From positions 1-64,000 of the IMG/VR virus record IMGVR_UViG_3300050021_000713: a stretch of DNA of 64,000 bases, one strand, 5' to 3'. This DNA comes from a virus. The notes beneath the pieces were generated by a model. That model was not told the origin of the DNA, ran no database searches, and saw nothing but the letters and a program-made list of their open reading frames with translations. The position numbers and the translations under genes are program-made. This document shows positions 1-64,000 of this stretch, in pieces (position 1 is the stretch's first letter; the number at the start of each line of letters is the position of its first letter).

Positions 1-2
1 GA

Positions 3-227
3 GACGTTGTCGAAGTGCTTGGCGCCGGGAATGGATACCCGGGCTTTGTACCACACGCGGCTGCAGAGGCCGGGAGCCATCACGTGCGGCGGAAAACACC
101 AGGATCAGTGGCCCTGCTTGGTGTTCAGTTGTTGACGGCGTGGGCCTATCCGAAGCGCGAGTATCCGTCACGGATGCGACAGGCGTGCGGAAACGTCGAG
201 GACATCGGGGTAGCTCTACCTGGGTGA
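3..227 (+). CDS. C-terminal part of a hypothetical protein (5' end outside window)
   Basis: An open frame enters at base 3 without a start and runs 74 codons to TGA at 225-227. I do not recognise it. It contains an A-A-A-E motif near codon 22. The main support is context: the next small frame starts with GTG at 224, overlapping this stop as GTGA, the coupling style used throughout the window. A competing frame (from base 1 to 135) cannot be excluded. Confidence 0.45.
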   Translation, partial: DVVEVLGAGNGYPGFVPHAAAEAGSHHVRRKTPGSVALLGVQLLTAWAYPKREYPSRMRQACGNVEDIGVALPG

Positions 228-325
228 AGTCGATGCCAGCAAAACTATTGACTACAACGAGTGAGCGTCTTCTAGCACGTGGTAGGAATAACGTGCAGCT
301 GCAGATCCTCGACGCTATGTCGTGA
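224..325 (+). CDS. small hypothetical protein, 33 aa
   Basis: GTG start overlapping the upstream stop (GTGA) and a TGA at 323-325 that overlaps the next GTG. The product is basic and has no recognisable domain. An internal ATG at 233 is an alternative start. The chain of stop/start overlaps is the only support. Confidence 0.4.
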   Translation: MKSMPAKLLTTTSERLLARGRNNVQLQILDAMS

Positions 326-441
326 ACAAACGTGCGCAAGCACGTCGGGCTGAGCTATCCGTGACCGCGTTGTGCATTCTCGTCGGTGTCGCTCGTTTCG
401 AACACTGGTCTGACGAGTGCGACGTATGGGACGGCGAATGA
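322..441 (+). CDS. small membrane protein, 39 aa
   Basis: Starts at GTG 322-324, overlapping the preceding TGA, and ends at 439-441 overlapping the next ATG. A basic N-terminus (MNKRAQARR) is followed by a hydrophobic stretch (VTALCILVGVA) and an acidic tail, the layout of a single-pass protein with its N-terminus inside. Function unknown. Confidence 0.45.
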   Translation: MNKRAQARRAELSVTALCILVGVARFEHWSDECDVWDGE

Positions 442-512
442 CGGGAATTGAGGATGTGGTGCCCGCTTGTCGTGAGCGGTTCCGGCGCTGTGTTGAATTC
501 GCGGAGGTGTAA
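438..512 (+). CDS. tiny hypothetical ORF, 24 aa
   Basis: ATG 438-440 overlaps the TGA of the upstream small membrane protein; it ends TAA 510-512. It contains two Cys seven residues apart. Only the coupled start supports it. From 513 to 556 I see nothing. Confidence 0.3.
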   Translation: MTGIEDVVPACRERFRRCVEFAEV

Positions 513-556
513 AAGCCGAGTCGACTTCACAGCGTTGGTAGGCTTCTTCCACGTGC

Positions 557-715
557 ATGCGCATGCGCGGCGGAAGCGAGCCTCTTGTGCCTGGACCCGG
601 GTGCGAGATCACGATCGTTGCCGTTGGCGTTCATGGCCATCAACGGCCGTTTCGGTGGTGCGCCACCTGCGTGAATCTCCGGATAAGCAGCGGAGGTAGA
701 CGTTACCGCGCATAG
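557..715 (+). CDS. small hypothetical protein, 52 aa
   Basis: ATG 557 (or ATG 563) to TAG 713-715. It includes a W-C-A-T-C motif and a basic C-terminus. No clear ribosome binding site precedes it, so support is weak. From 716 to 805 no convincing gene is seen: a short frame starting at 716 runs into the following tRNA. Confidence 0.3.
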   Translation: MRMRGGSEPLVPGPGCEITIVAVGVHGHQRPFRWCATCVNLRISSGGRRYRA

Positions 716-805
716 GTGACGATGTTCGGTGAGGCTCTGAGGCTCCAGACTAGCCACGTGTCCATGACAGTCCGACACGCTGAAGGCAACCTTACCACCC
801 CTCGC

Positions 806-880
806 AGGCGTTTAGCTCAGTTGGTCTAGAGCACGGACCTTACACGTCTGGGGCCGGGGGTTCAAGTCCCTCAACGCCTA
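806..880 (+). tRNA. tRNA-Val(TAC)
   Basis: A 75-nt cloverleaf. Acceptor AGGCGTT pairs with AACGCCT, D stem GCTC/GAGC, anticodon stem CGGAC/GTCTG (one G-T) with loop CTTACAC, T loop TTCAAGT on a stem GGGGG/CCCTC. Anticodon TAC reads GUA. CCA is not encoded. First of seven tRNA genes in the window. Confidence 0.93.
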
Positions 881-899
881 TCCGTTCCAAGGATGTATC

Positions 900-998
900 G
901 TGACAGAAGTCAGAACAAATTTCACCGCGCGAGAAAAGCGCGAGTGTGATAGAGCGTGGGCAAAGTTCATGAAGGCGTGGAAATCGCAACAGCGTTAA
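900..998 (+). CDS. small basic protein, 32 aa
   Basis: GTG start at 900 with AAGGA about 6-7 nt upstream, stop TAA 996-998, filling the gap between tRNA-Val and tRNA-Ser. The product is basic and Trp-containing (RAWAKFMKAWKSQQR at its end) and is predicted helical. No known family. Confidence 0.5.
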   Translation: MTEVRTNFTAREKRECDRAWAKFMKAWKSQQR

Positions 999-1002
999 CC
1001 CT

Positions 1003-1087
1003 GGAGAGCTGGCAGAGTGGTCGATTGCGGGTCTTTGCTAAAGATCTGGACCGAAAGGTCCCGCAGGTTCGAATCCTGCGCTCTCCG
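1003..1087 (+). tRNA. tRNA-Ser(GCT)
   Basis: An 85-nt tRNA with a long variable arm, as expected for serine. Acceptor GGAGAGC/GCTCTCC is perfectly paired, discriminator G. Anticodon loop TTGCTAA gives GCT (codons AGC/AGU). T loop TTCGAAT. Confidence 0.95.
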
Positions 1088-1115
1088 TTTCAACTCGAAC
1101 AACACAGAGGTGCTT

Positions 1116-1835
1116 GTGCCTGAGACCAAACCAGTTGTCGTGTGCTTGTGTGGATCCACCCGCTTCTACGCCGAGTTCCAGCTCGCGAACTACCAGGAGA
1201 CGATGGCTGGTCGGATCGTGCTCAGCGTCGGCTTCTACCCGCACGCCGTGCGCCAGGCCCATGGCGAAGACGTCGGCTGCACCGCGGAGCAGAAGCAGGC
1301 ACTCGATGAACTGCACAAGCGCAAGATCGATCTCGCGGACGAAGTCCTGGTCCTGAACGTCGGCGGTTACATCGGAAGCTCGACACGCTCCGAGCTCGAG
1401 TACGCGGAGTCAATCGGTCTTCCGATCCGGTACCTGGAGCCGATACCAGCCGCTACGGTTTCTTCCGGGAACGGTTTGACGTTCGCTGCTCTTCGCGAAG
1501 TCGGAACCAGGCGTTGGATCGAATGGGCCGGACGCAAGCCCGATCTCGATGACCTTCTGTTCTGCGCCGTTGAGTTAGGCGGAGAAGCCGGCGAGGTGCT
1601 GAACAAGGTGAAGAAGTTCGCTCGTGGTGTAAAAGGCATGCGCGGCTCGGTCTCGCTGGAAGCGACAAGGACTGCGGTTGCGGAAGAACTCGCGGATGTC
1701 ATCATCTGCTGCGATCGCGTCGCTGCTGTTCTCGGCATCGATCTCGGCATCGCGGTTCCGGAGAAGTTCAACGAGACGTCGGTGAAGAACGGACTCTCGG
1801 TGACGATGCCGATTCCGGTACGAGACGCCACGTGA
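1116..1835 (+). CDS. DUF4406 / deoxyribosyltransferase-like and MazG-like fusion protein
   Basis: The N-terminal half (about residues 1-110) has the C-G-S-T-R-F motif and an A-D-E-V-L-V-L-N segment followed by S-S-T-R-S-E-L-E-Y, typical of phage DUF4406/nucleoside 2-deoxyribosyltransferase-like proteins. The C-terminal half (about 125-225) has the all-alpha NTP pyrophosphohydrolase (MazG-type) signature: E-L-G-G-E-A-G-E, then E-E-L-A-D-V-I-I. Inference: nucleotide pool sanitation or modified nucleotide metabolism. GTG 1116 is chosen because AGAGG lies 5 nt upstream; the frame extends back into the tRNA, so earlier starts are impossible to justify. 240 residues. Its TGA overlaps the next GTG. 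Confidence 0.8.
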   Translation: MPETKPVVVCLCGSTRFYAEFQLANYQETMAGRIVLSVGFYPHAVRQAHGEDVGCTAEQKQALDELHKRKIDLADEVLVLNVGGYIGSSTRSELEYAESIGLPIRYLEPIPAATVSSGNGLTFAALREVGTRRWIEWAGRKPDLDDLLFCAVELGGEAGEVLNKVKKFARGVKGMRGSVSLEATRTAVAEELADVIICCDRVAAVLGIDLGIAVPEKFNETSVKNGLSVTMPIPVRDAT

Positions 1836-1963
1836 CCAGCATGTACCCGATTCACATCGACCCTCTGGTGTTCTGCCTAGGGCTCGTGTGCCTCAGCATC
1901 ATCTTGAGCGGGTTGGCCTGGTTGCTGTTCGCGGACAAAGAGAAGCCCGGCCGGTATGGATGA
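1832..1963 (+). CDS. small membrane protein, 43 aa
   Basis: GTG start overlaps the upstream TGA (GTGA). One strong transmembrane segment (LVFCLGLVCLSIILSGLAWL, about residues 12-31) is followed by a charged tail (FADKEKPGRYG). It overlaps the next ORF by 8 bases. Function unknown; single-pass proteins like this are common in phage accessory regions. Confidence 0.65.
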   Translation: MTSMYPIHIDPLVFCLGLVCLSIILSGLAWLLFADKEKPGRYG

Positions 1964-2222
1964 GCATGATCTGACAGACGATCAGGAACGAGACCTGATC
2001 GTTGCCGCGGCCGCCGAGGCCACGTCCGCCGCGTTCCTGGTCGCGGAGGCCAGCGAGCACGGCGCCTGTATCGCGCGGCACGGCTGGGTGGTACGTGTTC
2101 GTCACGGCGTCATCATGGAATGGGTGAAACCGCTTCCGTTTCCCGTACACATAACCGCGTGCAGTTTCTATCTTTGCACTGAAGTAAATCCCGTGAGTCA
2201 AGCAAATAGGAGCAACACATGA
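1956..2222 (+). CDS. hypothetical protein, 88 aa
   Basis: ATG start inside the end of the previous gene and a TGA overlapping the next ATG (ATGA at 2219-2222). Acidic N-terminus (MDEHDLTDDQERD), then an Ala-rich helix and a mixed C-terminus. No recognisable domain. The last 20 codons are less protein-like, but the coupled stop supports the frame. Confidence 0.55.
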   Translation: MDEHDLTDDQERDLIVAAAAEATSAAFLVAEASEHGACIARHGWVVRVRHGVIMEWVKPLPFPVHITACSFYLCTEVNPVSQANRSNT

Positions 2223-3076
2223 ACATCCGCAGTTTTGGAATCAAACTCATCCTGGCTTTGCTGCTGCTTGGACTCGCGTCCGCGCATGCAACGCATGTTG
2301 TCTTCGCACCTGGAGCCACCGCGTCTGTCGAATCCTACGGCAACTACGTCATCGACATCCCCGGCATCATCAACAACTCCAGCACGTCGACGGATGCTCT
2401 GAGCCTTCTACTCGTGGCCGGCACATCGCCTTCGTCCGACGACATGGTTGCCGGCACTGTGATCGTCAGCATGAAGTTGAACGAGCTCGACGGCGACAGC
2501 CACTTCATGCCGATGCACTTGTCCGGTTCCGAGCTGGACGCGAAGCTGTTGAACACCATGGTGTACTACTTGCGTCTGGTTATCGTCGAGTACGATGGTT
2601 CCACAACCTATGCCGACGATGCTGTATCTGTCGGTTCGTTCATGTACCACGACGCCACTGTGGAGAACCATCAGCGAATGGCCTTCTCGCAGAAGTTCTC
2701 CGACTATGACGCCTTGACGGATAGGATGAATTTCGACATCTACATGAGAGATCTGGACATACACCCGGTGGTAGAAGTTTACGCACCGAATCCAGATCGC
2801 TCGGTGCGGGCTTCGCATGCATCCGCAGCACCGTCGTCTCCGCTCGGTACCGCTGTGCACTCGACGCGGACGTGCGACATGCACGAACTTGACGACTTGT
2901 ACAGCAAACTCAACGATGCCAAGGCAGACTACCGGCGGCATCGGTTCGACATGCAGCACACGAAGGATCAGACCGAGATCATGAACTCCGGAGACCTGGC
3001 GTCGTCAAGCCAGAGGTTGTCGCAGACGATCGAGTCCAGCATCGACAGGTACCGCTCCTCACACGGATGCGAATGA
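2219..3076 (+). CDS. secreted or periplasmic hypothetical protein
   Basis: 285 residues. A clear signal peptide: basic start (MNIRSFGIK), hydrophobic core LILALLLLGLA, and A-H-A as likely cleavage site near residue 24. The mature part is beta-rich to about residue 190, then a helical, charged tail of about 80 residues. AGGAG lies 8 nt before ATG 2219. Export suggests a role at the host envelope (exclusion, lysis or adsorption control), but nothing identifies which. Confidence 0.75.
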   Translation: MNIRSFGIKLILALLLLGLASAHATHVVFAPGATASVESYGNYVIDIPGIINNSSTSTDALSLLLVAGTSPSSDDMVAGTVIVSMKLNELDGDSHFMPMHLSGSELDAKLLNTMVYYLRLVIVEYDGSTTYADDAVSVGSFMYHDATVENHQRMAFSQKFSDYDALTDRMNFDIYMRDLDIHPVVEVYAPNPDRSVRASHASAAPSSPLGTAVHSTRTCDMHELDDLYSKLNDAKADYRRHRFDMQHTKDQTEIMNSGDLASSSQRLSQTIESSIDRYRSSHGCE

Positions 3077-3090
3077 CGCTCAATTTTCGC

Positions 3091-3164
3091 TGCGGTGTAG
3101 CTCAGTTGGTTAGAGCGAGGGCTTCATAAGCCCTGCGTCCGCGGTTCGAGTCCGCGCATCGCTA
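3091..3164 (+). tRNA. tRNA with CAT anticodon (Met, or Ile if lysidine-modified)
   Basis: 74 nt. D stem GCTC/GAGC, anticodon stem AGGGC/GCCCT, loop TTCATAA (anticodon CAT), T stem CGCGG/CCGCG. Acceptor pairs 2-71 to 7-66 form, but 1-72 is T-T. The mismatch recalls initiators, yet the C11-G24 pair and the lack of three stacked G-C pairs in the anticodon stem argue for an elongator. Identity Met versus Ile2 cannot be settled by eye. Confidence 0.88.
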
Positions 3165-3173
3165 TTTGTAAAT
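3165..3173 (+). promoter_or_regulatory. TTTGTAAAT box
   Basis: AT-rich box immediately after the CAT tRNA and 69 bases before the ATG at 3243. The same 8-mer TTGTAAAT recurs at 4545, 6953, 14116, 19307 and 32878, mostly at gene boundaries. It resembles the T4 late -10 element (TATAAATA); inferred promoter for the 3243-3778 pair. Confidence 0.4.
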
Positions 3174-3242
3174 ATAAGTTTCAGTGCTAGCTGGTGAGAA
3201 CCAGCCGTGTCACTCACTGGTCACAATCAGGAGAAAAAAACC

Positions 3243-3395
3243 ATGTCCGAGTCCAAGTCCAACGCCACCGTCGTGGAACGCATCCAAGCCGTGGTCAACG
3301 GCAACCGCAAGCTGGTCGCCGGCATCGCTATCGGCGTCGCCGTGGTGGCCACTGTGATCGCGGTACGTGCTCGGCTTCGGCGTCGGTTGTTCTGA
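3243..3395 (+). CDS. small membrane protein, 50 aa
   Basis: ATG with AGGAG and a run of A just upstream. A Ser/Lys-rich N-terminus is followed by an amphipathic part and a transmembrane helix (LVAGIAIGVAVVATVIAV, about residues 24-41) ending in Arg residues, so the C-terminus is probably cytoplasmic. Function unknown. Its stop shares one base with the next start (TGATG). Confidence 0.65.
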   Translation: MSESKSNATVVERIQAVVNGNRKLVAGIAIGVAVVATVIAVRARLRRRLF

Positions 3396-3778
3396 TGGCC
3401 TACGCCCAGGCGACGGTCCAGCTCGAGCTTCCGGAAGCGGATCTTCCGGGGCGGGTGTTGCCACTACGGTTGACACTGACCTGGCCCGAAGCTGAAGGTA
3501 TTTTCCACTCCCTGGCCAGCGCTTTGGGCAAGGATGCGATCGCGAAGCTGCTGCCGCTGCTGCTCGAGCCACAGCCAGCTCGCCTGGACATGCCTACAGG
3601 TCCGGTCTGGGTGAGTCCGTCTGTCTTTCCAAGCGACCTCGTAACTCGGCTCCAGGACCCCATGCCAGGTCAAGGATCTGAATTGCGGGATCCGCTGCCG
3701 GGTCAAGCAACACAGATTCAAGGCGGCCGCGGCTCGGTGACTCTTACCGGTACCACGGACGGACTGCCCTCCGTGTAG
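3395..3778 (+). CDS. hypothetical protein, 127 aa
   Basis: ATG 3395 overlaps the preceding TGA. The first 85 residues look like a folded domain; the C-terminal 40 contain two copies of a D-P-M/L-P-G-Q motif separated by polar residues, suggestive of a flexible tail. No family recognised. It probably shares a transcript with the membrane protein at 3243. Confidence 0.6.
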   Translation: MAYAQATVQLELPEADLPGRVLPLRLTLTWPEAEGIFHSLASALGKDAIAKLLPLLLEPQPARLDMPTGPVWVSPSVFPSDLVTRLQDPMPGQGSELRDPLPGQATQIQGGRGSVTLTGTTDGLPSV

Positions 3779-3792
3779 CAGGTCTCGAAATT

Positions 3793-3806
3793 CGGACATT
3801 TGTCCG
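3793..3806 (+). other. small perfect hairpin
   Basis: CGGACA and TGTCCG separated by TT, directly downstream of the 3395-3778 gene and followed by GGGTTT. It could be a weak terminator or a processing stem; there is no good T tract. Confidence 0.3.
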
Positions 3807-3821
3807 GGTTTCGCAGGGCTA

Positions 3822-3882
3822 TGGGGTGTCGACAAGTGGTAAGACGTAGTCTGTAAGTTCGAGTCGTGTTTCGCATAACTCA
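3822..3882 (+). pseudogene. decayed tRNA (tRNA-Gln-like 5' half)
   Basis: TGGGGTGTCGACAAGTGGTA followed by AGAC matches the acceptor and D-arm pattern of bacterial tRNA-Gln, and TAACTCA could partly close the acceptor. A TTCGAGTC T-loop-like string is present, but no proper anticodon stem and only 61 nt remain. It lies one gene upstream of the intact tRNA-Gln at 4600, so it reads as a relic or a disrupted copy. Confidence 0.4.
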
Positions 3883-3897
3883 TAGCCGGAGGTAGCT

Positions 3898-4596
3898 ATG
3901 CAGAAAATATGCGAACACTGCACAGCAGAATTCTCGACGTCGAATTCACGTGCTCTCTACTGCTGTCGTTCTTGTTCGGCGTCGCATACGCAGGTTGGGC
4001 GGCCGAGCAAGAACAGAAAGCACGCTGCGTCAACCGAGCCACCACCCGCTTGTTCACAATGCGGACGCGTAATGCAAACGTATACGCGGAGGTACTGCTC
4101 AGAGTGTATTAAGGCGAACAGAGCGCAGAAACCTAAACCTGCACCGAGAACTTCTAGAACACCACAGGCAGCAAAGCTTCACAGCTTCGACGTGACACTT
4201 GCGTACAAGCGTCGTATGCACGATCTCGTCAAAGCCTGTGGTGGTCGTTGTAGCAGGTGCCGGAAAAGTTTCATGGAAGTTTCATTGGAGTTCGACCACA
4301 TTGATAGAAGCACGAAGGTCGCGAACGTTTCTGCATTCGTCGCTGCCTCGAACATGGTCGGCGCTGTGCAGGAAGCGAAGAAGTGTCAGCTGCTGTTCCA
4401 GGACTGTCACAAGGAGAAGACAACAGAATTTTCGGATAGGCCTAACAGACAAGGCTCAAAGAACCCGATGTCGAAATTTTCTGAATCGACGCGTCGTGCG
4501 ATCAAGGCGCAACGAGCGCGTGGTGCTACCTACACCGCCTTATCTTGTAAATACGGAGCTACGCGTCAAGGGATTAGGTATCTATGTTTGCACTGA
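3898..4596 (+). CDS. HNH endonuclease (homing-type)
   Basis: 232 residues. Two Cys-rich N-terminal ribbons (C-x2-C pairs near residues 5-8 and 24-27, then C-S-Q-C and C-S-E-C) precede an HNH core: C-S-R-C, E-F-D-H-I-D about residue 131, and a late C-x6-C-H-K segment. Zinc ribbons plus HNH are typical of phage free-standing endonucleases. It lies between a tRNA relic and tRNA-Gln, its base composition is visibly more AT-rich than its neighbours, and the C-terminal helix-turn-helix-like tail could bind DNA. All point to acquisition by transfer. GGAGG precedes ATG 3898. Confidence 0.8.
   Translation: MQKICEHCTAEFSTSNSRALYCCRSCSASHTQVGRPSKNRKHAASTEPPPACSQCGRVMQTYTRRYCSECIKANRAQKPKPAPRTSRTPQAAKLHSFDVTLAYKRRMHDLVKACGGRCSRCRKSFMEVSLEFDHIDRSTKVANVSAFVAASNMVGAVQEAKKCQLLFQDCHKEKTTEFSDRPNRQGSKNPMSKFSESTRRAIKAQRARGATYTALSCKYGATRQGIRYLCLH
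4545..4552 (+). promoter_or_regulatory. TTGTAAAT box before tRNA-Gln
   Basis: One of the recurring TTGTAAAT boxes. It lies in the last codons of the HNH gene and 47 bases before tRNA-Gln, so it could drive the tRNA. No -35-like element is evident. Confidence 0.3.
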
Positions 4597-4599
4597 TAC

Positions 4600-4671
4600 T
4601 GGGGCATAGCTTAGTTGGCAGAGCATCGCCCTTTGGAGGCGACCGGTGGGGTTTGAATCCCTGTGCCCCAA
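4600..4671 (+). tRNA. tRNA-Gln(TTG)
   Basis: 72 nt with all seven acceptor pairs (TGGGGCA/TGCCCCA), D stem GCTT/GAGC, anticodon stem TCGCC/GGCGA, loop CTTTGGA giving anticodon TTG (CAA), T loop TTTGAAT. A U1-A72 pair is a known Gln identity feature. Confidence 0.95.
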
Positions 4672-4703
4672 TTTGTCACCCAATCCAGTACTCGGAGGTG
4701 TCC

Positions 4704-5060
4704 ATGTTTGAAAGTGTTATGCCGGATCCGGATCGACTGCATGAGATCGCTGTCGCCAGCGACCGAACCGTCGAACGTGTTCGCGAACGCATCCTGGAAC
4801 TGCTCACCGCGGCAACCGCACCGGCCGACGACGTCGCTGGTGAGTGTGACCGTCTCCAGGCCTGCTTCGGCCTCGAACCATACGGTGTGTTCCCGGCCGG
4901 CTCGTTGGTGGATGCACCGACGGAATCCGAGTACGCCGAGTACCGCGCCGAGATCGTTGGCGAAGTGCAAAAGATCTCTCCGGAGTTGCGTGGAACGCCG
5001 CCGAAGCGGCTGACGTTGGCCCAGATTCAGGCCGACGACTTCTCCGCGCTGGACACCTAG
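4704..5060 (+). CDS. hypothetical protein, 118 aa
   Basis: ATG 4704 with GGAGG 7 nt upstream; the frame extends back through the tRNA, so this is the first sensible start. Acidic and mainly helical (D-R-T-V-E-R-V-R-E-R-I-L-E-L-L near the N-terminus). No recognised domain. The next gene starts one base after the stop. Confidence 0.65.
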   Translation: MFESVMPDPDRLHEIAVASDRTVERVRERILELLTAATAPADDVAGECDRLQACFGLEPYGVFPAGSLVDAPTESEYAEYRAEIVGEVQKISPELRGTPPKRLTLAQIQADDFSALDT

Positions 5061-5061
5061 C

Positions 5062-5802
5062 ATGAGCATGCACGAAGCCACTGAGACCCCGACGCTACCA
5101 GGCTGGTACTTGTGCTTGGCCGTCGATGACCGCTGGGCCGGAGAGTTCCGTTACCGGGCCTGGGGCAACGGCGTGTGGTGGATTCCGCTTCCTGATGGTT
5201 GGCTGTCGTCCTGCGATGGCATCTACCGCTGGGCCGGACCATTCGCCGACGTCAATGGCCCGGCGCCGGATGGTACCAATCCTGGAGGTCCGGTTCCGGC
5301 CGAGGCGGCAGTTGCAGCTCCACCGGACCTGGATCAGAACCGAGAACGCTCCAACATCATGGTCGGCGTTCCGGAAGTTCTGTACCGTATCCAGGCCTTG
5401 GACAAGCCCGAGACCGAGTTCGAAGCCATGGAAGCTGTCTACGACTACTTCCTCAGCGGTCACCTGAACCAAACCGCTGTCGAAGACTTCGTGATCCAGT
5501 ACATGCAGCACGGTTTCCGCTTCCAGACCTCGTTCACGGTGCTGCTAAGCGTTGCAAACTTGGACGAGAAGATTCCGAGTTACGACAAGTACATCGAGTA
5601 CTGCTACGCCAGAGCTGCTGCGGACGAGATAGCACACGAAGACGTGGTGAAACTCATCGAGCATTTTCGCACCACCGATTTCGCCGAGAACGCCGCACGC
5701 CCAGCTTGCCTCCGCATCGAGTCCTACATGCAGCCGCCGGAACCGCCACCACGACCGGAACCGAGGTCGCTGCCGGAACAGTTCATCCCACCATTCACCT
5801 GA
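5062..5802 (+). CDS. hypothetical protein, 246 aa
   Basis: Residues about 1-75 form a Trp/Tyr-rich domain (W-Y-L-C, W-A-G-E-F, G-V-W-W-I-P-L-P-D-G-W), the pattern of small phage proteins that follow a fixed 'present value/edit' beta fold. Residues 75-100 are a Pro/Ala linker, and about 105-220 a helical domain. The C-terminus is Pro-rich. Function unknown. Confidence 0.65.
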   Translation: MSMHEATETPTLPGWYLCLAVDDRWAGEFRYRAWGNGVWWIPLPDGWLSSCDGIYRWAGPFADVNGPAPDGTNPGGPVPAEAAVAAPPDLDQNRERSNIMVGVPEVLYRIQALDKPETEFEAMEAVYDYFLSGHLNQTAVEDFVIQYMQHGFRFQTSFTVLLSVANLDEKIPSYDKYIEYCYARAAADEIAHEDVVKLIEHFRTTDFAENAARPACLRIESYMQPPEPPPRPEPRSLPEQFIPPFT

Positions 5803-5821
5803 CCATCTTAGGAGCCACAGC

Positions 5822-6541
5822 ATGTCCTCCAACGAATCTGTCGAACCGGCAGCAGAAATTGTCCCGGATTCACCGCGGATCGTGCGTTCCGTCATTTACG
5901 CAGATGTTCACATCGACGGCACCGGGGTCTGGAACCCAACCGACGAAGAGCTCGATCGCGTGCGCGAAATGTTCGCAGCCACGGACGACGATCCAAAAGG
6001 CGCCGTGGTTATACCGACGAAGCCGTTCCATCGCACTGCGAAGTACCTGAAAAGCCTGGGTACGATCCAGACCCCGGAAGGAGAAGGTACGTACGAGTCC
6101 GTGTCGCGCGACGTGTTCGCATGCACTCGTCGTGGTGAAGACAAGCCGTTCGATCTTGTGCCTTCGAACGATCTCATGATCCAGGTCCGACTGGGCGAGG
6201 ACCGGTACGAGTCCTGGCAGCTGGAGGTCCTCCTGGCATTCAACCCGCCGGAGACCGTGGTCTTCAACGAGGACGTGAACGAAGCTCCGAGCTTCATTCC
6301 AGGGGTCTTGGACCTGGAGCAGCCGCTCGAGCCAGCACCACCGCTGGCGTACACCGTCAATGACCGCCGCGGTACCGGAAGCCGGACCGTCGAGGTCTGC
6401 CGATTCTGCGGCAGCCCGAATGTGCACACCCGGGAGTACGACAAGCCCACTGCGGAGTGTGCGAAATACTTGCGGCAGAAGCTGCACGACGTCGAGAACT
6501 GCGACGCCGATTTTCAACGTGCGTTAGGCACACCACAGTAG
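5822..6541 (+). CDS. portal-segment paralogue with zinc ribbon
   Basis: 239 residues; AGGAG precedes ATG 5822. Residues 37-63 align without gaps to portal residues about 292-318: shared W, P, D, EL, MF, AT, DP and GAV give 14 identities in 27. The rest does not resemble the portal. Near residue 196 a C-R-F-C-G-S motif and later Cys suggest a zinc ribbon. Why a stand-alone protein carries a portal segment is unknown; recombination or a portal-binding or decoy role are possible. Confidence 0.65.
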   Translation: MSSNESVEPAAEIVPDSPRIVRSVIYADVHIDGTGVWNPTDEELDRVREMFAATDDDPKGAVVIPTKPFHRTAKYLKSLGTIQTPEGEGTYESVSRDVFACTRRGEDKPFDLVPSNDLMIQVRLGEDRYESWQLEVLLAFNPPETVVFNEDVNEAPSFIPGVLDLEQPLEPAPPLAYTVNDRRGTGSRTVEVCRFCGSPNVHTREYDKPTAECAKYLRQKLHDVENCDADFQRALGTPQ

Positions 6542-6546
6542 AACTG

Positions 6547-7095
6547 ATGCGATCCCTAGAAGACCTGGCGTATTACAGCGCCAGCAACCTGCGAAAGACA
6601 ACTGCTGAAAACATACGGCGCCACGTAGACGATCGCGTGTACTCGATGGTTGTGTGCACTCTCGTCAGCGCCGAGCGTCACGCCCAGTCTTCATCATTGC
6701 CGTACTACGTGACCCAGTTCGGCTCTGTACAGTGCGGTGCGGACTGCACGATCGGCGAAGCCAATGAGGCCTTGGACGCCATCAGAGCCAAGGGATTCAA
6801 GACCCTACCAGGCCCGGTCCGGGGTCAGTACAGTGCCAGCAACTTCTTCGACATCGACGATACCGGTCGTGTCGTGGAGAACGGTGTGAAGTCCGCGTCG
6901 GCGTTGAACATCATCGTGTCCTGGGAGCTGGATGCCGTAACGCTGGCTGATGTTGTAAATAAGGATTCCACACCTCCAAAGGAATCCAATGCCGATCATC
7001 TCCGCGATCACGAGCCCGAGAGTCAGCCGAATCCAATCCAACGTTCCGGTACTGGGTGGCTTCTCGCTCTACTTCCATGGCGCCGCGTTCACTGA
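6547..7095 (+). CDS. hypothetical protein, 182 aa
   Basis: ATG 6547 follows the upstream stop by 5 bases; no strong Shine-Dalgarno sequence is visible. Residues 1-140 look folded, with four Cys and repeated Y-S-A-S-N segments (near 12 and 95). The last 35 codons overlap the next gene by 107 bases, an unusual amount here. That tail may not be native, or one base may be wrong near 6950. Confidence 0.55.
   Translation: MRSLEDLAYYSASNLRKTTAENIRRHVDDRVYSMVVCTLVSAERHAQSSSLPYYVTQFGSVQCGADCTIGEANEALDAIRAKGFKTLPGPVRGQYSASNFFDIDDTGRVVENGVKSASALNIIVSWELDAVTLADVVNKDSTPPKESNADHLRDHEPESQPNPIQRSGTGWLLALLPWRRVH
6953..6960 (+). promoter_or_regulatory. TTGTAAAT box before the M16-type peptidase gene
   Basis: Recurring TTGTAAAT box followed by an A, 28 bases upstream of ATG 6989 and inside the end of the previous frame. 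AAAGGA lies between it and the start codon. Confidence 0.3.
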
Positions 7096-8197
7096 AACCC
7101 CAGGGTTCCGCGGCGTCTCGCACCTGAGCGAGCACTTGCTCGCGGACGCGTTCTCCGATCTTGGAGACGATCTCTCTCGCTTGGGCTTGGCGCACAATGC
7201 CAGCACCGACCACCACAACGTCAACGTCTTCGCCACTGGGTTGACGGCATCTGTGCACCGCTACGTCGAAGACATCCTGCTTCGACCCGGAGCCAGGAAC
7301 ATCCTCTCCTACGTACCATCCCGTGAATCATTCGAGCGCGAGCGCGCGGTGGTGATCCAGGAGTACGAAACCTACCTATCCCAGGACGTCTGGGCGCTGA
7401 TCATCAACATCCGGCGTAAGTTCTACAACTACTACGACGAGCTCGGTTACGACGCGGATCTGAAGGCGTTGACGTACGAGAATTTCATGGAGTTTTTCGA
7501 GTCCAGGTTCCGGCAGCCGACTGGGATCGTGTACACCGGCGATGTTGGTGCGTACAAGGAATGGCTGGAGCCCGAGTTCTGGAATCGAGGCCGCGCGATC
7601 ATCGAGGTCAAGACCACAGGGCCGAATCTCCGACCGGAGTTCGATACCGATCGCGTGCGCGATTACGTGCCACAAAGCTTCTCCACGTCCGATCGCAAGT
7701 GCGTCATCGGGGACTGGTTCGAGGTCGAGGCCCAGGTTTGGGAGCACAAGATCATCCAGGAGCTATGGAACAATGGCAGCACGGAATCCGCACCGCTGAT
7801 GGGCGAACTCAGGCATCGCAACGGCTTGTGCTACTCCACCGGAATTGTGATGGATCAGCGGCCGACGAACTTGGCGCTGCTGTACGTGACCACGGCGCCG
7901 GAGAACGTGGCCCGGGCTCGCGCGCTCGGTCACGATGTGCTTCGTAACTGGGAGCGGCATATCACCCGGGAACGGTTCAACCTCGTGATCGAAGGCATCC
8001 GGGTTCAGATCCAGATGATCGAGGCGAAGAACTTCAGCCGCGGCTACATCTCCAGGTTCGAAGCCACCGAGGACGCGGTGTTGACCACGGAACGGTTAGA
8101 GACGTTCACCTACGAACGCGCTTGCGAGATCATGTCCGGATTCGGCACCATGGCCATTCACCGCGCCGAAACCGGTGCCGAAATCATCCTGGACTGA
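6989..8197 (+). CDS. M16-family zinc metallopeptidase-like protein
   Basis: 402 residues, close to one M16 (insulinase/processing peptidase) half. The inverted zinc motif H-L-S-E-H is at residues 45-49, preceded by G-F-R-G-V-S as in the family (G-x-A/S-H-x-x-E-H). The third ligand is probably Glu125 in I-Q-E-Y-E, 76 residues on, the expected distance. The C-terminal half resembles the second, non-catalytic M16 lobe (L-x-Y-V-T-T-A-P-E-N). All active residues are present. AAAGGA precedes ATG 6989. Possible roles are processing of a phage or host protein; no substrate is indicated. Confidence 0.75.
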   Translation: MPIISAITSPRVSRIQSNVPVLGGFSLYFHGAAFTETPGFRGVSHLSEHLLADAFSDLGDDLSRLGLAHNASTDHHNVNVFATGLTASVHRYVEDILLRPGARNILSYVPSRESFERERAVVIQEYETYLSQDVWALIINIRRKFYNYYDELGYDADLKALTYENFMEFFESRFRQPTGIVYTGDVGAYKEWLEPEFWNRGRAIIEVKTTGPNLRPEFDTDRVRDYVPQSFSTSDRKCVIGDWFEVEAQVWEHKIIQELWNNGSTESAPLMGELRHRNGLCYSTGIVMDQRPTNLALLYVTTAPENVARARALGHDVLRNWERHITRERFNLVIEGIRVQIQMIEAKNFSRGYISRFEATEDAVLTTERLETFTYERACEIMSGFGTMAIHRAETGAEIILD

Positions 8198-8201
8198 ACC
8201 A

Positions 8202-8371
8202 GTGACGAACCTATTCGGACCGGAAGAGATCACGTGCGAGCACTGTCACAAGGTGTACACCGTTTTCCGGAACCTTTTGATCGGCTGCCGCCGCTTCGCA
8301 ACTTCTGCAGCGACGAGTGCAGGGTCGCGTTCGACGACGAGATGGACGCGGCCGGTCTTCATGATCGCTAG
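8202..8371 (+). CDS. small zinc-finger protein interrupted by a -1 frameshift
   Basis: GTG 8202 opens a frame with C-E-H-C near residue 12. After T-V-F at 8265-8267 the protein-like signal moves to the -1 frame (P-E-P-F-D-R-L-P-P-L-R, then F-C-S-D-E-C) and stops at TAG 8369-8371. Joined, it makes a 56-residue C-x2-C...C-x3-C zinc finger. The joint is in TTTT (8263-8266): tRNA-Phe could slip from TTC to TTT, or one T is missing from the assembly. The unshifted frame runs on to 8381 with non-protein-like sequence. Confidence 0.6.
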
Positions 8372-8396
8372 CACCCGATGATCCTAGCCAAATCGT

Positions 8397-8411
8397 GTAC
8401 GTCGATCGTAC
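8397..8411. promoter_or_regulatory. GTACG/CGTAC inverted repeat upstream of tRNA-Ser
   Basis: GTACG-TCGAT-CGTAC, a 5-bp inverted repeat in the gap between the zinc-finger ORF and tRNA-Ser(TGA). A related palindrome, GTACATGTAC, lies at 8879-8888 before tRNA-Glu. Possible operator sites. Confidence 0.25.
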
Positions 8412-8425
8412 ATTTATGTGCTATT

Positions 8426-8509
8426 GGAGGGCTAGGCTAACTGGCTAAGTCGTCGGTCTTGAAAACCGATGTCCGCAAGGACTTGGGGGTTCGAAGCCCT
8501 CGCCCTCCG
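8426..8509 (+). tRNA. tRNA-Ser(TGA)
   Basis: 84 nt with a long variable arm. Acceptor GGAGGGC/GCCCTCC, anticodon stem TCGGT/ACCGA, loop CTTGAAA giving TGA (UCA). Discriminator G, as in the other tRNA-Ser. With tRNA-Ser(GCT) it covers both serine codon boxes. Confidence 0.95.
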
Positions 8510-8562
8510 CTACACATACAGCCTGGTTGAGGCTGATTTCGCAAACACAAGGAACAACTGAA

Positions 8563-8850
8563 ATGGCCACCAAGTCCGCTTCCCGCACCGAGACCTTGAT
8601 CGTTCTGACGACGAATCCGGATCTCGCGCAGCCGTTCCCAAGCACCGGCGCTGCCGAGGCCTTCGCTGGTACGGCCGCCAAGAAGTACGGTGGTACGTGG
8701 GAGCGCAAGATGCTGAAGCGCATTTGCGTCGAGGCGCAGCCGCCGCGGGCTCCGTTCCTCTGCGCGCGGCACTATTACACCACCCAGGCCACTATCGACC
8801 AAGCCGAGGCGCAGGTAGTTACCGTAGAGGCGGCTTCTGCTGAGGTTTGA
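8563..8850 (+). CDS. hypothetical protein, 95 aa
   Basis: ATG 8563 with AAGGAA about 9 nt upstream. Ala/Thr-rich, with an aromatic R-H-Y-Y-T-T motif near residue 69 and a helical acidic end. No family recognised. It sits alone between two tRNAs. Confidence 0.6.
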   Translation: MATKSASRTETLIVLTTNPDLAQPFPSTGAAEAFAGTAAKKYGGTWERKMLKRICVEAQPPRAPFLCARHYYTTQATIDQAEAQVVTVEAASAEV

Positions 8851-8871
8851 TCTGAATCTGTACAAAGCCTC

Positions 8872-8900
8872 TTGACGTGTACATGTACGCGCATTAGGTT
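8872..8900 (+). promoter_or_regulatory. possible sigma-70-type promoter before tRNA-Glu/gltX
   Basis: TTGACG, a 17-base spacer, and TAGGTT, about 55 bases before tRNA-Glu. The spacer contains the perfect palindrome GTACATGTAC (8879-8888), suitable as a repressor site. The -10 match is only partial. Confidence 0.4.
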
Positions 8901-8953
8901 TGTTCCTACAAAGCCGCCATCGTGAAAGGGCGGTACGACTCTAAAACTTTCAC

Positions 8954-9026
8954 GCCGCTGTCGTCTAGTGGCCTAGGACACCGCCCTCTCACGGCGGGTA
9001 CACGAGTTCGAACCTCGTCAGCGGTA
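8954..9026 (+). tRNA. tRNA-Glu(CTC)
   Basis: 73 nt. Acceptor GCCGCTG/CAGCGGT (G1-T72 wobble), anticodon stem CCGCC/GGCGG with loop CTCTCAC (anticodon CTC, codon GAG), T stem ACGAG/CTCGT with loop TTCGAAC. It lies 80 bases upstream of a glutamyl-tRNA synthetase gene, so the phage carries both the tRNA and its enzyme. The gap holds a GC-rich hairpin (GCGGCG...CGCCGC) without a T tract. Confidence 0.95.
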
Positions 9027-9106
9027 TCCCAGATCTGGTGTCTTTACCAGTCGCGGCGTGCGCGCCGCATCAGAAATAGCACCAGCATGGGTGCAGTGAG
9101 GGAAAG

Positions 9107-10585
9107 ATGCCCGTACGCGTTCGTTTCGCTCCGTCTCCCACCGGCTATCTCCACCTCGGTGGGGCCAGGTCTGCGTTGTTCAACTTCCTATTTGCTCGGA
9201 AGATGGGTGGCCAGTTCCTGCTTCGCATCGAAGACACGGACCGTACCCGCTACAACGAGCAGGCTCTGCACGATCTGATCCGGGATCTGAAGTGGCTGGG
9301 CTTGGACTGGGACGAAGGTCCTGGTGTCGGCGGCCCGCACGGCCCGTACCAGCAGAGCGAGCGCCTGGATCTCTACGAGAAGCATGCACAGATCCTGCTC
9401 GACTCCGGCGCCGCGTACCGTTGTTTCTGCACCGCCGAGCGTCTTGCGGAAGTGCGTAAGACCCAGGAGGAGCAGAAGCAGACTCCCGGTTACGATCGGC
9501 ACTGTCGCGACCTTCCCGTGGAGGAATCCAACGAGCGCGCGGCCGCCGGTGATCCGTTCGTCGTCCGTTTCCGGGCTCCACTGCACGGATCCATGACCGT
9601 GCACGACATTTTGCGTGGCGACATCGAGTATCAGAACCACGTCCTCGACGACCTGGTGCTGATGAAGACCGACGGCTTTCCCACGTACCACATGGCCAGT
9701 GTGGTCGACGACCACGACATGGAGATCACGCACGTTCTGCGCGGTGAGGAATGGCTACCATCGACGCCCAGGCACGTGCTGCTGTACAAGGCCTTCGGGT
9801 GGGAGCCGCCGTTGTTCTGCCACATGCCGGTGATCTTGTCACCAACCGGTAAGGGCAAGCTGTCGAAGCGCGATGGTGCCATCTCCGTCGGCGACTACCG
9901 CGAGCGCGGTTACCTGCCGCAGGCTATGGTGAACTTCCTCGCCTTCATCGGCTGGAGCCCCGGCGACGAGCGGGAGAAGATGCCGCTCCAGGAACTGATC
10001 CAGGCCTTCAACCTGGAGCAGATCACGCCCAAGGCCGCTGTGTTCAACGAGACCAAGCTAGAGTGGATGAACGGCCAGTACCTGCTGGACACACCGGCGG
10101 AGGAACTGGTTCCAGAAGTCACGCGCCTGCTGGTGAAGTCCGGTTACCCAAGCGCAGCCGCCGACCAAGACCGTGTGCTCACGCACGTGCGTCTGCTGAA
10201 GGACAGGTCCAAGCGCCTGGACGAGCTCGTGGACACTGGTCTGTACTTCTGGGGCGACCCGGTCAACTACGAGGAGAAGGCCTGGGCCAAGCACTGGAAG
10301 CCGGAGACGACTGCGCAGCTGCTGGATTTGACGCAGAAGTTTCAGTTCTGGAACTGGACTGCTGACGCCTTGGAAGAGCTGTACCGTGCCACCGCCGAGG
10401 ATCTTGGGATCAAGTTCGCGGCGTTGATCCATCCCACGCGCCTGGCCATTTCCGGCCTGAGCTTCGGACCTGGACTGTTCGAGCTGATGGAGGCGTTGGG
10501 TAAGGATACCGTACGCAAGCGCATGTACCGGGCCGTGCAGTACGCAGCATCCGTTTCCATCGTGCAAAGCACTCTCGCACCATAA
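9107..10585 (+). CDS. gltX: glutamyl-tRNA synthetase
   Basis: 492 residues, the full length of a bacterial class I GluRS. R-F-A-P-S-P-T-G and the HIGH-type motif H-L-G-G at 16-19; F-N-F-L-F-A-R; the C-x-C...Y-x3-C zinc element (C-F-C near residue 106, Y-D-R-H-C near 136); the H-V-L-R-G-E-E-W motif; KMSKS-type K-L-S-K-R at 251-255. The C-terminal half is long enough for the alpha-helical anticodon-binding domain. It catalyses ATP-dependent attachment of Glu to tRNA-Glu. GAGGGAAAG precedes ATG 9107. Its stop is 13 bases before the acyl carrier protein, implying one transcript. A complete GluRS is exceptional in a phage. Confidence 0.93.
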   Translation: MPVRVRFAPSPTGYLHLGGARSALFNFLFARKMGGQFLLRIEDTDRTRYNEQALHDLIRDLKWLGLDWDEGPGVGGPHGPYQQSERLDLYEKHAQILLDSGAAYRCFCTAERLAEVRKTQEEQKQTPGYDRHCRDLPVEESNERAAAGDPFVVRFRAPLHGSMTVHDILRGDIEYQNHVLDDLVLMKTDGFPTYHMASVVDDHDMEITHVLRGEEWLPSTPRHVLLYKAFGWEPPLFCHMPVILSPTGKGKLSKRDGAISVGDYRERGYLPQAMVNFLAFIGWSPGDEREKMPLQELIQAFNLEQITPKAAVFNETKLEWMNGQYLLDTPAEELVPEVTRLLVKSGYPSAAADQDRVLTHVRLLKDRSKRLDELVDTGLYFWGDPVNYEEKAWAKHWKPETTAQLLDLTQKFQFWNWTADALEELYRATAEDLGIKFAALIHPTRLAISGLSFGPGLFELMEALGKDTVRKRMYRAVQYAASVSIVQSTLAP

Positions 10586-10598
10586 CCAAGGAAGTACA

Positions 10599-10844
10599 AT
10601 GGCTCTCACCACGGAACAGATCGAAAAGGTCAACCAGGTCCTCAAGAACAAGCTCAACGTCGGTGCAGACAAGCTGGTCCCGACCGCGGACATCGTCGAG
10701 GATCTCGGCGCGGATTCGCTGGATCAGGTCGAGATCATCATGGCCCTCGAAGACGAACTCAACATCGAGATCCCAGACGAGACCGCGGAGAAGATGAAGA
10801 CGGTCCAAAGCACCTACGACGTGCTCAGCTCGCTGCTTTCATAG
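10599..10844 (+). CDS. acpP: acyl carrier protein
   Basis: 81 residues, the usual ACP length. The D-S-L phosphopantetheine site is intact (Asp39-Ser40-Leu41), in the context E-D-L-G-A-D-S-L-D-Q-V-E, followed by the acidic recognition helix and I-P-D-E as in FAS-type ACPs. It should carry acyl (or other) groups on a 4'-phosphopantetheine arm added by a PPTase that is not seen in this window. AAGGAA precedes the ATG. Neighbours encode enzymes that could make the CoA donor of that arm. Confidence 0.92.
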   Translation: MALTTEQIEKVNQVLKNKLNVGADKLVPTADIVEDLGADSLDQVEIIMALEDELNIEIPDETAEKMKTVQSTYDVLSSLLS

Positions 10845-10872
10845 CAGCAACCACGTTAGGAAGGACACAACG

Positions 10873-12051
10873 ATGTCAGCACTGCTTCAGACGGTACCTT
10901 TCTTTCAGGATCGACACAGCTACATCTACACCGATGTGCTACGGTCCTACTCCGAGCCGTGGCGGCATTTCCACACCATCAAGCACGTTGAGAACATCCT
11001 GCTACGGATCCGTGCTTACGTCGACGATCCGGCCCAGCATGAGACCGGCGAGACCGCGGCGGAGAACATCAACCGCACCCGAGCGTATTTGTTCGCGGCT
11101 GTGTTCCACGACATCGTCTACGAACCTTGGTGCACGGTGCCGGGCAAGAACGAGGCCGAGTCGATCCTGGTCCTGTACCGGCATCTGGAGCACATCGAGT
11201 CCGCGGAGGTACTGCAGATGGCTGCGGATTTGATCCGCGCCACCGGGAACTTGAGCTACGACGGCGGCGATGAGTTCACGAATCGCTTCCTTCTCTGGGA
11301 CCGGGCCTGGATCCTGCAAGCACGCACTGTTACGGACCTGATCCGGAACGGGCATCGGATCTGGCAGGAGTACTCGTTCCACCCATATCACGACTTCGTG
11401 GACGGGCACATGGATATTGTTTCCAAGGTGTACTGGAACAGTCGCGTCTCAGTTGACGATGTTTACGTCGACAAAGAGACGATCGAGGCCTACGGCCAGT
11501 ACCTGCAGAACCGGCGACCACGGTTGGCGCTCTACCCAGGGTCGTTCAACCCATATCACATCGGCCACTCCTACATCGCCGCGCAGGCCCAGGCCATGTT
11601 CGACAAGGTGGTGATCGCCACCGGTGTGAACCCGAGCAAGCTGCCGATGTACAACGCCTGGGGTATCATCACGCCAGAACGTGTTGGTCGTGGGAAGTCG
11701 TCGTGGGTGCCACGAAACTTGCTGATGGACGACAAGAGCAATCAGAACTACGAGCATGTGGAATTCGCAGGCATGCTCTCGGATCTGGTTCGTGACTTCA
11801 CCGACCTTGGTTACGACGTTGTGGTGGTCAAGGGCATACGCAACGCCGCGGACTTGGAGTCGGAGATGGTTCAGGCCGAGTTCACGCGCGCCGACAATCC
11901 GGAAGTGAAGTACGCGTACATTCCGTGTCCGGCCGCGCTTGCTCACATCTCCAGCTCCGCGATCCGCACCTTGAAGCAGTTCAGCAAGAACTACGACGAC
12001 TACATCGCCGCCATTACCGACAACGTCGAACAACAGCCGACTCCTGTATGA
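10873..12051 (+). CDS. HD phosphohydrolase - phosphopantetheine adenylyltransferase fusion
   Basis: 392 residues. N-terminal domain (about 1-205) resembles COG4339-type HD hydrolases: H32-F-H34...H38, F-H79-D80-I-V-Y and a later W-D-R-A. C-terminal domain (about 215-385) is a CoaD-type nucleotidyltransferase: Y-P-G-S-F-N-P-Y-H-I-G-H with the (T/H)xGH site, K-G-I-R-N-A-A-D-L-E-S-E-M as in CoaD's R-G-L-R...D-F-E-Y-E, and I-S-S-S-A-I-R matching the ISSTxIR motif. CoaD makes dephospho-CoA from phosphopantetheine and ATP. An NMN-type adenylyltransferase is the main alternative. AGGAAGGA precedes ATG 10873; the stop overlaps the next ATG. Confidence 0.82.
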   Translation: MSALLQTVPFFQDRHSYIYTDVLRSYSEPWRHFHTIKHVENILLRIRAYVDDPAQHETGETAAENINRTRAYLFAAVFHDIVYEPWCTVPGKNEAESILVLYRHLEHIESAEVLQMAADLIRATGNLSYDGGDEFTNRFLLWDRAWILQARTVTDLIRNGHRIWQEYSFHPYHDFVDGHMDIVSKVYWNSRVSVDDVYVDKETIEAYGQYLQNRRPRLALYPGSFNPYHIGHSYIAAQAQAMFDKVVIATGVNPSKLPMYNAWGIITPERVGRGKSSWVPRNLLMDDKSNQNYEHVEFAGMLSDLVRDFTDLGYDVVVVKGIRNAADLESEMVQAEFTRADNPEVKYAYIPCPAALAHISSSAIRTLKQFSKNYDDYIAAITDNVEQQPTPV

Positions 12052-12704
12052 GGGCGCGGGACCTGGTCGTCGTCTGCGGAAAGATCGCGAGCGGGAAGTC
12101 GCGGGCGTGCGCGGACGCGATCAAGGAAACTGACTACCAGGTGTTACAGCTCGATCGCCTCGCCGTGCATCTACGGCTGCACAACGACGAGTTTCGGAAT
12201 GAATTCCGGACCTGGTGTATCGCGATCGGTCTCGAGCATCGCGATCGAGCGCCGGACGTCGACCGTTTCTTGTTCTCGAACATTTTGTTCAATCAGTTCG
12301 CACAGGACTCAGGTTTCCGATTCTTCCGTGCGTACCTGGACATCCAACGCCCGTACCTGCAGTACCACCTGGATCAACTGATCGCCGAAACACCGGCGCT
12401 CATCATCGAGGTTGCTGTTCCTCCGATCATGACCGGGCTCAAACTGCCGCCGCACCGCGGGTTCATCGTCGACGCCGGACTCAACGCCGAGGAGCGTGTC
12501 GCGCTTGTTCAGGCTCGAGGCTCGGCGATGACGGCACCGTTCATTCGAGGCATGTTGCGCTACCAGGAACAGCTGTTTGCTGGATACAACGGCGTCTTGT
12601 GTGGTCTACGCGGTTACGAAACATTCACATCCTACGACGGCAAGGACTGGGTGCCAGGCGACATCTGGGCCTCACGATTTCAACTGCACGGGAACCATCT
12701 ATGA
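12048..12704 (+). CDS. P-loop kinase, possibly dephospho-CoA kinase-like
   Basis: 218 residues with a Walker A G-K-I-A-S-G-K-S at 11-18, close to the N-terminus as in small-molecule kinases, and Q-L-D-R-L after the next strand. Dephospho-CoA kinases (CoaE) have G-G-I-G-S-G-K-S here and similar length. Position directly after a CoaD-like protein favours that reading, but lid and substrate motifs of CoaE are not clear, so a nucleotide, tRNA or other kinase is possible. ATG overlaps the upstream stop, and its own stop overlaps the next start: strong translational coupling. Confidence 0.6.
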   Translation: MRARDLVVVCGKIASGKSRACADAIKETDYQVLQLDRLAVHLRLHNDEFRNEFRTWCIAIGLEHRDRAPDVDRFLFSNILFNQFAQDSGFRFFRAYLDIQRPYLQYHLDQLIAETPALIIEVAVPPIMTGLKLPPHRGFIVDAGLNAEERVALVQARGSAMTAPFIRGMLRYQEQLFAGYNGVLCGLRGYETFTSYDGKDWVPGDIWASRFQLHGNHL

Positions 12705-13255
12705 ACGACAGCTACAAGCCACCGTTGGAGATCGAACGCAAGTACATCGTGCTTCAGGACGCCTGGCGGAGCTTTCCGATCCAGGAGTCGATCGGAATCT
12801 ACCAAGGGTACTTGACCGCTCCGACCATGGACGTAGACGACGGAAACAAGGCTACGGTGCGAGTTCGCTTGATCAACCACGCCAACACCGCCTACGTCAC
12901 GGTCAAGGGTCGTGGTGAGGACGACATTTCGCGCGCAGAATTCGAATACGCGATCCCACATCAAGATGCTCGGTACATGCTCGAGCACTTGTGCGGCGGC
13001 CGTGTGGTGAAGAAGACCCGTCACGTTATCCTGGCCGATGAAAGCATGCCGGGATTGAAGTGGGAAGTCGACGAGTTCCATGGTGAGAACCACGGTCTTG
13101 TGGTCGCCGAGATCGAGATTCCGGATCCGAACTACTCGGTGTCCTGCCCGATCTGGATCAAGGGTGAAGCGACGAAAGCTGAGTACAAACGGTTGTCGAA
13201 CTTCCAGTTGGCGGTTCGCCCGTTCGCGGTGTGGCCCGAGGCCTGGAAGCACTGA
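12701..13255 (+). CDS. CYTH-domain triphosphatase
   Basis: 184 residues. Opens with L-E-I-E-R-K-Y, the ExExK signature of the CYTH superfamily (triphosphate tunnel metalloenzymes), then Y-Q-G-Y-L, V-R-V-R-L, V-T-V-K-G and the acidic pair V-A-E-I-E-I-P near residue 135. Such enzymes hydrolyse inorganic triphosphate, thiamine triphosphate or nucleoside triphosphates; bacterial members of this size are often tripolyphosphatases. ATG overlaps the kinase stop (ATGA). It ends the module that starts with GluRS. Confidence 0.85.
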   Translation: MNDSYKPPLEIERKYIVLQDAWRSFPIQESIGIYQGYLTAPTMDVDDGNKATVRVRLINHANTAYVTVKGRGEDDISRAEFEYAIPHQDARYMLEHLCGGRVVKKTRHVILADESMPGLKWEVDEFHGENHGLVVAEIEIPDPNYSVSCPIWIKGEATKAEYKRLSNFQLAVRPFAVWPEAWKH

Positions 13256-13256
13256 C

Positions 13257-13571
13257 GTGGACACCGGTAACGGAACCATCGAGATCAAGCTCACGCTGTC
13301 CACAATCAGGCAGGCGTCGGCGTTTCTGGCCTTCATGGAAGCCAACGGCATCGACGCGCACATCAGCGCCCGCGCCAGGTCCGAATACGTGAAGGGTGAA
13401 CCGGCTCCGTCTCCAGAGGTTTACGCCGCGGAGCGTGTGCTGCAGCGTGGTGGCCTCCGTGTCTACGAGCCGCTGCAGCAGAGCGAGGGCGGCGCGGCCG
13501 TACACCAGATGCTCGGCGGTGCTATGCTGACTTCACGACAGCGCCTTGAAGTTCGTACAGTCGGTGCGTGA
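13257..13571 (+). CDS. hypothetical protein, 104 aa
   Basis: GTG 13257 begins one base after the CYTH stop. About residues 7-40 form a beta-alpha unit (I-E-I-K-L-T-L-S-T...F-L-A-F-M-E-A-N-G-I-D-A). The middle is basic, the C-terminus flexible. No family recognised. It may be the last gene of the GluRS transcript. Confidence 0.6.
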   Translation: MDTGNGTIEIKLTLSTIRQASAFLAFMEANGIDAHISARARSEYVKGEPAPSPEVYAAERVLQRGGLRVYEPLQQSEGGAAVHQMLGGAMLTSRQRLEVRTVGA

Positions 13572-13638
13572 TGCCACGTAACTCGTAATGTAGTCTGGTC
13601 AGGTGTGCGCGTCTGTGCGAACAGGCGGGTTTGTTTTC

Positions 13639-13711
13639 GCCACCGTAGCTCAGTTGGTAGAGCTACTGATTTGTAATCAGTCGGTCGTAGGTTCGACTCC
13701 TATCGGTGGCT
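13639..13711 (+). tRNA. tRNA-Thr(TGT)
   Basis: 73 nt. Acceptor GCCACCG/CGGTGGC, D stem GCTC/GAGC, anticodon stem ACTGA/TCAGT with loop TTTGTAA (anticodon TGT, codon ACA), T loop TTCGACT. Discriminator T. The 67 bases between the previous gene and this tRNA show no further feature. Confidence 0.95.
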
Positions 13712-13769
13712 CTTCGAGAACGCAATGTATTGGACTCGAAAGTCTTTCTTGCATTTTCTGACGCCGGCG

Positions 13770-13776
13770 TGTAAAT
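13770..13776 (+). promoter_or_regulatory. TGTAAAT box
   Basis: GTGTAAAT, a one-base variant of the recurring TTGTAAAT box, 26 bases before the GTG at 13803, with GGAG and AAAGGA between. It supports GTG 13803 over the upstream ATG 13725 as the start of the following gene. Confidence 0.3.
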
Positions 13777-13802
13777 TTGCAGGAGTTCCAAAGGACTCTC
13801 GC

Positions 13803-14066
13803 GTGCTCACGTTTTTATTGCTCCTCCTCTCCGCTTCCAACCCCGTCGTCGCCAAGGATTCCGCTTGTTGTGACACCTTGGTGCTGGACTCTCTCGGTCG
13901 CGAGATCGGAGATGGCAGCACTGTTACGTTGTCTGACGTACGGCGTCTACGCCATGCCGCGCTCCGGATCGCTGATACCAGTACATGCGCTGTCGCTCGT
14001 GATCGTGCGGAAGAGATGGCGTTCGACATGGAAACGATCGTGGTTTCGCTCGAACGGCATCGCTGA
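13803..14066 (+). CDS. small exported protein, about 87 aa
   Basis: The frame is open from ATG 13725, but GTG 13803 has AAAGGA 9 nt upstream and places a hydrophobic signal sequence (L-T-F-L-L-L-L-L-S-A) at the N-terminus, with P-V-V-A-K as likely cleavage region. The mature part has a C-C pair and a helical C-terminus. Periplasmic or cell-surface location is inferred; no family recognised. Confidence 0.55.
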   Translation: MLTFLLLLLSASNPVVAKDSACCDTLVLDSLGREIGDGSTVTLSDVRRLRHAALRIADTSTCAVARDRAEEMAFDMETIVVSLERHR

Positions 14067-14115
14067 GGAAGTTTCGTCCAATCCTTTGCGTTTCTGTTAC
14101 GAACACCATCAGGTG

Positions 14116-14124
14116 TTTGTAAAT
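14116..14124 (+). promoter_or_regulatory. TTTGTAAAT box 7 nt before a start codon
   Basis: TTTGTAAAT ends exactly 7 bases before ATG 14132, and no Shine-Dalgarno sequence lies between. If this is a -10 element, transcription would begin at or next to the ATG, giving a leaderless mRNA for the NYN protein and the coupled sigma factor. The box at 32878 has the same geometry. Confidence 0.5.
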
Positions 14125-14131
14125 CAAGAAC

Positions 14132-14767
14132 ATGGCCGAGGATCAAACTAAAGCAACACCAAAGCGTAGAGACGCTGTGGTATTTATCGACATCGAGAGC
14201 TACTTCCGGGGTACACGAGAGTGCTTCGGCGCCCGGGTTCCGGACGTCAACATTCAGGTCCTGGCGGAGGAGCTGGCGAAGCTTTCGGACGTGAACCTGG
14301 TGCGCGCGTATTCGTATCTGGTGCTGCCGCCGCGCGCCAGCTGCCCGGATCGGAACAACATGTTCGACCGTGTGATCGAGTGCGCGACGGCTCCGTGGAG
14401 CACTATCCGGGTGTACGACGAACATCCGATGCCACGCCTCTCATTCCGTGATGACGGTGCCCCTGGGCCGGCCGTGCGCGTGCTGGATCATTCCGACGTG
14501 ATGGTCGGCATGGCCGTCGACGCCGTCAACGAATTGTTCAGTTACGAAGCGGATTCGTTCCTCTTCGTTTCCAGGGAACACGCGAACGCACGTCTTGCAT
14601 CTCGTCTGCACGAGATCACGAAACAAGAGCGCACATTCGTGCACCTGCGCAGCGCTACATGCTACAACGCCGAACTGAAACCTCCAATTATTAACGGTAC
14701 GGATTGGTTGTACATCACGCAGGAGATGTACGAGGCGGCTCGTCTTCGTCCCGAGGGAAACACGTGA
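14132..14767 (+). CDS. NYN (PIN-like) domain protein, possible ribonuclease
   Basis: 211 residues. V-V-F-I-D-I-E-S-Y-F near residue 16-25 gives the first acidic strand of NYN/PIN nucleases; D-H-S-D-V-M-V-G-M-A-V-D-A-V (about 127-140) matches the K-G-V-D-V...D-A motif, and D-S-F-L-F-V-S-R-E matches the following strand, where family members have G-D-S-D-F. The last acidic pair is altered, so activity is uncertain. NYN proteins cut RNA in tRNA, toxin or surveillance roles. It lacks an obvious ribosome binding site. Its stop overlaps the sigma factor start. Confidence 0.65.
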   Translation: MAEDQTKATPKRRDAVVFIDIESYFRGTRECFGARVPDVNIQVLAEELAKLSDVNLVRAYSYLVLPPRASCPDRNNMFDRVIECATAPWSTIRVYDEHPMPRLSFRDDGAPGPAVRVLDHSDVMVGMAVDAVNELFSYEADSFLFVSREHANARLASRLHEITKQERTFVHLRSATCYNAELKPPIINGTDWLYITQEMYEAARLRPEGNT

Positions 14768-15918
14768 GCGTCCTCAACGATCACTATCAGCGTTCTGACG
14801 CGCAGCTCTACGGTGCTTTCAAGTACCCGACGCTTCGCAACGAAGACGCCGTGCTACTGGCGACATTGATGGATGACTGCTTATACCAAGCTCTCAACGC
14901 TGTGGACACGCACACGAATTGGATCACAACCGAGTACGCGAAACTTGTCGTCGCTACGATCTTCAAAGGCGCCAACAAGTCCAACAAGTCCTACAGCATG
15001 GTCAGCGATCGCTACTTCGTGACCACGTTACCGCAGACAAGTCACCTGCGCTTCCAGGCAAAATCCTCGTCGGCGTGGCTGCACGTTGTGCGTGACCAAG
15101 TAGCACCATTCCGCGAGATCCACTTGGAGACGCTGTCACGTTTCGAGAAACACTGCTCCGCACTATCGGTGTGGTCCGCGGCCGACAGCACCTACGCGAA
15201 AGTGCAGATGCTGGAGAAAGAGCTCGGTTGCGGTACCGGCGGCTTGTACGGTGCTGTCGCCGAGGCCAAAGCACAGCTTGCGCGCTGTCACGACATCACC
15301 GCCAGGATGGCACGGCCGTATCTGCGCCGCGTCGTCTCCGAAGCAATGCGCTTCGCCAAGACGAACGACCCGAACGCGTTCTTGGACAACTACCAGAACG
15401 GTTACTGGGGTGTCATGACCGCGATCGGAAAGTACAACACCCACGTCGGTGCTTTCGCGTACTTCGTTGACATCTGGATCAAGAACAAGATGATCAGCGG
15501 CATCTCGAACGCCAGCAACTCCATGTCGTTGCCGGACCGGGTATGGCGGCACAAGAAGTTCCTGGACGCACATCCGACGAAGACTGTCGGAGAGATCGCA
15601 AAGCTCGAGGGTGTCAGCCCGGATTTGCTGTCGAGCTCGTCACAGCTCTTGGAAGTACGCACGGCGGCTCCACTCATCGAAGAGAACGACGAGAACGCGG
15701 ACTCTCTCGACGACTACCACGATCGCGACATCGAAGAGATCGAGAACCACACCCTGGTCTTGGACCAATTGAAGCTGTACACGAAACATCTGTCTGCGCA
15801 GCACCGGCTCGTGCTTGGTCTCGCGTTCGATGTCAATTTGTTCAACGACATTCCACAGGAGGACATTGAGAAGGAAGCGGCCAAGCAACTCTACGTTGCG
15901 CACGCCCGTGCGCACTAA
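14764..15918 (+). CDS. divergent RNA polymerase sigma-70-like factor
   Basis: 384 residues. About residues 200-265 resemble sigma region 2: F-L-D-N-Y-Q-N-G-Y-W-G-V-M-T-A-I-G-K-Y (compare L-I-Q-E-G-N-I-G-L-M-x-A-V-x-K-F), then A-Y-F-V-D-I-W-I-K-N-K-M in place of S-T-Y-A-x-W-W-I-R-Q-x-I, and S-L-P-D-R-V in place of I-R-I-P. A region 3-like T-V-G-E-I-A-K-L-E-G-V follows. Near the C-terminus L-S-A-Q-H-R-L-V-L-G-L may be a shortened region 4. Likely directs host polymerase to phage promoters. GTG 14764 overlaps the upstream TGA. Confidence 0.68.
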   Translation: MSVLNDHYQRSDAQLYGAFKYPTLRNEDAVLLATLMDDCLYQALNAVDTHTNWITTEYAKLVVATIFKGANKSNKSYSMVSDRYFVTTLPQTSHLRFQAKSSSAWLHVVRDQVAPFREIHLETLSRFEKHCSALSVWSAADSTYAKVQMLEKELGCGTGGLYGAVAEAKAQLARCHDITARMARPYLRRVVSEAMRFAKTNDPNAFLDNYQNGYWGVMTAIGKYNTHVGAFAYFVDIWIKNKMISGISNASNSMSLPDRVWRHKKFLDAHPTKTVGEIAKLEGVSPDLLSSSSQLLEVRTAAPLIEENDENADSLDDYHDRDIEEIENHTLVLDQLKLYTKHLSAQHRLVLGLAFDVNLFNDIPQEDIEKEAAKQLYVAHARAH

Positions 15919-15990
15919 CAACACTGCGAAAACTGTGACACGCCTGTGCCGTAAACTCGGCCCGCGCATTCAAAAACTATGGAGATGACT

Positions 15991-17409
15991 ATGTCAGGAT
16001 GGGAAAACTTCGGCGAGAGGCAAAAGCAGACGTACTGGGATTCGAGCCTGGATGTCTTCGACCACACAAAATTTGCTGGTGTGGACGTGGAGATGCGTCT
16101 GATCACCGAAATTCCGTTCGTGTACGTCACGCACTGGGTCTATCGTGACCTCATCGACGCCTGGCTGCACGCCAACGACCGGGAAGCGCTGAAAGCCAAG
16201 TACAAAGGCAAGCTCTCAGGCAAGACCGGGCCGAAGAAGAAAAGCTGGGAATGCTTGGACTTCAACCACGAAACTCGCAGGTCCGATCGCTGCAACGATC
16301 CGCTCTGCACGACGTACTCCCGGTACATCGAGATCCCGGATCCGACGTCGCTGTTCCAAGCTTTCTGGCGGGTGCCCTCAAGCCCGAACGCGCAGTTGCG
16401 GAACTGGCAAGCAGCGAAGGTCTTCCGCTTCGGCCGCGGCGCCGCGGAGAAGCTCGGAACTGTTATCCGAGATCAAGGCAAGCTGATCGCGGATCCGGAC
16501 AAGGGCTACTCCATCTACACCACGTACACGGCAAACCAGGGTGCGAACACGTGGTCGGTTCGGTTCGGTTCACGCTCTGTACTACCTCCGGCGATGCGTG
16601 CCGCCATCCCGAAGTCCTTGATCAATTTCGCGGACTTGTACCAGAAGCCGACGGTGCAGGAAGTCGAGGATTGGCTGCTTTCGGCCGGCTACCCGAAACT
16701 TCTGGACCCGAATTTCGTTCCCACGGCTCAAGGCCAGGGCGGCCAGGGCGGCCAAGCTGGTTTCGGTGGTCAAGGAGCAGGATACCCGCCAGCAGCGCCT
16801 GGCGGCTACCCACCTGGTGGTCGTGCACCTGCACGTCAGCAGCCTGGTGCCGGCTATCCGCCTGTTGCACCTGGTGGCTTCCCTGCCGCTGGCGGCTACG
16901 CAACCCAGGACGCGGGTTACGAGGGTTTCACCACGGACGAGTTCGCGCCCGGCCAAGACGCTGGCTTCCAGGATCCGAACGCCGGTCTCCAAGACCCAGG
17001 TTTCAGTGGCGGTGACTTCGGCGTCGCTGGTGGCGACTTCGGACCTGCCGGCGGTTTCGACGATCAAGGTTTTGCTGGTGCTGGTGCTTTTCCGCAAGAC
17101 GGAGGCTTTGGTGGCGACGAGTTTGACGCCGTTCCAGAACTTCCACCGGCACAGCCGCAGCTACGCCAGCCTGCGCAACAGCTGCGGCCACAAGCTCCAG
17201 CAGCCAGGCCACCGATGCCGGGGCAGCAGCCGCTGCAACGGCCGCAAGTTCCAATGGCTCCGCGTCCTGGTATTGCACAAGCTCCTCGGCAGCCAATGCC
17301 GGGGCAACAGTCGATGCCGCGTCCGGTAGCGCCTCCTGGCTACCAGCAGCCAGGTGCAAGGCCTATGCCTCGTCCCGCGGCGCCTCCGCAGCAGCCCGGG
17401 CGTCGCTGA
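15991..17409 (+). CDS. possible ssDNA-binding protein with long Gly/Pro/Gln-rich tail
   Basis: ATG 15991 is preferred over ATG 15979 because GGAG lies 6 nt before it. 472 residues. The first 240 form a folded part with a Cys/His cluster (C-L-D-F-N-H then C-N-D-P-L-C, about residues 85-108), and K-V-F-R-F-G-R...G-Y-S-I-Y-T-T-Y-T...N-T-W-S-V-R-F, which loosely recalls the gp32-type ssDNA-binding core with its zinc element. The remaining 230 residues are low-complexity (G-Y-P-P, P-G-G, P-M-P-G-Q repeats). Next to RecA and nuclease genes an SSB role fits, but it is inferred. A terminator follows. Confidence 0.5.
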   Translation: MSGWENFGERQKQTYWDSSLDVFDHTKFAGVDVEMRLITEIPFVYVTHWVYRDLIDAWLHANDREALKAKYKGKLSGKTGPKKKSWECLDFNHETRRSDRCNDPLCTTYSRYIEIPDPTSLFQAFWRVPSSPNAQLRNWQAAKVFRFGRGAAEKLGTVIRDQGKLIADPDKGYSIYTTYTANQGANTWSVRFGSRSVLPPAMRAAIPKSLINFADLYQKPTVQEVEDWLLSAGYPKLLDPNFVPTAQGQGGQGGQAGFGGQGAGYPPAAPGGYPPGGRAPARQQPGAGYPPVAPGGFPAAGGYATQDAGYEGFTTDEFAPGQDAGFQDPNAGLQDPGFSGGDFGVAGGDFGPAGGFDDQGFAGAGAFPQDGGFGGDEFDAVPELPPAQPQLRQPAQQLRPQAPAARPPMPGQQPLQRPQVPMAPRPGIAQAPRQPMPGQQSMPRPVAPPGYQQPGARPMPRPAAPPQQPGRR

Positions 17410-17424
17410 GTTGTAGAGTCTCTG

Positions 17425-17457
17425 AACACGCCGGCTAACTACCGGCGTGTTTTCTTT
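17425..17457 (+). terminator. rho-independent terminator
   Basis: AACACGCCGG and CCGGCGTGTT form a 10-bp stem with loop CTAACTA, followed by TTCTTT. Ends the transcript of the 15991 gene; the next gene starts at 17469. Confidence 0.92.
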
Positions 17458-17468
17458 CCGGGGGATTT

Positions 17469-17723
17469 GTGGAACAAGCGACCGCTGTTTTGCTGTACGT
17501 GGACAGATTGACAGACAATGTGGAAACAGCAGTAGCCACGCTGACGCATTTGCAACGCATCCAAGCCGATGCTCAGGTGTGCACGGCATTTCAAGTGGTA
17601 CGGTTGCCGACGTTGATTCTGTACAACGAAGGGCACGAGGAAACCGCTCGGGCGTTCGGAAACCTCAACATTCTCGAGCTTGTTCGCCAAGCTATCTCGA
17701 CGACCGATGCTGATCGTTGTTGA
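17469..17723 (+). CDS. thioredoxin-fold protein without CxxC
   Basis: 84 residues. V-V-R-L-P-T-L-I-L-Y-N-E-G matches the cis-proline strand of thioredoxins (V-x-x-x-P-T-x-x-x-F-x-x-G), followed by the last helix (L-N-I-L-E-L-V-R-Q-A-I). The N-terminal strand L-L-Y-V-D is present, but there is no C-x-x-C, only one Cys just before the cis-Pro strand. A redox role is therefore unlikely; a binding or chaperone role is possible. GGGGG precedes GTG 17469. It overlaps the next gene by 17 bases. Confidence 0.6.
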   Translation: MEQATAVLLYVDRLTDNVETAVATLTHLQRIQADAQVCTAFQVVRLPTLILYNEGHEETARAFGNLNILELVRQAISTTDADRC

Positions 17724-19443
17724 CAGTCCAAGGAAGATCACGACGCTGAAGCCTTGGTTTTCCAAGGACAAGTTGATCTCCGTTGAATTTCCGCTCTACA
17801 CCAGGTTCAAGCGTGGTCGTATCCGTGTCGATACCTGGCCGGATTTGAAGGTTTTCTCCAGGCCTGAGATCACACAGGTGCAGAAGTCAGCCGTTGGTTC
17901 GGACGTGCTCTGCATACTCGACGATACTGCGTATGGTCGTGTACAGGCTCGAGACCTGGCGTTGGCGTTGGCGGACTTGAACAACACGGTTTCGTTCAAG
18001 TTCGTAAAGGCGTATACGCGCGAGGCAATTGAATCCGCAGCTGCTGTGGCCGACGTTCCGGAAGACTGCGACATCCGTTACACAGTCAACAGGATCGTCA
18101 GCGCCCGTGTCGAGGAGCTCCTCGAGGCTTATTGCGGTGACGACAGCTCGATGTCGTTGACGTGGCAACAAGCTCACGTTCTTGGTGCTATTCGGCGCGC
18201 TTCTTCTGGGAGTCCGAAGCTCATTGACGTGTTCCAAGATCAAGCGCAACGTGTGTACAAAGGAACATTCGATGAAAGTGCAGAGCCCGCCGTCTCCGGG
18301 CTCAAGATCACATTTCGTCCGGTTCGCAAGTCCGTGCTTGACCTGGCCACGGAAGACATCGACTTCGACATTTTGTATCAGGCCTTGGATCGCTTGCGTG
18401 CCTCCGGCTACATCGCAGTGTCCGAAGGCCTGTTTGAATCACCAGTTTTCGACGACATCGCTGAAGAAGTCAGAACGCATCTACTCAGCCTCAACGTTGA
18501 CGGCTTAGCGGAACCCGTAGTACCTGGCTTCTTCGTAACCAATCTAGCGCGCGACATCGCGAAAGTTCCGGAATCAGATCTCGTACGCAAAGTGTACCAT
18601 ATGATCTGGAACGACACACTACTTGGTTGCTGCGGACCTGTGTGTGTTGATGCAGTACGCGCTTGCATCTCTGGCTTGGAGACGTTGTACGCGTGCCCTG
18701 AGCGTCAGACTTGGCTCGCGATCTCCGGCGTCGTTGTGAGTTCAGAGGCGCTTCCCGCGAGCTTACCTGCGGCTGCAGTTCGACGCCAGCTCGAGATTCC
18801 ATGCGCCACGAACAGAACACTTGCGGTTGCTGCTTCGGAAGCTGGGTTCACCAGTCGCGATTTGTGGAGTGCGTGCTCCTACTTGTTGCGCAAAAAGTTT
18901 GTTCTGCGTCAGCAAGGCCGGTGGTATTTGACGTCACGTGCGTGCATGTCACTTCATGTTCTGGAACACACGTTTCCGGACGCGATCAACGGCCGCCTCT
19001 CCGGGCACGTGCAACGTCTTACGGATTTTCACAACCGCAGCACGAACAACAGCGAAAGCGTTCGTAACCTCGAGACCATGTCCGAGATCAAGAACTACCT
19101 GTCGGAGAATTCGAACACCGTCGACGCGAACGATATGTGGATCGCACTCGCTGGAAACGCGGAACCGCATGTGTCCGCGAACGCCGCCTGGGTGGAAGAA
19201 ACAGGAGCGGCACGTGGTATTGTGTTCGACGGTGCCACCGACGAATTTCAGCTTGTGTCGCCGGACCAGAAGGTTTTGGATCCATGTCCGAAGTGCGAGG
19301 CTGATCTTGTAAATAAAGGAAGCATTGCTGGCATACGAGAGTATGTCGTGTCAACTGAGCTGAGCCCTACATATGAGACAACAACCAGATGCGCTTCTTG
19401 TGGCGGCGTACGCCCCTTGCTTGGCATCTTGGAAAGGACCTGA
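17707..19443 (+). CDS. type IA topoisomerase-like protein with degenerate active site
   Basis: 578 residues. The start M-L-I-V-V-D-S-P-R-K-I-T-T-L-K matches the Toprim opening of topoisomerase I (L-x-I-V-E-S-P-A-K-x-x-T-I), but the first Glu is Asp, and the D-x-D-x-E-G segment reads L-D-D-T-A-Y-G-R. R-I-V-S-A-R and M-S-L-T-W-Q-Q-A-H-V-L align to the next blocks, and Y-Q-A-L-D-R-L-R-A-S-G-Y-I-A-V-S-E-G to the catalytic block, which normally ends G-L-I-T-Y-x-R-T-D-S: the Tyr and Arg are missing. The C-terminus has a zinc ribbon (C-P-K-C...C-A-S-C) as in topoisomerase I. ATG 17707 lies inside the previous gene. Confidence 0.6.
   Translation: MLIVVDSPRKITTLKPWFSKDKLISVEFPLYTRFKRGRIRVDTWPDLKVFSRPEITQVQKSAVGSDVLCILDDTAYGRVQARDLALALADLNNTVSFKFVKAYTREAIESAAAVADVPEDCDIRYTVNRIVSARVEELLEAYCGDDSSMSLTWQQAHVLGAIRRASSGSPKLIDVFQDQAQRVYKGTFDESAEPAVSGLKITFRPVRKSVLDLATEDIDFDILYQALDRLRASGYIAVSEGLFESPVFDDIAEEVRTHLLSLNVDGLAEPVVPGFFVTNLARDIAKVPESDLVRKVYHMIWNDTLLGCCGPVCVDAVRACISGLETLYACPERQTWLAISGVVVSSEALPASLPAAAVRRQLEIPCATNRTLAVAASEAGFTSRDLWSACSYLLRKKFVLRQQGRWYLTSRACMSLHVLEHTFPDAINGRLSGHVQRLTDFHNRSTNNSESVRNLETMSEIKNYLSENSNTVDANDMWIALAGNAEPHVSANAAWVEETGAARGIVFDGATDEFQLVSPDQKVLDPCPKCEADLVNKGSIAGIREYVVSTELSPTYETTTRCASCGGVRPLLGILERT
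19307..19314 (+). promoter_or_regulatory. TTGTAAAT box upstream of recA
   Basis: A copy of the recurring box inside the end of the topoisomerase-like gene, 131 bases before the recombinase start. It is in coding sequence, so it may be chance. Confidence 0.2.
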
Positions 19444-19445
19444 AC

Positions 19446-22151
19446 GTGCTGAAACCGACCTCTGTCCAAGCCAAAGCTCCCGCACGCGCATCAGTTCCGG
19501 CAAAACCGGTTCCGGTTCGATCCGCGGCACCGGTGAAGCCGGCAGCAAAACCAGCGGCGAAGCCTGCAGGCTCGGTGGCTGCACCAGCGAAAGCTGGTAC
19601 CGCGAAGGCGGCTCCGACGCCTGTTAGGCGCCCGACACCGCCGGTATCCGCGTCGGTTGCGACAACTGCAATCGCTGTGCACACGGAGTCCAAGAGCGGG
19701 AAGGTGTTGGTTCCGTTCGACGCCGCTGCGATGGCTCTGCAGAAGGAAATCGACGCGATCGAGCGTACGGTTGGCATCGATACCACGCATCTTGTGCAGA
19801 CCGGGTACGTGCAGAACGCCATCCACACCGGTGTGCTCATGTACGACTTCGTTGTCGGCGGCGGTGTCGCTCCTGGCCGTTTCTCGATCCTGCCTGGTCG
19901 TGAAGGTTCTGGAAAGTCCACGATCATCGACAACCTCGCCGCGGTGTGCTCGTTGCAGGGTGTACCCATCTACTGGTTCGACGCCGAAGCCGCGCTGGAT
20001 CCGAATTACGTCGGCCGAATCTTCGCTCGTTACGGACTCCGGTTCCAGGACATGCTTGGTGTTCGTGACCCGAAAACCGGAAACTGGGTGCTCCCGCCTC
20101 GGATTCGCTACTCCCAGGACAGCATCGGCGAGCACGTGTTCAAGACAATCCACAGCATTTGCAAGATGTTGCCGATTGTACGTCAGCGGCCGCAGGATGG
20201 TGTCTGGTTCAAGTTCCTCGAAGTCAAGGGCAGGCCTGGACGTTGGGTGGAAGACGAACGCGAAGGCAAGCCGCAGTTCCTGTTCCTGATCGACTCCTGG
20301 CCGGCTCTGCTCACCGAGGCCATGGACGAGAACCACGACCGGTCTCCGATGGCGGAACAGGCGCGCATGTTCGCCTCCTACATCCGCTTGATCAAGGCAC
20401 CGGTCTCGCAGCGAAACTGCTTGATGATGTCCGTGAACCAGATCCGGCAGAAGCCTGGTGTTACTCAGGGCTGCCTTCACGGCGACGTCGTGGTTCCTCT
20501 GGTGGACGGCCGATCGTTGACGATGCAAGAGATCGTGGACAGCCAGATCCAAGGCCAGGTTTGGTCCTTGGACGAAACCACCGGGAAGATGGAGCCAAAG
20601 AACATCACGGGCTGGCACGACAACGGTATGGTGGAGAACGCAGAGGACTGGATCACGATCCAAGGCCAGGCCGTGGACACACCGAACGGCGTTGTCGGTT
20701 TCACCGTCACCCCGGACCACGAGGTCAAGATCGGCGCCGGGAAGCGGTGGAAGAAGGCGAAGGCTGTCCGGGTTGGGGACAAGCTGCTGACCAAACGCGT
20801 GGACGTCATCAACGGCACACTCCGGGAATTCATGCTCGGCAAATTCGTCGGTGACTGCGGCCTGTACGCGGATAAGCGCGCAGGTAACGCAGCGTTCAAA
20901 CTCGCGAACGCGGAACAACCGGAGTACTTGGAGTGGACACGATCCAAGCTGGAACCGCACTTCCAGTTCCGCGAGTACAAGCACGCACGAGGAAATCGCG
21001 TCTACGGGACGCAAGCGACAGCTGAGCTTCGAACCTGGTTTGATCGTCTTGAGGGTCGTCGCAGCTTCCGCGCCGTCACCAAGGAGTTCACCGCATTGAG
21101 TCTCGCGGTTTGGTACATGGACGACGGACATCTTGCTCAGAGGTCCACGAATAGCTACAGCGCTGTATTCACGTTCAAGAGGTTTCGTGATGAGAACTCA
21201 GAAGCATCCGCGATCTCGCGGATGTTGGAGCGCTTTGATCTCGAACACACGATGCACAAGGACTGCATCAGTGCCTCTTTGACGGCCGCAGGCACAAAGC
21301 ACCTATGTGCTCTTGTGGCTCCTTACATTCCGCCGAGCATGCAGTACAAGCTCATCCCGGAGTATCGCGGTCAGTACCAAGAATTCGAGCTGGATTCGAC
21401 ACCAGAAGTGGTCCCTGTGGAAGTTCTGGTTACATCCGTCAATCGCGGCAGCCCTAGGATGTTTCGGTCCAGGCGCAAGTTCGACATCACCGTTGCAGAC
21501 AACCACAACTACATGGTCGGTAACAAGTACAACGGGGTAATAGTCCATAATTCACCCGACTACGAACCGGGAGGGACTGCGCTGCACTACTTCACCGACG
21601 TGCGGACCCAGATCATGCGCGTGAGCCCGGGTACACTTGGCGTCGGCAAGGGCACGTATTCGGAGGAGCCAGGTCTCGCCGGTGGCGTGGACAAGTACGT
21701 GTACGCGCGGTTGAAGAACACCAAGAACAAATCCTTCACTCCGTTCCGCGAGAGCACGATCCGGATTCGCTTCGAGCACGATGGACAACCAGGCGACGGC
21801 ATCTGCCAGACCTGGGACGTGATGCAGTACCTGCTCGCGACCGGACAAGCGACGCCAATTCGCGGCCAAGCACTGGAGATGCATCTCCTTCCTGGAACAA
21901 AGACGTCGCGTCAACAGTCGATCTTCACCGACGGTGAACATATTCCGCGGGCGAAGCTGAAGGAGATCGTCGAGGGGCCAGCAAATCGTCAGGCCTTGTA
22001 CAAGCATTGCTTGCAGCAGATCCGCAACGGATTCGCGTTCGAGATCGAGATCGATTCGGTTAAGAGGTTGATCGCGAATGCTCCCGCACCAGGTTCCGAG
22101 CCCGCGGACGACTTGCTGAACTTCTCCGACGAAAACACGATCGAGGCATGA
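19446..22151 (+). CDS. RecA/UvsX-type recombinase interrupted by an intein
   Basis: 901 residues before splicing, 541 after. An Ala/Pro/Lys-rich N-terminal extension (about 1-80) precedes the ATPase core: Walker A G-R-E-G-S-G-K-S-T near residue 155, F-D-A-E-A-A-L-D, Walker B F-L-F-L-I-D-S-W, and M-M-S-V-N-Q-I-R before the L2 loop. The intein sits in L2, before S-P-D-Y-E-P-G-G-T-A-L-H-Y-F, the counterpart of RecA's G-N-P-E-T-T-x-G-G-x-A-L-K-F. It promotes strand exchange in phage recombination and replication. GTG 19446 follows the upstream stop by 2 bases. Its stop overlaps the next ATG. Confidence 0.92.
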   Translation: MLKPTSVQAKAPARASVPAKPVPVRSAAPVKPAAKPAAKPAGSVAAPAKAGTAKAAPTPVRRPTPPVSASVATTAIAVHTESKSGKVLVPFDAAAMALQKEIDAIERTVGIDTTHLVQTGYVQNAIHTGVLMYDFVVGGGVAPGRFSILPGREGSGKSTIIDNLAAVCSLQGVPIYWFDAEAALDPNYVGRIFARYGLRFQDMLGVRDPKTGNWVLPPRIRYSQDSIGEHVFKTIHSICKMLPIVRQRPQDGVWFKFLEVKGRPGRWVEDEREGKPQFLFLIDSWPALLTEAMDENHDRSPMAEQARMFASYIRLIKAPVSQRNCLMMSVNQIRQKPGVTQGCLHGDVVVPLVDGRSLTMQEIVDSQIQGQVWSLDETTGKMEPKNITGWHDNGMVENAEDWITIQGQAVDTPNGVVGFTVTPDHEVKIGAGKRWKKAKAVRVGDKLLTKRVDVINGTLREFMLGKFVGDCGLYADKRAGNAAFKLANAEQPEYLEWTRSKLEPHFQFREYKHARGNRVYGTQATAELRTWFDRLEGRRSFRAVTKEFTALSLAVWYMDDGHLAQRSTNSYSAVFTFKRFRDENSEASAISRMLERFDLEHTMHKDCISASLTAAGTKHLCALVAPYIPPSMQYKLIPEYRGQYQEFELDSTPEVVPVEVLVTSVNRGSPRMFRSRRKFDITVADNHNYMVGNKYNGVIVHNSPDYEPGGTALHYFTDVRTQIMRVSPGTLGVGKGTYSEEPGLAGGVDKYVYARLKNTKNKSFTPFRESTIRIRFEHDGQPGDGICQTWDVMQYLLATGQATPIRGQALEMHLLPGTKTSRQQSIFTDGEHIPRAKLKEIVEGPANRQALYKHCLQQIRNGFAFEIEIDSVKRLIANAPAPGSEPADDLLNFSDENTIEA
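20472..21551 (+). other. intein with LAGLIDADG homing endonuclease (within recombinase)
   Basis: 360 residues, recombinase residues 343-702. It begins with Cys (C-L-H-G-D) and ends V-I-V-H-N, followed by Ser, as splicing requires. Block B lies around T-P-D-H-E-V; the two endonuclease helices are L-G-K-F-V-G-D-C-G and L-A-V-W-Y-M-D-D-G, with the catalytic acids in place. After splicing, G-V-T-Q-G joins S-P-D-Y. Both splicing and homing look intact. Confidence 0.93.
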
Positions 22152-23302
22152 ACAAGGCGGCCACAACACCGAGCGCGAAAGCGGTGGCTGTGCCAATGGC
22201 GTACGGCCTGTTCCACGGTGCGGACTTCCACACCGGCGCGTTCCGCTACATCCCGGATGCGCTTGCGCGGACGAAGAAGATGTTCAGCGAGGTCAAGCGA
22301 GTTGTGCTTTCCGTGCCGGCGAAGATGCGCATCCTGTGCATCGTCGGTGACGCCTACGACCGCAAGACGATCACCGAGGAGGAACGGAATGCGTTCCTGG
22401 AATTCGTCATCGATCTCGTGCTCAGCGGCGTCCACGTCATCCTCATCAACGGCAACCACGATTTCTACAACGAGTCGTTGACGCTGATCGAGCCGGTGAA
22501 GCAGATGTCTCGATTGGTTGACCACCTGCACGTCCACACCAAGACCCCAGGTGTTACCACGATCGGTGAGATCTCGTTCGGATGTGTGCCTTGCACCCAG
22601 GGCCTGACGACGGACCAGGTCACGGCGTTGGCAACGATGCTGTATAAGCAAGCGCACCGGGACGGCAAGCCACCGCGCGCATTCTACATGCTCGTGCACG
22701 AGGCCGTCTATGGCGCGGTGAACCACAAACGGACGTGGAAGGCGAAGTCGGACAAGTATCTACGCATTCCGGATCTACCGTTCGTGACAGGTTGGATGCT
22801 CGGCGACATCCACGAGTGCCAGCAGATCCATACCCGGGCATGGTACAGCGGGGCACCGTACCAGGTCAAGTCCGATGAATCCGAGCGCTGCGGGATCCTG
22901 CAGTGGGCGGGATCGCAGACACGCTTCCACTCCCTGAACGTACCTGGGTTCCGCTACACCGCGGACATCACTGTGGCGAAGAAGCTGGCGGCCGAGGGCC
23001 ACTACGTGCGTTTCACCGGCAAAGCCTCGGAAGCGGAGCTGAAATCTTTGCCTGCAACGGTGATGTGCGATGGCGACATTGCCGCGATCGAGCTTGACGT
23101 CGACGTCGCGGTGCCGGACCTCAACATAACAAGCATGGGCTCGGTGGATCTAATCTCTCCGCTTCCGGATTTCTTGGCCCGGGACGGGTGCAACGAACGC
23201 CAACAGCATCGTGGTGTCGAGCTCGTGCTTGGAATCAAGAAGATGCTCGCCGCGCGCTCTGACCAAAACCAAACCACGGAGGTCGACGATGAAGAATACT
23301 GA
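22148..23302 (+). CDS. SbcD/Mre11/gp47-like metallophosphoesterase
   Basis: 384 residues. Calcineurin-like motifs in order: G-A-D-F-H-T-G (about 24-30), G-D-A-Y-D-R (about 68), I-N-G-N-H-D-F (about 100), M-L-V-H-E-A and G-D-I-H-E-C-Q. This is the set of DNA-repair nucleases such as T4 gp47, which works with the gp46 ATPase; no gp46-like gene is seen in the window. ATG overlaps the recombinase stop, so expression is coupled. Confidence 0.85.
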   Translation: MNKAATTPSAKAVAVPMAYGLFHGADFHTGAFRYIPDALARTKKMFSEVKRVVLSVPAKMRILCIVGDAYDRKTITEEERNAFLEFVIDLVLSGVHVILINGNHDFYNESLTLIEPVKQMSRLVDHLHVHTKTPGVTTIGEISFGCVPCTQGLTTDQVTALATMLYKQAHRDGKPPRAFYMLVHEAVYGAVNHKRTWKAKSDKYLRIPDLPFVTGWMLGDIHECQQIHTRAWYSGAPYQVKSDESERCGILQWAGSQTRFHSLNVPGFRYTADITVAKKLAAEGHYVRFTGKASEAELKSLPATVMCDGDIAAIELDVDVAVPDLNITSMGSVDLISPLPDFLARDGCNERQQHRGVELVLGIKKMLAARSDQNQTTEVDDEEY

Positions 23303-23912
23303 CATCATCTTGAGCATGGATCCTGGAAAACAGTTCTTTGCCTGGTCGATCTTGGACGGCGCCGGTCATTTGCTTGACACTGGAATGATCGAGAATCCAA
23401 TACAAGAATTCAGGTTCATGTTCTTTCGCCGTCAGATTCTGGCTTACACCAAAGAGATCCAAGATCTTCTGTCTCGACACACGTACTTCGCCATCGCCGC
23501 TGAAAGGTATCAGATCAGGGGTATGGGATCGGTCGGTGAAGTGTGCGAGTTCGTGAACCTGATGCTCGGCATCGTGACCGCGGAGGCGCTCCGGTTGCCC
23601 GCGCCACGGCCACATCTGGACTTCATGCCGGCTGGGGTCTGGAAGAACTGGCTGTCTACGATCATGCTTGGCGACCCCGGCGCGTTGGAGAAGACTCCGG
23701 ACGCGTTCGGTTACCCGTTCGTGACCAAGCAGGCGAGCAGCCGCGCGGTGCGCAACGTCATTCCGGTCAAGGAGCACCAGTTCGACGCCATCGGCATCGG
23801 ACTGTTCTTTGTTGCCCGGGAGACGAAGAACGAGGATGCCTACGACATGATCGTGAACGCGACCAAGCCGGATCTGGATCGAATCTACCAGGAGCGGTTG
23901 CAGCATGGCTGA
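23289..23912 (+). CDS. RuvC-like Holliday junction resolvase
   Basis: 207 residues. L-S-M-D-P-G with Asp11 starts the RNase H fold, A-A-E-R-Y-Q supplies the second acid, and E-H-Q-F-D-A-I-G-I-G-L near residue 178 the last acid(s), the RuvC layout. Likely resolves branched DNA before packaging. It overlaps the upstream gene by 14 bases and the next by 8. Confidence 0.82.
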   Translation: MKNTDIILSMDPGKQFFAWSILDGAGHLLDTGMIENPIQEFRFMFFRRQILAYTKEIQDLLSRHTYFAIAAERYQIRGMGSVGEVCEFVNLMLGIVTAEALRLPAPRPHLDFMPAGVWKNWLSTIMLGDPGALEKTPDAFGYPFVTKQASSRAVRNVIPVKEHQFDAIGIGLFFVARETKNEDAYDMIVNATKPDLDRIYQERLQHG

Positions 23913-24726
23913 AGCAGTTACGAAAGAGGAAGTTCAATGGTTCGTCAAGGACTTCATTGCCTCACCGCCTGCGGTACGTGCCCAGGTTCTGAGCCAGCTG
24001 CGTCGAGACCAGGTTGAAGGAGACTCCGCGTTCTACTGCGAACGCTTGGGTTGCACGATCGCTATTCCTTGTGGACTGAAGGCCTGCGACTTCCATGTCG
24101 CGGACAAGAAGCTTCGGAACTGTAGGCTGTCCGCTCGCGGGAAGGAACGGAATGAGGTAGCGGACATCGCCGCCGCCTTTGGTGTTGACGAAGCCGAAGC
24201 AAAGCAGATGCTCGCTGACGTGTTCATGACCCTGCGTGAGGCATCGTTGCAGGAGGCGATGGACGCCGCGAACGTGAATCGCTACACGCTGATGCCGCAT
24301 ACCAACGTGTGCGTCGTCTGCGGCGGCGTAACAGATACACCGTACCAGGTCACCGACGAAGGCTTCATGTACTGCCGCAAGGAGTGCTTTCGGGAGAAGC
24401 CCCCGAACCTTCTGCGCATCGAGTGCTTGTTCCGCGCTGACGTCCGGTATGTTCTGCGTGTGGCGCTGAACACGTTCAAGCAGATTCCCATGATCGCGAG
24501 CGCGCTACGCATTCAGCGCTCGATCTTGTTGCGTCACTACGAATTCTACCTGGGTATAAAACCACACCAGTTTGGCGTTGACGTCGCGGACATCGTGGAT
24601 CTTCTGCGTACGCGTCGGCCGACGACATTCGACGACTTCATCGTGTTCGATCGGAACCAGCTCCTTCAGTACCCGGGATGGAAACGTCTCGAAGACATCG
24701 CACTCGCGCTGGCTCGCACGCTCTAA
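23905..24726 (+). CDS. zinc-binding hypothetical protein in the recombination operon
   Basis: 273 residues. One Cys/His cluster lies at about residues 47-73 (C-x4-C-x5-C-x5-C-x2-H) and a second at about 134-158 (C-V-V-C then Y-C-R-K-E-C), both likely zinc sites. Residues 195-215 could form a helix-turn-helix. No family recognised; coupling to RecA, gp47 and RuvC-like genes suggests a DNA transaction or regulatory role. Confidence 0.6.
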   Translation: MAEAVTKEEVQWFVKDFIASPPAVRAQVLSQLRRDQVEGDSAFYCERLGCTIAIPCGLKACDFHVADKKLRNCRLSARGKERNEVADIAAAFGVDEAEAKQMLADVFMTLREASLQEAMDAANVNRYTLMPHTNVCVVCGGVTDTPYQVTDEGFMYCRKECFREKPPNLLRIECLFRADVRYVLRVALNTFKQIPMIASALRIQRSILLRHYEFYLGIKPHQFGVDVADIVDLLRTRRPTTFDDFIVFDRNQLLQYPGWKRLEDIALALARTL

Positions 24727-24779
24727 TTTCGGTGTTGCAAAACACGAGGCATTGACTGTGACGTAGTTCTGCTTTCGGG

Positions 24780-24789
24780 CAACTCCTAG
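24780..24789 (+). promoter_or_regulatory. CAACTCCTAG element before the first structural gene
   Basis: The 10-mer CAACTCCTAG ends 4 bases before ATG 24794. The same 10-mer ends 3 bases before ATG 44350 and lies 13 bases before ATG 53116. No standard Shine-Dalgarno sequence precedes the first two. Its core ACTCCT is complementary to AGGAGT. Confidence 0.35.
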
Positions 24790-24793
24790 CAGA

Positions 24794-25795
24794 ATGCCAC
24801 CGAACTACTTCACCGAAGGGTACACCCCGAAGCTCGAGCCGGTTACGCCGATCGAAGCGGTGAATCGGAGATCGCAAGCACACGTCAAGACTACGGTAAA
24901 GAACGCGGTGCTGGACCTGCTCCGTTCGTACTTGGCCGAGGATGGGAAGTACCGGAACCTTACCGAACAGCTGTTTCCAGACGCGCTCAAATTCGTCTTG
25001 GATCCGTTCCAAAAGACTGAAGCTACAGAAGCTGAGAACAAGGTGCACATGCCTGTGTACAAGTTCTCCGCCGACATTCAGTCCTACATGCCTTGTATCA
25101 TTCTCAACGACACTGGCATTCAGTACAAGAGCGCCGGCCTCGGATTCGGCCAAGGTACTGTCCGCCTTGGCCCGAAGCGCATCGGACAGATCATCACCGT
25201 CTTGCGTACCGTCAGCTTGAACATGCTTTTGGCGACGCAGGACCAGACATCGACCGATTCCCTTGTCGACGCCGTATCCCTCATCTTTGGTGATCTCCTC
25301 GGCATCACCAGCGGCATGGCCTTAACCGGAAAAGGTCCGGGCGAACACTGGATCGTGCGTTTTCCGAAAGTCCCTGAGCTTGGCTCGTCTGAGCACACCC
25401 AGGTTGCTGACGATCCGAAGGACATGATCTGGACCTCCATCACGACGCTTCAGGTCGAGTACGAAGACTCGTTCATGCTGGAGTTCGACGAGCCGGAGTG
25501 GGAATACCAAGCTGTCTCGCAGGGCGGAATGCCGGTTCGGACCCTCAATTTTCCAGCGAGCGTACGTGTCGGCCAGGAGGTCACAGGCTCAGCCAGGTTC
25601 GAGAAGACAGGCGACGTGCTTAGCGTCGCCGACCCTCGCGTGCTCATGCTACGGCACGGCACACTTCCTGGCCAGTACTACGCGCGCGGCTTGCGTCCCG
25701 GCACCACCGCAATTCGTGTTGTGGCCGGAAACGTGATGGATGCCGGACCACACGCAAATGTGGTCGAGTCCGTCAACATCGAAGTTCGTTACTGA
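24794..25795 (+). CDS. probable virion/tail protein upstream of sheath
   Basis: 333 residues. About 1-215 form a domain of unknown type; the C-terminal 85 (V-R-V-G-Q-E-V-T-G...Y-Y-A-R-G-L-R-P-G-T-T-A-I-R-V-V-A-G-N) look like a bacterial Ig-like (Big) domain. Position immediately before sheath and tube fits a neck, tail terminator or tail-associated protein. The ATG is preceded by CAACTCCTAGCAGA rather than by a normal Shine-Dalgarno sequence. Confidence 0.6.
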   Translation: MPPNYFTEGYTPKLEPVTPIEAVNRRSQAHVKTTVKNAVLDLLRSYLAEDGKYRNLTEQLFPDALKFVLDPFQKTEATEAENKVHMPVYKFSADIQSYMPCIILNDTGIQYKSAGLGFGQGTVRLGPKRIGQIITVLRTVSLNMLLATQDQTSTDSLVDAVSLIFGDLLGITSGMALTGKGPGEHWIVRFPKVPELGSSEHTQVADDPKDMIWTSITTLQVEYEDSFMLEFDEPEWEYQAVSQGGMPVRTLNFPASVRVGQEVTGSARFEKTGDVLSVADPRVLMLRHGTLPGQYYARGLRPGTTAIRVVAGNVMDAGPHANVVESVNIEVRY

Positions 25796-25848
25796 TCCAA
25801 ATCATGAAATCAGCAATCCAAGTCAACATATAAACGGAGAAACTCCTG

Positions 25849-28800
25849 ATGGCAACAGACACCCTGACAACGAACCGCGAGTATGTGCTGCCTGGCACGT
25901 ACATCGGTGAGGACATCCAACCCGCAAACGTCACACTTGCGCCGGATGCTCGCGTTCCAACCTACCTCGGCAAGGGATCGCAGTACATCCTGGTCAGCAA
26001 CGACACGATCGTGCGTGGTTACGTGAACAACGCACCACTGACCTTCTCGAAGTCCAGTCCCTGGAACGCTGTGCTGCCTACGATCGCAACCGGTGACACC
26101 GACACCGCGGTTCTGGCGGACTCGACAGGCATCGAAGTATCGAAGGGCCAGTGGTACTTCAGCGACGACCTGAAGTCGATTTACGTCTCGGACTCGGCGT
26201 ACAACCCTGCAAGCTCGTACTTGCTCTCCTACCAAGGAAACGATACCAGCCTTCCGGACGCGATTCCGACATCGGATCTGCGCGTGCTGAGCGCCATCGG
26301 TTCCCAACTGGACCAGAGCCAGTACAAGCGCAACACCGACTTCTTCATCGACGTCGCGACCGACGCTCCTGCAGCTTCGGTGGACGACACCGGCGCCGTG
26401 GTCCAGCAGGCCAACCCCACGACTTCATTCTCCGGCATCACCCATACCGGGACTGGAACCGGAACCGTCGCATTGGATGCCTACGCCGAGTACACGCACA
26501 ACTACACGCGTGCCTACACGCTCAAGGTGGTGTCCGTGTCCGGAACGGTTACGACGTTCTCCTGGACCGCGACTCCAGTCAGCGCCGGCAACGAATCCAC
26601 CTTCGCCGTTCCTCTGACACCTTCGATCGATGATCCGACGTTCACCGTGGATTCCACGAGCGAGCAGACCTGGCTGACGACGCTGGAACTCGGTGCTCGG
26701 CTGTCGCTCGGTGGCAGTGGCTACGTCGTCGGTGACACCTACACGTTCACCGGCTACGGCCCGTCTCTGATTGAGAACGACTCCGCGCAGCTGAATACGA
26801 ACCAGTACGCGACCGCGACTCCTGTGGTTGGCGCTCTCGACAACACGAACACCGGAAGCTTGATCGTCGACGCCAGCACGTTCACTGGCGTCAAGAACCT
26901 GCTTTTCAAGGCCGAGATCATCGAGGTCGATCCTGGTGCTGTTGATGGCACGCTGCCGGTCGGATCCGTCACGTTCACCGGAGCTCCTGCAGACGGTGGT
27001 GGCGTCACCGTGGACAACGGACGCACCGGTGTTTCCCAGACGGTCAAGACGTTCGAGTTCGACAGCAACGGTGTACAGACCATCGCCGGGTCCACGCTCG
27101 TTACCGAGCCGGTGACCGCGGCCGTACCAGCAACCGGCATCGTGCAGTTCACCGGATCCGCATCGGACACACCGGCTGACGGCGCGACCGTGACTCTTAC
27201 CGACGGTGTTCGTACCGTCGTGTTCGAGTTCGATGCCGACGGTGTCCTCACCAACCCCGGCGCAACCCGGGTGATCCTCAGTTCAACACCAGGATCTCAG
27301 AGCGCGAACACCGCAGCCAACCTGACGACAGCGATCACCAGCTCGACGCTTCGGATCACTCCAACGAACGTGAGCAGTGGAAATGGCGGCGTCGGCAAGC
27401 TGACGCTCGTCAACCAGGTGGCCGGTGTCATCGGCAACGCCTCGATCGCCGTTTCCGGCGTCGGCGTCATCGCTTCCGGCTTCTCAGGCGGTGCAGACGC
27501 CAGTGTCAGCGTGAGCGGGACGGTTACGAATTTCGTGGCCGCCGTCAACGCTTTCGCCGCAAGCTTGAGCATGATCGCCGTCGTCGACGCTGCGGTGTCG
27601 ACTCAGGTGAACCTCAAGCACGGTGCTCGGTTTGTACTGAGCGCGCTTCCACTTGATGGTGAAACGCTCACGGTTCTCGTGGGCGGAGTCTCGACCGTGT
27701 TCAAGTTCACTGCAACATCGGTGTTGGCGACGGACATCACCATCGGCGTCACACCGATGGCGACGCTCGCGACGGCCGCCACCGTGATCGCTGGTGTCGC
27801 TTCTGTGCTGACTCTGGCCTCGTCCTCCACGCTGGTTGTCGTGCCGAAGACAGGCCGCAACATCTCGCTGACCTCGGCGATTGGAACAGTGATCCCGTCT
27901 GTGGTCGACGATCCTGCAAGCACAAGCAACGGCAACGTCGCAATCACAGGAACGAACCTCACAAACGTGCAGCTGGCCGGATTCACCGGCGGTGCTGACG
28001 CAAGTGTCAGCCCAGACCGCGTTACTGTGGCCTGGGGTACCGCTGGTGACGCGTTCACCTCCGGGGTAAGCGTTCTTCAGGACGGGACATCCACCGTTCT
28101 GTACGAGAACGTGGCACTCGGTCTGAGCAAGGCCACAGCAGCCGCAGCCATCGCAACCGTGCACCTGGTCTCGAATCCTGCCGACGCCGATCTCGTCGTC
28201 GTACCGGACGGCATCTTGGTCACACCGGTGACGTTCGAGTTCGACACCGGCTTTCCTGTTGGTGTTGGTGCCGGGCACACCGCTGTTGTCGTAGGTGCTA
28301 CACCTGCGGCTTCGGCGACAAACTTGGCCGCCGCGATCAACAACAGCGCACTGCAGGTCACGGCCGTCGCCATTGGTTCGACGGTCACGTTGACTCTGAA
28401 GAAGAACGGTGCCGGACCCGGAAACGCGTACAACACCCCGGTGACCACGACAAGCTCGGTCATTCAGGTCATCGGTTTCGCAGGTGGCCAGTCGAACTAC
28501 TCCGCAGGTGACACGTTCACCTGGACGGTGAAGGCTCCACGCCGGTTCGTCACCGCTCTGGACGACAGGACGACAACGCTGGTCGTTACCCAGGTCGGCA
28601 GTCTTTCGGATCCAAACACCGTCGGTGTGCTGTACGAGTCCAATACCGCAGAGGGTGGATTCGGAGAGCTGTCCGCGGATACAGCGAACGACGGCTACAT
28701 CTCGCTTCCCGGGCAGATCCGTTTGGCAGTGCGCAACGCCAGCAGGTTCGCCATCGGTGACCGCTTCACGGTCACGCACACGAACAACGGCAAGCTCTAC

Positions 28801-30210
28801 TGGACGCTCAACGCGAAGTCCAACGAGGTGTTCACCGCATCGGACGTGCTCACGGACCGCAACGGATCCGTGACGGGCAAGTACGGCGCTCTGTACATCA
28901 ACCTGGCGAACGCACCGATCAGCGGAACCTTGAAGATCCTGCTCGGCGCCGCCGTCTTCACCGCGTACACACAGCTCAGCAACAGCTCGATCATCGTCTT
29001 GAACGTCTCCGACGTTACGGCGCTGGCCTCGGGGCTGACAGTGTCGTACACGTACGAAGGCAACGAGCCGGCGATCGGGACCACCTACTACGTCTCTGGC
29101 CAGTACAAGCGTCCGGATTCCTACTACAACACGCCGTACATCTTCTACGACCTGCGCTCCGCCAAGTCCTTCCTGGCACCGATCACGGCCGATAACGATC
29201 TCGCGATCGCGGTCGAGCTCGCGTTCGATCAGGCTCAGGCTCCGCAGGCCGTGGCCGTGATCCAGATCAAGGACGCGGATGGTGACGGTTCGTTCTCCAA
29301 CCAGGACATCGACAACGCCCTCTCTGGCGCCAAGGAAGTCTACTACGAGACGGACATCGTTCCACTTCGTCTGCAGAAGTACCTGTCGAAGTTCTTGGCG
29401 TTCAACGTGACCGCAGCGGATCCGTTCGAGAAACGCGAGCACATGTTCTACTACGGCGCCGCAGTCGGGACTCCGATCGGGAGCTCGAGCGTGAGCGGCA
29501 GCGTCATCTACACCGCGAAGACGACACTCCAGGTGTTCGGAACCTCCTACGCGCACGGAAGCCGGGTTATGACCGCTCCGCGCATGGCGAAGAAGACGAT
29601 CACCCTGAGCGACAACACCAGCGTGACCGTGGTACTGGACGGCTCGTTCGTCGCCGCGGCTACCGCCGCTTGCGTCGCCGGCATGCCGACGTACTCGCAG
29701 ACGTTGCTCAAGACCAAGCTCCTGGGATTCGACTACGTGGAGACGTTCGGCGCCTCCACGAACATCGCTCTGGGTGCTGCGAACATCATCTTCTTCAGCG
29801 ACGCCGGCTCCGGCGTCTACGTGTTCGAGGAAGATCAGACCGTCGACAACTACACACCAGAGTTCCATGAGATTCTGCCGATGCGGACCAAGCAGGATGT
29901 CACGCGCACCGTTCGTCGCGAGATGGACGCGAGCGTCATCGGCATGGTCCCGAACACCAAGGGCGACGCGAAGGCGACCGTGGCGGCTCGGCTCATGCAG
30001 ATCCTCATCACCTTGGTCAACAACGGTGTCACAGCACCGTACCAGGACGACTCGGGTAACGTCAGGCAGATCAACTCCAGCGACGTTGAAGTCTTCGCCG
30101 ACTCCGCCGGGGATTACACGAAGTTCAACTTCATCTACGGGTTCTACACCAGGTTCGCGATCAAGAGGCTCTACGGTCTCTACGTCACGAACAAGAGTGT
30201 CGCTGGCTGA
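25849..30210 (+). CDS. giant contractile tail sheath protein with inserted repeats
   Basis: 1453 residues, two to three times the usual sheath. The N-terminus (Y-V-L-P-G-T-Y-I-G-E-D-I) and C-terminal 350 residues (D-G-S-F-V-A-A-A, V-N-N-G-V-T, final F-Y-T-R-F-A-I-K-R-L-Y-G-L-Y-V) fit sheath proteins. About residues 390-890 hold at least three related beta-rich modules, each with F-x-F-D/T, an N-L-A/T-x-A-I type helix and a G-F-S/T/A-G-G closing motif. Such inserts probably decorate the tail surface. GGAG lies before ATG 25849. Confidence 0.82.
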   Translation: MATDTLTTNREYVLPGTYIGEDIQPANVTLAPDARVPTYLGKGSQYILVSNDTIVRGYVNNAPLTFSKSSPWNAVLPTIATGDTDTAVLADSTGIEVSKGQWYFSDDLKSIYVSDSAYNPASSYLLSYQGNDTSLPDAIPTSDLRVLSAIGSQLDQSQYKRNTDFFIDVATDAPAASVDDTGAVVQQANPTTSFSGITHTGTGTGTVALDAYAEYTHNYTRAYTLKVVSVSGTVTTFSWTATPVSAGNESTFAVPLTPSIDDPTFTVDSTSEQTWLTTLELGARLSLGGSGYVVGDTYTFTGYGPSLIENDSAQLNTNQYATATPVVGALDNTNTGSLIVDASTFTGVKNLLFKAEIIEVDPGAVDGTLPVGSVTFTGAPADGGGVTVDNGRTGVSQTVKTFEFDSNGVQTIAGSTLVTEPVTAAVPATGIVQFTGSASDTPADGATVTLTDGVRTVVFEFDADGVLTNPGATRVILSSTPGSQSANTAANLTTAITSSTLRITPTNVSSGNGGVGKLTLVNQVAGVIGNASIAVSGVGVIASGFSGGADASVSVSGTVTNFVAAVNAFAASLSMIAVVDAAVSTQVNLKHGARFVLSALPLDGETLTVLVGGVSTVFKFTATSVLATDITIGVTPMATLATAATVIAGVASVLTLASSSTLVVVPKTGRNISLTSAIGTVIPSVVDDPASTSNGNVAITGTNLTNVQLAGFTGGADASVSPDRVTVAWGTAGDAFTSGVSVLQDGTSTVLYENVALGLSKATAAAAIATVHLVSNPADADLVVVPDGILVTPVTFEFDTGFPVGVGAGHTAVVVGATPAASATNLAAAINNSALQVTAVAIGSTVTLTLKKNGAGPGNAYNTPVTTTSSVIQVIGFAGGQSNYSAGDTFTWTVKAPRRFVTALDDRTTTLVVTQVGSLSDPNTVGVLYESNTAEGGFGELSADTANDGYISLPGQIRLAVRNASRFAIGDRFTVTHTNNGKLYWTLNAKSNEVFTASDVLTDRNGSVTGKYGALYINLANAPISGTLKILLGAAVFTAYTQLSNSSIIVLNVSDVTALASGLTVSYTYEGNEPAIGTTYYVSGQYKRPDSYYNTPYIFYDLRSAKSFLAPITADNDLAIAVELAFDQAQAPQAVAVIQIKDADGDGSFSNQDIDNALSGAKEVYYETDIVPLRLQKYLSKFLAFNVTAADPFEKREHMFYYGAAVGTPIGSSSVSGSVIYTAKTTLQVFGTSYAHGSRVMTAPRMAKKTITLSDNTSVTVVLDGSFVAAATAACVAGMPTYSQTLLKTKLLGFDYVETFGASTNIALGAANIIFFSDAGSGVYVFEEDQTVDNYTPEFHEILPMRTKQDVTRTVRREMDASVIGMVPNTKGDAKATVAARLMQILITLVNNGVTAPYQDDSGNVRQINSSDVEVFADSAGDYTKFNFIYGFYTRFAIKRLYGLYVTNKSVAG

Positions 30211-30219
30211 GGCTGAGTG

Positions 30220-30687
30220 ATGTCGCACGTCACCAAGTCCAAACCGAACCTTCTCGAGGTCGTGCGGAAGCTTCGTGCCTGCGGGCACGTGGCGACCGCC
30301 TTGGACTTGGTGCGTGCGGTCGGAATCCAGGAAGTGCTGGTTCCGACCGTGGCGAAGACGCCGAAGCCGAAATACATCCGGGAAAAGGCCCGCAGCGCGT
30401 ACATCCACGTCGTTGCGGACGTCGACCCGGAACAACAGCAGCGGATCCTCAACGACTTCCGAACCCTCGCGACTTGTTCCGAGCCGTGGCTTTCGAAAGT
30501 CGGTGACGACAGCCTGATGAAGATCGCACTTCCAGGCAAGGTTGTCGTCTACGCGTTCCGCGTGCCGTTGGAGAAGTATTCGGCTTCGTCCATTCCGGCG
30601 ATGCTCTCCAAGTCCCAGCTCCTTGAGGCCTACACACGCAAACCAAGATCTGATGCGCAGCACCACGTAACTAAGCAGGAGAACTGA
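30220..30687 (+). CDS. hypothetical protein between sheath and tube, 155 aa
   Basis: ATG 30220 has GAGG 8 nt upstream; GTG 30217 is an alternative. Basic N-terminal half with K-T-P-K-P-K, then a beta-alpha C-terminal part. No family recognised. Position inside the tail operon suggests a structural or assembly role. Confidence 0.6.
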   Translation: MSHVTKSKPNLLEVVRKLRACGHVATALDLVRAVGIQEVLVPTVAKTPKPKYIREKARSAYIHVVADVDPEQQQRILNDFRTLATCSEPWLSKVGDDSLMKIALPGKVVVYAFRVPLEKYSASSIPAMLSKSQLLEAYTRKPRSDAQHHVTKQEN

Positions 30688-30688
30688 A

Positions 30689-31276
30689 ATGACAGCACTC
30701 AACACGACGTACGCGCCGACACCTACCGGTAGCGTCGTCAACCAGATGGACTTCGCTGGACATGAGTCCACGTTGCCCAGGACCAAGATCTACCACGGCA
30801 TGGACATCGCCGTCGAGTACGGTTCCAACCACTACCGGATCGGACGCATCCAGTCCTGGGCACCCCAGGCGCGCACCCGGCAGGCCATCCACAAGTACGA
30901 GCTCAGCTCTGCAACCTTCGGCCGCCCTGTGGACCTGATCCCGGGACGCAGTGAGGGTTACTCGATCTCGATGTCGCGCGTCGAGGTCTGGGGCCAGGAG
31001 ATCGAAAAGGTGTTCGGCCTGGTGGACTCCACCACGCTGTTCCGCGATCTCATGGACATGCGCTGGCCGGTCACGCTGTACGAGTACCTCTACCGCGGAG
31101 ACGGCGATGCCAAGCTGTACTCGCTGTGGCAGTACCCACAGGCCTGGATCACCAGCTACGGCGAGTCCGAGTACAGTGCCGAGGGTGACGGCGTCATCCT
31201 GAGCAACCTCGAGCTCATGCACTTGCCGCGTGTGCTCCTCCAATACCACCCTGAACTCGTTTCCGTCAACAACTGA
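30689..31276 (+). CDS. probable tail tube protein
   Basis: 195 residues, the size of gp19-type tubes. Central features are V-E-Y-G, R-I-G-R-I-Q-S-W, a loop with Y-E-L-S-S, and S-M-S-R-V-E-V-W followed by F-x-L-M-D-M-R-W-P-V-T-L-Y-E, the beta-barrel pattern of tube proteins. It lies one small gene after the sheath, as in other contractile phages. CAGGAG precedes ATG 30689. Confidence 0.65.
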   Translation: MTALNTTYAPTPTGSVVNQMDFAGHESTLPRTKIYHGMDIAVEYGSNHYRIGRIQSWAPQARTRQAIHKYELSSATFGRPVDLIPGRSEGYSISMSRVEVWGQEIEKVFGLVDSTTLFRDLMDMRWPVTLYEYLYRGDGDAKLYSLWQYPQAWITSYGESEYSAEGDGVILSNLELMHLPRVLLQYHPELVSVNN

Positions 31277-31295
31277 TCCTAGGAGAACCTGAACC

Positions 31296-32093
31296 ATGAG
31301 CATGACAAACATTGCCACCGCGGCAGCCACCTTGCGCGACAAGCTCACAGCCGCCAAAGGTGCAGACCGTGGAGACTTGTACCTTGCCGACGCCGTGCCT
31401 GTCAACGCTTCTTCTGCGAAGCTGCTGATCGGTTACGTACCTCGTTTCGGTACACCCAACCACAGCCAGGTCGCGAACTTCGTGACCGCGATGACCAGCA
31501 GGTTCTCGAAGTCCGGGGCGTTGAAGCCCGAGCTCGAGTCCTTGACCGATCATCCAGTGAACAGCGTGCAAGCTGCGGTCTCGCTGATCGTGAACGCACC
31601 GTCGCTGACCGCAACACCGGATCACAAGGACCACATGGTGGCCGTGTCCTCGACCATGTTCTACGACAACAAGATCGGCGCGAACTGGGAACTGAAGGCC
31701 AACGCCGCCGGCGCCCAGTTCCTGGAGTGCATGCGCAAGGAGAACGTTCCGGAGCTGCTCCAGACCGCCATCGCCAGCCAAGGCATCATCAGCAAGACCC
31801 TGACGTTCCAGAGCCCGGAGCTGCAGGCCGTAGCGGCAGTGCAGTGCAACGTCGGTGACTACGTCGAGTTCTGGGCCGAGGGTGGACTTCGTCGCGGCGA
31901 CGTTACGAAGTGCGAAGGCGACGAGGTCGTGATCGACAGCGAAGACCGGCCGTTGAAGGTCAGCCGCGCCGCCGTGACCAAGATCATTCGCCTGAACCAG
32001 AAGGCAGCCAACGAGGAGAAGAAGCGCCTGGTTGCGTTCTACTCCACGATCTGGGGTCCGGAATACGCCAAAGACCTGGTGGACGAACAATGA
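31296..32093 (+). CDS. structural or assembly protein, hypothetical, 265 aa
   Basis: AGGAG precedes ATG 31296. Helical N-terminus, a central beta-rich part and a basic helical C-terminus. A short SH3-like stretch (V-G-D-Y-V-E-F-W...G-D-V-T-K-C-E-G-D-E-V-V-I) is visible at about 190-215. No family recognised. Stop overlaps the next ATG. Confidence 0.6.
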   Translation: MSMTNIATAAATLRDKLTAAKGADRGDLYLADAVPVNASSAKLLIGYVPRFGTPNHSQVANFVTAMTSRFSKSGALKPELESLTDHPVNSVQAAVSLIVNAPSLTATPDHKDHMVAVSSTMFYDNKIGANWELKANAAGAQFLECMRKENVPELLQTAIASQGIISKTLTFQSPELQAVAAVQCNVGDYVEFWAEGGLRRGDVTKCEGDEVVIDSEDRPLKVSRAAVTKIIRLNQKAANEEKKRLVAFYSTIWGPEYAKDLVDEQ

Positions 32094-32662
32094 TCGCCGG
32101 TACCGAGTCCGTGGTCAGTGCAAGCACGGAGACCGTCATCACCGCCGGAGACTTGAACGAGTACATCACGAAACTGTCCGGGCTTGGCAAGGCCGCGTTG
32201 AACGCGCGCATCGCCAAGATCAAGGCCAAGCTCCGCAAGCTCGCTTCCGTCTCCAAAACCGGCAAGTACGCCGCGGCCGGCAAGCCCGGGCCGAAGAACA
32301 GCCGTCAGCTGGCCTTCGCGCTTCGTGGTTGTCAGAACGCGTTGAAGTGGCACGAGTCCGCACTCGGCAAGGTCGGGACGGCAACTGCAGCGCAAGAAGT
32401 TGCCACGGCTGGCAAGCAAGAGAAAAGTCTGCTCGGTCCCGGCCCTGTTGGTATCGAGAGCATAACATTTGACAAGAAGATCTTTGACAGCTGGCTGAAT
32501 CAACAGTTGAGGAATCACCCAGCCAGCAGAGGAGACAAGCACAGTCAGAGGATCCTTGATTACTTGTACAAAGTCACATACGACCGAGACAAGTGTGCTG
32601 AGATCCGTAGATTGCTGATTGCCGCGGTGAGTGAGCCATACAAGGGCGGATTGGAACTGTGA
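32090..32662 (+). CDS. hypothetical basic protein, 190 aa
   Basis: ATG 32090 overlaps the upstream TGA. Lys-rich helices (R-I-A-K-I-K-A-K-L-R-K-L), a flexible centre, then a folded basic C-terminus. A nucleic-acid or assembly role is possible but not shown. It is followed by a strong terminator. Confidence 0.6.
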   Translation: MIAGTESVVSASTETVITAGDLNEYITKLSGLGKAALNARIAKIKAKLRKLASVSKTGKYAAAGKPGPKNSRQLAFALRGCQNALKWHESALGKVGTATAAQEVATAGKQEKSLLGPGPVGIESITFDKKIFDSWLNQQLRNHPASRGDKHSQRILDYLYKVTYDRDKCAEIRRLLIAAVSEPYKGGLEL

Positions 32663-32682
32663 GGTTAGTGGCGTAGTTTTTT

Positions 32683-32717
32683 GGCGAGGTCGTTTCCGCG
32701 ACCTCGCCTTTTCTTTT
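32683..32717 (+). terminator. rho-independent terminator
   Basis: GGCGAGGTCG and CGACCTCGCC form a 10-bp stem around TTTCCG, followed by TTTTCTTTT. Ends the sheath-tube transcript. Confidence 0.94.
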
Positions 32718-32727
32718 GGAGACCGAT

Positions 32728-32874
32728 ATGGCCAACATGAACATCCAACCCGACGACTTCATTGCTCCCGACGGTAGCGTGCAGACGCTGACCGCGGCGG
32801 ACTACGCCGAGGCTGCGGAGCTGATGCTCGCCGGTACCGAGCCCGCACCGGAAAACGAGAAGCCACGGGCGTAA
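32728..32874 (+). CDS. small acidic protein, 48 aa
   Basis: ATG 32728 with GGAG 7 nt upstream, directly after the terminator T tract. Acidic, with a Thr-Ala-Ala-Asp-Tyr helix and a flexible end. Function unknown. Good start context and tight packing support it. Confidence 0.6.
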   Translation: MANMNIQPDDFIAPDGSVQTLTAADYAEAAELMLAGTEPAPENEKPRA

Positions 32875-32877
32875 CCG

Positions 32878-32886
32878 TTTGTAAAT
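32878..32886 (+). promoter_or_regulatory. TTTGTAAAT box 7 nt before GTG 32894
   Basis: TTTGTAAAT followed by exactly 7 bases and then GTG 32894, the same geometry as at 14116/14132. Interpreted as a promoter giving a leaderless or nearly leaderless mRNA. Confidence 0.5.
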
Positions 32887-32893
32887 ATGGTGG

Positions 32894-33913
32894 GTGATAC
32901 GTACACCACTCACCATGCTGCAGCTGGACCAGTATCAGGTCCCGGAACCGGAGCAGCTGCAACTCCTCGCTTCGGACTACATCACCAGGATCATGGCGTT
33001 GATGCAGAAGCGCCAAGCGCGCCAGGCCTTGGTACGAGTCACGCAGCTGAACGCGTTGGTGCAGGAATTCCCGCAGTTGCAGAAGGCCTATCCCGGCCTT
33101 TCCGTGTTCATCCGCTACGGCGGCCATTTCTGCTCCAGCCCGAAGCGGTTGAACGCGACCGCGATCTACCTCATGTACCAGAAGGCGGCGCCGCTGCTGA
33201 AGCGGATGACGCACGCGGTCTCGGACTACGTGCAGGAGCAGACGCGCGAGGCCGAAGCCGCCGCGCCGAATCCGGAACAGAGGAAGCCGAATCCGAAGCT
33301 CGTACGTTTGGGTAACAGCTTGGCGGCGCTGCAGGCGATCATGCCCAAGGTGCTGGAGGAGGATCGACTCCGCAGTCAGGCGGATCGAGAACGGTACGAG
33401 ACCAAGCACGCTGGTTCCGCTTCCGTGGTCAGCGCCGACGACACGTTCATCCTGGACCAGGCTGGGCAGGCACCGGTGTACGATCTCGCTGCCTCGGAGT
33501 CTACGTTCGTGCGCCTGGCGCTGGTGCTGCAGGAGGCGTACGTTTCCAAGGTGGTGCAGCAGGCAATGTGCGTGGAGTACGGCATCTACCGCGTCATGGG
33601 CTCGTACTGGCTCATGACCGAGGCATTGCTGGTTGGTGTGGCCCGGCGGTCGGAGTCCGGAGAGGTACGTTCGGACGTGGAAATGAACAGCCATGCCGCG
33701 GAATTGGTACGGCTACGAAACATCACCCGGGAGCGGGCGCACCAGCCTGGTTTGGTACAAGTCGGACCGGCCCGGAACAGCGTAAACCACCGATATTTCC
33801 TGGTGTTCGACAGAAGTTACACCGTTGAAAACCAGTTCAGCGTACGCCGTTGGGACTTCTTCAAAATGCCAGGATCTACACATTTGGAGATGAAACTTGC
33901 GGACTCCCCTTGA
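32894..33913 (+). CDS. hypothetical tail-region protein, about 339 aa
   Basis: GTG 32894 fits the 7-base spacing from the TTTGTAAAT box; ATG 32915 is an alternative without a Shine-Dalgarno sequence. Long helices dominate about residues 15-150 (R-Q-A-R-Q-A-L-V, Q-E-Q-T-R-E-A-E-A-A-A), then a mixed domain. No family recognised. The stop overlaps the -35 of the next promoter. Confidence 0.6.
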   Translation: MIRTPLTMLQLDQYQVPEPEQLQLLASDYITRIMALMQKRQARQALVRVTQLNALVQEFPQLQKAYPGLSVFIRYGGHFCSSPKRLNATAIYLMYQKAAPLLKRMTHAVSDYVQEQTREAEAAAPNPEQRKPNPKLVRLGNSLAALQAIMPKVLEEDRLRSQADRERYETKHAGSASVVSADDTFILDQAGQAPVYDLAASESTFVRLALVLQEAYVSKVVQQAMCVEYGIYRVMGSYWLMTEALLVGVARRSESGEVRSDVEMNSHAAELVRLRNITRERAHQPGLVQVGPARNSVNHRYFLVFDRSYTVENQFSVRRWDFFKMPGSTHLEMKLADSP

Positions 33914-33938
33914 CATAGGGGGAGTTCGGTTGTAATTT
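33910..33938 (+). promoter_or_regulatory. sigma-70-type promoter
   Basis: Perfect TTGACA (33910-33915), 17-base spacer, TAATTT (33933-33938). It lies about 90 bases before ATG 34027 and is the best host-type promoter in the window. Confidence 0.65.
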
Positions 33939-34026
33939 CAGTACAAGAACGCTGAAACCGCGTACCTGCGCGTCCCTCAGCAACAGGAACCAAGTCAGCA
34001 AGAACATCAAAACAAGGACGCGTATC

Positions 34027-34953
34027 ATGGCTCTTTCTCCTGCTCAACTCAAGGCCGCCGGCCCACACACCCTCTTCCCGCTGCCGGACCGTACCGCGTT
34101 CTGGGCCGCGGCCAAGGACCAGAGCCGGGTGTTCGACACCAAGACCCTGGGCCGTGCTGTGGGCGCCGTGCTCCGCACCAAGACCAAGCTGAAGGAAGCC
34201 TGGCATTACTTCCGCATCGAGAGCGCAACCAAGTTCGTTCGCGTCCAGGAGTCCGACTTCATCGCCTACATCGAGAAGTCCGCACCGCCCAAGGTTACCG
34301 CCAAGGTCGAGACCAAGCCGGAACCGAAGAAGGACGAACCGAAGGCCAAGGTCGCGAAGGAAGCGAAGAAGGACGAGCCGAAGAAGAGCCTGGTCGAGCG
34401 CGGCGTGGCTGCGGCCAAGAAGCTGGTCAAGAAGCCCGGCGTGGACAGCACCAAGTACAGCTACACCGTCCAGGACGGTCTCGACATCGGCGCCGCCACC
34501 ATCGACGCCATCGAGAAGCTCGTTCGCGGTTCCGGCGTCAAGGCGCCTTCCGACATCGGCACCCGACTGCGCGGCGCCAAGCTCCTGGTCGCGGCCAAGG
34601 ACAAGGCCGACAAGGTCGTCGGGTGCTTGGGCCTGCAGCTCAAGGCCAAGGACTACGTGGACAGCCTCAACCTCAAGGCCAAGGCCAAGCTGGGCAAGGA
34701 CGCACTGGAACTGGCTTGGATTCGTGTCGACACCAGCGTGCCGACCGAGGACAAGGACACCGTGGTCAAGGCCATGTTCGAAAGCCTGAAGCTGGGCAAG
34801 AGCACGAGGCCTGTGATCGCGGACTCGGACGTGTACGCGGTGTACAACGTCAGCGACACCATCGGCAACGGTTACATGACGTTGCTGAAGCTGAAGAAGC
34901 ACGACCGCACCCACCCGGGACTGGTCAAAGAGGCTCAGTTGTACACGCTCTGA
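34027..34953 (+). CDS. hypothetical protein with Lys/Glu-rich linker, 308 aa
   Basis: AAGGA precedes ATG 34027. Residues 1-85 make a small folded domain, about 88-140 a Lys/Glu/Pro-rich linker (K-P-E-P-K-K-D-E-P-K), and about 150-308 a mixed domain with a loose resemblance to an acetyltransferase-like fold (V-V-G-C-L-G-L...E-L-A-W-I-R-V-D). It has its own host-type promoter and is followed by a terminator, so it is a separate unit. Function unknown. Confidence 0.65.
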   Translation: MALSPAQLKAAGPHTLFPLPDRTAFWAAAKDQSRVFDTKTLGRAVGAVLRTKTKLKEAWHYFRIESATKFVRVQESDFIAYIEKSAPPKVTAKVETKPEPKKDEPKAKVAKEAKKDEPKKSLVERGVAAAKKLVKKPGVDSTKYSYTVQDGLDIGAATIDAIEKLVRGSGVKAPSDIGTRLRGAKLLVAAKDKADKVVGCLGLQLKAKDYVDSLNLKAKAKLGKDALELAWIRVDTSVPTEDKDTVVKAMFESLKLGKSTRPVIADSDVYAVYNVSDTIGNGYMTLLKLKKHDRTHPGLVKEAQLYTL

Positions 34954-34983
34954 CGCATCGTTTCTCGCGTTTACGTGAGGTTG

Positions 34984-34999
34984 AAATAAATAAATAAAT
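34984..34999 (+). repeat. AAAT x4 tandem repeat
   Basis: Four copies of AAAT between the 34027 gene and the chaperone gene, striking in a GC-rich genome. It could supply overlapping TAAATA-like promoter elements for the tail genes downstream. Confidence 0.45.
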
Positions 35000-35033
35000 C
35001 GCTCGCTCTACGGTTTGGAGCAATTCATAATGT

Positions 35034-35063
35034 CAGGTCTTCACAGGCCTGGCCTTTTGTTTT
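35034..35063 (+). terminator. rho-independent terminator
   Basis: CAGGTC and GGCCTG form a 6-bp stem (one T-G) with loop TTCACA, followed by GCCTTTTGTTTT. Between the 34027 gene and the chaperone gene. Confidence 0.65.
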
Positions 35064-35098
35064 GCAAATCCATCAACACAACAAGCCGGAGCACGCAT

Positions 35099-36220
35099 AT
35101 GTCAGAGCCGCAAGCGAACACGCCGCCGTCCCAAGCGCCGCACCATTTCCCGAATCTCGGTGTACGTGTTCCGCTGGACGCCACCAGCATCAAGCCCGAG
35201 ACCGCGGACGCGGACAAGCCGAACTACACTCTGCAGCAGCCGGGGTGGCTGCCGGACAGCATCAACCTCGGCGCTCCGGACGCACCCAGGTCGGTCGAGC
35301 AGACCGCGCCGCACCAAGACACGGCTCTGCTACCACCACCGACCATGGGTCCTCCTCCAGGCTACCGCTGGGCTTTGGAGCCCGAGCCTGCAGCACCACA
35401 AGCTGATGCTCCGGTTACCTACAGCGCTCCGGACCAGTCTCCGGCACCGGTGTTCGCCCAGCCGGCTCCGTTGTCGATCTCGGAAGCTGCGCACCAACAC
35501 GCGGCCGCCACACGCCCGAGCGCGAGCGTACCGCAGCCGACACCAGGTCCGCGTGCCGGTACGGTTCGGGTTCCCGGCCAGCCGCTACAGCATCCAGTGG
35601 TTGCGGAGTTGCTGCAGCAGTTCGGACTGAAGAAGACGGACATCCACACCTTCGACGCCTTGGGTCATACCTTCGTGATCCGCGAAGCAAACAGCGAGAT
35701 CTTGCAGTTCTGCATCGGCCAGGGCAGCAAGATGGCCGTCTCCGACGCCGATCTTGGTACGCGTGTTCGTAACATGGTCGCGGCATTGTCCGTGATCTCG
35801 ATCGACAACGTACCTGTTGTCGAGCTGTTCCCGTGGAACAAGACATCGATCCGGAACGCAGCTTCGATCGATCCGTTGTGGCCGCCGTTCACGGTCACGG
35901 TCCTCGTCGCCGAACATCTGTTCCGGCTCTTCTTCGAAAGCATGAAGTCGGACGTGATCTCCAAGATCGCGGAAGAGTACGACGTCGTGTACGGTGGTGG
36001 TACCGAGCCCGAAGACACGACCAGGGCACCACTGATCACGCGCGAGAACGACAAGCGCGTACGCTTCAAGTGCAACGTCGCCGGTTGTGGTCACGTCGAG
36101 GATGTGGAGCCGATCGTGCTGGGTGACGACTTGGTTCAAGCTCGCTTCTGTCCCGCACACGGCGTCGAGCTGACACCACTCGGTTACACCAGGGACATGG
36201 TCTCTCTCCCTTTGGAATAG
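35099..36220 (+). CDS. tail assembly chaperone, short form (G-like)
   Basis: 373 residues. GGAG precedes ATG 35099. The first 165 residues are Pro/Ala-rich and disordered; the rest is folded and ends with a C-x4-C...C-P-A-H zinc-like cluster. Its stop (36218-36220) is 4 bases after the slippery heptamer CCCTTTG, and the gene lies directly upstream of the tape measure, as in lambda G/GT and many other tailed phages. The function is therefore inferred from position and frameshift rather than from sequence similarity. Confidence 0.7.
   Translation: MSEPQANTPPSQAPHHFPNLGVRVPLDATSIKPETADADKPNYTLQQPGWLPDSINLGAPDAPRSVEQTAPHQDTALLPPPTMGPPPGYRWALEPEPAAPQADAPVTYSAPDQSPAPVFAQPAPLSISEAAHQHAAATRPSASVPQPTPGPRAGTVRVPGQPLQHPVVAELLQQFGLKKTDIHTFDALGHTFVIREANSEILQFCIGQGSKMAVSDADLGTRVRNMVAALSVISIDNVPVVELFPWNKTSIRNAASIDPLWPPFTVTVLVAEHLFRLFFESMKSDVISKIAEEYDVVYGGGTEPEDTTRAPLITRENDKRVRFKCNVAGCGHVEDVEPIVLGDDLVQARFCPAHGVELTPLGYTRDMVSLPLE
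36208..36214 (+). promoter_or_regulatory. programmed -1 ribosomal frameshift site
   Basis: C CCT TTG is a canonical X-XXY-YYZ heptamer in the correct frame of the 35099 gene. Slippage to CCC TTT moves into the frame that continues E-L-A-G-Q-H-P and on to 36843. Confidence 0.85.
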
Positions 36221-36843
36221 AGCTCGCAGGGCAGCATCCACAACTGGCGCTGCTCGGCGAGCTGATCGCGGATAGTGGGAGCCTACCTGAAGGCTGGACC
36301 GCTGGGACCATGTCCATGGCCCAGCTGTGCTGGCTCGCGTACTGGCGCACGAAGAAGGAACGTCGGCAGATCCGTAGTATCGGTGAGCTTCTTGGTGTCA
36401 TTTGGTCCGCGGATACGTATAAGAAGTCTCCGGCCTCGAAGCTCGGCAAGCGGGTCAAGGAAGCGTTCATCCCACTGGCGGCCATCATCAACGGCGAAAG
36501 CTTGTACAAGACCCTGGACAGGATCCTGGACACAGATGGAAGCACGACGTCGCACAATCCGCTACAGGAAGATCTCGGCAGTACGTTGAGCATGCAGGTG
36601 TACCAGAAGCTGTTCCAAGACAATCAACCAAAAGCGGAGAACGGAGGTCCGCTCATTCCCGGGCATCCGCTGCTGGCAAAGAAGGCTCCGGTTCCGGCTC
36701 CACAAACAGCTCCAGGGTCTCCGGTTCCGTACGTGCAACCTGCGGTGCCCGCAACTCCTAACACAACCGAGATCGACTTGGAACGTATGCGTGAACTGGA
36801 CCCGGAGCTTGCCAAGCACCTGGATCCGGACGCGGCTTGGTGA
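36214..36843 (+). CDS. tail assembly chaperone, frameshift extension (T-like)
   Basis: The -1 frame adds 209 residues to the 35099 product. The stretch before the first ATG (36310), E-L-A-G-Q...L-P-E-G-W-T-A-G, is clearly protein-like, which is why I read this as an extension rather than a separate gene starting at 36310. About residues 30-110 are helical (W-L-A-Y-W-R-T-K-K-E-R), the rest Pro-rich with an acidic end. The fusion should escort the tape measure during tail assembly. Confidence 0.75.
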   Translation, partial: GIELAGQHPQLALLGELIADSGSLPEGWTAGTMSMAQLCWLAYWRTKKERRQIRSIGELLGVIWSADTYKKSPASKLGKRVKEAFIPLAAIINGESLYKTLDRILDTDGSTTSHNPLQEDLGSTLSMQVYQKLFQDNQPKAENGGPLIPGHPLLAKKAPVPAPQTAPGSPVPYVQPAVPATPNTTEIDLERMRELDPELAKHLDPDAAW

Positions 36844-36854
36844 AGGGGTAGTAC

Positions 36855-39800
36855 TTGGACATTGCGAAAGCCTTGCGCGCGACATCGTCCCATACCGTCA
36901 ACGCAACAGCACAGACGTTCGAAGGCTTGTCCTACGGCGCGTCTGCTGCGGCTGACGCTGTACGCAAGGCTCGTGGCTTCGTCAGCAAGAGCGACGTCTC
37001 GAACATTCGCGACGCCTCCCGGTACGCGGACGACTTGAACACGTCGCTGGACAGCAGTGCGAAATCCGCGAGCAAGCTCTCCCAGGCCATCGGTAACGTC
37101 AAGCAGAACCTCGGCGCGTACCTGAAGTGGGCGGCCGTTGGTGGCTTGGTGAGTTCGGCGCTGCGTGACCTCTCCGAAGACGCGGATCGCGTCGTCGAGT
37201 CCTACTACAGCATGGGCGAGAGCATGGCCCGGACCCGCAAGGGCATGCACGGGCTGATCAAGGACACCTGGAACCTGTCTCTTCAGTCCGGACGGTTGCA
37301 GATGGCGGCCGCGCGCATGAACATGCCTGCGGAAGCTGCACTGCACATCCAAGAAAAGCTGATGCGCAGTACCCGTGCGTTCTTCGGACCGAACGGGAAG
37401 CTGCGTTACGATCTCATCGGCAATACCGCGATGCAGGTGATGGCGTTCGCCCGTATTACCGGCGCCAGCGTTGAGCAGAGCACAGACCTTCTCGCACGGC
37501 TGATGAACCAGTACGGCAAGAGCCCACGACAAGCGGTCTCGGGTTTGCAAGCGATCGCGCGTGCAGGCCAGATGGTGAATGAAGAGCTGCACGACATGGG
37601 CAAGGACGGAGGTGTCGCGCTCGAGGACATGGTTGGGCTGATCAACGACGCCAGTGGTGCTTTCGACGGCTTCACGCTCAACGTCGAGCACCTGGCCGCA
37701 CGCGTATCTCACGCGGTGAAGATCGGTCAAGAGCTCGGAATGACGTACAACCAGGCCGCGGACACGGCGAAGCAGATGACGTCGATCTTCGCCAAGCCTG
37801 GAGGGTACATCGCGTTCCAGGCCGGTGAACAGCTGCGCCAGGACATCGAATCCACATTGAAGGGTTTGACCGACACCGAGGATCGAGCGAAGGCGCTGTC
37901 GCAGAAGTACGGCATCAACGTCGCCCAGGGACGGACGTTGGACATCGCCGCTCAAGGTCCTAATGCACAGATGAACGTGATGGAGGAACTGAAGGGTACG
38001 ACTGCAGGCATGGAGAAGCAGTTCGACTTGATGCAGGAGCAAGCCCGCAACAACTCCCTCAGCTTGGACGTGTTCAAGCAGTTCGTCGGCGGTGAGAACC
38101 TGAGTGCGGAGCAGTCCGGCGACTTGATGCAGATGCTCAAGGCCCAGAACGGATCGTTCAAGGACTGGCAGCGACACCTGGACATGTCCAAGAAGGATGT
38201 CGCAGCGGACAAGGTCATTGACCAGTCCGTGTTCGTACCGACCATGGCCAAGGAGTGGATCAAGGCGACGTCGGGAGCGATGAAGCTGAACATCGCCGCC
38301 GGCATCGGCATCTTCAAAGGTGCGATCACGGGGTTGAAGTTCGCGGCGTTCATCGCAATCGGTTACAGCATCATCAAAGCGATCATGAACCTGAAGCAAG
38401 TCATGCGCAATGTTGATGGTGTCCTGACCAAGTGGTTCGGTGACAAGTACGTACAGAAAAAGGAGCTGCTTCTTCTCGGTTTGCGTCGGGCTAAGCAGGA
38501 AGCCAGTGGGGCTTGGACGTACATGCGGTCCGGCACGATGTTCAGAGATCTGAAGTCGTTCTTCCACAACGTCGGTACCGGCATCGGGGACTTGGTACGC
38601 GCGTTCCGAAACGGATCCGCTCGTGTCACCATCCAAAACGTCGCCGGCAACATGCAGGCGCGTGGTGGTACCATGTACCAGGATCTACGCGCCCGTGGTG
38701 GTGCTGCCTACGGCGCCACACGCGAATACGCCATGACAAAGGCGGCGGCTGCGCGTGTGGCGGCACAGCAAGCACTAGCACGCGCGCAGGCCTCGTATTC
38801 TCACGTCAGTCAGATGGCGCAGAACTCACCGCTTGTTCTTCGTCGTAGACAAGCGGTGGAGGAGGCAAGCGCAGCACTCGCTCGAGCGAACGAACGCTCG
38901 CGTGCGATCATGAGCGGTGTCACGGACTACGCAATAACGAACACCCGTGGTACAGCTGCTGCCGCCAAGCGTGCGATCCAGGAACAGGCGCGCATCGCCA
39001 GGAACCTCGCGGCTGAAGGCACCGCGTCCGCGCGGCGTATCGCTACACGTCAACGCCGGTTGCTCCTTGTCGCGGAACGGCGTGCTCAGATTGCAGCTGC
39101 GGAACAAGCAGCTGTGAGCGGTGGTGGCGGTGGTGGCGGCCTTCTCAACACGATCATGAGCTTGCTCGGACTGGTCTCTATGACCGGTGCTGGTGGTGCG
39201 GGTGCTGCAGGCATGGCGGATATGGCCATGTCCGCAGCGGATGTTGTTGGCATGGCTGGTGGTCTTGGCGGTGGCCTGGGTGGTGAGCACATTCCGGAAG
39301 GCATCAACGGCAGAAAGCCTGGTATATTCAAGCGAGGCTGGGACAAGCTGCGTGGTCGTGGATCTCGTATTGGCGAGATTGCTAACGACGTAAACGGTGC
39401 GCTTGCACCCGCAACAAAGCCGTTGGCTCGTGCCTCCGGTGTCAGCCGTTTCATGCACGGAAACATCTATACCGATCTCGCTGAAGCCGCACCTGGCGCG
39501 GTGCTGCACAAGGGTGGTGTCGGGTCGAAGTTGCTACATGGTGGTCTGGCCACTGCAGCCAGCTTTGGTAAGCGCAACCTCGGCAAGGCCGCCATCATCG
39601 CCGGCATCGGCGCTGTGGGTTGGAGCGCGTACCAAGGATTCCGCAGCACCGAACTCGGCGAGGAGAACACCGGAGAGAACGGTGAGACCCAGCGTGCAGG
39701 AGGTCGCAAGTACGACAAGGAGATCGAAAGCCGTACCAGTGCATTGGAAGCGATCTCCAAGGAGATCGACATCGCCCAAGCCGCTGGGAACAAGGATACG

Positions 39801-40799
39801 GAAGCGCTGCTGCAGAAGCAGTACGATACCCAGAGCAAGGTACTCAAGAGCGTAACCGACGACAAAGAGACACTGGACGCAGCTGACCGCAAACAGGATG
39901 AGATCCAGAAGCGAATCGATGGTTTGATCGAAGCGAAGAAGTACGAGGCAACAGATGCGGATAAGAAGCTCGACGACGTGAGGATCGCACGATTGAAGCA
40001 GGAGAAGAAGAAGCTCGAGGAAAAACTGCACAAGAAGGGTGTTTCCAGTACGTCGGACAAGTCCTGGTGGGACGGCATCGCAAGCATGGGCAACATCGCC
40101 CAGATCGCGGTGCCTATGGCAGTAGGTGCGGGTGGTATGGCCTTGCGTGCAGGTAGCTGGCTTGCAGGTACCGGACCTGGTAGCAAACTTGTGGAAAAGG
40201 CTGCGGGTACTGGAGTCGGTAAACTTGTGGGTGCCGTCGGTGGCAAGCTAGGTGGTAGTGTCCTTGGCCGTCTTGGTGGCACTATGGCCAAGCCTCTCGG
40301 TAGCGGTCTCCTGAGCAAAGGCCTTGGTGGTACTGTGGGTGGGCTTCTCGGTAAGGTCGGTGGTGCTGGACTTGGTGGCCTGATCACAGCGTTCCAAACC
40401 GAAGGTGATTGGAAGAGGAAGCTGTTCGCTGGTGCCGTTACCGGCCTTGGTGATCTCGCCGCCGGTGCAGCTGGTACAGCGCTTGCCGGTCCTGCTGGCG
40501 GATTCGTCGCCGGTGCTGGTGCGAACTGGTACCTGAGCCAGCATGCCGCGGGTTGGTACGACAAGCTGTTCGGCGACGACAGCGCGGAAGCAGCACCACC
40601 GACAGTTCTCCCGGATGGGTTGAACAGCTCTATGGCCGGCTCCCAGTCCGAAATGGCCGCACGTGGTGTCGGCACCGTAACGAATGTCGGCAAGAACGGC
40701 AAGGCGTACATGCAGATCGAGATCACGAACTTCGACGGCGCAATTCAAAAACAGCAAACATACAGCGAGCAGAGAGACTCCGGTCTCTCAGGAGGTTGA
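36855..40799 (+). CDS. tail tape measure protein
   Basis: 1314 residues, the longest helical protein here. TTG 36855 is preceded by GAAGGGG. Long coiled-coil helices from residue 1 to 480, a hydrophobic segment (F-A-A-F-I-A-I-G-Y-S-I-I near 495), Arg/Ala-rich helices to 750, Gly-rich hydrophobic stretches (about 755-815 and 1080-1230) and a charged coiled coil between them. Length, hydrophobic segments and position after the chaperones are all typical. It sets tail length and passes into the host membrane. Confidence 0.9.
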   Translation: MDIAKALRATSSHTVNATAQTFEGLSYGASAAADAVRKARGFVSKSDVSNIRDASRYADDLNTSLDSSAKSASKLSQAIGNVKQNLGAYLKWAAVGGLVSSALRDLSEDADRVVESYYSMGESMARTRKGMHGLIKDTWNLSLQSGRLQMAAARMNMPAEAALHIQEKLMRSTRAFFGPNGKLRYDLIGNTAMQVMAFARITGASVEQSTDLLARLMNQYGKSPRQAVSGLQAIARAGQMVNEELHDMGKDGGVALEDMVGLINDASGAFDGFTLNVEHLAARVSHAVKIGQELGMTYNQAADTAKQMTSIFAKPGGYIAFQAGEQLRQDIESTLKGLTDTEDRAKALSQKYGINVAQGRTLDIAAQGPNAQMNVMEELKGTTAGMEKQFDLMQEQARNNSLSLDVFKQFVGGENLSAEQSGDLMQMLKAQNGSFKDWQRHLDMSKKDVAADKVIDQSVFVPTMAKEWIKATSGAMKLNIAAGIGIFKGAITGLKFAAFIAIGYSIIKAIMNLKQVMRNVDGVLTKWFGDKYVQKKELLLLGLRRAKQEASGAWTYMRSGTMFRDLKSFFHNVGTGIGDLVRAFRNGSARVTIQNVAGNMQARGGTMYQDLRARGGAAYGATREYAMTKAAAARVAAQQALARAQASYSHVSQMAQNSPLVLRRRQAVEEASAALARANERSRAIMSGVTDYAITNTRGTAAAAKRAIQEQARIARNLAAEGTASARRIATRQRRLLLVAERRAQIAAAEQAAVSGGGGGGGLLNTIMSLLGLVSMTGAGGAGAAGMADMAMSAADVVGMAGGLGGGLGGEHIPEGINGRKPGIFKRGWDKLRGRGSRIGEIANDVNGALAPATKPLARASGVSRFMHGNIYTDLAEAAPGAVLHKGGVGSKLLHGGLATAASFGKRNLGKAAIIAGIGAVGWSAYQGFRSTELGEENTGENGETQRAGGRKYDKEIESRTSALEAISKEIDIAQAAGNKDTEALLQKQYDTQSKVLKSVTDDKETLDAADRKQDEIQKRIDGLIEAKKYEATDADKKLDDVRIARLKQEKKKLEEKLHKKGVSSTSDKSWWDGIASMGNIAQIAVPMAVGAGGMALRAGSWLAGTGPGSKLVEKAAGTGVGKLVGAVGGKLGGSVLGRLGGTMAKPLGSGLLSKGLGGTVGGLLGKVGGAGLGGLITAFQTEGDWKRKLFAGAVTGLGDLAAGAAGTALAGPAGGFVAGAGANWYLSQHAAGWYDKLFGDDSAEAAPPTVLPDGLNSSMAGSQSEMAARGVGTVTNVGKNGKAYMQIEITNFDGAIQKQQTYSEQRDSGLSGG

Positions 40800-40800
40800 G

Positions 40801-41013
40801 ATGGACGCTTTGGACATCAGCGTACGCCAGGGTTCCCTGGTGCTGAAGAAGATCATCTCCGGTACCGTGTACGTGAGCACGGACCCTGCCATCATCTTGG
40901 ACTCGGACAAGCCGAAGCTGGTCGCGCTTGGACCTGCAGCGGTCAAGATCGCCTTGGCTCAGTCCAACATTCGCAGCTTGGTTCGCCAGCAGCACGTCGC
41001 GGTGGTGCTCTGA
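40801..41013 (+). CDS. hypothetical protein, 70 aa
   Basis: ATG 40801 two bases after the tape measure stop, with AGGAGG in the end of that gene. Small beta-rich protein (V-R-Q-G-S-L-V-L-K-K-I-I-S-G-T-V-Y-V). The last A of its stop is the first base of the next ATG. Unknown; small baseplate or tail-tip component possible. Confidence 0.6.
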   Translation: MDALDISVRQGSLVLKKIISGTVYVSTDPAIILDSDKPKLVALGPAAVKIALAQSNIRSLVRQQHVAVVL

Positions 41014-41432
41014 TGCTCGCGGCGTTGCTACTCGCGATCTCCGGGATCCAGGTATACGACAGCGGAAGTGTCGTCACGATGGACACAGTCTCGGCGGTTC
41101 TGACCATGTCGGAGTTGCGTACGGCGACGGAACGTCTACAGGACCGATCCCTTCTTCTCGAAGAAGTCGATCTCCAGAACCAGCGTCACGTCGCTGATTC
41201 CAGCGCACTCGCACACGATCGTGAAGCGCTCGGTTACCAGTCCAAGGCCTCGGACAGCCTACGAAGTGCATACAACGCTGCGAACAAAGCTCGGCTCGCC
41301 TGCGTTGACAGCGCAGTAGCAATCTACAAACAAGGCGAACACCAGTTCCGCAACGGTGTCCTTGTTGGTGGTGGTGTTGGTGCTGCCGTCGCCGTGCTTG
41401 CATTAATTGTCGGATTCCTTGTCGGAAACTGA
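41013..41432 (+). CDS. membrane protein with coiled coil, 139 aa
   Basis: Hydrophobic N-terminus (M-L-A-A-L-L-L-A-I-S-G-I, signal or anchor), a charged helical middle of about 90 residues, and a strong C-terminal transmembrane segment (G-V-G-A-A-V-A-V-L-A-L-I-V-G-F-L-V-G). The layout recalls unimolecular spanins or tail-associated membrane proteins; neither is proven. Both ends overlap neighbouring genes by one base. Confidence 0.6.
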   Translation: MLAALLLAISGIQVYDSGSVVTMDTVSAVLTMSELRTATERLQDRSLLLEEVDLQNQRHVADSSALAHDREALGYQSKASDSLRSAYNAANKARLACVDSAVAIYKQGEHQFRNGVLVGGGVGAAVAVLALIVGFLVGN

Positions 41433-44329
41433 TGGCTACAGCACTTCAGCTCTGCTACGCCAGTTCTTCCGTCGCCGCTGAGATCGCGGCGTTGGATGCG
41501 CAGGTCGATACCATTGCCGCACCTGTGCGCGCTGCGATCGACGCCCTGCTTACGGACTCGGCGCAAGAGGCCGCGGACGCGTTGACGGAAGCGGTAGCGA
41601 ACCACGACACCGCGTTCACCGGAACATCAGCACAGACCCTAAACGGAGCGTTGACGAACGCCGGATTGCCGTCGAACAACCGTACACGTAACGAGGCGTT
41701 GAAGCAATTCGCCGACGCCGGATTCTTGTCCGCGGCCGGGAACTTGTACCAGTGCAACACCGCGACGACGACACCGAGTCAGAGCAAGAACGTGGAGGTC
41801 CAGGATCCTGATGATCACTCGTACCTGCTGCAGGTACTTCGGGATCCAAGCTACACCGATCCAGTGATCACGACGCCACTGGCAACCGCGAGCACAACCA
41901 CGCTGAGCGCCACTTCTTGTACCGGCGCGTACTTGAGCCCAGGCATGCTGGCGCAGATGCGTGAGCTCTACAAGGGATTCGGTGGTGACCTGGTCCAGTT
42001 ACGAGCATTCATGGAGAGCCTCAACTCCGGATCCGGAGTTGGCGTGGTGTGGTCGCTGCTGACGTACTTCGTCGCCTACTCCACGGACGACAGCCAACTG
42101 ACTCTTGACGACGTCCGGGACCAAGCCCAGTTCCCGCTCTACGACGAGGACATCAACCTCCTCGGTACCAAAGCCCTTGCGGCTATCGAGTATCCGGTCG
42201 GCACCCAGATCTCGAAGTCTGTGGCGCAGGCGCAGGCGAAGATTTTGTGCAAGACCCTGAGCTTGCCGACGGATCCGGTTCTCATGTGCAGGTTCGTGCG
42301 CTTGGACACGAACACAACCGTACGCGCGCAGTCACCGGTTCTGGTCACGGCTGGTTTCGACGGAGCGTTGTTTTCTCCTACGTCATACCGTCTCGGCATC
42401 AGCGTCTGCGGTTACGCACGCATCATCGACGTCACCGGAGACAAGGGCACGTACTCGCTCTACAGCACGTACACGAGTTCCTCGGTTGCCACCGCGATCC
42501 AGAACGTCTTCGGGGACTTGCTGAGCGTCACCGGGACCGGGGGAGAGATCACGTTCGCCGTGAACCAACGTGGTTCCGGAGCGTCGCTGGCGTTCTTTCA
42601 CGTCGACGACTACGACGCCAGCGAGGCCTGTGGCATCGGTGGTCTCGTGCGCGCCGCGGCTGCGACATCTGGGCAGTCCACAACGGGACTTGTGGACTTG
42701 CTCGGGATCAAGTGGAGCGGTGGTGAACCGGTCAAGGATTCGCTCACCGCAGCAGCCATGGGTGCAGTGAAGACATACGAGCTGGACACGTCGACTGTTA
42801 CGTGCATCACCACCGGATCCGACTACTGGACCACGCGCGCGACAGAAGCGGACGCCATTGTCGACAGCCTCGTTTCCGAATCCACGAACGCGACGGATCC
42901 GAACCAGGTCCTTTCAGACGTCGCAGCGAATACAAAGCTGTACGCCGCGCTGGCGTCGTTCGTCGACATCGTGAGCTTGAACTACCAGGACGTGACACTT
43001 GTTCTGGATGAGTTCGGAAGCGATCTCGCGCACATTCTCATCTATCAACCGACTGTGTATTCTGTGGACTTGTACCGCACACCGTCGACGGTGTTGGACG
43101 CGTTCTCGAAGGTCGCACAGCAACACATCGACAACGACGGCGTCGAGAAGGCGCAGAATAGCTACAACGTCATCACTCCGTTCCGCAAGAACCGGGCGAA
43201 GCTTTCGTACTACTACACCCTGTACCGGTACCTACAAGTAGAGTCCACGAATCTTGACAGCACAGAACAGGTCCAGCTCACGCAAGCGCTTGCACGCTAC
43301 GTCCCGAGCTTGTACTGGGACAACACCATAACGCTGGAGAAATCGAGTCCGGACACGACGTTGACCGGAAGCGACAGCAGTAGTGTGAGCTCGTTGTGGT
43401 CGGATGTGTTCGATTTCACCTCCAGCATGCTCAGCACATCGTCTATCGATCTCGGATCCACGTTGTCAGCAGTGGTCAAGGCTGCGTGCAAGCTCGATCC
43501 AGATGTGTGCTCTGCCATGGAGTCGTTCTTTTCCAGCATGGCCGCCGCGGAGATGACCGCAGAGGAAAAGATCTCCGCATTCTTCGACCTGATGAGCAGC
43601 CCCGCCAGCGCCAGCATCCGTGCGATGGTCCTGGCCGTGGCGTTGTTGAATCGTCTTGTGGATCGCGCGACCGCACTTGTGCTGGAAGCGAAGCAGAAGA
43701 TGACGTCTTTCTACCAGCGGGCTACGGGATCGAAGAAGTCGCTACCTGAAGCCATGAACGCCCTGGCAAACCTGAACCTGAACGTGTACGACAACTTCGG
43801 GTTCAAGACCAAGTTCTTGAGCTGTTACGTATCCGGATCCGGCGGTGCACTCCTTGCCGTGGCGTGGCAGAAGGCGTTGGAAATCCTGAACCAGTACATT
43901 TCAGCCATCAACGACCTCATCAACGCGCTCACGAAGGCGATACAGAAGGCGTTGGATCTGCTCATCTGCCTCGCGAACAAGATTTCGGACGGATTCACCG
44001 GATCGTTGACGTACGAGCGCAAAGGTGCCAGTGTGTACAAGGCGGCCGGTGTGGTACCGATACCGGTCTCGTACACAATGACGTGCACGATGACATTCGG
44101 TGACAGCGGTATGGATCCTGCCCTGGCTCGGGAATTGACGAAGTTGAAGCAGAAGCTCACTGCACTTTTGGACCTGTTGCATCTGCAGACGATCACGTTC
44201 AACCAGCTCGGCAAGACCGTGAACACGTTCAAGGGCCTGGAGATAACGAAGGCCTCAGCCGCCGGGCTCTTGATCGAACAACTTCGGGAAGAGATCCTGA
44301 AGAAGCTGCAGGATGCGTTGAGCTGCTGA
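41432..44329 (+). CDS. large virion/tail protein, 965 aa
   Basis: ATG shares a base with the upstream stop. The first 170 residues are helical, the middle is mixed, and about 660-965 is helical with hydrophobic patches. Cys are unusually frequent near both ends. No enzymatic motif seen. Position after the tape measure suggests a baseplate hub or tail-lysis component. Confidence 0.6.
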   Translation: MATALQLCYASSSVAAEIAALDAQVDTIAAPVRAAIDALLTDSAQEAADALTEAVANHDTAFTGTSAQTLNGALTNAGLPSNNRTRNEALKQFADAGFLSAAGNLYQCNTATTTPSQSKNVEVQDPDDHSYLLQVLRDPSYTDPVITTPLATASTTTLSATSCTGAYLSPGMLAQMRELYKGFGGDLVQLRAFMESLNSGSGVGVVWSLLTYFVAYSTDDSQLTLDDVRDQAQFPLYDEDINLLGTKALAAIEYPVGTQISKSVAQAQAKILCKTLSLPTDPVLMCRFVRLDTNTTVRAQSPVLVTAGFDGALFSPTSYRLGISVCGYARIIDVTGDKGTYSLYSTYTSSSVATAIQNVFGDLLSVTGTGGEITFAVNQRGSGASLAFFHVDDYDASEACGIGGLVRAAAATSGQSTTGLVDLLGIKWSGGEPVKDSLTAAAMGAVKTYELDTSTVTCITTGSDYWTTRATEADAIVDSLVSESTNATDPNQVLSDVAANTKLYAALASFVDIVSLNYQDVTLVLDEFGSDLAHILIYQPTVYSVDLYRTPSTVLDAFSKVAQQHIDNDGVEKAQNSYNVITPFRKNRAKLSYYYTLYRYLQVESTNLDSTEQVQLTQALARYVPSLYWDNTITLEKSSPDTTLTGSDSSSVSSLWSDVFDFTSSMLSTSSIDLGSTLSAVVKAACKLDPDVCSAMESFFSSMAAAEMTAEEKISAFFDLMSSPASASIRAMVLAVALLNRLVDRATALVLEAKQKMTSFYQRATGSKKSLPEAMNALANLNLNVYDNFGFKTKFLSCYVSGSGGALLAVAWQKALEILNQYISAINDLINALTKAIQKALDLLICLANKISDGFTGSLTYERKGASVYKAAGVVPIPVSYTMTCTMTFGDSGMDPALARELTKLKQKLTALLDLLHLQTITFNQLGKTVNTFKGLEITKASAAGLLIEQLREEILKKLQDALSC

Positions 44330-44336
44330 TCCGGCG

Positions 44337-44346
44337 CAACTCCTAG
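44337..44346 (+). promoter_or_regulatory. CAACTCCTAG element
   Basis: Second copy of the 10-mer, ending 3 bases before ATG 44350, in place of a recognisable Shine-Dalgarno sequence. Confidence 0.35.
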
Positions 44347-44349
44347 CAC

Positions 44350-46044
44350 ATGGTGAAGTACTTCGGCATCGGCAACCACGCCGGGAGCCTCTGTGTCTCC
44401 GAGGTCGTGGATGTGTACGAGCACGCTGTTCGTGCTGGCTTGGACTACGTCGTGGCCACAGATGAAGAGCTCGTGGACCACATCCGCACCACCGTCGCTC
44501 AGGCCGAGCATCCGCTTCATACACTTGGCGTCGCATTCTGTGGTCTCGCCGGCGTGTTCCCGCAGTCCCGTATTGCCACCGCTGCAGCCCGGCAGCCACT
44601 GCCGAGACCGAAGCTCTATCCCAGGAACATCAACCCCAAAGCCGTACATCTCTGGGACAACATGTTCCTGAACGATCGTTACGCGCAGGCGATCTCGTTC
44701 AAGACCCCGCTGCAGGTTTGGGCGATCGCGAACCGGTACTTCCGGGACTTGTGCAACAACGCCGGCGTGCATCCGTACCGTGACGAAGACAATTTCGACT
44801 TCGATCTTCGGGACTTCGTGGCTCTGCGCGTGCGTTTGGTCAAGTCCAGGTTGGAGCAGATCTACCGGCACCTTGACGCCGCGCAGGTCGCGTACAAGCA
44901 GTCGACGTGGACGTGGTCAAAGTTCGAGTCCGACAAGAAGGACTTCTACATCACCGCCAGCAAGAAGATCTCGGTACGCCCGGGCTCGTCACGCAAGACC
45001 GATCTGGACCGGGTTCTTCGCGAGCTTGAGGGTTACAACGGCGAGCACATCCACTACTCCGTGACCGACGACTCCGCCATCTACCTGGACTACAAGCCCA
45101 AGGCGCGGATGATCGTGGCGGAGATGCACATCCAGATCCCGCGCGGGCTTGTGCTTCGCACACTCCGTCTGACACAGACCAAGACTCCGGACGAAGAGAA
45201 GCGCGCGATTTCGCTGCTGGAAGCGTTGGTGAAGGCCTGGAGCCACGGCGAGCTCAAGGCGGTCGTGGCTTCGGTCACGGTTCCGAAGCTGAGCGGCGCC
45301 GCGTACGTCTCGGATGTGCTCAACACATGGCTGAAGACCGAAGCCGCGGCTACCGCGGCCGCCAGCCCGTTCCACGCCTTCTACACCAAGCTCTTGGACT
45401 CAATGCAGCCGCACCAGCGTCTGTACTTCTGCAGCGCCATGCAAGCAGATCCAAGTCTGATGGATCAGCTGCACCGGTTCAACCAGGTGACGAGGAATAG
45501 CAACATCGTAACCGCGGCGGCGACGAAGCAGCTGCGCACACTCACGGACATGAAAGTCTACAAGCGAGGCGTCGATGATTTGGATCCGGATGAATTGGAA
45601 AAGTCTGTTGTTGACATTCCTGCCCACGCGGTTCTCCTGCCTCGTAAGGAAGACGAGGACGAAGTAGACGAGGACGGAAAGACCGCGCCCGCAATGTACC
45701 AGGTGATCTTGCATCCGGAGAAGCTGCATGGCATCCACGTCGCGTTGTCTCCGGCGCAGCTGAAGCAGTGCGCGGACATCGAGAACGACACCGAGACATT
45801 CGAAGGATCGATCGCGGCCGCGTTCGAGATGCTTGTCGAACGCTTCGACTCCTTGGCCTTGCTCCGTTCCGACGCCCAGCAGGTCCAGAAGTCCCTCGGC
45901 TACACCGACACCTGGCCGTACGCCGAGAACAAGGTGTGGCTACATCACCTGAACATGAAATCAACACATCCAGGCCTCACATTCGACATCGTCGACGTCG
46001 GTGGCCGCAAGCACCTCGCCGCAATTTACGCCGGCCTTTGGTGA
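44350..46044 (+). CDS. hypothetical baseplate-region protein, 564 aa
   Basis: Folded throughout, with an acidic insert (E-D-E-D-E-V-D-E-D near 440). Contains K-Y-F-G-I-G-N-H at the N-terminus and K-A-V-H-L-W-D-N-M-F-L near 98. No family recognised. Position suggests a baseplate or tail-fibre module component. Confidence 0.55.
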   Translation: MVKYFGIGNHAGSLCVSEVVDVYEHAVRAGLDYVVATDEELVDHIRTTVAQAEHPLHTLGVAFCGLAGVFPQSRIATAAARQPLPRPKLYPRNINPKAVHLWDNMFLNDRYAQAISFKTPLQVWAIANRYFRDLCNNAGVHPYRDEDNFDFDLRDFVALRVRLVKSRLEQIYRHLDAAQVAYKQSTWTWSKFESDKKDFYITASKKISVRPGSSRKTDLDRVLRELEGYNGEHIHYSVTDDSAIYLDYKPKARMIVAEMHIQIPRGLVLRTLRLTQTKTPDEEKRAISLLEALVKAWSHGELKAVVASVTVPKLSGAAYVSDVLNTWLKTEAAATAAASPFHAFYTKLLDSMQPHQRLYFCSAMQADPSLMDQLHRFNQVTRNSNIVTAAATKQLRTLTDMKVYKRGVDDLDPDELEKSVVDIPAHAVLLPRKEDEDEVDEDGKTAPAMYQVILHPEKLHGIHVALSPAQLKQCADIENDTETFEGSIAAAFEMLVERFDSLALLRSDAQQVQKSLGYTDTWPYAENKVWLHHLNMKSTHPGLTFDIVDVGGRKHLAAIYAGLW

Positions 46045-46082
46045 ACAACGCAAATCCTATCAGCACCACGAGGGCCTAACAC

Positions 46083-46475
46083 ATGCTTCACATCTCTCTC
46101 GACCCAGCAATCTTCGCCAAAGAGCCATGGGCCAGCATTGTTCCGGAGAACCAACGCGACACGTTCGTGTACGTATTGGACCACAGCGCGTCGGTCTCGA
46201 CCGAGGCCCAGATCTGGCCGAAGCCAACTGGTGACGGCATGATCAACGGCTCCCAGTACGTGACCGGTCAGAGCACTAGTCGCAGCCTGGCGATCGGAAT
46301 CAACGGCGAGCAGTTCGACGAACAGACGATGATCACCGTGTTCGGCACCAACGGTAGCGGTGGTATGCTGCAGTTCCAACTCGCCCGTGCAGTTCAAGCT
46401 GGCATCCTTCGCGTAGCCAAGGAGAACGGCACCTACCTGACCGCAAACCAGATCCTCACCGGAGCAGTCTCGTGA
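46083..46475 (+). CDS. hypothetical protein, 130 aa
   Basis: GAGGG precedes ATG 46083. One compact domain, with D-H-S-A-S-V-S-T and F-G-T-N-G-S-G-G motifs. Stop overlaps the next ATG (ATGA). No family recognised. Confidence 0.6.
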   Translation: MLHISLDPAIFAKEPWASIVPENQRDTFVYVLDHSASVSTEAQIWPKPTGDGMINGSQYVTGQSTSRSLAIGINGEQFDEQTMITVFGTNGSGGMLQFQLARAVQAGILRVAKENGTYLTANQILTGAVS

Positions 46476-46825
46476 TCCGAGCTCTCGACGTACTTCGGAT
46501 TGCGGTTGCTGCTACTCAAGCGGCACCGTCGAAGTCTGCGAATCCGATGCAGCAACGCACGCGTACCCGGGATTTCTCCGACGTTATCTCCAACGACATC
46601 ATCGAGCACCTGCGCACCAAGCCAAAGCTTCGCACCAGGTTGTATCAGATTCGTGACCAGGGCGGAGACGACACCGAAAATCTTCGTGCTGCGGTACCAC
46701 TCGTGACCGAGGCCGCGCAATCCCTGTACAAAACCGCGGCCTCCGGTTCCGTGAAGTTCGACGCCTTGTTCCCGACCGCGACATTGGAGAGCATTGCTCG
46801 CAACATCTTGAACAAGGTGCGGTGA
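46472..46825 (+). CDS. hypothetical protein, 117 aa, with leader-like N-terminus
   Basis: The N-terminus M-I-R-A-L-D-V-L-R-I-A-V-A-A-T resembles the leaders of the proteins starting at 59506, 60022 and 61944 (M-x-N/S-A-L-x-L-V-x-A-A-A-E), though without the Glu. The rest is helical and basic. It may be a small member of the same virion-targeted family. Confidence 0.55.
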   Translation: MIRALDVLRIAVAATQAAPSKSANPMQQRTRTRDFSDVISNDIIEHLRTKPKLRTRLYQIRDQGGDDTENLRAAVPLVTEAAQSLYKTAASGSVKFDALFPTATLESIARNILNKVR

Positions 46826-47412
46826 TGGCGCTGACCGACAAATACTTCGATACCTACGCCTGGGACCCAAAGTACCCGGACCGTACGTACGAAGCCACGT
46901 GGCGAGCCTACGGGTTCCACGTGTTCCAGCACTATCTCGAGGACCTGCAGGATTGCAACATCCCGTATCCGGAGAACGTGCTTGATGTCGGTGCCGCGAA
47001 CGGCCGCGTGATCGAGGAGCTCATCAACCGTTACGGTATCGACGCCTACGGGATCGAGCAGTCGCAGTACATGTACAACAAGGCCGCGCCGGAGACTAGG
47101 AAGCGGATTCAACTCGGTGACGCGACGGAGCTGATCCGCGACATCCCATCCGGCAAGTACGCGTGCGCCTACGAGACCGTAGGCCAGTACCTACCGAAGG
47201 AGAAGCTGGCTGCCTACCTGGCCCAGCTTCGCCGCGTCGTCACCTTGGACGTCGTACTACTCGTGTCCACCTCGGACATGACCAGCAAACCACATCACGA
47301 GCAAGTCATCTTCGAGTCCGACGAGTTCTGGATCCGCGCGTTCGCCCGTGCTGGCTTCCGCTCCGCCGGCAACCCGGACTATTCACCGTACTGGTTCCAA
47401 AGGATCGATTGA
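46825..47412 (+). CDS. class I SAM-dependent methyltransferase
   Basis: 195 residues. V-L-D-V-G-A-A-N-G near residue 52 is the SAM-binding motif I, followed by the acidic end of strand 2 (Y-G-I-E-Q-S) and L-G-D-A-T. There is no N-P-P-Y, so DNA-amino methylation is not indicated; a small-molecule, RNA or protein target is possible. Found inside the tail gene block. ATG 46825 shares a base with the upstream stop; GTG 46822 is an alternative. Confidence 0.78.
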   Translation: MALTDKYFDTYAWDPKYPDRTYEATWRAYGFHVFQHYLEDLQDCNIPYPENVLDVGAANGRVIEELINRYGIDAYGIEQSQYMYNKAAPETRKRIQLGDATELIRDIPSGKYACAYETVGQYLPKEKLAAYLAQLRRVVTLDVVLLVSTSDMTSKPHHEQVIFESDEFWIRAFARAGFRSAGNPDYSPYWFQRID

Positions 47413-47413
47413 C

Positions 47414-48499
47414 ATGTCCGCTGCACTCAACTTGTTCCGCTCCATGTTTCCTGACGCTGAAGTTACGGCCGCCGCGCCGGCGAACCATGCGGATCCACAT
47501 CCGATTCGCGCCTACGTCGACGCGGTAAAGCGTGGCCTGACCAGGAAGCCGATTCCACTTGGTGGTGGTGTCTCGATCTTCTTCCGTACCGTTGCGGCGT
47601 TGAAGAAGACTCCGGGCGAGTACCTGTTCAAGTTCACGTTCGAACACAACAACGACGAGATCCCGGATCTGGAGTTGGTGCTGTACTGCGGACTCGACGA
47701 CATGATCGGTTTGTTCCAGGCCCGAAAGATTCGCGCGGTCTCGAGTACACAGCAGTACCGGCACACAATGAAGGACGAAGCCGCAGTGCTCAGCTCGGAC
47801 CCGAAGGACGTGTGCACGGACCTGAAGCACAAGCTTGGAGTCAACGGCGAGCTCAACCACTTGGTGTTGGACCTGTACAAGCAAGCGATCCGACACCTGG
47901 CGACGCGGCATCCAGAGAATGACGTCGAGCAAGTTCCGGTGGAAGAGCTCAAACCATTCGACTATGCGATGGAGATTCGCAGGGTCTTGCACGGGAAGCC
48001 GATCCGTGTCGACAACGACACCGTCGTAACCTTCGAGGAGTCGACCGCTCTCAAGGCCGACGACGATGTGGTGCTGAAGTTCAAGCTGGAACTGGCGGAG
48101 CTGACGAAGAGCGTACCGGATCTGGAGCTGTTGATGTACGTGACCACGGACAGCGTGGGCGGGATGAAGAGCAGCATCGGCATCCGTAAGGTGCGCATCC
48201 GTTCCAAGAAGGAAGACTACTCCGACTCCGAGACCCAGCACTGGTTCACACTCGGCACCGATCCCGAGGAAGCAGCCAAGGAACTTTTGGAGTACCTGCA
48301 GAACGGGTTGATGAACGACGTTGTGCACGAGATGGCGCATCGCGCGCAGTACTCGCTCAACGGCGGACTTGCGGAAGAGCTGGAGCCTGGAATGAACGGA
48401 CCAGACGTTCTCGACCCTGAAGATCGTGACGGCGGCACCGATGAGCAAGGTGGTGGGATTGACTGGGCCGAGCTTGGTCTCGAGGACCCCGGCGTATGA
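47414..48499 (+). CDS. duplicated-domain virion-associated protein
   Basis: 361 residues. Leader-like start (M-S-A-A-L-N-L-F-R). Two copies of one domain: I-P-D-L-E-L-V-L-Y...I-R-A-V-S-S (about 85-115) matches V-P-D-L-E-L-L-M-Y...I-R-K-V-R-I-R (about 235-265), each preceded by a helix and K-P-I-P/R. The acidic tail is flexible. Overall shape resembles the modules of the 60022 and 61944 proteins. Function unknown. Confidence 0.6.
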   Translation: MSAALNLFRSMFPDAEVTAAAPANHADPHPIRAYVDAVKRGLTRKPIPLGGGVSIFFRTVAALKKTPGEYLFKFTFEHNNDEIPDLELVLYCGLDDMIGLFQARKIRAVSSTQQYRHTMKDEAAVLSSDPKDVCTDLKHKLGVNGELNHLVLDLYKQAIRHLATRHPENDVEQVPVEELKPFDYAMEIRRVLHGKPIRVDNDTVVTFEESTALKADDDVVLKFKLELAELTKSVPDLELLMYVTTDSVGGMKSSIGIRKVRIRSKKEDYSDSETQHWFTLGTDPEEAAKELLEYLQNGLMNDVVHEMAHRAQYSLNGGLAEELEPGMNGPDVLDPEDRDGGTDEQGGGIDWAELGLEDPGV

Positions 48500-49038
48500 T
48501 CGCGCGGGTACAGGTTCAGAACAAGACCACGGTCCAGATCCAGGCCTTCTTCACCGGTGTTGTAACACCGACGTTCACGCTGCAAAACCACAACAGCGCA
48601 AGCGCACACTACAACCAGTTCCTTGACGTAGCCGCCAGCACTTGGTCCACAACACCGACACCGAATTCCATGGTTCCGAACCCAGGTATCGCCAGCCTCT
48701 ACGAGGCCACGTTGGCTCAAGCCACGATCTCCGAGTCCGAGATCGACACCTACGTGCTCGTGCTGTCCAACAACAGTGTGAGCACACCAGTGTCCGAATG
48801 CGAGATTTGGCGGTTCGGCAGCACCGAGGACGTGCAGTTGAAGAACCTGGTCAACTACGTCCTGGCGCCTCGCGTCGAGATCTCCCGGCCGGACAGCACC
48901 ACGGTACAGCGCAGCTTCTTCGACGACAAGACCGCTGGAAACGAAGTCCTGCGCTTCACATCGGTGCAGAATACAAGTGCAGGCCCGGGATCGCCTGAAG
49001 AAGTGCAAACCAACAACACGGATCTGATCGGAGCGTAA
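48496..49038 (+). CDS. hypothetical virion protein, 180 aa
   Basis: ATG overlaps the upstream stop (ATGA). Beta-rich, Thr/Ser/Asn-rich sequence (T-T-V-Q-I-Q-A-F-F-T-G-V-V-T-P-T-F-T-L) typical of virion surface proteins. No family recognised. Confidence 0.55.
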   Translation: MIARVQVQNKTTVQIQAFFTGVVTPTFTLQNHNSASAHYNQFLDVAASTWSTTPTPNSMVPNPGIASLYEATLAQATISESEIDTYVLVLSNNSVSTPVSECEIWRFGSTEDVQLKNLVNYVLAPRVEISRPDSTTVQRSFFDDKTAGNEVLRFTSVQNTSAGPGSPEEVQTNNTDLIGA

Positions 49039-49039
49039 G

Positions 49040-50611
49040 ATGAAGAAGTCACACGAATGGTTGGAAGGGATCCTGAACGATCCGAAGTTCCGCGAACGCG
49101 TACAAGCTGTCGTAACATCGGCTGACACGTACTTGGCTTCTCAACTCGCGCGGAATCTGATGCAGCTGCGCAACGAACAGCGCACGAACGCGTACAAGCA
49201 GATCTTCGCCGCACGTACCAAGGTGTCCGAGGACCTGTTGGCGCTTCAAAACTCACTGAGCGCGTTGATCCACTACTCCGCCGTGGCCGGCGAGGACGCG
49301 AACGTTTTCATCAACCTGCAGCGTAGCGTGGTCACGGTGACGCAGAAGCTCTCCGTGTTCGGTGAAGAGGATGTGGACGGCGACGGCATGCGCGACTCCC
49401 AAGCCCAGGCCCCGGGCACACCCGCGGACCCGGCCGCAGCCGGCAACCCGGAACGGAACCTCCCGTCCCTGGACATGGACGTGGATCGGGCGCCAATCGC
49501 TCCGGACAATCAGCCCGAGCCAAAAACCGTGCTTCCAGCCGACCAGGTCCAGCAGGATCCCGACGATGTGACCGACGAGAACGCGACCACACCGTCTGCA
49601 GACGGCCAGGAAGTCGCGGCACCAAACGAAGCAGCACCGGCTGACGAAGCTGGTAACGCCGAGGAGGACGCGCCGCGTGACGCTGTGGCCCCAGCTGCTC
49701 CTGCAGCTCCTGCACCTGGTGCCCAGCCGGAACAGGAAGGCTTCGACACCGGCGACGATGAAGGCGAAGCTCCGGCCGAAGAAGGCGCTGCTCCTGCTGA
49801 CGGCGAGAACCCGGCTCCGGAAGAAGAGGAAGACGAGGATTCGGACACCAAGGCGCCGGAGGAACAGGAAGTCGTCGACGACAAGGACAAGCTCCACCAG
49901 GAGTTCGGCCGCCTGGCCCAGAAGGGTAAGAAAGGCAAGAAGGGTCTGTTCGAGTCCCTGACCGACCCAGCGCTCGACGCCAAGCCTGGCGAGGCCGCGG
50001 CGTCCGTCGCCGAAGCCAAGCAGACGGTGAAGGAGAAGAATTTCCGGTTCGTGTACCGCGGAATCCGCGGTGGTTGCGTGAGTGCGATGATCACGAACAA
50101 GGTGTACTACTTCCAGCCCACACCGAAGCTGTACGGCGGCGATGTGAACAAGCTCGACGTCGCCTTGCGCAAGCACTTGGAAACACATCCTGGTTACGCG
50201 AACGCGCTGACGATCTTGAACCAGCTTCGTACATCCGGGAAGCTGCGGATCATCCGTCGGGTCCAGTTGTCGAAGCAGCAGCTTCGCAAGATCCTGCACG
50301 CGCCGGAGCAGAACGCACACGCGCAGCTGGGCTCGATCAAGTTCGACGAAGGCACGGCCTGGCGCTACCGCGGCGTGGGGTTGCAGAAGATCTCCAACCA
50401 AGAAGCCGCGATCTGGTTCGAAGTCGGTGACACAGAATACGCCGTGCTCCCGAACAAGAAGGTGTACGGGGACAAGGACATCGAGGACGTGAATGGCGGG
50501 ATCCAGCAGAAGCTGAAGACGCTCAGCTACACCGACGGGTTGAAGTACCTGGTGCGCCTGGTGCACACCAAGCACCTGACGCCAATCTACCAAGGCAAGA
50601 TCGTCGCTTGA
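49040..50611 (+). CDS. virion-associated protein with acidic disordered centre
   Basis: 523 residues. Helical N-terminus (1-110), an Ala/Pro/Glu/Asp-rich disordered centre (about 115-285), a Lys-rich patch, then two related domains: F-R-F-V-Y-R-G-I-R-G-G (about 335) and A-W-R-Y-R-G-V-G-L-Q-K (about 435), each followed by V-Y-Y-F-Q or Y-A-V-L-P-N-K-K-V-Y-G and a helix. A scaffold or internal head protein is possible. TTG of the terminase overlaps its stop. Confidence 0.55.
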   Translation: MKKSHEWLEGILNDPKFRERVQAVVTSADTYLASQLARNLMQLRNEQRTNAYKQIFAARTKVSEDLLALQNSLSALIHYSAVAGEDANVFINLQRSVVTVTQKLSVFGEEDVDGDGMRDSQAQAPGTPADPAAAGNPERNLPSLDMDVDRAPIAPDNQPEPKTVLPADQVQQDPDDVTDENATTPSADGQEVAAPNEAAPADEAGNAEEDAPRDAVAPAAPAAPAPGAQPEQEGFDTGDDEGEAPAEEGAAPADGENPAPEEEEDEDSDTKAPEEQEVVDDKDKLHQEFGRLAQKGKKGKKGLFESLTDPALDAKPGEAAASVAEAKQTVKEKNFRFVYRGIRGGCVSAMITNKVYYFQPTPKLYGGDVNKLDVALRKHLETHPGYANALTILNQLRTSGKLRIIRRVQLSKQQLRKILHAPEQNAHAQLGSIKFDEGTAWRYRGVGLQKISNQEAAIWFEVGDTEYAVLPNKKVYGDKDIEDVNGGIQQKLKTLSYTDGLKYLVRLVHTKHLTPIYQGKIVA

Positions 50612-52671
50612 TTCGGAAGAAGCACACCGACGCCGATCTTCTCGGCGTCATCGATCCCTATCGTATCCACGATGAAGAGGACGAGTACAACCCGGAGAAC
50701 CTGCTGGATCAAGTCGAAGTTGCGTTGCGTAACAACTTCGACACCCGGCTCTCAGGCATGTTGGACGAACGGCAGATCCAGCGGTACGCGAATTTCTACG
50801 AGTTCGCGCGTCGTGGTTTGAACATCGCGCCGTTTCCGAGGCAGCTGCAGGTGATCATGCAGTCCTACGGCGAGATCTGCATGTTCTGCTCCGACCACGA
50901 CACAGCGTTGAACATGTTCGACCAGGACATGGACGTGATCTTCGACAAGGTCAAGTTCATGCGCTACGGCGTGTGCCCGGAATGCAAGCGCACGCGGCTG
51001 GACATGATCCGGAACCGGCTCTGGGAGTACCCGAACCGGATCGCACTGCTCGTCGGCCAGCGCGGTGGCAAGAACATGACATTGGGCATGGCCAGCCTGT
51101 ACCAGGACCATCTGTACCTGACGCTGCAGAACCGGGACGGGAAGCGCGTGAGCCCATACGAGTACTTCGGGTTGCTGCCGACGTTCGTGCGCCAGGCCTT
51201 CACCGGTGTGACCGCCCAGCAGGCCTTGGATAACATTTGGGCGCAGATCGTCTCCCTGCGCAACGAGAGTTCCTGGTACAAACAATACCACGAGTTCCTG
51301 GACTACAACGGCAAGCGCATGGGCCAGGAGTTGTACAAGGTCTCAGACACGTTCATCGCCTACAATCACAAGCGCATGGGCTCGACGATCAAGACCCCGG
51401 ACAAGCGCAAACTCCGTGGTGCGACGCGGTACTTCACCGCGATCGATGAAATCTGTTGGTTCAACAACACTCTGTCCGAGTCCGCGGAAAAGAAGGTCGG
51501 CGACGTCCGCGAGGTCTGGGTGTCGTTGAACAACTCCCTTCGTACGATCCGCAACGAAGCGGATCGGATGATGCGCGCCGGCATCTACGACTGTCCGAAC
51601 GCGTACTCGATGGACATCTCCAGCCCGTTCGACGTCAACGACATCCTGTCCCAGATCCTGCGCGAAGCCAAGACGAACAAGCGCATTCAGGTTGGGCACT
51701 ACGCCACCTGGGAATTCAACCCGCGTTACACCCAGGAGTCGCTCGCGGAAGAGTTCGTCAAGGATCCGGAGATCGCCTGGCGTGACTTCGGCGCCATTCC
51801 GCCGCTGTCGAACCAGCCGTGGATCTCGGAGCCGAAGGCGGTCATCGACATCGTACGCAAGACCCGGGATCCAATCCAGGTCACGTACAAGATCAAAACC
51901 AGTGTCAACAGCTTCGGCGACCGCACGATGTGGTTCGAACTTGGTATCTGCAACCTCGCTGGTGCTGGCCGTGTGATCGCCTTGGACAACGGACTGAGCA
52001 ACAACGCGTTCGCCTGCAGCATCGGCAGCATCGAAGCCGGTGGGAAGACGCGCATAGACACCACGTTCATGCTCAAGCCATCGCCGACGTGCAAGATCAA
52101 CCTGGACAAGATGTGGACCGACTTCGTGTTCCCGTTGGTCAAGGCGTCGAAGGCGGTCATCGTCGTGTACGACCACTGGGCGTCGATCCAGCACGTGCAG
52201 CAGCTGCGTGACATCGGTGTCGACGCCCGGCAGCATACGTTAACACCTCTCAACTTCAACGCCATGCGCGCATCGATCTTCTCCGGCACGGTTTCGTACC
52301 CGTTCACGGAGTTCTCGTTGGCTCCGATCCTGGACCGGTCCGCGGATGTGGACCTGATCGCGACCGCGCAGGACAAGCCAAACTTTTCGTTGGCGCTGCA
52401 GACACTCACCGTGCGCGAAGTCGGAGGCGGCAAGGTGGTCAAGCCGAAGTACGGAGACGACGACGTCTTCCGTACCGCGGCGTTGGTGCACGCCATGGTA
52501 GCGGATCCGGACGTGGCCAAGAAACTCATCCTCGGCGGCCTGGCCAACGGGTTGCAGCAGGCGCGACGTACCATGGGTTTCGTCAACGGGTTGAGTTCTG
52601 GTGCAACTCCTAGTGGAGGAAACGGAAGGATCGCACACATGCGGTCGATGTCCGGGTCCTCCAGACGCTAA
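50608..52671 (+). CDS. terL: terminase large subunit
   Basis: 687 residues. ATPase: variant Walker A L-V-G-Q-R-G-G-K-N-M near 149-158, Walker B F-T-A-I-D-E-I near 277-283. Nuclease domain: V-I-A-L-D-N-G (about 455), V-I-V-V-Y-D-H-W (about 515) and a final D-D-V-F-R-T-A-A-L-V-H. Two C-x2-C pairs near 94 and 118 add a zinc site. It packages DNA through the portal and cuts it. The start is TTG 50608, overlapping the upstream stop (TTGA), which implies coupling. Confidence 0.9.
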   Translation: MIRKKHTDADLLGVIDPYRIHDEEDEYNPENLLDQVEVALRNNFDTRLSGMLDERQIQRYANFYEFARRGLNIAPFPRQLQVIMQSYGEICMFCSDHDTALNMFDQDMDVIFDKVKFMRYGVCPECKRTRLDMIRNRLWEYPNRIALLVGQRGGKNMTLGMASLYQDHLYLTLQNRDGKRVSPYEYFGLLPTFVRQAFTGVTAQQALDNIWAQIVSLRNESSWYKQYHEFLDYNGKRMGQELYKVSDTFIAYNHKRMGSTIKTPDKRKLRGATRYFTAIDEICWFNNTLSESAEKKVGDVREVWVSLNNSLRTIRNEADRMMRAGIYDCPNAYSMDISSPFDVNDILSQILREAKTNKRIQVGHYATWEFNPRYTQESLAEEFVKDPEIAWRDFGAIPPLSNQPWISEPKAVIDIVRKTRDPIQVTYKIKTSVNSFGDRTMWFELGICNLAGAGRVIALDNGLSNNAFACSIGSIEAGGKTRIDTTFMLKPSPTCKINLDKMWTDFVFPLVKASKAVIVVYDHWASIQHVQQLRDIGVDARQHTLTPLNFNAMRASIFSGTVSYPFTEFSLAPILDRSADVDLIATAQDKPNFSLALQTLTVREVGGGKVVKPKYGDDDVFRTAALVHAMVADPDVAKKLILGGLANGLQQARRTMGFVNGLSSGATPSGGNGRIAHMRSMSGSSRR

Positions 52672-52685
52672 CACGGGAGAAGCTG

Positions 52686-53087
52686 GTGAACATCAAGACC
52701 TACATTGAGCAAGTAGCCCGCGAGAGTCTCGGCGTCACCGCCAGTACCGTTTCCAGCGATCGCTCCGCAATGAGCGCTATCGCCATCGCCCGCACCGTCG
52801 CCGCGGACTTCACCCGGGCCGGAATCCCGGTGACCGCGGACCTGACGGACTCGTACAAGAAGCAGATCGACATGCTGGTGCAGCGCATGCATGCAAAGCG
52901 TACACCACTCGACGAACGTGTTGTTGTTCCGTACACGGCGAAGCTCGGCGAACACAACCCTGCCTTGGCGGCGCTGAAGGATCCGCTCACCAAGGAACCT
53001 CTGGTCGACGTCGTCCTGGCCAAAGGCCGGCACGCCCTCTTCAATCCCGCCAATCGAGTCGTACATCCGATTCCCGTGACAGCCTGA
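52686..53087 (+). CDS. hypothetical protein, 133 aa
   Basis: GTG 52686 with GGGAG upstream. Helical N-terminal half, then a mixed domain. It sits between terminase and portal and is probably structural. No family recognised. Confidence 0.6.
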   Translation: MNIKTYIEQVARESLGVTASTVSSDRSAMSAIAIARTVAADFTRAGIPVTADLTDSYKKQIDMLVQRMHAKRTPLDERVVVPYTAKLGEHNPALAALKDPLTKEPLVDVVLAKGRHALFNPANRVVHPIPVTA

Positions 53088-53092
53088 TCCTT

Positions 53093-53102
53093 CAACTCCT
53101 AG
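53093..53102 (+). promoter_or_regulatory. CAACTCCTAG element overlapping a CTCCTAGGAG palindrome
   Basis: Third intergenic copy of the 10-mer, here merging into GGAGAGGG, 13 bases before ATG 53116. The palindrome places an anti-Shine-Dalgarno-like strand against the ribosome binding site. Confidence 0.35.
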
Positions 53103-53115
53103 GAGAGGGTCAGGC

Positions 53116-53883
53116 ATGCACGTTTTCGAACTTGTCCAACTTGCCTACGCGGCGGAGCAGGTCCACGTAACCGTAAGGTACGCGAACGATTTGGTACAGC
53201 TGCACGCGCTCGCTGAGGCGAAGTACGAGTTCCTGGACCTCGTGTCCATGGTTTCAACCGGCTTCGACCTCAGCAAGCCCGAGGCAGAGCTGGTTCGAAT
53301 CATCAAGAGCACGGTCCTGAACAAGGTCACAACCGATGGGAATGTGATCTTCGCTGGCCGGCGTGCCGCGAAAGGCCCTGGAAGCTCGTCGGTGCCGTTC
53401 ACGGACTTCTTGAACGCTTGCAGTTTCGTCGAACCGTTCCGCTTCAGTGTCAACGACACCGAGAAACCGGCCTACCGCACCTCCAACTACCAGTTCGTCA
53501 TGATCTACGACACGCCGACTACTGTAGGCAGTATCGGCAAGGTCACGTTCGTCGAATTCAACACCCGACGCAAGATCTCGGGGTTGTCACTGCGGAAGCT
53601 GCGCGCGAACCTGGCGGAGTACGCGGAGAACGTTCCGAACGAACGCGGTGTCACCGGGTCGCAGAAGCGTACCGGTAACGCACCGTCGGCGGCAAAGGTC
53701 GCGCAAACCAAGGAAACGAGCGTCAACATTCCAAATCACATTCACAAACCTGTTGACCTCTCCGGCGCGCAAGGCAAGCGCTTCACCAGTTTTGAGGATC
53801 TCGGCTCATGCCTGCTCTCAGCGTTGCTCGTGCTTGCGCCGGCTGTGCTGTTCACGGTTCAACGACTTCAGTTTCGTTGTTGA
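53116..53883 (+). CDS. hypothetical protein with C-terminus replaced by TnpB insertion
   Basis: 255 residues as read, but the last 30 codons (from 53791) lie in an inserted element and give a hydrophobic, unrelated end. Codons up to 53790 end G-K-R-F-T-S; joining them to 55118 gives I-K-T-Y-R-A and TGA at 55136-55138, three bases before the portal GTG. The original product was thus about 231 residues. It is probably structural, between terminase and portal; no family recognised. Confidence 0.7.
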   Translation: MHVFELVQLAYAAEQVHVTVRYANDLVQLHALAEAKYEFLDLVSMVSTGFDLSKPEAELVRIIKSTVLNKVTTDGNVIFAGRRAAKGPGSSSVPFTDFLNACSFVEPFRFSVNDTEKPAYRTSNYQFVMIYDTPTTVGSIGKVTFVEFNTRRKISGLSLRKLRANLAEYAENVPNERGVTGSQKRTGNAPSAAKVAQTKETSVNIPNHIHKPVDLSGAQGKRFTSFEDLGSCLLSALLVLAPAVLFTVQRLQFRC

Positions 53884-53950
53884 TCGCTCAACAACCAGCG
53901 CCGATGTCTCCCCGTGCGTAGACACCAGTAATGGTGTCGGTTCAGGACAA
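53791..53950 (-). ncRNA. predicted omega/reRNA of TnpB (approximate ends)
   Basis: TnpB guide RNAs come from the 3' end of the tnpB transcript and run across the right end. The scaffold would end near 53791, and the guide would be the flanking + strand gene sequence just below 53790 read on the - strand (starting ACTGGTGAAGCGCTTGCC). The boundaries are inferred from the family, not read directly. Confidence 0.35.
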
Positions 53951-55077
53951 GCCGTCCCTACCTTGTGAATGACTGCTGCGGCCGCTTGATCGCGGTCCCA
54001 CTTCTTTCCGCAACTTGGACAGGCCCAGCTGCGTACATATAGTGGTAGCCGCTCTGGTGTCTTGTACCCGCAGTCCGGACATACTCCGGTGCTGCGCTGG
54101 AAGCGCGGGATCGCAACCACACTTCCACCACAAACTCTTGCTTTGTACGTGATATGGTGCCTGATTGCACCGAAACCAGAATCGAGAAGTGCGCCCGCGA
54201 TATTATGGTTACGCGCTAGTCCCGCACGGTTCATGTCCTCAATACAGACAGCACGAAACTCGTTCGTGATCCTGGTTGTCATCTTGTGCAAGGCATCAGA
54301 TCTGACGTTGGCTACACGAGCATGGACACGCGCGAGCTGCCTCTGCCTCTTGACAGCGCGATTGGACTTCTTCGCTCCCGTGCGTTTCCGCGCCTGTTCC
54401 TGGCGGCTGCAGCCGCGCTGTAACCGCTTCAGCTTCACTGTCGCCGCGCGTAGTGGTCTCGGGTTCGGAAACACCTGGGTACCATCCTGAAGTGGATGTG
54501 AGAGCACAGCCAAGTGCTTGATCCCGAGATCAATGCCTACAGACTCTTGCTGGTGCCGCACAGGAGTAATGTCCGACATTTCAACAGCGACACTCAGGTA
54601 CCATCGATCCGCGGTTCTGGAAACGTTACCGCTGAGTATCTTGCCTTGGAACCGAAGCTGCTCCCGCATACGCACAAAGCCGACGTGCGGTATCCGTACC
54701 CGCTTCTGCTCCAGCATGAACTGATCGTTCCATAGCGCGAAGCTGTCCCGGGATTTGTTCTTGCGCTTGAACTGTGGGTACCGGACCTTCCCGGTCCGCA
54801 AGCCGCGGAAGAAGTTCTGGAACGCAGTTCCAAGATCCAGCACAGCCTGGGCACCGGCGCACTTCGTAACCTCGTACGACCACGGGAACTCCTGGCGCCG
54901 AACCTGGTTCCATTGCGCTTTAAGTTTAGAGGCACTCGGCTTCTCTCCTGCGGCATGTTGCCGCTTCCACTCCGCAAGTGCCCAGTTGTATGCAAAGCGT
55001 GAGACACCGCACGCGCGATGGAAGTACGCGGCCTGTGCCAGCGTCGGATTCAAGGCTATGCGGTGGGAGAGGATCAT
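53818..55077 (-). CDS. tnpB: TnpB RNA-guided nuclease
   Basis: 419 residues from ATG 55077 (M-I-L-S-H-R); the longer open frame upstream runs out of the element. V-G-I-D-L-G-I-K supplies the first RuvC Asp, C-I-E-D-M-N the Glu, and W-D-R-D-Q-A-A-A the last Asp. A zinc finger C-P-D-C...C-P-S-C lies before it. N-terminal OrfB_IS605 helix-turn-helix pattern Y-F-H-R-A-C-G-V-S-R-F-A-Y-N-W-A-L. All catalytic residues present, so probably active. It is the only - strand gene I call. Confidence 0.92.
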   Translation of the reverse strand: MILSHRIALNPTLAQAAYFHRACGVSRFAYNWALAEWKRQHAAGEKPSASKLKAQWNQVRRQEFPWSYEVTKCAGAQAVLDLGTAFQNFFRGLRTGKVRYPQFKRKNKSRDSFALWNDQFMLEQKRVRIPHVGFVRMREQLRFQGKILSGNVSRTADRWYLSVAVEMSDITPVRHQQESVGIDLGIKHLAVLSHPLQDGTQVFPNPRPLRAATVKLKRLQRGCSRQEQARKRTGAKKSNRAVKRQRQLARVHARVANVRSDALHKMTTRITNEFRAVCIEDMNRAGLARNHNIAGALLDSGFGAIRHHITYKARVCGGSVVAIPRFQRSTGVCPDCGYKTPERLPLYVRSWACPSCGKKWDRDQAAAAVIHKVGTACPEPTPLLVSTHGETSALVVERSTTKLKSLNREQHSRRKHEQR

Positions 55078-55141
55078 GGATCTACTAAATCTAATCAAAT
55101 CATAACGTGAGAACAATATCAAAACATACCGGGCGTGACTT

Positions 55142-57325
55142 GTGCCTCCTCTGATGCGCGTAGGGAAGACGCCGGCCGGTTCGTACCTGAACCCGTTGGC
55201 GACGCCGCACCAACAGCGTACGATCGCGAGCGTGACCGGCAACGACGGTGCGACGCTGCAGCCTCGGAACTCGTACCGGCGTGTGCAAGGCTCGAGCTCG
55301 ACCACGGACCGGTACAATCCGGTTCACGAGAACCTGGCCGACAACTCCCTCATCGACGACATCACCCCGAAGTCGGACACGCAGATCGCCAAGCTCTTCG
55401 ACAAGATCTACCGCGACGATCCCGTGTCCGGTTCCGCTGTGGACTTCATCAGCAACTTCTCCTGGTCCGAGTGCACGCTCACCGGCATGCGGGATCCGGG
55501 GAAGATGAAACTGTTCCAATCCGCGCTGGAGATGTTCCAACCGGTTACGCGCATGCCGCTGGTTGAGTCCGAGGCCTTGCGCCAGGGCCGGGCGATCGCA
55601 ACCATGTTGTTCGACGAAGAGAAGCTGACCTGGTCGAATTTCCTGCCTTGGCCTGCAACATCGTGCGAGATCATTCCAAGCCCGATCACGGGCATGCTTC
55701 CGCTGATCGATGTCCATACCGACATGGACACGATGAACTACCTGAAGTCCAAGGACCCACGTGCGCTCCCGGGCCAGAAGGTGTACCCGGACAAGCTGCG
55801 CAAGGCCTTGTTGAGCGGCAAGGCCCAGCTGGATCCGTTGACGACGATGTTCATTCCCAGGCGCGTCTCCATGACGGACTGGAAAGGCACGTCGCTGTAC
55901 TGGCGCATTCTGCCATACTACGCGATCGAGAAAGCGTTACTGCAGTCCACGATCGCGAACGCCAGGCGTCGTACCCGTTCGATCCTGCACATCCAAGCCG
56001 GCATCGATGACCGTTGGGAACCTTCGGACGCCGAACTCTCGGATCTCACTGCGATGTTCGTGGCCACGGAAGAAGATCCCGCCGGCGCCGTGATCGCAAC
56101 CAGGAACGGCATCAACACCAACGAGATCCGCCAAGGTTCCGATCACTGGAAGATCTCGGAGGAGCAGGACAGCCTGCGCCAGGCCAAGCTGGCCGCCCTG
56201 GGTGTGTCCGACGCCATGATCTCCGGTGACGCGAACTTCAACACCGTCGACGCCACGATGACGATCTTCGTGGAATCGAAGAAGGTGTCTCGCGCCCACT
56301 ATACCAGGGAAGTGATCTACAACACCCTGTTCGCGCAGATCGCGCGCGTGAACGGCTTCGTCAAGACCGCTACATCGTCCGCTGACGCTGCACACGGTGT
56401 TCGTACAGGCGGCCGTCGCTTGGTTATGGCGACACCCAGCGTCGACGAGGCAATGAAGATCCCGCTGGATGAGCTGGACATGCCGCGCGTGCACTGGACC
56501 AAGAATCTGAGCCCGCAGTCCGACGCCGCGTACCTCGACGTTTTGGACCGCGCAACAGCCAAGGGCATTCCGGTGACGATGGCGATGTGGGCTTCGGCCT
56601 CCGGCATCGATTTGAACCAGCTCCAGGAGTCGCTACCCGACGACAAGCGATTGCGCGCCAAGCTGGCCAAGTACGCACCGGCACCAGCGGCCGACGCCGG
56701 TGGTGGTTGGGGTGGAGGCGGTGGTGGAGGCGGTGGAGGCGGTGCATTCGGTACCGCGGAACAGAACCGGCGCTTCGTGTTCGAGGCCGACTACTTGGGC
56801 CTGACCGCACTCGCCAGTGCTGTCGGTGTCGACGGTGACGGGAAGCTGCTTGGCTTGGGTGTGGAGGAGATCGTGGACTTCGCTGACGAAGTAACACGTG
56901 ACAATCGAGCCATGGCCATGCTCGAGGATTGGCCGGCACTGCACCACGCCATGCACGACCGCTTGGGTGAAGACAACAAGGTGGAGGCGATGAAGTTCGT
57001 CCTCAACCGTGCCGGCTACACCAAGATCCCGGTCACGGAAGTGATGCTCACCCGTGTCGCGGAGACCGTGGCAGCCACCGCACAGCGTGACGAGACCAGC
57101 GCCGCGCGTCTGGCCTTCCTTCGGGACGAACTGCTCATGATCGCGGAGATGTATGAACGCTCGCAAGTTGCGGCGCAATACAACACCGGAAGCTCGTACG
57201 CCAGCGCGAAACGTCGCGAACGTACCGCCGTCGCAGAAGTGAGTGCCCGGCGTACGCTCGCAGCATTCACAGGCCTGAACGACAAGCTTCCAGCACGACA
57301 GCTTTATTCGGGGTATACAGGATGA
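55142..57325 (+). CDS. portal protein
   Basis: 727 residues from GTG 55142 (ATG 55154 possible). Portal-type features: early S-L-I-D-D-I-T-P-K-S-D-T-Q-I-A-K-L-F-D-K-I-Y, G-S-A-V-D-F, then the R-T-R-S-I-L-H-I-Q-A-G block, W-E-P-S-D-A-E-L, and the S-G-D-A-N-F...T-M-T-I-F-V-E stretch found in myovirus portals. A run of Gly (about residues 519-536, two other residues inside) links it to a helical C-terminal domain. It forms the dodecameric DNA channel docking with the terminase. The upstream sequence was changed by the TnpB insertion, which may affect its expression. Confidence 0.82.
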   Translation: MPPLMRVGKTPAGSYLNPLATPHQQRTIASVTGNDGATLQPRNSYRRVQGSSSTTDRYNPVHENLADNSLIDDITPKSDTQIAKLFDKIYRDDPVSGSAVDFISNFSWSECTLTGMRDPGKMKLFQSALEMFQPVTRMPLVESEALRQGRAIATMLFDEEKLTWSNFLPWPATSCEIIPSPITGMLPLIDVHTDMDTMNYLKSKDPRALPGQKVYPDKLRKALLSGKAQLDPLTTMFIPRRVSMTDWKGTSLYWRILPYYAIEKALLQSTIANARRRTRSILHIQAGIDDRWEPSDAELSDLTAMFVATEEDPAGAVIATRNGINTNEIRQGSDHWKISEEQDSLRQAKLAALGVSDAMISGDANFNTVDATMTIFVESKKVSRAHYTREVIYNTLFAQIARVNGFVKTATSSADAAHGVRTGGRRLVMATPSVDEAMKIPLDELDMPRVHWTKNLSPQSDAAYLDVLDRATAKGIPVTMAMWASASGIDLNQLQESLPDDKRLRAKLAKYAPAPAADAGGGWGGGGGGGGGGGAFGTAEQNRRFVFEADYLGLTALASAVGVDGDGKLLGLGVEEIVDFADEVTRDNRAMAMLEDWPALHHAMHDRLGEDNKVEAMKFVLNRAGYTKIPVTEVMLTRVAETVAATAQRDETSAARLAFLRDELLMIAEMYERSQVAAQYNTGSSYASAKRRERTAVAEVSARRTLAAFTGLNDKLPARQLYSGYTG

Positions 57326-57846
57326 GCAGAGCGCCAGTGGAATCCGGCATCACCCCCAGCAACGTAACCGTTGGGGAGCTGAAGGCTTGGTTCTCGACAG
57401 AAATCTCGCGGATCAAAAGCGACATCGACACCCTCTACGATCGGATGAATTTTCAAGGTCAACAGGGTGCGCTGTCGTCGGCGAAGGTCCATGAGTTGGA
57501 TCCTCTGGTCCAGGCACTCCGAGATCGCGTGCTGACACTGGAGGCGCAGATGCGTGCCGTTGATGCCGCCGGCGACGACGGCATTGTGACTGCGTTGGAA
57601 TTCTCGGAGTACAAGCGCGAGCTCGACAACAAGTTCCGCGACCATTCCGACGCACTGGTCCAGCGCGTGCTGGAAAACAGTATCACCCCGTTGACGAAGA
57701 AGCTGGAAGAGGATCGCGCGAAACTGCAGGTTCTGCAGGAGAAGGTGAACGGGATCATCATCAAGCTCGCGATCGCTACCAGCGTCATCAGCTTCATCGC
57801 CGGCAAGATTATCGAGAGTGTTGCGAAGGTTTACTTCGGACACTGA
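57322..57846 (+). CDS. coiled-coil protein with C-terminal membrane helix
   Basis: 174 residues. ATG overlaps the portal stop. Long heptad-rich helices (about 20-60, 70-145), then a hydrophobic segment (I-I-I-K-L-A-I-A-T-S-V-I-S-F-I-A-G) near the end. The shape recalls XhlA-like membrane-associated proteins or a tail-anchored factor. Function unknown. Confidence 0.65.
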   Translation: MSRAPVESGITPSNVTVGELKAWFSTEISRIKSDIDTLYDRMNFQGQQGALSSAKVHELDPLVQALRDRVLTLEAQMRAVDAAGDDGIVTALEFSEYKRELDNKFRDHSDALVQRVLENSITPLTKKLEEDRAKLQVLQEKVNGIIIKLAIATSVISFIAGKIIESVAKVYFGH

Positions 57847-57867
57847 GCTGTGGAAGGTAACACGACC

Positions 57868-58551
57868 ATGCAAGCACAACAAACGATACAGAGAGCAGTT
57901 GACGAGGCCGAGGTCTCGGTTGACGTCAAATCGCTGTTGCGTGACGACGTCGCCAGGTTCGTCGTCTACTGCCTCGGTGTCGAGCGCTTGAACGTGCACA
58001 GCATGCGCAGTGCCTACATCCACAACTTCTCGGATTCCGCACCGCTGCTGCGCAAGGCCGTGGAAGCGGATTACACGATGAAGATCATCGGGTTCTACGG
58101 CAGCAACTACTTCCGGCTGTTCAACGAGCTCTCGGTCCGACCACACGTGCTCGTTCTCGGGGATCGGTTCCGGGCACCGTACGCGCCGGAGTTCAAGGAG
58201 TGGCTGCGTCGGAACAAACCCGCGGTGCTGCGGCTGCAGAAGCACCGGATCCCGGTGACGGCGTTGCCGAACTCCGACTACTACCTCGGCACGTACTCGG
58301 TGATGGCCACCGCCAGCGTTGTCGACCACAACGTGGTCAGCAGCGAGTTGGACTACGGCGCCTTGATCCACTTGAACTACTGCCGGTACATAACACTCGA
58401 CGACAGCGCTGTGATCGGGACCAAGCAAGAGAACAAGGAGCTGGCGTCGTTGCTCGCGTACGGCATGGACTGCGACAGCACGTTCACGACCGCGTTGTCG
58501 AACCACACGTTCTCACCACCGGTTCCCGAGGATGAGGATGGCGTCGCTTAG
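57868..58551 (+). CDS. hypothetical head/neck protein, 227 aa
   Basis: ATG 57868 has GGAAGG 9 nt upstream; GTG 57850 is possible but would place that sequence inside the gene. Mixed alpha/beta protein with many aromatic residues. It overlaps the next gene by 20 bases. No family recognised. Confidence 0.6.
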   Translation: MQAQQTIQRAVDEAEVSVDVKSLLRDDVARFVVYCLGVERLNVHSMRSAYIHNFSDSAPLLRKAVEADYTMKIIGFYGSNYFRLFNELSVRPHVLVLGDRFRAPYAPEFKEWLRRNKPAVLRLQKHRIPVTALPNSDYYLGTYSVMATASVVDHNVVSSELDYGALIHLNYCRYITLDDSAVIGTKQENKELASLLAYGMDCDSTFTTALSNHTFSPPVPEDEDGVA

Positions 58552-59509
58552 GCCATACCGTCCCGTCGTCGGCGGCGTCACCCGCAACGAACCGGACTAC
58601 GTCACCAGGACCAATACCGACCACCTGGTCGGTCGCGTGCGTGAAGTCGCGCAGGAGCTGGCGCTGCGCGCGGCGCAGAAGACGGACAACGCGTTGTCCA
58701 TCGACACCCGCTGGTTCTACTACTACCGCCGGCGCAACGTCGGCCGCCGGTGCTCGTGCGTGTCCGGAGAACAGGAGAAGGCCTCGGCGACCTGTGGGAT
58801 CTGCTACGGCACCGGTGTCGTCGTCGGTTACGACAAGTACGGGACCTGGACCGAGATCTTGGATTGCACGTACCCGGGTCTGGATCTGATCAACGTCGTC
58901 CAGCGCCCTGAGCCCAGGCCTTCGCGCTTGGTTCTGGATCCGGCCGCGACCAATGGTGTCGTGCAGGCCCGGATCCGACTGCGGCCGAACGCAGGCTACG
59001 TCGACAATCTCCATGTCGCTGCCTCCGGTGCGGTCACGATCACGATGCGGGCGGCGAATACCACGCTGTGGATCCCAGTGACCTCGGACAATCTCGTGAC
59101 GCTGCTGTCGGCACCGTACATCGATGTCCGGGTTCAGATGCACCGGTCCAGCATCCGGGAGCCGAGCCCGACGTTTTTGAAGCTGTTCATCCGCTACGGG
59201 TTGCTGCCGGCTTCCGAGATCCAGCTCCCGGGCGACATCCCGCCGAACACGGAATCGATCTCGCTGCAGGAGTACGGATTCGACGAACAATTCGGCACCT
59301 TGAACTGCGTCATGGGCAGCGCCGGCCACGGCCGCACCAGCAAGATCACGACGTTCTCCAACGAAGACTTCCTGTTCAATCTCGAGCGCGGGCGTTACTG
59401 GAAGATCACGGAGGTGAAGCCGAATTACGCCTTGGGCGTGTACATGAGCTTCGACCTCACCGCGCGGTGGGTGCAGAGCTACGAAGTCTACAGAAGGTTC
59501 CCAACATGA
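58532..59509 (+). CDS. structural protein with DnaJ-type cysteine motif
   Basis: 325 residues. About residues 72-92 hold C-S-C...C-G-I-C-Y-G-T-G, a zinc-binding pattern also found in phage neck/connector proteins. The remaining 230 residues are beta-rich and end in a W-V-Q-S-Y-E-V-Y motif. Position after the portal suggests a neck or head-completion protein. Overlaps the next ATG (ATGA). Confidence 0.65.
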   Translation: MRMASLRPYRPVVGGVTRNEPDYVTRTNTDHLVGRVREVAQELALRAAQKTDNALSIDTRWFYYYRRRNVGRRCSCVSGEQEKASATCGICYGTGVVVGYDKYGTWTEILDCTYPGLDLINVVQRPEPRPSRLVLDPAATNGVVQARIRLRPNAGYVDNLHVAASGAVTITMRAANTTLWIPVTSDNLVTLLSAPYIDVRVQMHRSSIREPSPTFLKLFIRYGLLPASEIQLPGDIPPNTESISLQEYGFDEQFGTLNCVMGSAGHGRTSKITTFSNEDFLFNLERGRYWKITEVKPNYALGVYMSFDLTARWVQSYEVYRRFPT

Positions 59510-60014
59510 TCCGGAATGCACTCGCACTCGTACAGGCTGCAGCGGAAACCGTTCCGTCGGATTTGAAATCTGCGTCGGAGCGCAACGACGCTTTGCTGCT
59601 CGCGTTCAAGGAGAAGCTGTTCTACGGCGGTGGACGGTATGTCTTGTACGGATCCGACGGGAAGCACCTGCTCAATCTCGGTTTCGGTTTCAACAAGACG
59701 CCGCGCGGCGGTTGGAAAACTGGATCGTGGAGCTCACTCCAGACAGCTACGATTCCAGGGAAGAGCATGTTCCGGTTGGAGTCTGGCGACTGTTGCGGCA
59801 TGGCACCGGTCTGGTCCTATCCAGGTTCCAATCAAACACGTACAAGGACACGGTGCCGCTGGCAGCTTCGCACTACTACGACATTTCGAAGGCGGACGAC
59901 TACATGTCGATCCGACGCATGATCGCGAACAACATCTACAAAGAGATCATCCGGTTACGCGTGGCCGCAGGTCACGACGACATCAAGTACCAACACGTCG
60001 ACTTCTCCAGGTGA
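59506..60014 (+). CDS. leader-bearing virion protein interrupted by a -1 frameshift
   Basis: ATG overlaps the upstream stop. M-I-R-N-A-L-A-L-V-Q-A-A-A-E leader, then a single domain like those in the next two genes. At AAAA (59716-59719) the protein-like signal moves to the -1 frame (N-W-I-V-E-L-T-P...Y-Q-H-V-D-F-S-R) ending TGA 60012-60014; the unshifted frame continues to 59922 with Arg/Thr-rich nonsense. One more A would give about 169 residues. No good slippery heptamer is present, so an assembly error or mutation is likelier than programmed shifting. Confidence 0.65.
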
Positions 60015-60021
60015 CCAAAAC

Positions 60022-61947
60022 ATGATCACGAACGTCTTGCACCTGGTACAGTCCGCTGCGGAACCGAAGCCGAAGAATGCTGCGGTAATGTCGCTGCTGC
60101 GCCTGGAGTTCGCGTTCGAGAACGGAAGTGTATCTCGGAGCGACCTCAGCTTCCAGAGCTCTGGATTCAATGTCGAGGTGTACGAAACCCACGACGATGG
60201 TTCCATCCTGTTCTCGTTGACACGCCCCGGCGCCACGGAACCGATCGGTTACATCGAGCTGTTCTCCGGCTACGGTGCAATGCACCGGCAGCAGGGTTTG
60301 AAGAAGGCTACACCAGCGCTCGTTCTGTGGGATGCAACGAACGAGGTGAAGCTGCACACATTTGACGCTAGGCTTGTAGACCGGTTGCTGCGCACCAAAC
60401 ACGTGAGCACACGTGAACAGGTGATCCAGCTGTTCCAGGCGTTGCTGAAGTCCATGCTCCCGAAGGCTGCGGATGTCTTGGAAAAGCATGCCACAGCCGC
60501 GACGGAACCAGAAGTCGGAAACCCGCTCAGCTTCATGCGCAATCTGCGACGGCGACTGATCGAACATCCGGTCCAGATCCGTATCGGTTCCCAAGTCGTT
60601 GCGTTTTCAAGTAGTAGGCTTCAGTCCAATGGTTTGAACGTGTTCTACGTCGGATCCCGCACAAACCCAAGGTTGTTGGCTTCGGCTGGTGACCACTACT
60701 GTCTGTTCATGCCGCTGACGACGGTCCATATTCCTGTTGTTGAGCACGAGACCGCGCCTGTATTTCTGTTACGGGTGGCAAAGCTGTTCCTCGAACATCC
60801 AGAGCTGAACCGAGCCCGCGCTGCTGTGGAACCGGAACCACAGCACACCGACATCAACACCGTGTACCGGAACCAGATGGCTCTACACCGGGCAGCCGTG
60901 GCTGTCATCAAGACCGGTAGGAACGGTTCCTTTCACATGAATATCCGTGGCGTTGAGATTTGGCTATCGGTGTCGTTCAACTCCACCATCCACGCCGTGC
61001 TCATGTTACCTACGGGACAGCGCGACATCAACTTCTCACCGTCGGACTTCGCCGACGACAGCTTGATGTACACCGTTGAAGGTCACCACCCAGCGGTCCA
61101 GGTACCGAAGCGATACCAGATGAACGACGGAACGCCGAAGCAGTATCTGCAGCACCTGGTCGCGTTCGCGTTGGAGAAGCTGGCTCCGTCAGCAGAGGCC
61201 GCGGCAGAACCCGAAATACAGAAGGATCCTTGGGACGGCGTCAACACCGACAATCTACTCACGAGCCCGGTGCCGAAACAGAAGGTCCAGGTTGACGACG
61301 CCGTGGTCACGGTGCAGTCCACGGAGTACCAGCGCAAGCCGGCGTGGGAGATTCGAATTCAACTTCCGATACCGGGTCCGAAAAAGACTGCGACTGCTAC
61401 GTACCTGGTGAAGCTCGGGTATCCTGCTTCAGGTTCCGGGCAGCAGTCGTACTTGCTGATGTTGCAGACATCGAGCGGGTGCCGACAACGATTTGACTGC
61501 ACCTGGGCGGTTATCGATCGCAGGGTGAACACGGCGAAAAAGCTGATGCAAGAAGTCGTACGCGCCGCGGTGAAAGACTTCCAGCAGCTCCGGGCGAACG
61601 CGGTCTCGCGTTCGAAGTACGCGCACGGCGCCGCGGAGCCACAGCCGGAGAAGTTCGGCTGGGCGCAGGTTGAAGAGTACCTGGACAACACACCACCGCA
61701 TGAAGTACGGACGAAGGATGTGACGCTAGGGTACGATCCCGATCTCGACGATGCTCACCGTGTTTTCTTCGTCACCAGCGTTCCCGGGTGTGGTTTAGGC
61801 TACGTCCAGGATGCCGGAGATGGTCACGGGGTTCGGGTCTACGTCAACAACGTCTTCCGCACCACGGTACGGGTAACGTCGTTGCAGGATCTCCTGAAGC
61901 AGATCGACCGGTTGACGAAGGCACACGCGAAACGCCCACGGACATGA
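60022..61947 (+). CDS. multi-module virion protein with A-x-E separators (5 modules)
   Basis: 641 residues. Leader M-I-T-N-V-L-H-L-V-Q-S-A-A-E14. Further A-[ATV]-E-P motifs at Glu162, 270, 396 and 539 divide the chain into five modules of about 148, 108, 126, 143 and 102 residues. Each module begins with a Pro-rich polar stretch and is mixed beta/alpha, typically ending in a helix. The Glu-terminated motifs resemble the A/S-x-E sites cut by phiKZ-type prohead proteases. Interpreted as a head-internal or ejected precursor protein. It ends in an ATGA overlap with a second gene of the same design. Confidence 0.68.
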   Translation: MITNVLHLVQSAAEPKPKNAAVMSLLRLEFAFENGSVSRSDLSFQSSGFNVEVYETHDDGSILFSLTRPGATEPIGYIELFSGYGAMHRQQGLKKATPALVLWDATNEVKLHTFDARLVDRLLRTKHVSTREQVIQLFQALLKSMLPKAADVLEKHATAATEPEVGNPLSFMRNLRRRLIEHPVQIRIGSQVVAFSSSRLQSNGLNVFYVGSRTNPRLLASAGDHYCLFMPLTTVHIPVVEHETAPVFLLRVAKLFLEHPELNRARAAVEPEPQHTDINTVYRNQMALHRAAVAVIKTGRNGSFHMNIRGVEIWLSVSFNSTIHAVLMLPTGQRDINFSPSDFADDSLMYTVEGHHPAVQVPKRYQMNDGTPKQYLQHLVAFALEKLAPSAEAAAEPEIQKDPWDGVNTDNLLTSPVPKQKVQVDDAVVTVQSTEYQRKPAWEIRIQLPIPGPKKTATATYLVKLGYPASGSGQQSYLLMLQTSSGCRQRFDCTWAVIDRRVNTAKKLMQEVVRAAVKDFQQLRANAVSRSKYAHGAAEPQPEKFGWAQVEEYLDNTPPHEVRTKDVTLGYDPDLDDAHRVFFVTSVPGCGLGYVQDAGDGHGVRVYVNNVFRTTVRVTSLQDLLKQIDRLTKAHAKRPRT

Positions 61948-64000
61948 GCAGCGCACTCGATCTCGTGCGCGCGGCCGCGGAGCCGGCGCCGAGCACAAGA
62001 ACACCTAGTCAGGCCTTCGATGCTTTGTGCGCGGAGTTGCGGAATCGCGTGATTCGGATCCAGCACGGGCAGTACAAGGTGCAAGTGTTCTTGATCCAAT
62101 TCCCGTCTATCCAGGTTCGATCCACGGCCTGGGAGAATCCAGATCACTCTGTAGTCACGGGTTTGCGCATCTCCAGATCCGGGCGCGGAACGTACCCGAA
62201 GCTGAGTGCGGTTGCTAACGATGCCCTCGCCGAGTACATACCCGGTGACATCCATCGCGGTGTCAGCACCTGGCAGGATCTTTTGCGCAACGCCGTCAAC
62301 CTTTCGATCCGGTACGCGGAGAAGGAACACCGGAATCTGGTGCGGATGCAGAAGCTGAATGCACGGTTGAACCGTCCAACAGCAGCTACGGAGTCGTTGT
62401 TGCATGACGACCTGCATCGGTCTACACCAAGTGACAGTCTGCGCAAGCGCTTGAGCCGGCTCGGGAATGGCCGTGTTTTCACCTACAAAGGACACCGGTT
62501 CCAAATTCAAACCTACGGGAACGATGATTCCTGCGTCGTCTTTCCACGGCCTCCGTTTCCTAACGCCAACAACGCCGAGAACGTGCAGTGGATTCTGTAT
62601 CAGGACCACTACGCTCCTGGGCCGGAAAAGGACCGGTGGCTGAAAGACAAAGGTCCGTTGAGCGCGGTGCCGCGACACACGTTTCTACAACCGAAGGTCG
62701 ACACCGGGCGCGGCCATGCGGCTTCTTCGGTACTGAACGAGCGACAGCACTGGATCGAGGAAGCAGAGCTGAAGACCGATCGTGATCTTGTCCTGGCCTT
62801 GCTCAAGAATTCGGAGCCGCTACTACGCGGTCACGGATTTCGCATCAAGCCCGGCGCAGCTACAGCCGCCGCAGAACCTCTGTTGCATAACGACTTGCAC
62901 CGTGAAGTGAATCGTGCCGCGTACGACATCACAACTAGAACCCGGAATGACTGGCGCGGGCGTCGGTTCCTTGAACTCTCGCTCGTTGACTTTCCCAGGA
63001 GCAGCAACACCTGGATCTATCGAGTGTACACCGATGACGGTCATGGCAAGCATCGGTTTACGTTATACCAAATCCGTCGCGTAGGCGCAGGTAAGGAGCT
63101 TGTTGGGCATACCTTGAATCGAGACCGACCGCTGCGTTCTTTCGCGGAGTTGCTGAATGCTGCTGTGGAGTACTGCGTCAACAGCACCGACAAGGCACGC
63201 GGTGTGACCGCAGCTGCGGAACCACAGCCGCCACAGGAGCCGGCTCCTGTGGATCTGCTGAAGATGGCAAAGCTGCCGGAGAAGACGTTCCACGTCAAAG
63301 GACTTGAAATCAAGGCCCGCAGCAGCGAGTACAATTCCAAGCCGGTTTGGTCCTTCGTTCTCGAAGGCCGCGAGGAGCGGAAGCCGCGCACGTTCATTCT
63401 ACGGTCCGACTACCACCAGCGTGGAACCCGCTACGAGCTGATCCTAGGCGACCCGGGTTCGCGCGAGCAGGGTGTTGACTGTTGGGAGATCCAGGATCCG
63501 CGGGTTCGGACACCGAGGCAGTTGCTCCAGGTAACAGTCGAAGCCATTGTCAAACTCGAGCTCTCCTGGTTGTCCGTGTTGCCACCGGACCACCCACATC
63601 GCCGCGGCGTGACCGCCGCTACAGAACACACGGACTTGAACGACATGAGCCTGGGGCAGATGTTCATGTACTTGTACCGGAAGAGCAAGAGCAAGCCCGC
63701 GGACGTGAAGATGGATGGACATCGGTGTCACATCCGTTTCAACGACGTGTACTCGGCTTGGGTGTGTCTGGACGATTCGGACATGAAGACCGTGCTTTTC
63801 AGCGTCGACAACCTCCACCACCGTGTACGTGGATTGGAGCCGGTGCTGCGCATGCATCTTAACGGCAGCAACATCCAGGAGCTGCTGTGGCAGTCGGAGT
63901 TGCCGCGGAATCCACAGGCGTTGATGCAGCGCATGGTCGCGGAGTCGGTGAAGTTCCTGGAGACGCGCGGCGCGACAGCAGCCGCGGAGCCTGTAGTCGA
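61944..64000 (+). CDS. multi-module virion protein with A-x-E separators (continues past window)
   Basis: Open to the window end (685 codons seen). Leader M-S-S-A-L-D-L-V-R-A-A-A-E13. A-[AT]-E motifs at Glu150, 311, 426, 561 and 682 split it into modules of about 137, 161, 115, 135 and 121 residues. Two of the separators are followed by the same L-L-H-D/N-D-L-H string (after 150 and 311), showing internal duplication. Residue after Glu is Pro in four sites, Ser and His in the others. Same inferred role as the 60022 protein; the true length is unknown. Confidence 0.68.
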   Translation, partial: MSSALDLVRAAAEPAPSTRTPSQAFDALCAELRNRVIRIQHGQYKVQVFLIQFPSIQVRSTAWENPDHSVVTGLRISRSGRGTYPKLSAVANDALAEYIPGDIHRGVSTWQDLLRNAVNLSIRYAEKEHRNLVRMQKLNARLNRPTAATESLLHDDLHRSTPSDSLRKRLSRLGNGRVFTYKGHRFQIQTYGNDDSCVVFPRPPFPNANNAENVQWILYQDHYAPGPEKDRWLKDKGPLSAVPRHTFLQPKVDTGRGHAASSVLNERQHWIEEAELKTDRDLVLALLKNSEPLLRGHGFRIKPGAATAAAEPLLHNDLHREVNRAAYDITTRTRNDWRGRRFLELSLVDFPRSSNTWIYRVYTDDGHGKHRFTLYQIRRVGAGKELVGHTLNRDRPLRSFAELLNAAVEYCVNSTDKARGVTAAAEPQPPQEPAPVDLLKMAKLPEKTFHVKGLEIKARSSEYNSKPVWSFVLEGREERKPRTFILRSDYHQRGTRYELILGDPGSREQGVDCWEIQDPRVRTPRQLLQVTVEAIVKLELSWLSVLPPDHPHRRGVTAATEHTDLNDMSLGQMFMYLYRKSKSKPADVKMDGHRCHIRFNDVYSAWVCLDDSDMKTVLFSVDNLHHRVRGLEPVLRMHLNGSNIQELLWQSELPRNPQALMQRMVAESVKFLETRGATAAAEPVV

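Follow-up and report, generated by a model that had tools for sequence, protein, structure and literature searches.

Repeated A-x-E motifs in leader-bearing proteins beside the head genes of an uncultured large phage: putative substrates of a prohead protease

The analyzed window comprises the first 64,000 bases of a viral record of 65,499 bases, which continues 1,499 bases beyond it. The source is an uncultured large phage and the contig (65.5 kb) is a fragment of its genome. Genes 1, 2 and 3, here called string genes, adjoin the head-assembly genes and lie downstream of the genes for the terminase, the portal protein and then three other head-region genes (Table 1). The product of the gene immediately 5' of them is probably a neck or head-completion protein. 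The closest relative found is G001, a viral contig of 375 kb, which has the same gene order and, besides the identities given in Table 1, is 44-47% identical in the terminase and 43% in the sheath protein. Neither a head protease gene nor a major capsid protein gene was found on the 65.5-kb contig. Two other parts of the window may be mentioned here. The gene at 5822-6541 holds a copy of a portal segment (about residues 265-325; 50% identity over 46 aa), and a G001 gene (109450-109887) holds two copies of the same segment. By eye, a glutamyl-tRNA synthetase-like gene followed by an acyl carrier protein-like gene (GADSLDQVE) is seen at 9107-10844, near seven tRNA genes, which is unusual in a phage.

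Table 1. Coordinates of the string genes, their modules and neighboring genes. A slash marks the putative cut after Glu.
Feature	Position	Strand	Remarks
Terminase large subunit	50608..52671	+	context
Gene 0	53116..53883	+	255 aa; leader MHVFELVQLAYAAE/Q, Glu codon 53155
TnpB-like protein	53818-55317	minus	Pfam: OrfB_IS605, Cas12f1-like TNB and HTH domains
Portal protein	55154..57325	+	41% identity to portal of G001
Gene immediately 5' of string genes	58538..59509	+	G001 orthologue at same place, 42%
Gene 1	59506..60014	+	one module; leader MIRNALALVQAAAE/T, Glu codon 59545
Gene 2 (P0001)	60022..61947	+	641 aa; leader and five modules
Gene 2 leader	60022..60063	+	MITNVLHLVQSAAE; capsid-targeting-like
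Module 2.1	60064..60507	+	ends ATAATE (Glu162)
Module 2.2	60508..60831	+	ends RAAVE (Glu270)
Module 2.3	60832..61209	+	ends EAAAE (Glu396)
Module 2.4	61210..61638	+	ends HGAAE (Glu539)
Module 2.5, C-terminal	61639..61944	+	
Gene 3, window part	61944..64000	+	
Gene 3, complete on record	61944-65306	+	1120 aa; leader and modules 3.1-3.7
Gene 3 leader	61944..61982	+	MSSALDLVRAAAE
Module 3.1	61983..62393	+	ends PTAATE (Glu150)
Module 3.2	62394..62876	+	ends TAAAE (Glu311)
Module 3.3	62877..63221	+	ends TAAAE (Glu426)
Module 3.4	63222..63626	+	ends TAATE (Glu561); paralogue of 2.4
Module 3.5	63627..63989	+	ends TAAAE (Glu682)
Module 3.6, start	63990..64000	+	runs to Glu967 (codon 64842 on record)
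Module 3.7	after Glu967 to stop at 65306 on record	+	

Leaders of 13-14 residues that end in AAE are found in four genes (0, 1, 2 and 3). Over 14 residues the leaders of genes 1 and 2 share 10 identities, those of genes 1 and 3 share 8 and those of genes 2 and 3 share 6, and the other N-termini compared on the contig have at most 6 identical residues per pair. The hydrophobic moment is high in the leaders of genes 1-3, with only 3 to 7 of 50 genes higher. The leader of gene 0 is a weaker match to the others (4-5 identical) and its moment is not high (23 of 50 genes higher). Gene 0 lies upstream of the portal gene; the TnpB-like ORF sits between the two, overlapping gene 0 at its 3' end, and gene 0 may be truncated. 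Gene 1 contains a frameshift near 59,700: past the leader and the first half of the gene, the coding sequence continues in the -1 frame. The frameshift lies in a G+C-rich stretch, in which inspection by eye showed no standard slippery heptamer; a real mutation, an assembly error and recoding are possible causes. The three consecutive genes with amphipathic AAE leaders of a preliminary description of this DNA are thus confirmed as to their high moments, with the qualification that gene 1 is frameshifted and that a fourth leader is present at 53116.

Proteins 2 and 3 repeat the leader motif along the chain, at Glu14, 162, 270, 396 and 539 in protein 2 and at Glu13, 150, 311, 426, 561 and 682 in protein 3, with Glu967 beyond the window edge; all positions listed previously within the window are correct. 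The stricter pattern AA[ATV]E[PSHT] occurs ten times in the two proteins (three in protein 2, seven in protein 3). This is far above chance, as shuffled versions contain on average 0.04 matches together and none of 5000 shuffles reaches ten, and no match lies in the remaining genes called upstream of 59,500 (0 in 16,481 aa). The proposed regular repeat of 100-160 residues holds for most sites. However, the spacing is not uniform, with 285 residues from Glu682 to Glu967, and one match to the loose pattern A-[ATV]-E-[PSHT] falls off the regular spacing, at Glu73 of protein 2 (GATE/PI). Therefore, the loose pattern by itself is not diagnostic.

The 12 sites of proteins 2 and 3 and those of genes 0 and 1 form a set of 14 sites, which places the same motif both after leaders that have no domain before them and between modules. 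All 14 have Glu at P1 and Ala at P3, an invariance that is partly by choice, since the sites were picked by motif; the enrichment given above is independent of this choice. Furthermore, P1' is Pro in ten sites and P3' in seven, P5 is Thr in half of them and P6 is Ala or Val in 12. The codons for P1 and P3 have zero entropy at codon positions 1 and 2, whereas the third-position entropy across the 14 sites is 1.79 bits for Ala and 0.99 bits for Glu. Since the third codon positions vary while Glu and Ala are fixed, the peptide is under selection, and the spread of synonymous codons shows that the sites did not arise by copying of one recent DNA repeat.

The modules between the sites are mostly different from each other. 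Modules 2.4 and 3.4 are clearly related (z 16), but no sequence relation was detected between other module pairs by pairwise scores and left-out profiles, and the earlier suggestion that all modules are homologous as one family is not supported. With a motif sampler, a pattern around RVxTxxxLLxxxVxxxVK was seen towards the end of several modules, and one shuffled set of 20 exceeds its score; it is no more than suggestive of a shared C-terminal helix pattern. The model of module 2.4, made from two sequences (mean confidence 71.5), has a six-strand sheet and a long C-terminal helix. Its site-bearing tail (residues 134-143) has a confidence below 50, and the tail is thus predicted to be unstructured and to follow a folded domain. 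The single-sequence model of the whole of protein 2 is poor (mean confidence 39), with helix, strands and helix in alternation. No module had a match above cut-off in Pfam, PHROGs or NCBIfam, or in the PDB by sequence, so that the term 'arsenal' used previously goes beyond the data. Nor did the fold search with module 2.4 give a match with E <0.001; a Pur-alpha-like fold was dropped because its matches were insignificant. A self-processing peptidase domain was not recognized in the string proteins, and no homologs of proteins 2 and 3 were found in the phage records, viral contigs and species genomes searched.

At the equivalent place G001 encodes different large proteins with other linker sequences. 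One of these (656 aa) contains related units in tandem, joined by linkers that include NEAEA and NEATAATE. Both phages thus seem to have modular proteins at this position, although not the same ones. EATAS occurs four times in four genes of G001 and [ED]A[TE]A[SA] five times in the 656-aa protein, which is suggestive of E-A-[TE]-A as the motif of this phage. In G001, the genes for a head maturation protease and a major capsid protein lie some 70 kb upstream of the portal gene, with a separate gene in the scaffold position between them; a head maturation protease is also encoded by other relatives. Hence, the search for a prohead protease recommended in the preliminary description was negative for the 65.5-kb contig and yielded a T4-type head maturation protease in relatives. 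At the putative end of its N-terminal propeptide, the capsid protein has SADE/A in G001 and GADE/A in G002, both compatible with A-x-E. Among 36 other portal relatives, no comparable repeated Glu motif was found within about 10 kb after the portal gene, which implies that the strings are special to some members and not general in the group. G001 also contains many scattered paralogous large genes that start with VGFEFEF or CGFEAEF (128226-130946, 213939-226704 and others). Separately, a leader LxxALAxAGVxHxxV, possibly a targeting sequence, is present at several of its protein starts (189174-190623, 197961, 258394, 259404) and is repeated within the 656-aa protein.

An analogous arrangement exists in a group of cultured Pseudomonas putida phages with complete genomes (Pori-4, Amme-1, KoPa-5, Illi-2, SKa-4, Aura and Peetri; the Pori-4 group), which is more distant than G001, with a terminase only about 27% identical to that of the window phage. 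The gene order in this group is terminase, portal, two large proteins, head maturation protease and more large proteins. The modular proteins, annotated as hypothetical, adjoin the head protease gene and have a repeated x-E-T-A-S motif. ETAS occurs five times among the 226 called genes of Pori-4, where shuffles average 1.4. Four occurrences are in three genes after the portal (one in a 730-aa protein, two in the next gene and one in a 672-aa protein), and the fifth is in the N-terminal part of the major capsid protein at Glu67 (QVE/TAS). These would be the cleavage sites, with the capsid cut putatively at the latter. When the seven sister phages are compared, entire blocks (about 75-250 residues each) are present or absent in the two proteins whose genes precede that of the protease. 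The block boundaries come from non-independent pairwise comparisons and may reflect perhaps five underlying events; 49 of the 52 lie at most 13 residues from an ETA site, whereas about 15% of randomly placed positions come within 12 residues of one. Modules are thus gained or lost at the ETA motif between sisters, and this arrangement is, by analogy, the key support for our reading of the window. In Pori-4 (9952-13268), two proteins share a module of about 99 aa (DFAKxLKKG...FDDGDVAE; 62% identical), which follows the leader MIKFVE in one and APAQE in the other, and a 464-aa protein seems to carry a related unit twice. An ADP-ribosyltransferase, considered by eye at about 10252-10750 (R, STS-like and ExE-like motifs), had no database support and is not put forward. 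Among the papers searched, none on the virion proteins of this group was found.

We propose, with moderate confidence, that the string proteins are capsid-targeted head precursors that are cut after Glu by a prohead protease of the T4/phiKZ type. The N-terminal leader of 13-14 residues would be the capsid-targeting sequence, and at head maturation the protease would cut after Glu in [VA]-x-A-A-x-E. These cuts, located in unstructured linkers, would remove the leader and release domains that are mostly 100-160 residues long; the domains would remain with the DNA and probably be ejected along with it. As there is one leader per string, a single targeting signal could bring in several proteins at a fixed ratio, and the cut sites would allow modules to be gained or lost. 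The T4-like scheme would then be extended from one cut to up to seven per chain. We infer cleavage, packaging, ejection and function. The selected A-x-E peptide, the portal and neck context, the protease of relatives and the Pori-4 analogy give partial support to the cleaved head precursors of the preliminary description. Several points speak against this reading. The contig has neither a protease nor a capsid gene, proteins 2 and 3 had no homologs in the collections searched, G001 has different proteins at this place, and the 36 other portal relatives show no comparable motif in the 10 kb or so after the portal gene. The P1' residue is also atypical: serine proteases usually tolerate Pro poorly at this position, and SPN3US favors Ser there, which is a preference and not a rule. 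More tentatively, the phage may follow a polyprotein strategy, in which different small proteins behind one leader are freed in the head, modules are gained, lost and swapped between phages, and the motif marks both where the chain is cut and where modules recombine.

The prolines could also mean that the chains stay intact. The string proteins would then be uncleaved multidomain proteins with A-A-x-E-P-x-P as Ala/Pro-rich flexible linkers, and the leader would be a targeting or docking helix on a similar linker. Pro at P1' and P3' is typical of extended linkers and atypical for serine-protease sites, and the extra A-T-E-P at Glu73 would fit a linker as well. However, nothing in a generic linker requires Glu and Ala to be invariant at fixed places while the third codon positions are free, and the same motif also follows a leader of 13 residues. 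We regard this alternative as less likely. If cleavage does take place, the bond may be a neighboring one such as T-A/A, which would avoid the unusual Glu-Pro bond; Thr-Ala is common beside the motif and in the Pseudomonas relatives (E-T-A-S). Yet none of the four leaders contains Thr-Ala, P5 is variable where Glu and Ala are invariant, and the proteases of T4, phiKZ and SPN3US all cut after Glu, which makes a shifted cut very improbable.

Cleavage after Glu does not in itself make the pieces cargo. In T4, core proteins are cut after Glu into several fragments that are mostly expelled (PMC9026906; PMC5694885), and if the string proteins were prohead core or scaffold proteins comparable to gp22, gp67 and gp68, their pieces would leave the head as waste. 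It seems improbable that they are, as the pieces, 100-160 residues long and predicted to fold as sheet plus helix, do not resemble scaffold and G001 has its separate gene in the scaffold position. From this size and these predicted folds, we infer that the pieces are kept and not expelled.

Prohead proteases are already known for trimming leaders and destroying scaffold. If the proposed cleavage is correct, dividing one chain into folded cargo would bring the logic of viral polyproteins inside the head of a DNA phage. Annotators could then split large hypothetical proteins into real mature units, and the protease motif of a phage would be predictable from its internal repeats. The idea can be put to the test in cultured Pseudomonas phages, which have the analogous arrangement.

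Polyvalent proteins of phages and conjugative elements also hold several domains per chain and are predicted to be packaged and delivered, and DarA and DdrB of P1 are processed (PMC5512222). They differ in carrying recognizable enzymatic domains, whereas none was recognized in the window modules. With T4, the phage group of the window shares a T4-type set of head assembly genes. Leaders of 10-20 residues direct T4 proteins into the head and are then removed (PMC5694885; PMC9026906), and the T4 internal proteins cut by gp21 (IPI, IPII, IPIII and Alt) likewise have a short leader ending in Glu that is common to otherwise different proteins. Once the leader is off, they are single polypeptides, in contrast to up to seven modules per leader in the window proteins. 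The string proteins would work like such capsid-targeted, protease-processed head proteins of the T4 type and are candidate members of this class. The known proteases cut after Glu in L/I-x-E (T4), S/A/G-x-E (phiKZ) and A-x-E (SPN3US) (PMC9026906; PMC5694885; PMC10052503), and the A-x-E motif of the window thus differs from that of T4. It is shared with the head proteins of SPN3US and phiKZ that are cut by gp245 and gp175, ATE and AVE included, and cutting by the SPN3US protease at A-X-E includes ATE (PMC10052503; PMC5694885). In these two phages Ser is preferred at P1', as opposed to mostly Pro in the window proteins. Several cuts per chain are documented for SPN3US, but the multiple cuts in SPN3US and phiKZ chop long propeptides that are then discarded, whereas the window sites part domain-sized units. 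The Pori-4 group differs in its motif, in modules that are non-homologous by sequence and in its distant terminase. Still, it resembles the window phage in the gene neighborhood, in the repeated Glu motif between modules and in the gain and loss of modules at this motif, which is also present in the Pori-4 capsid protein.
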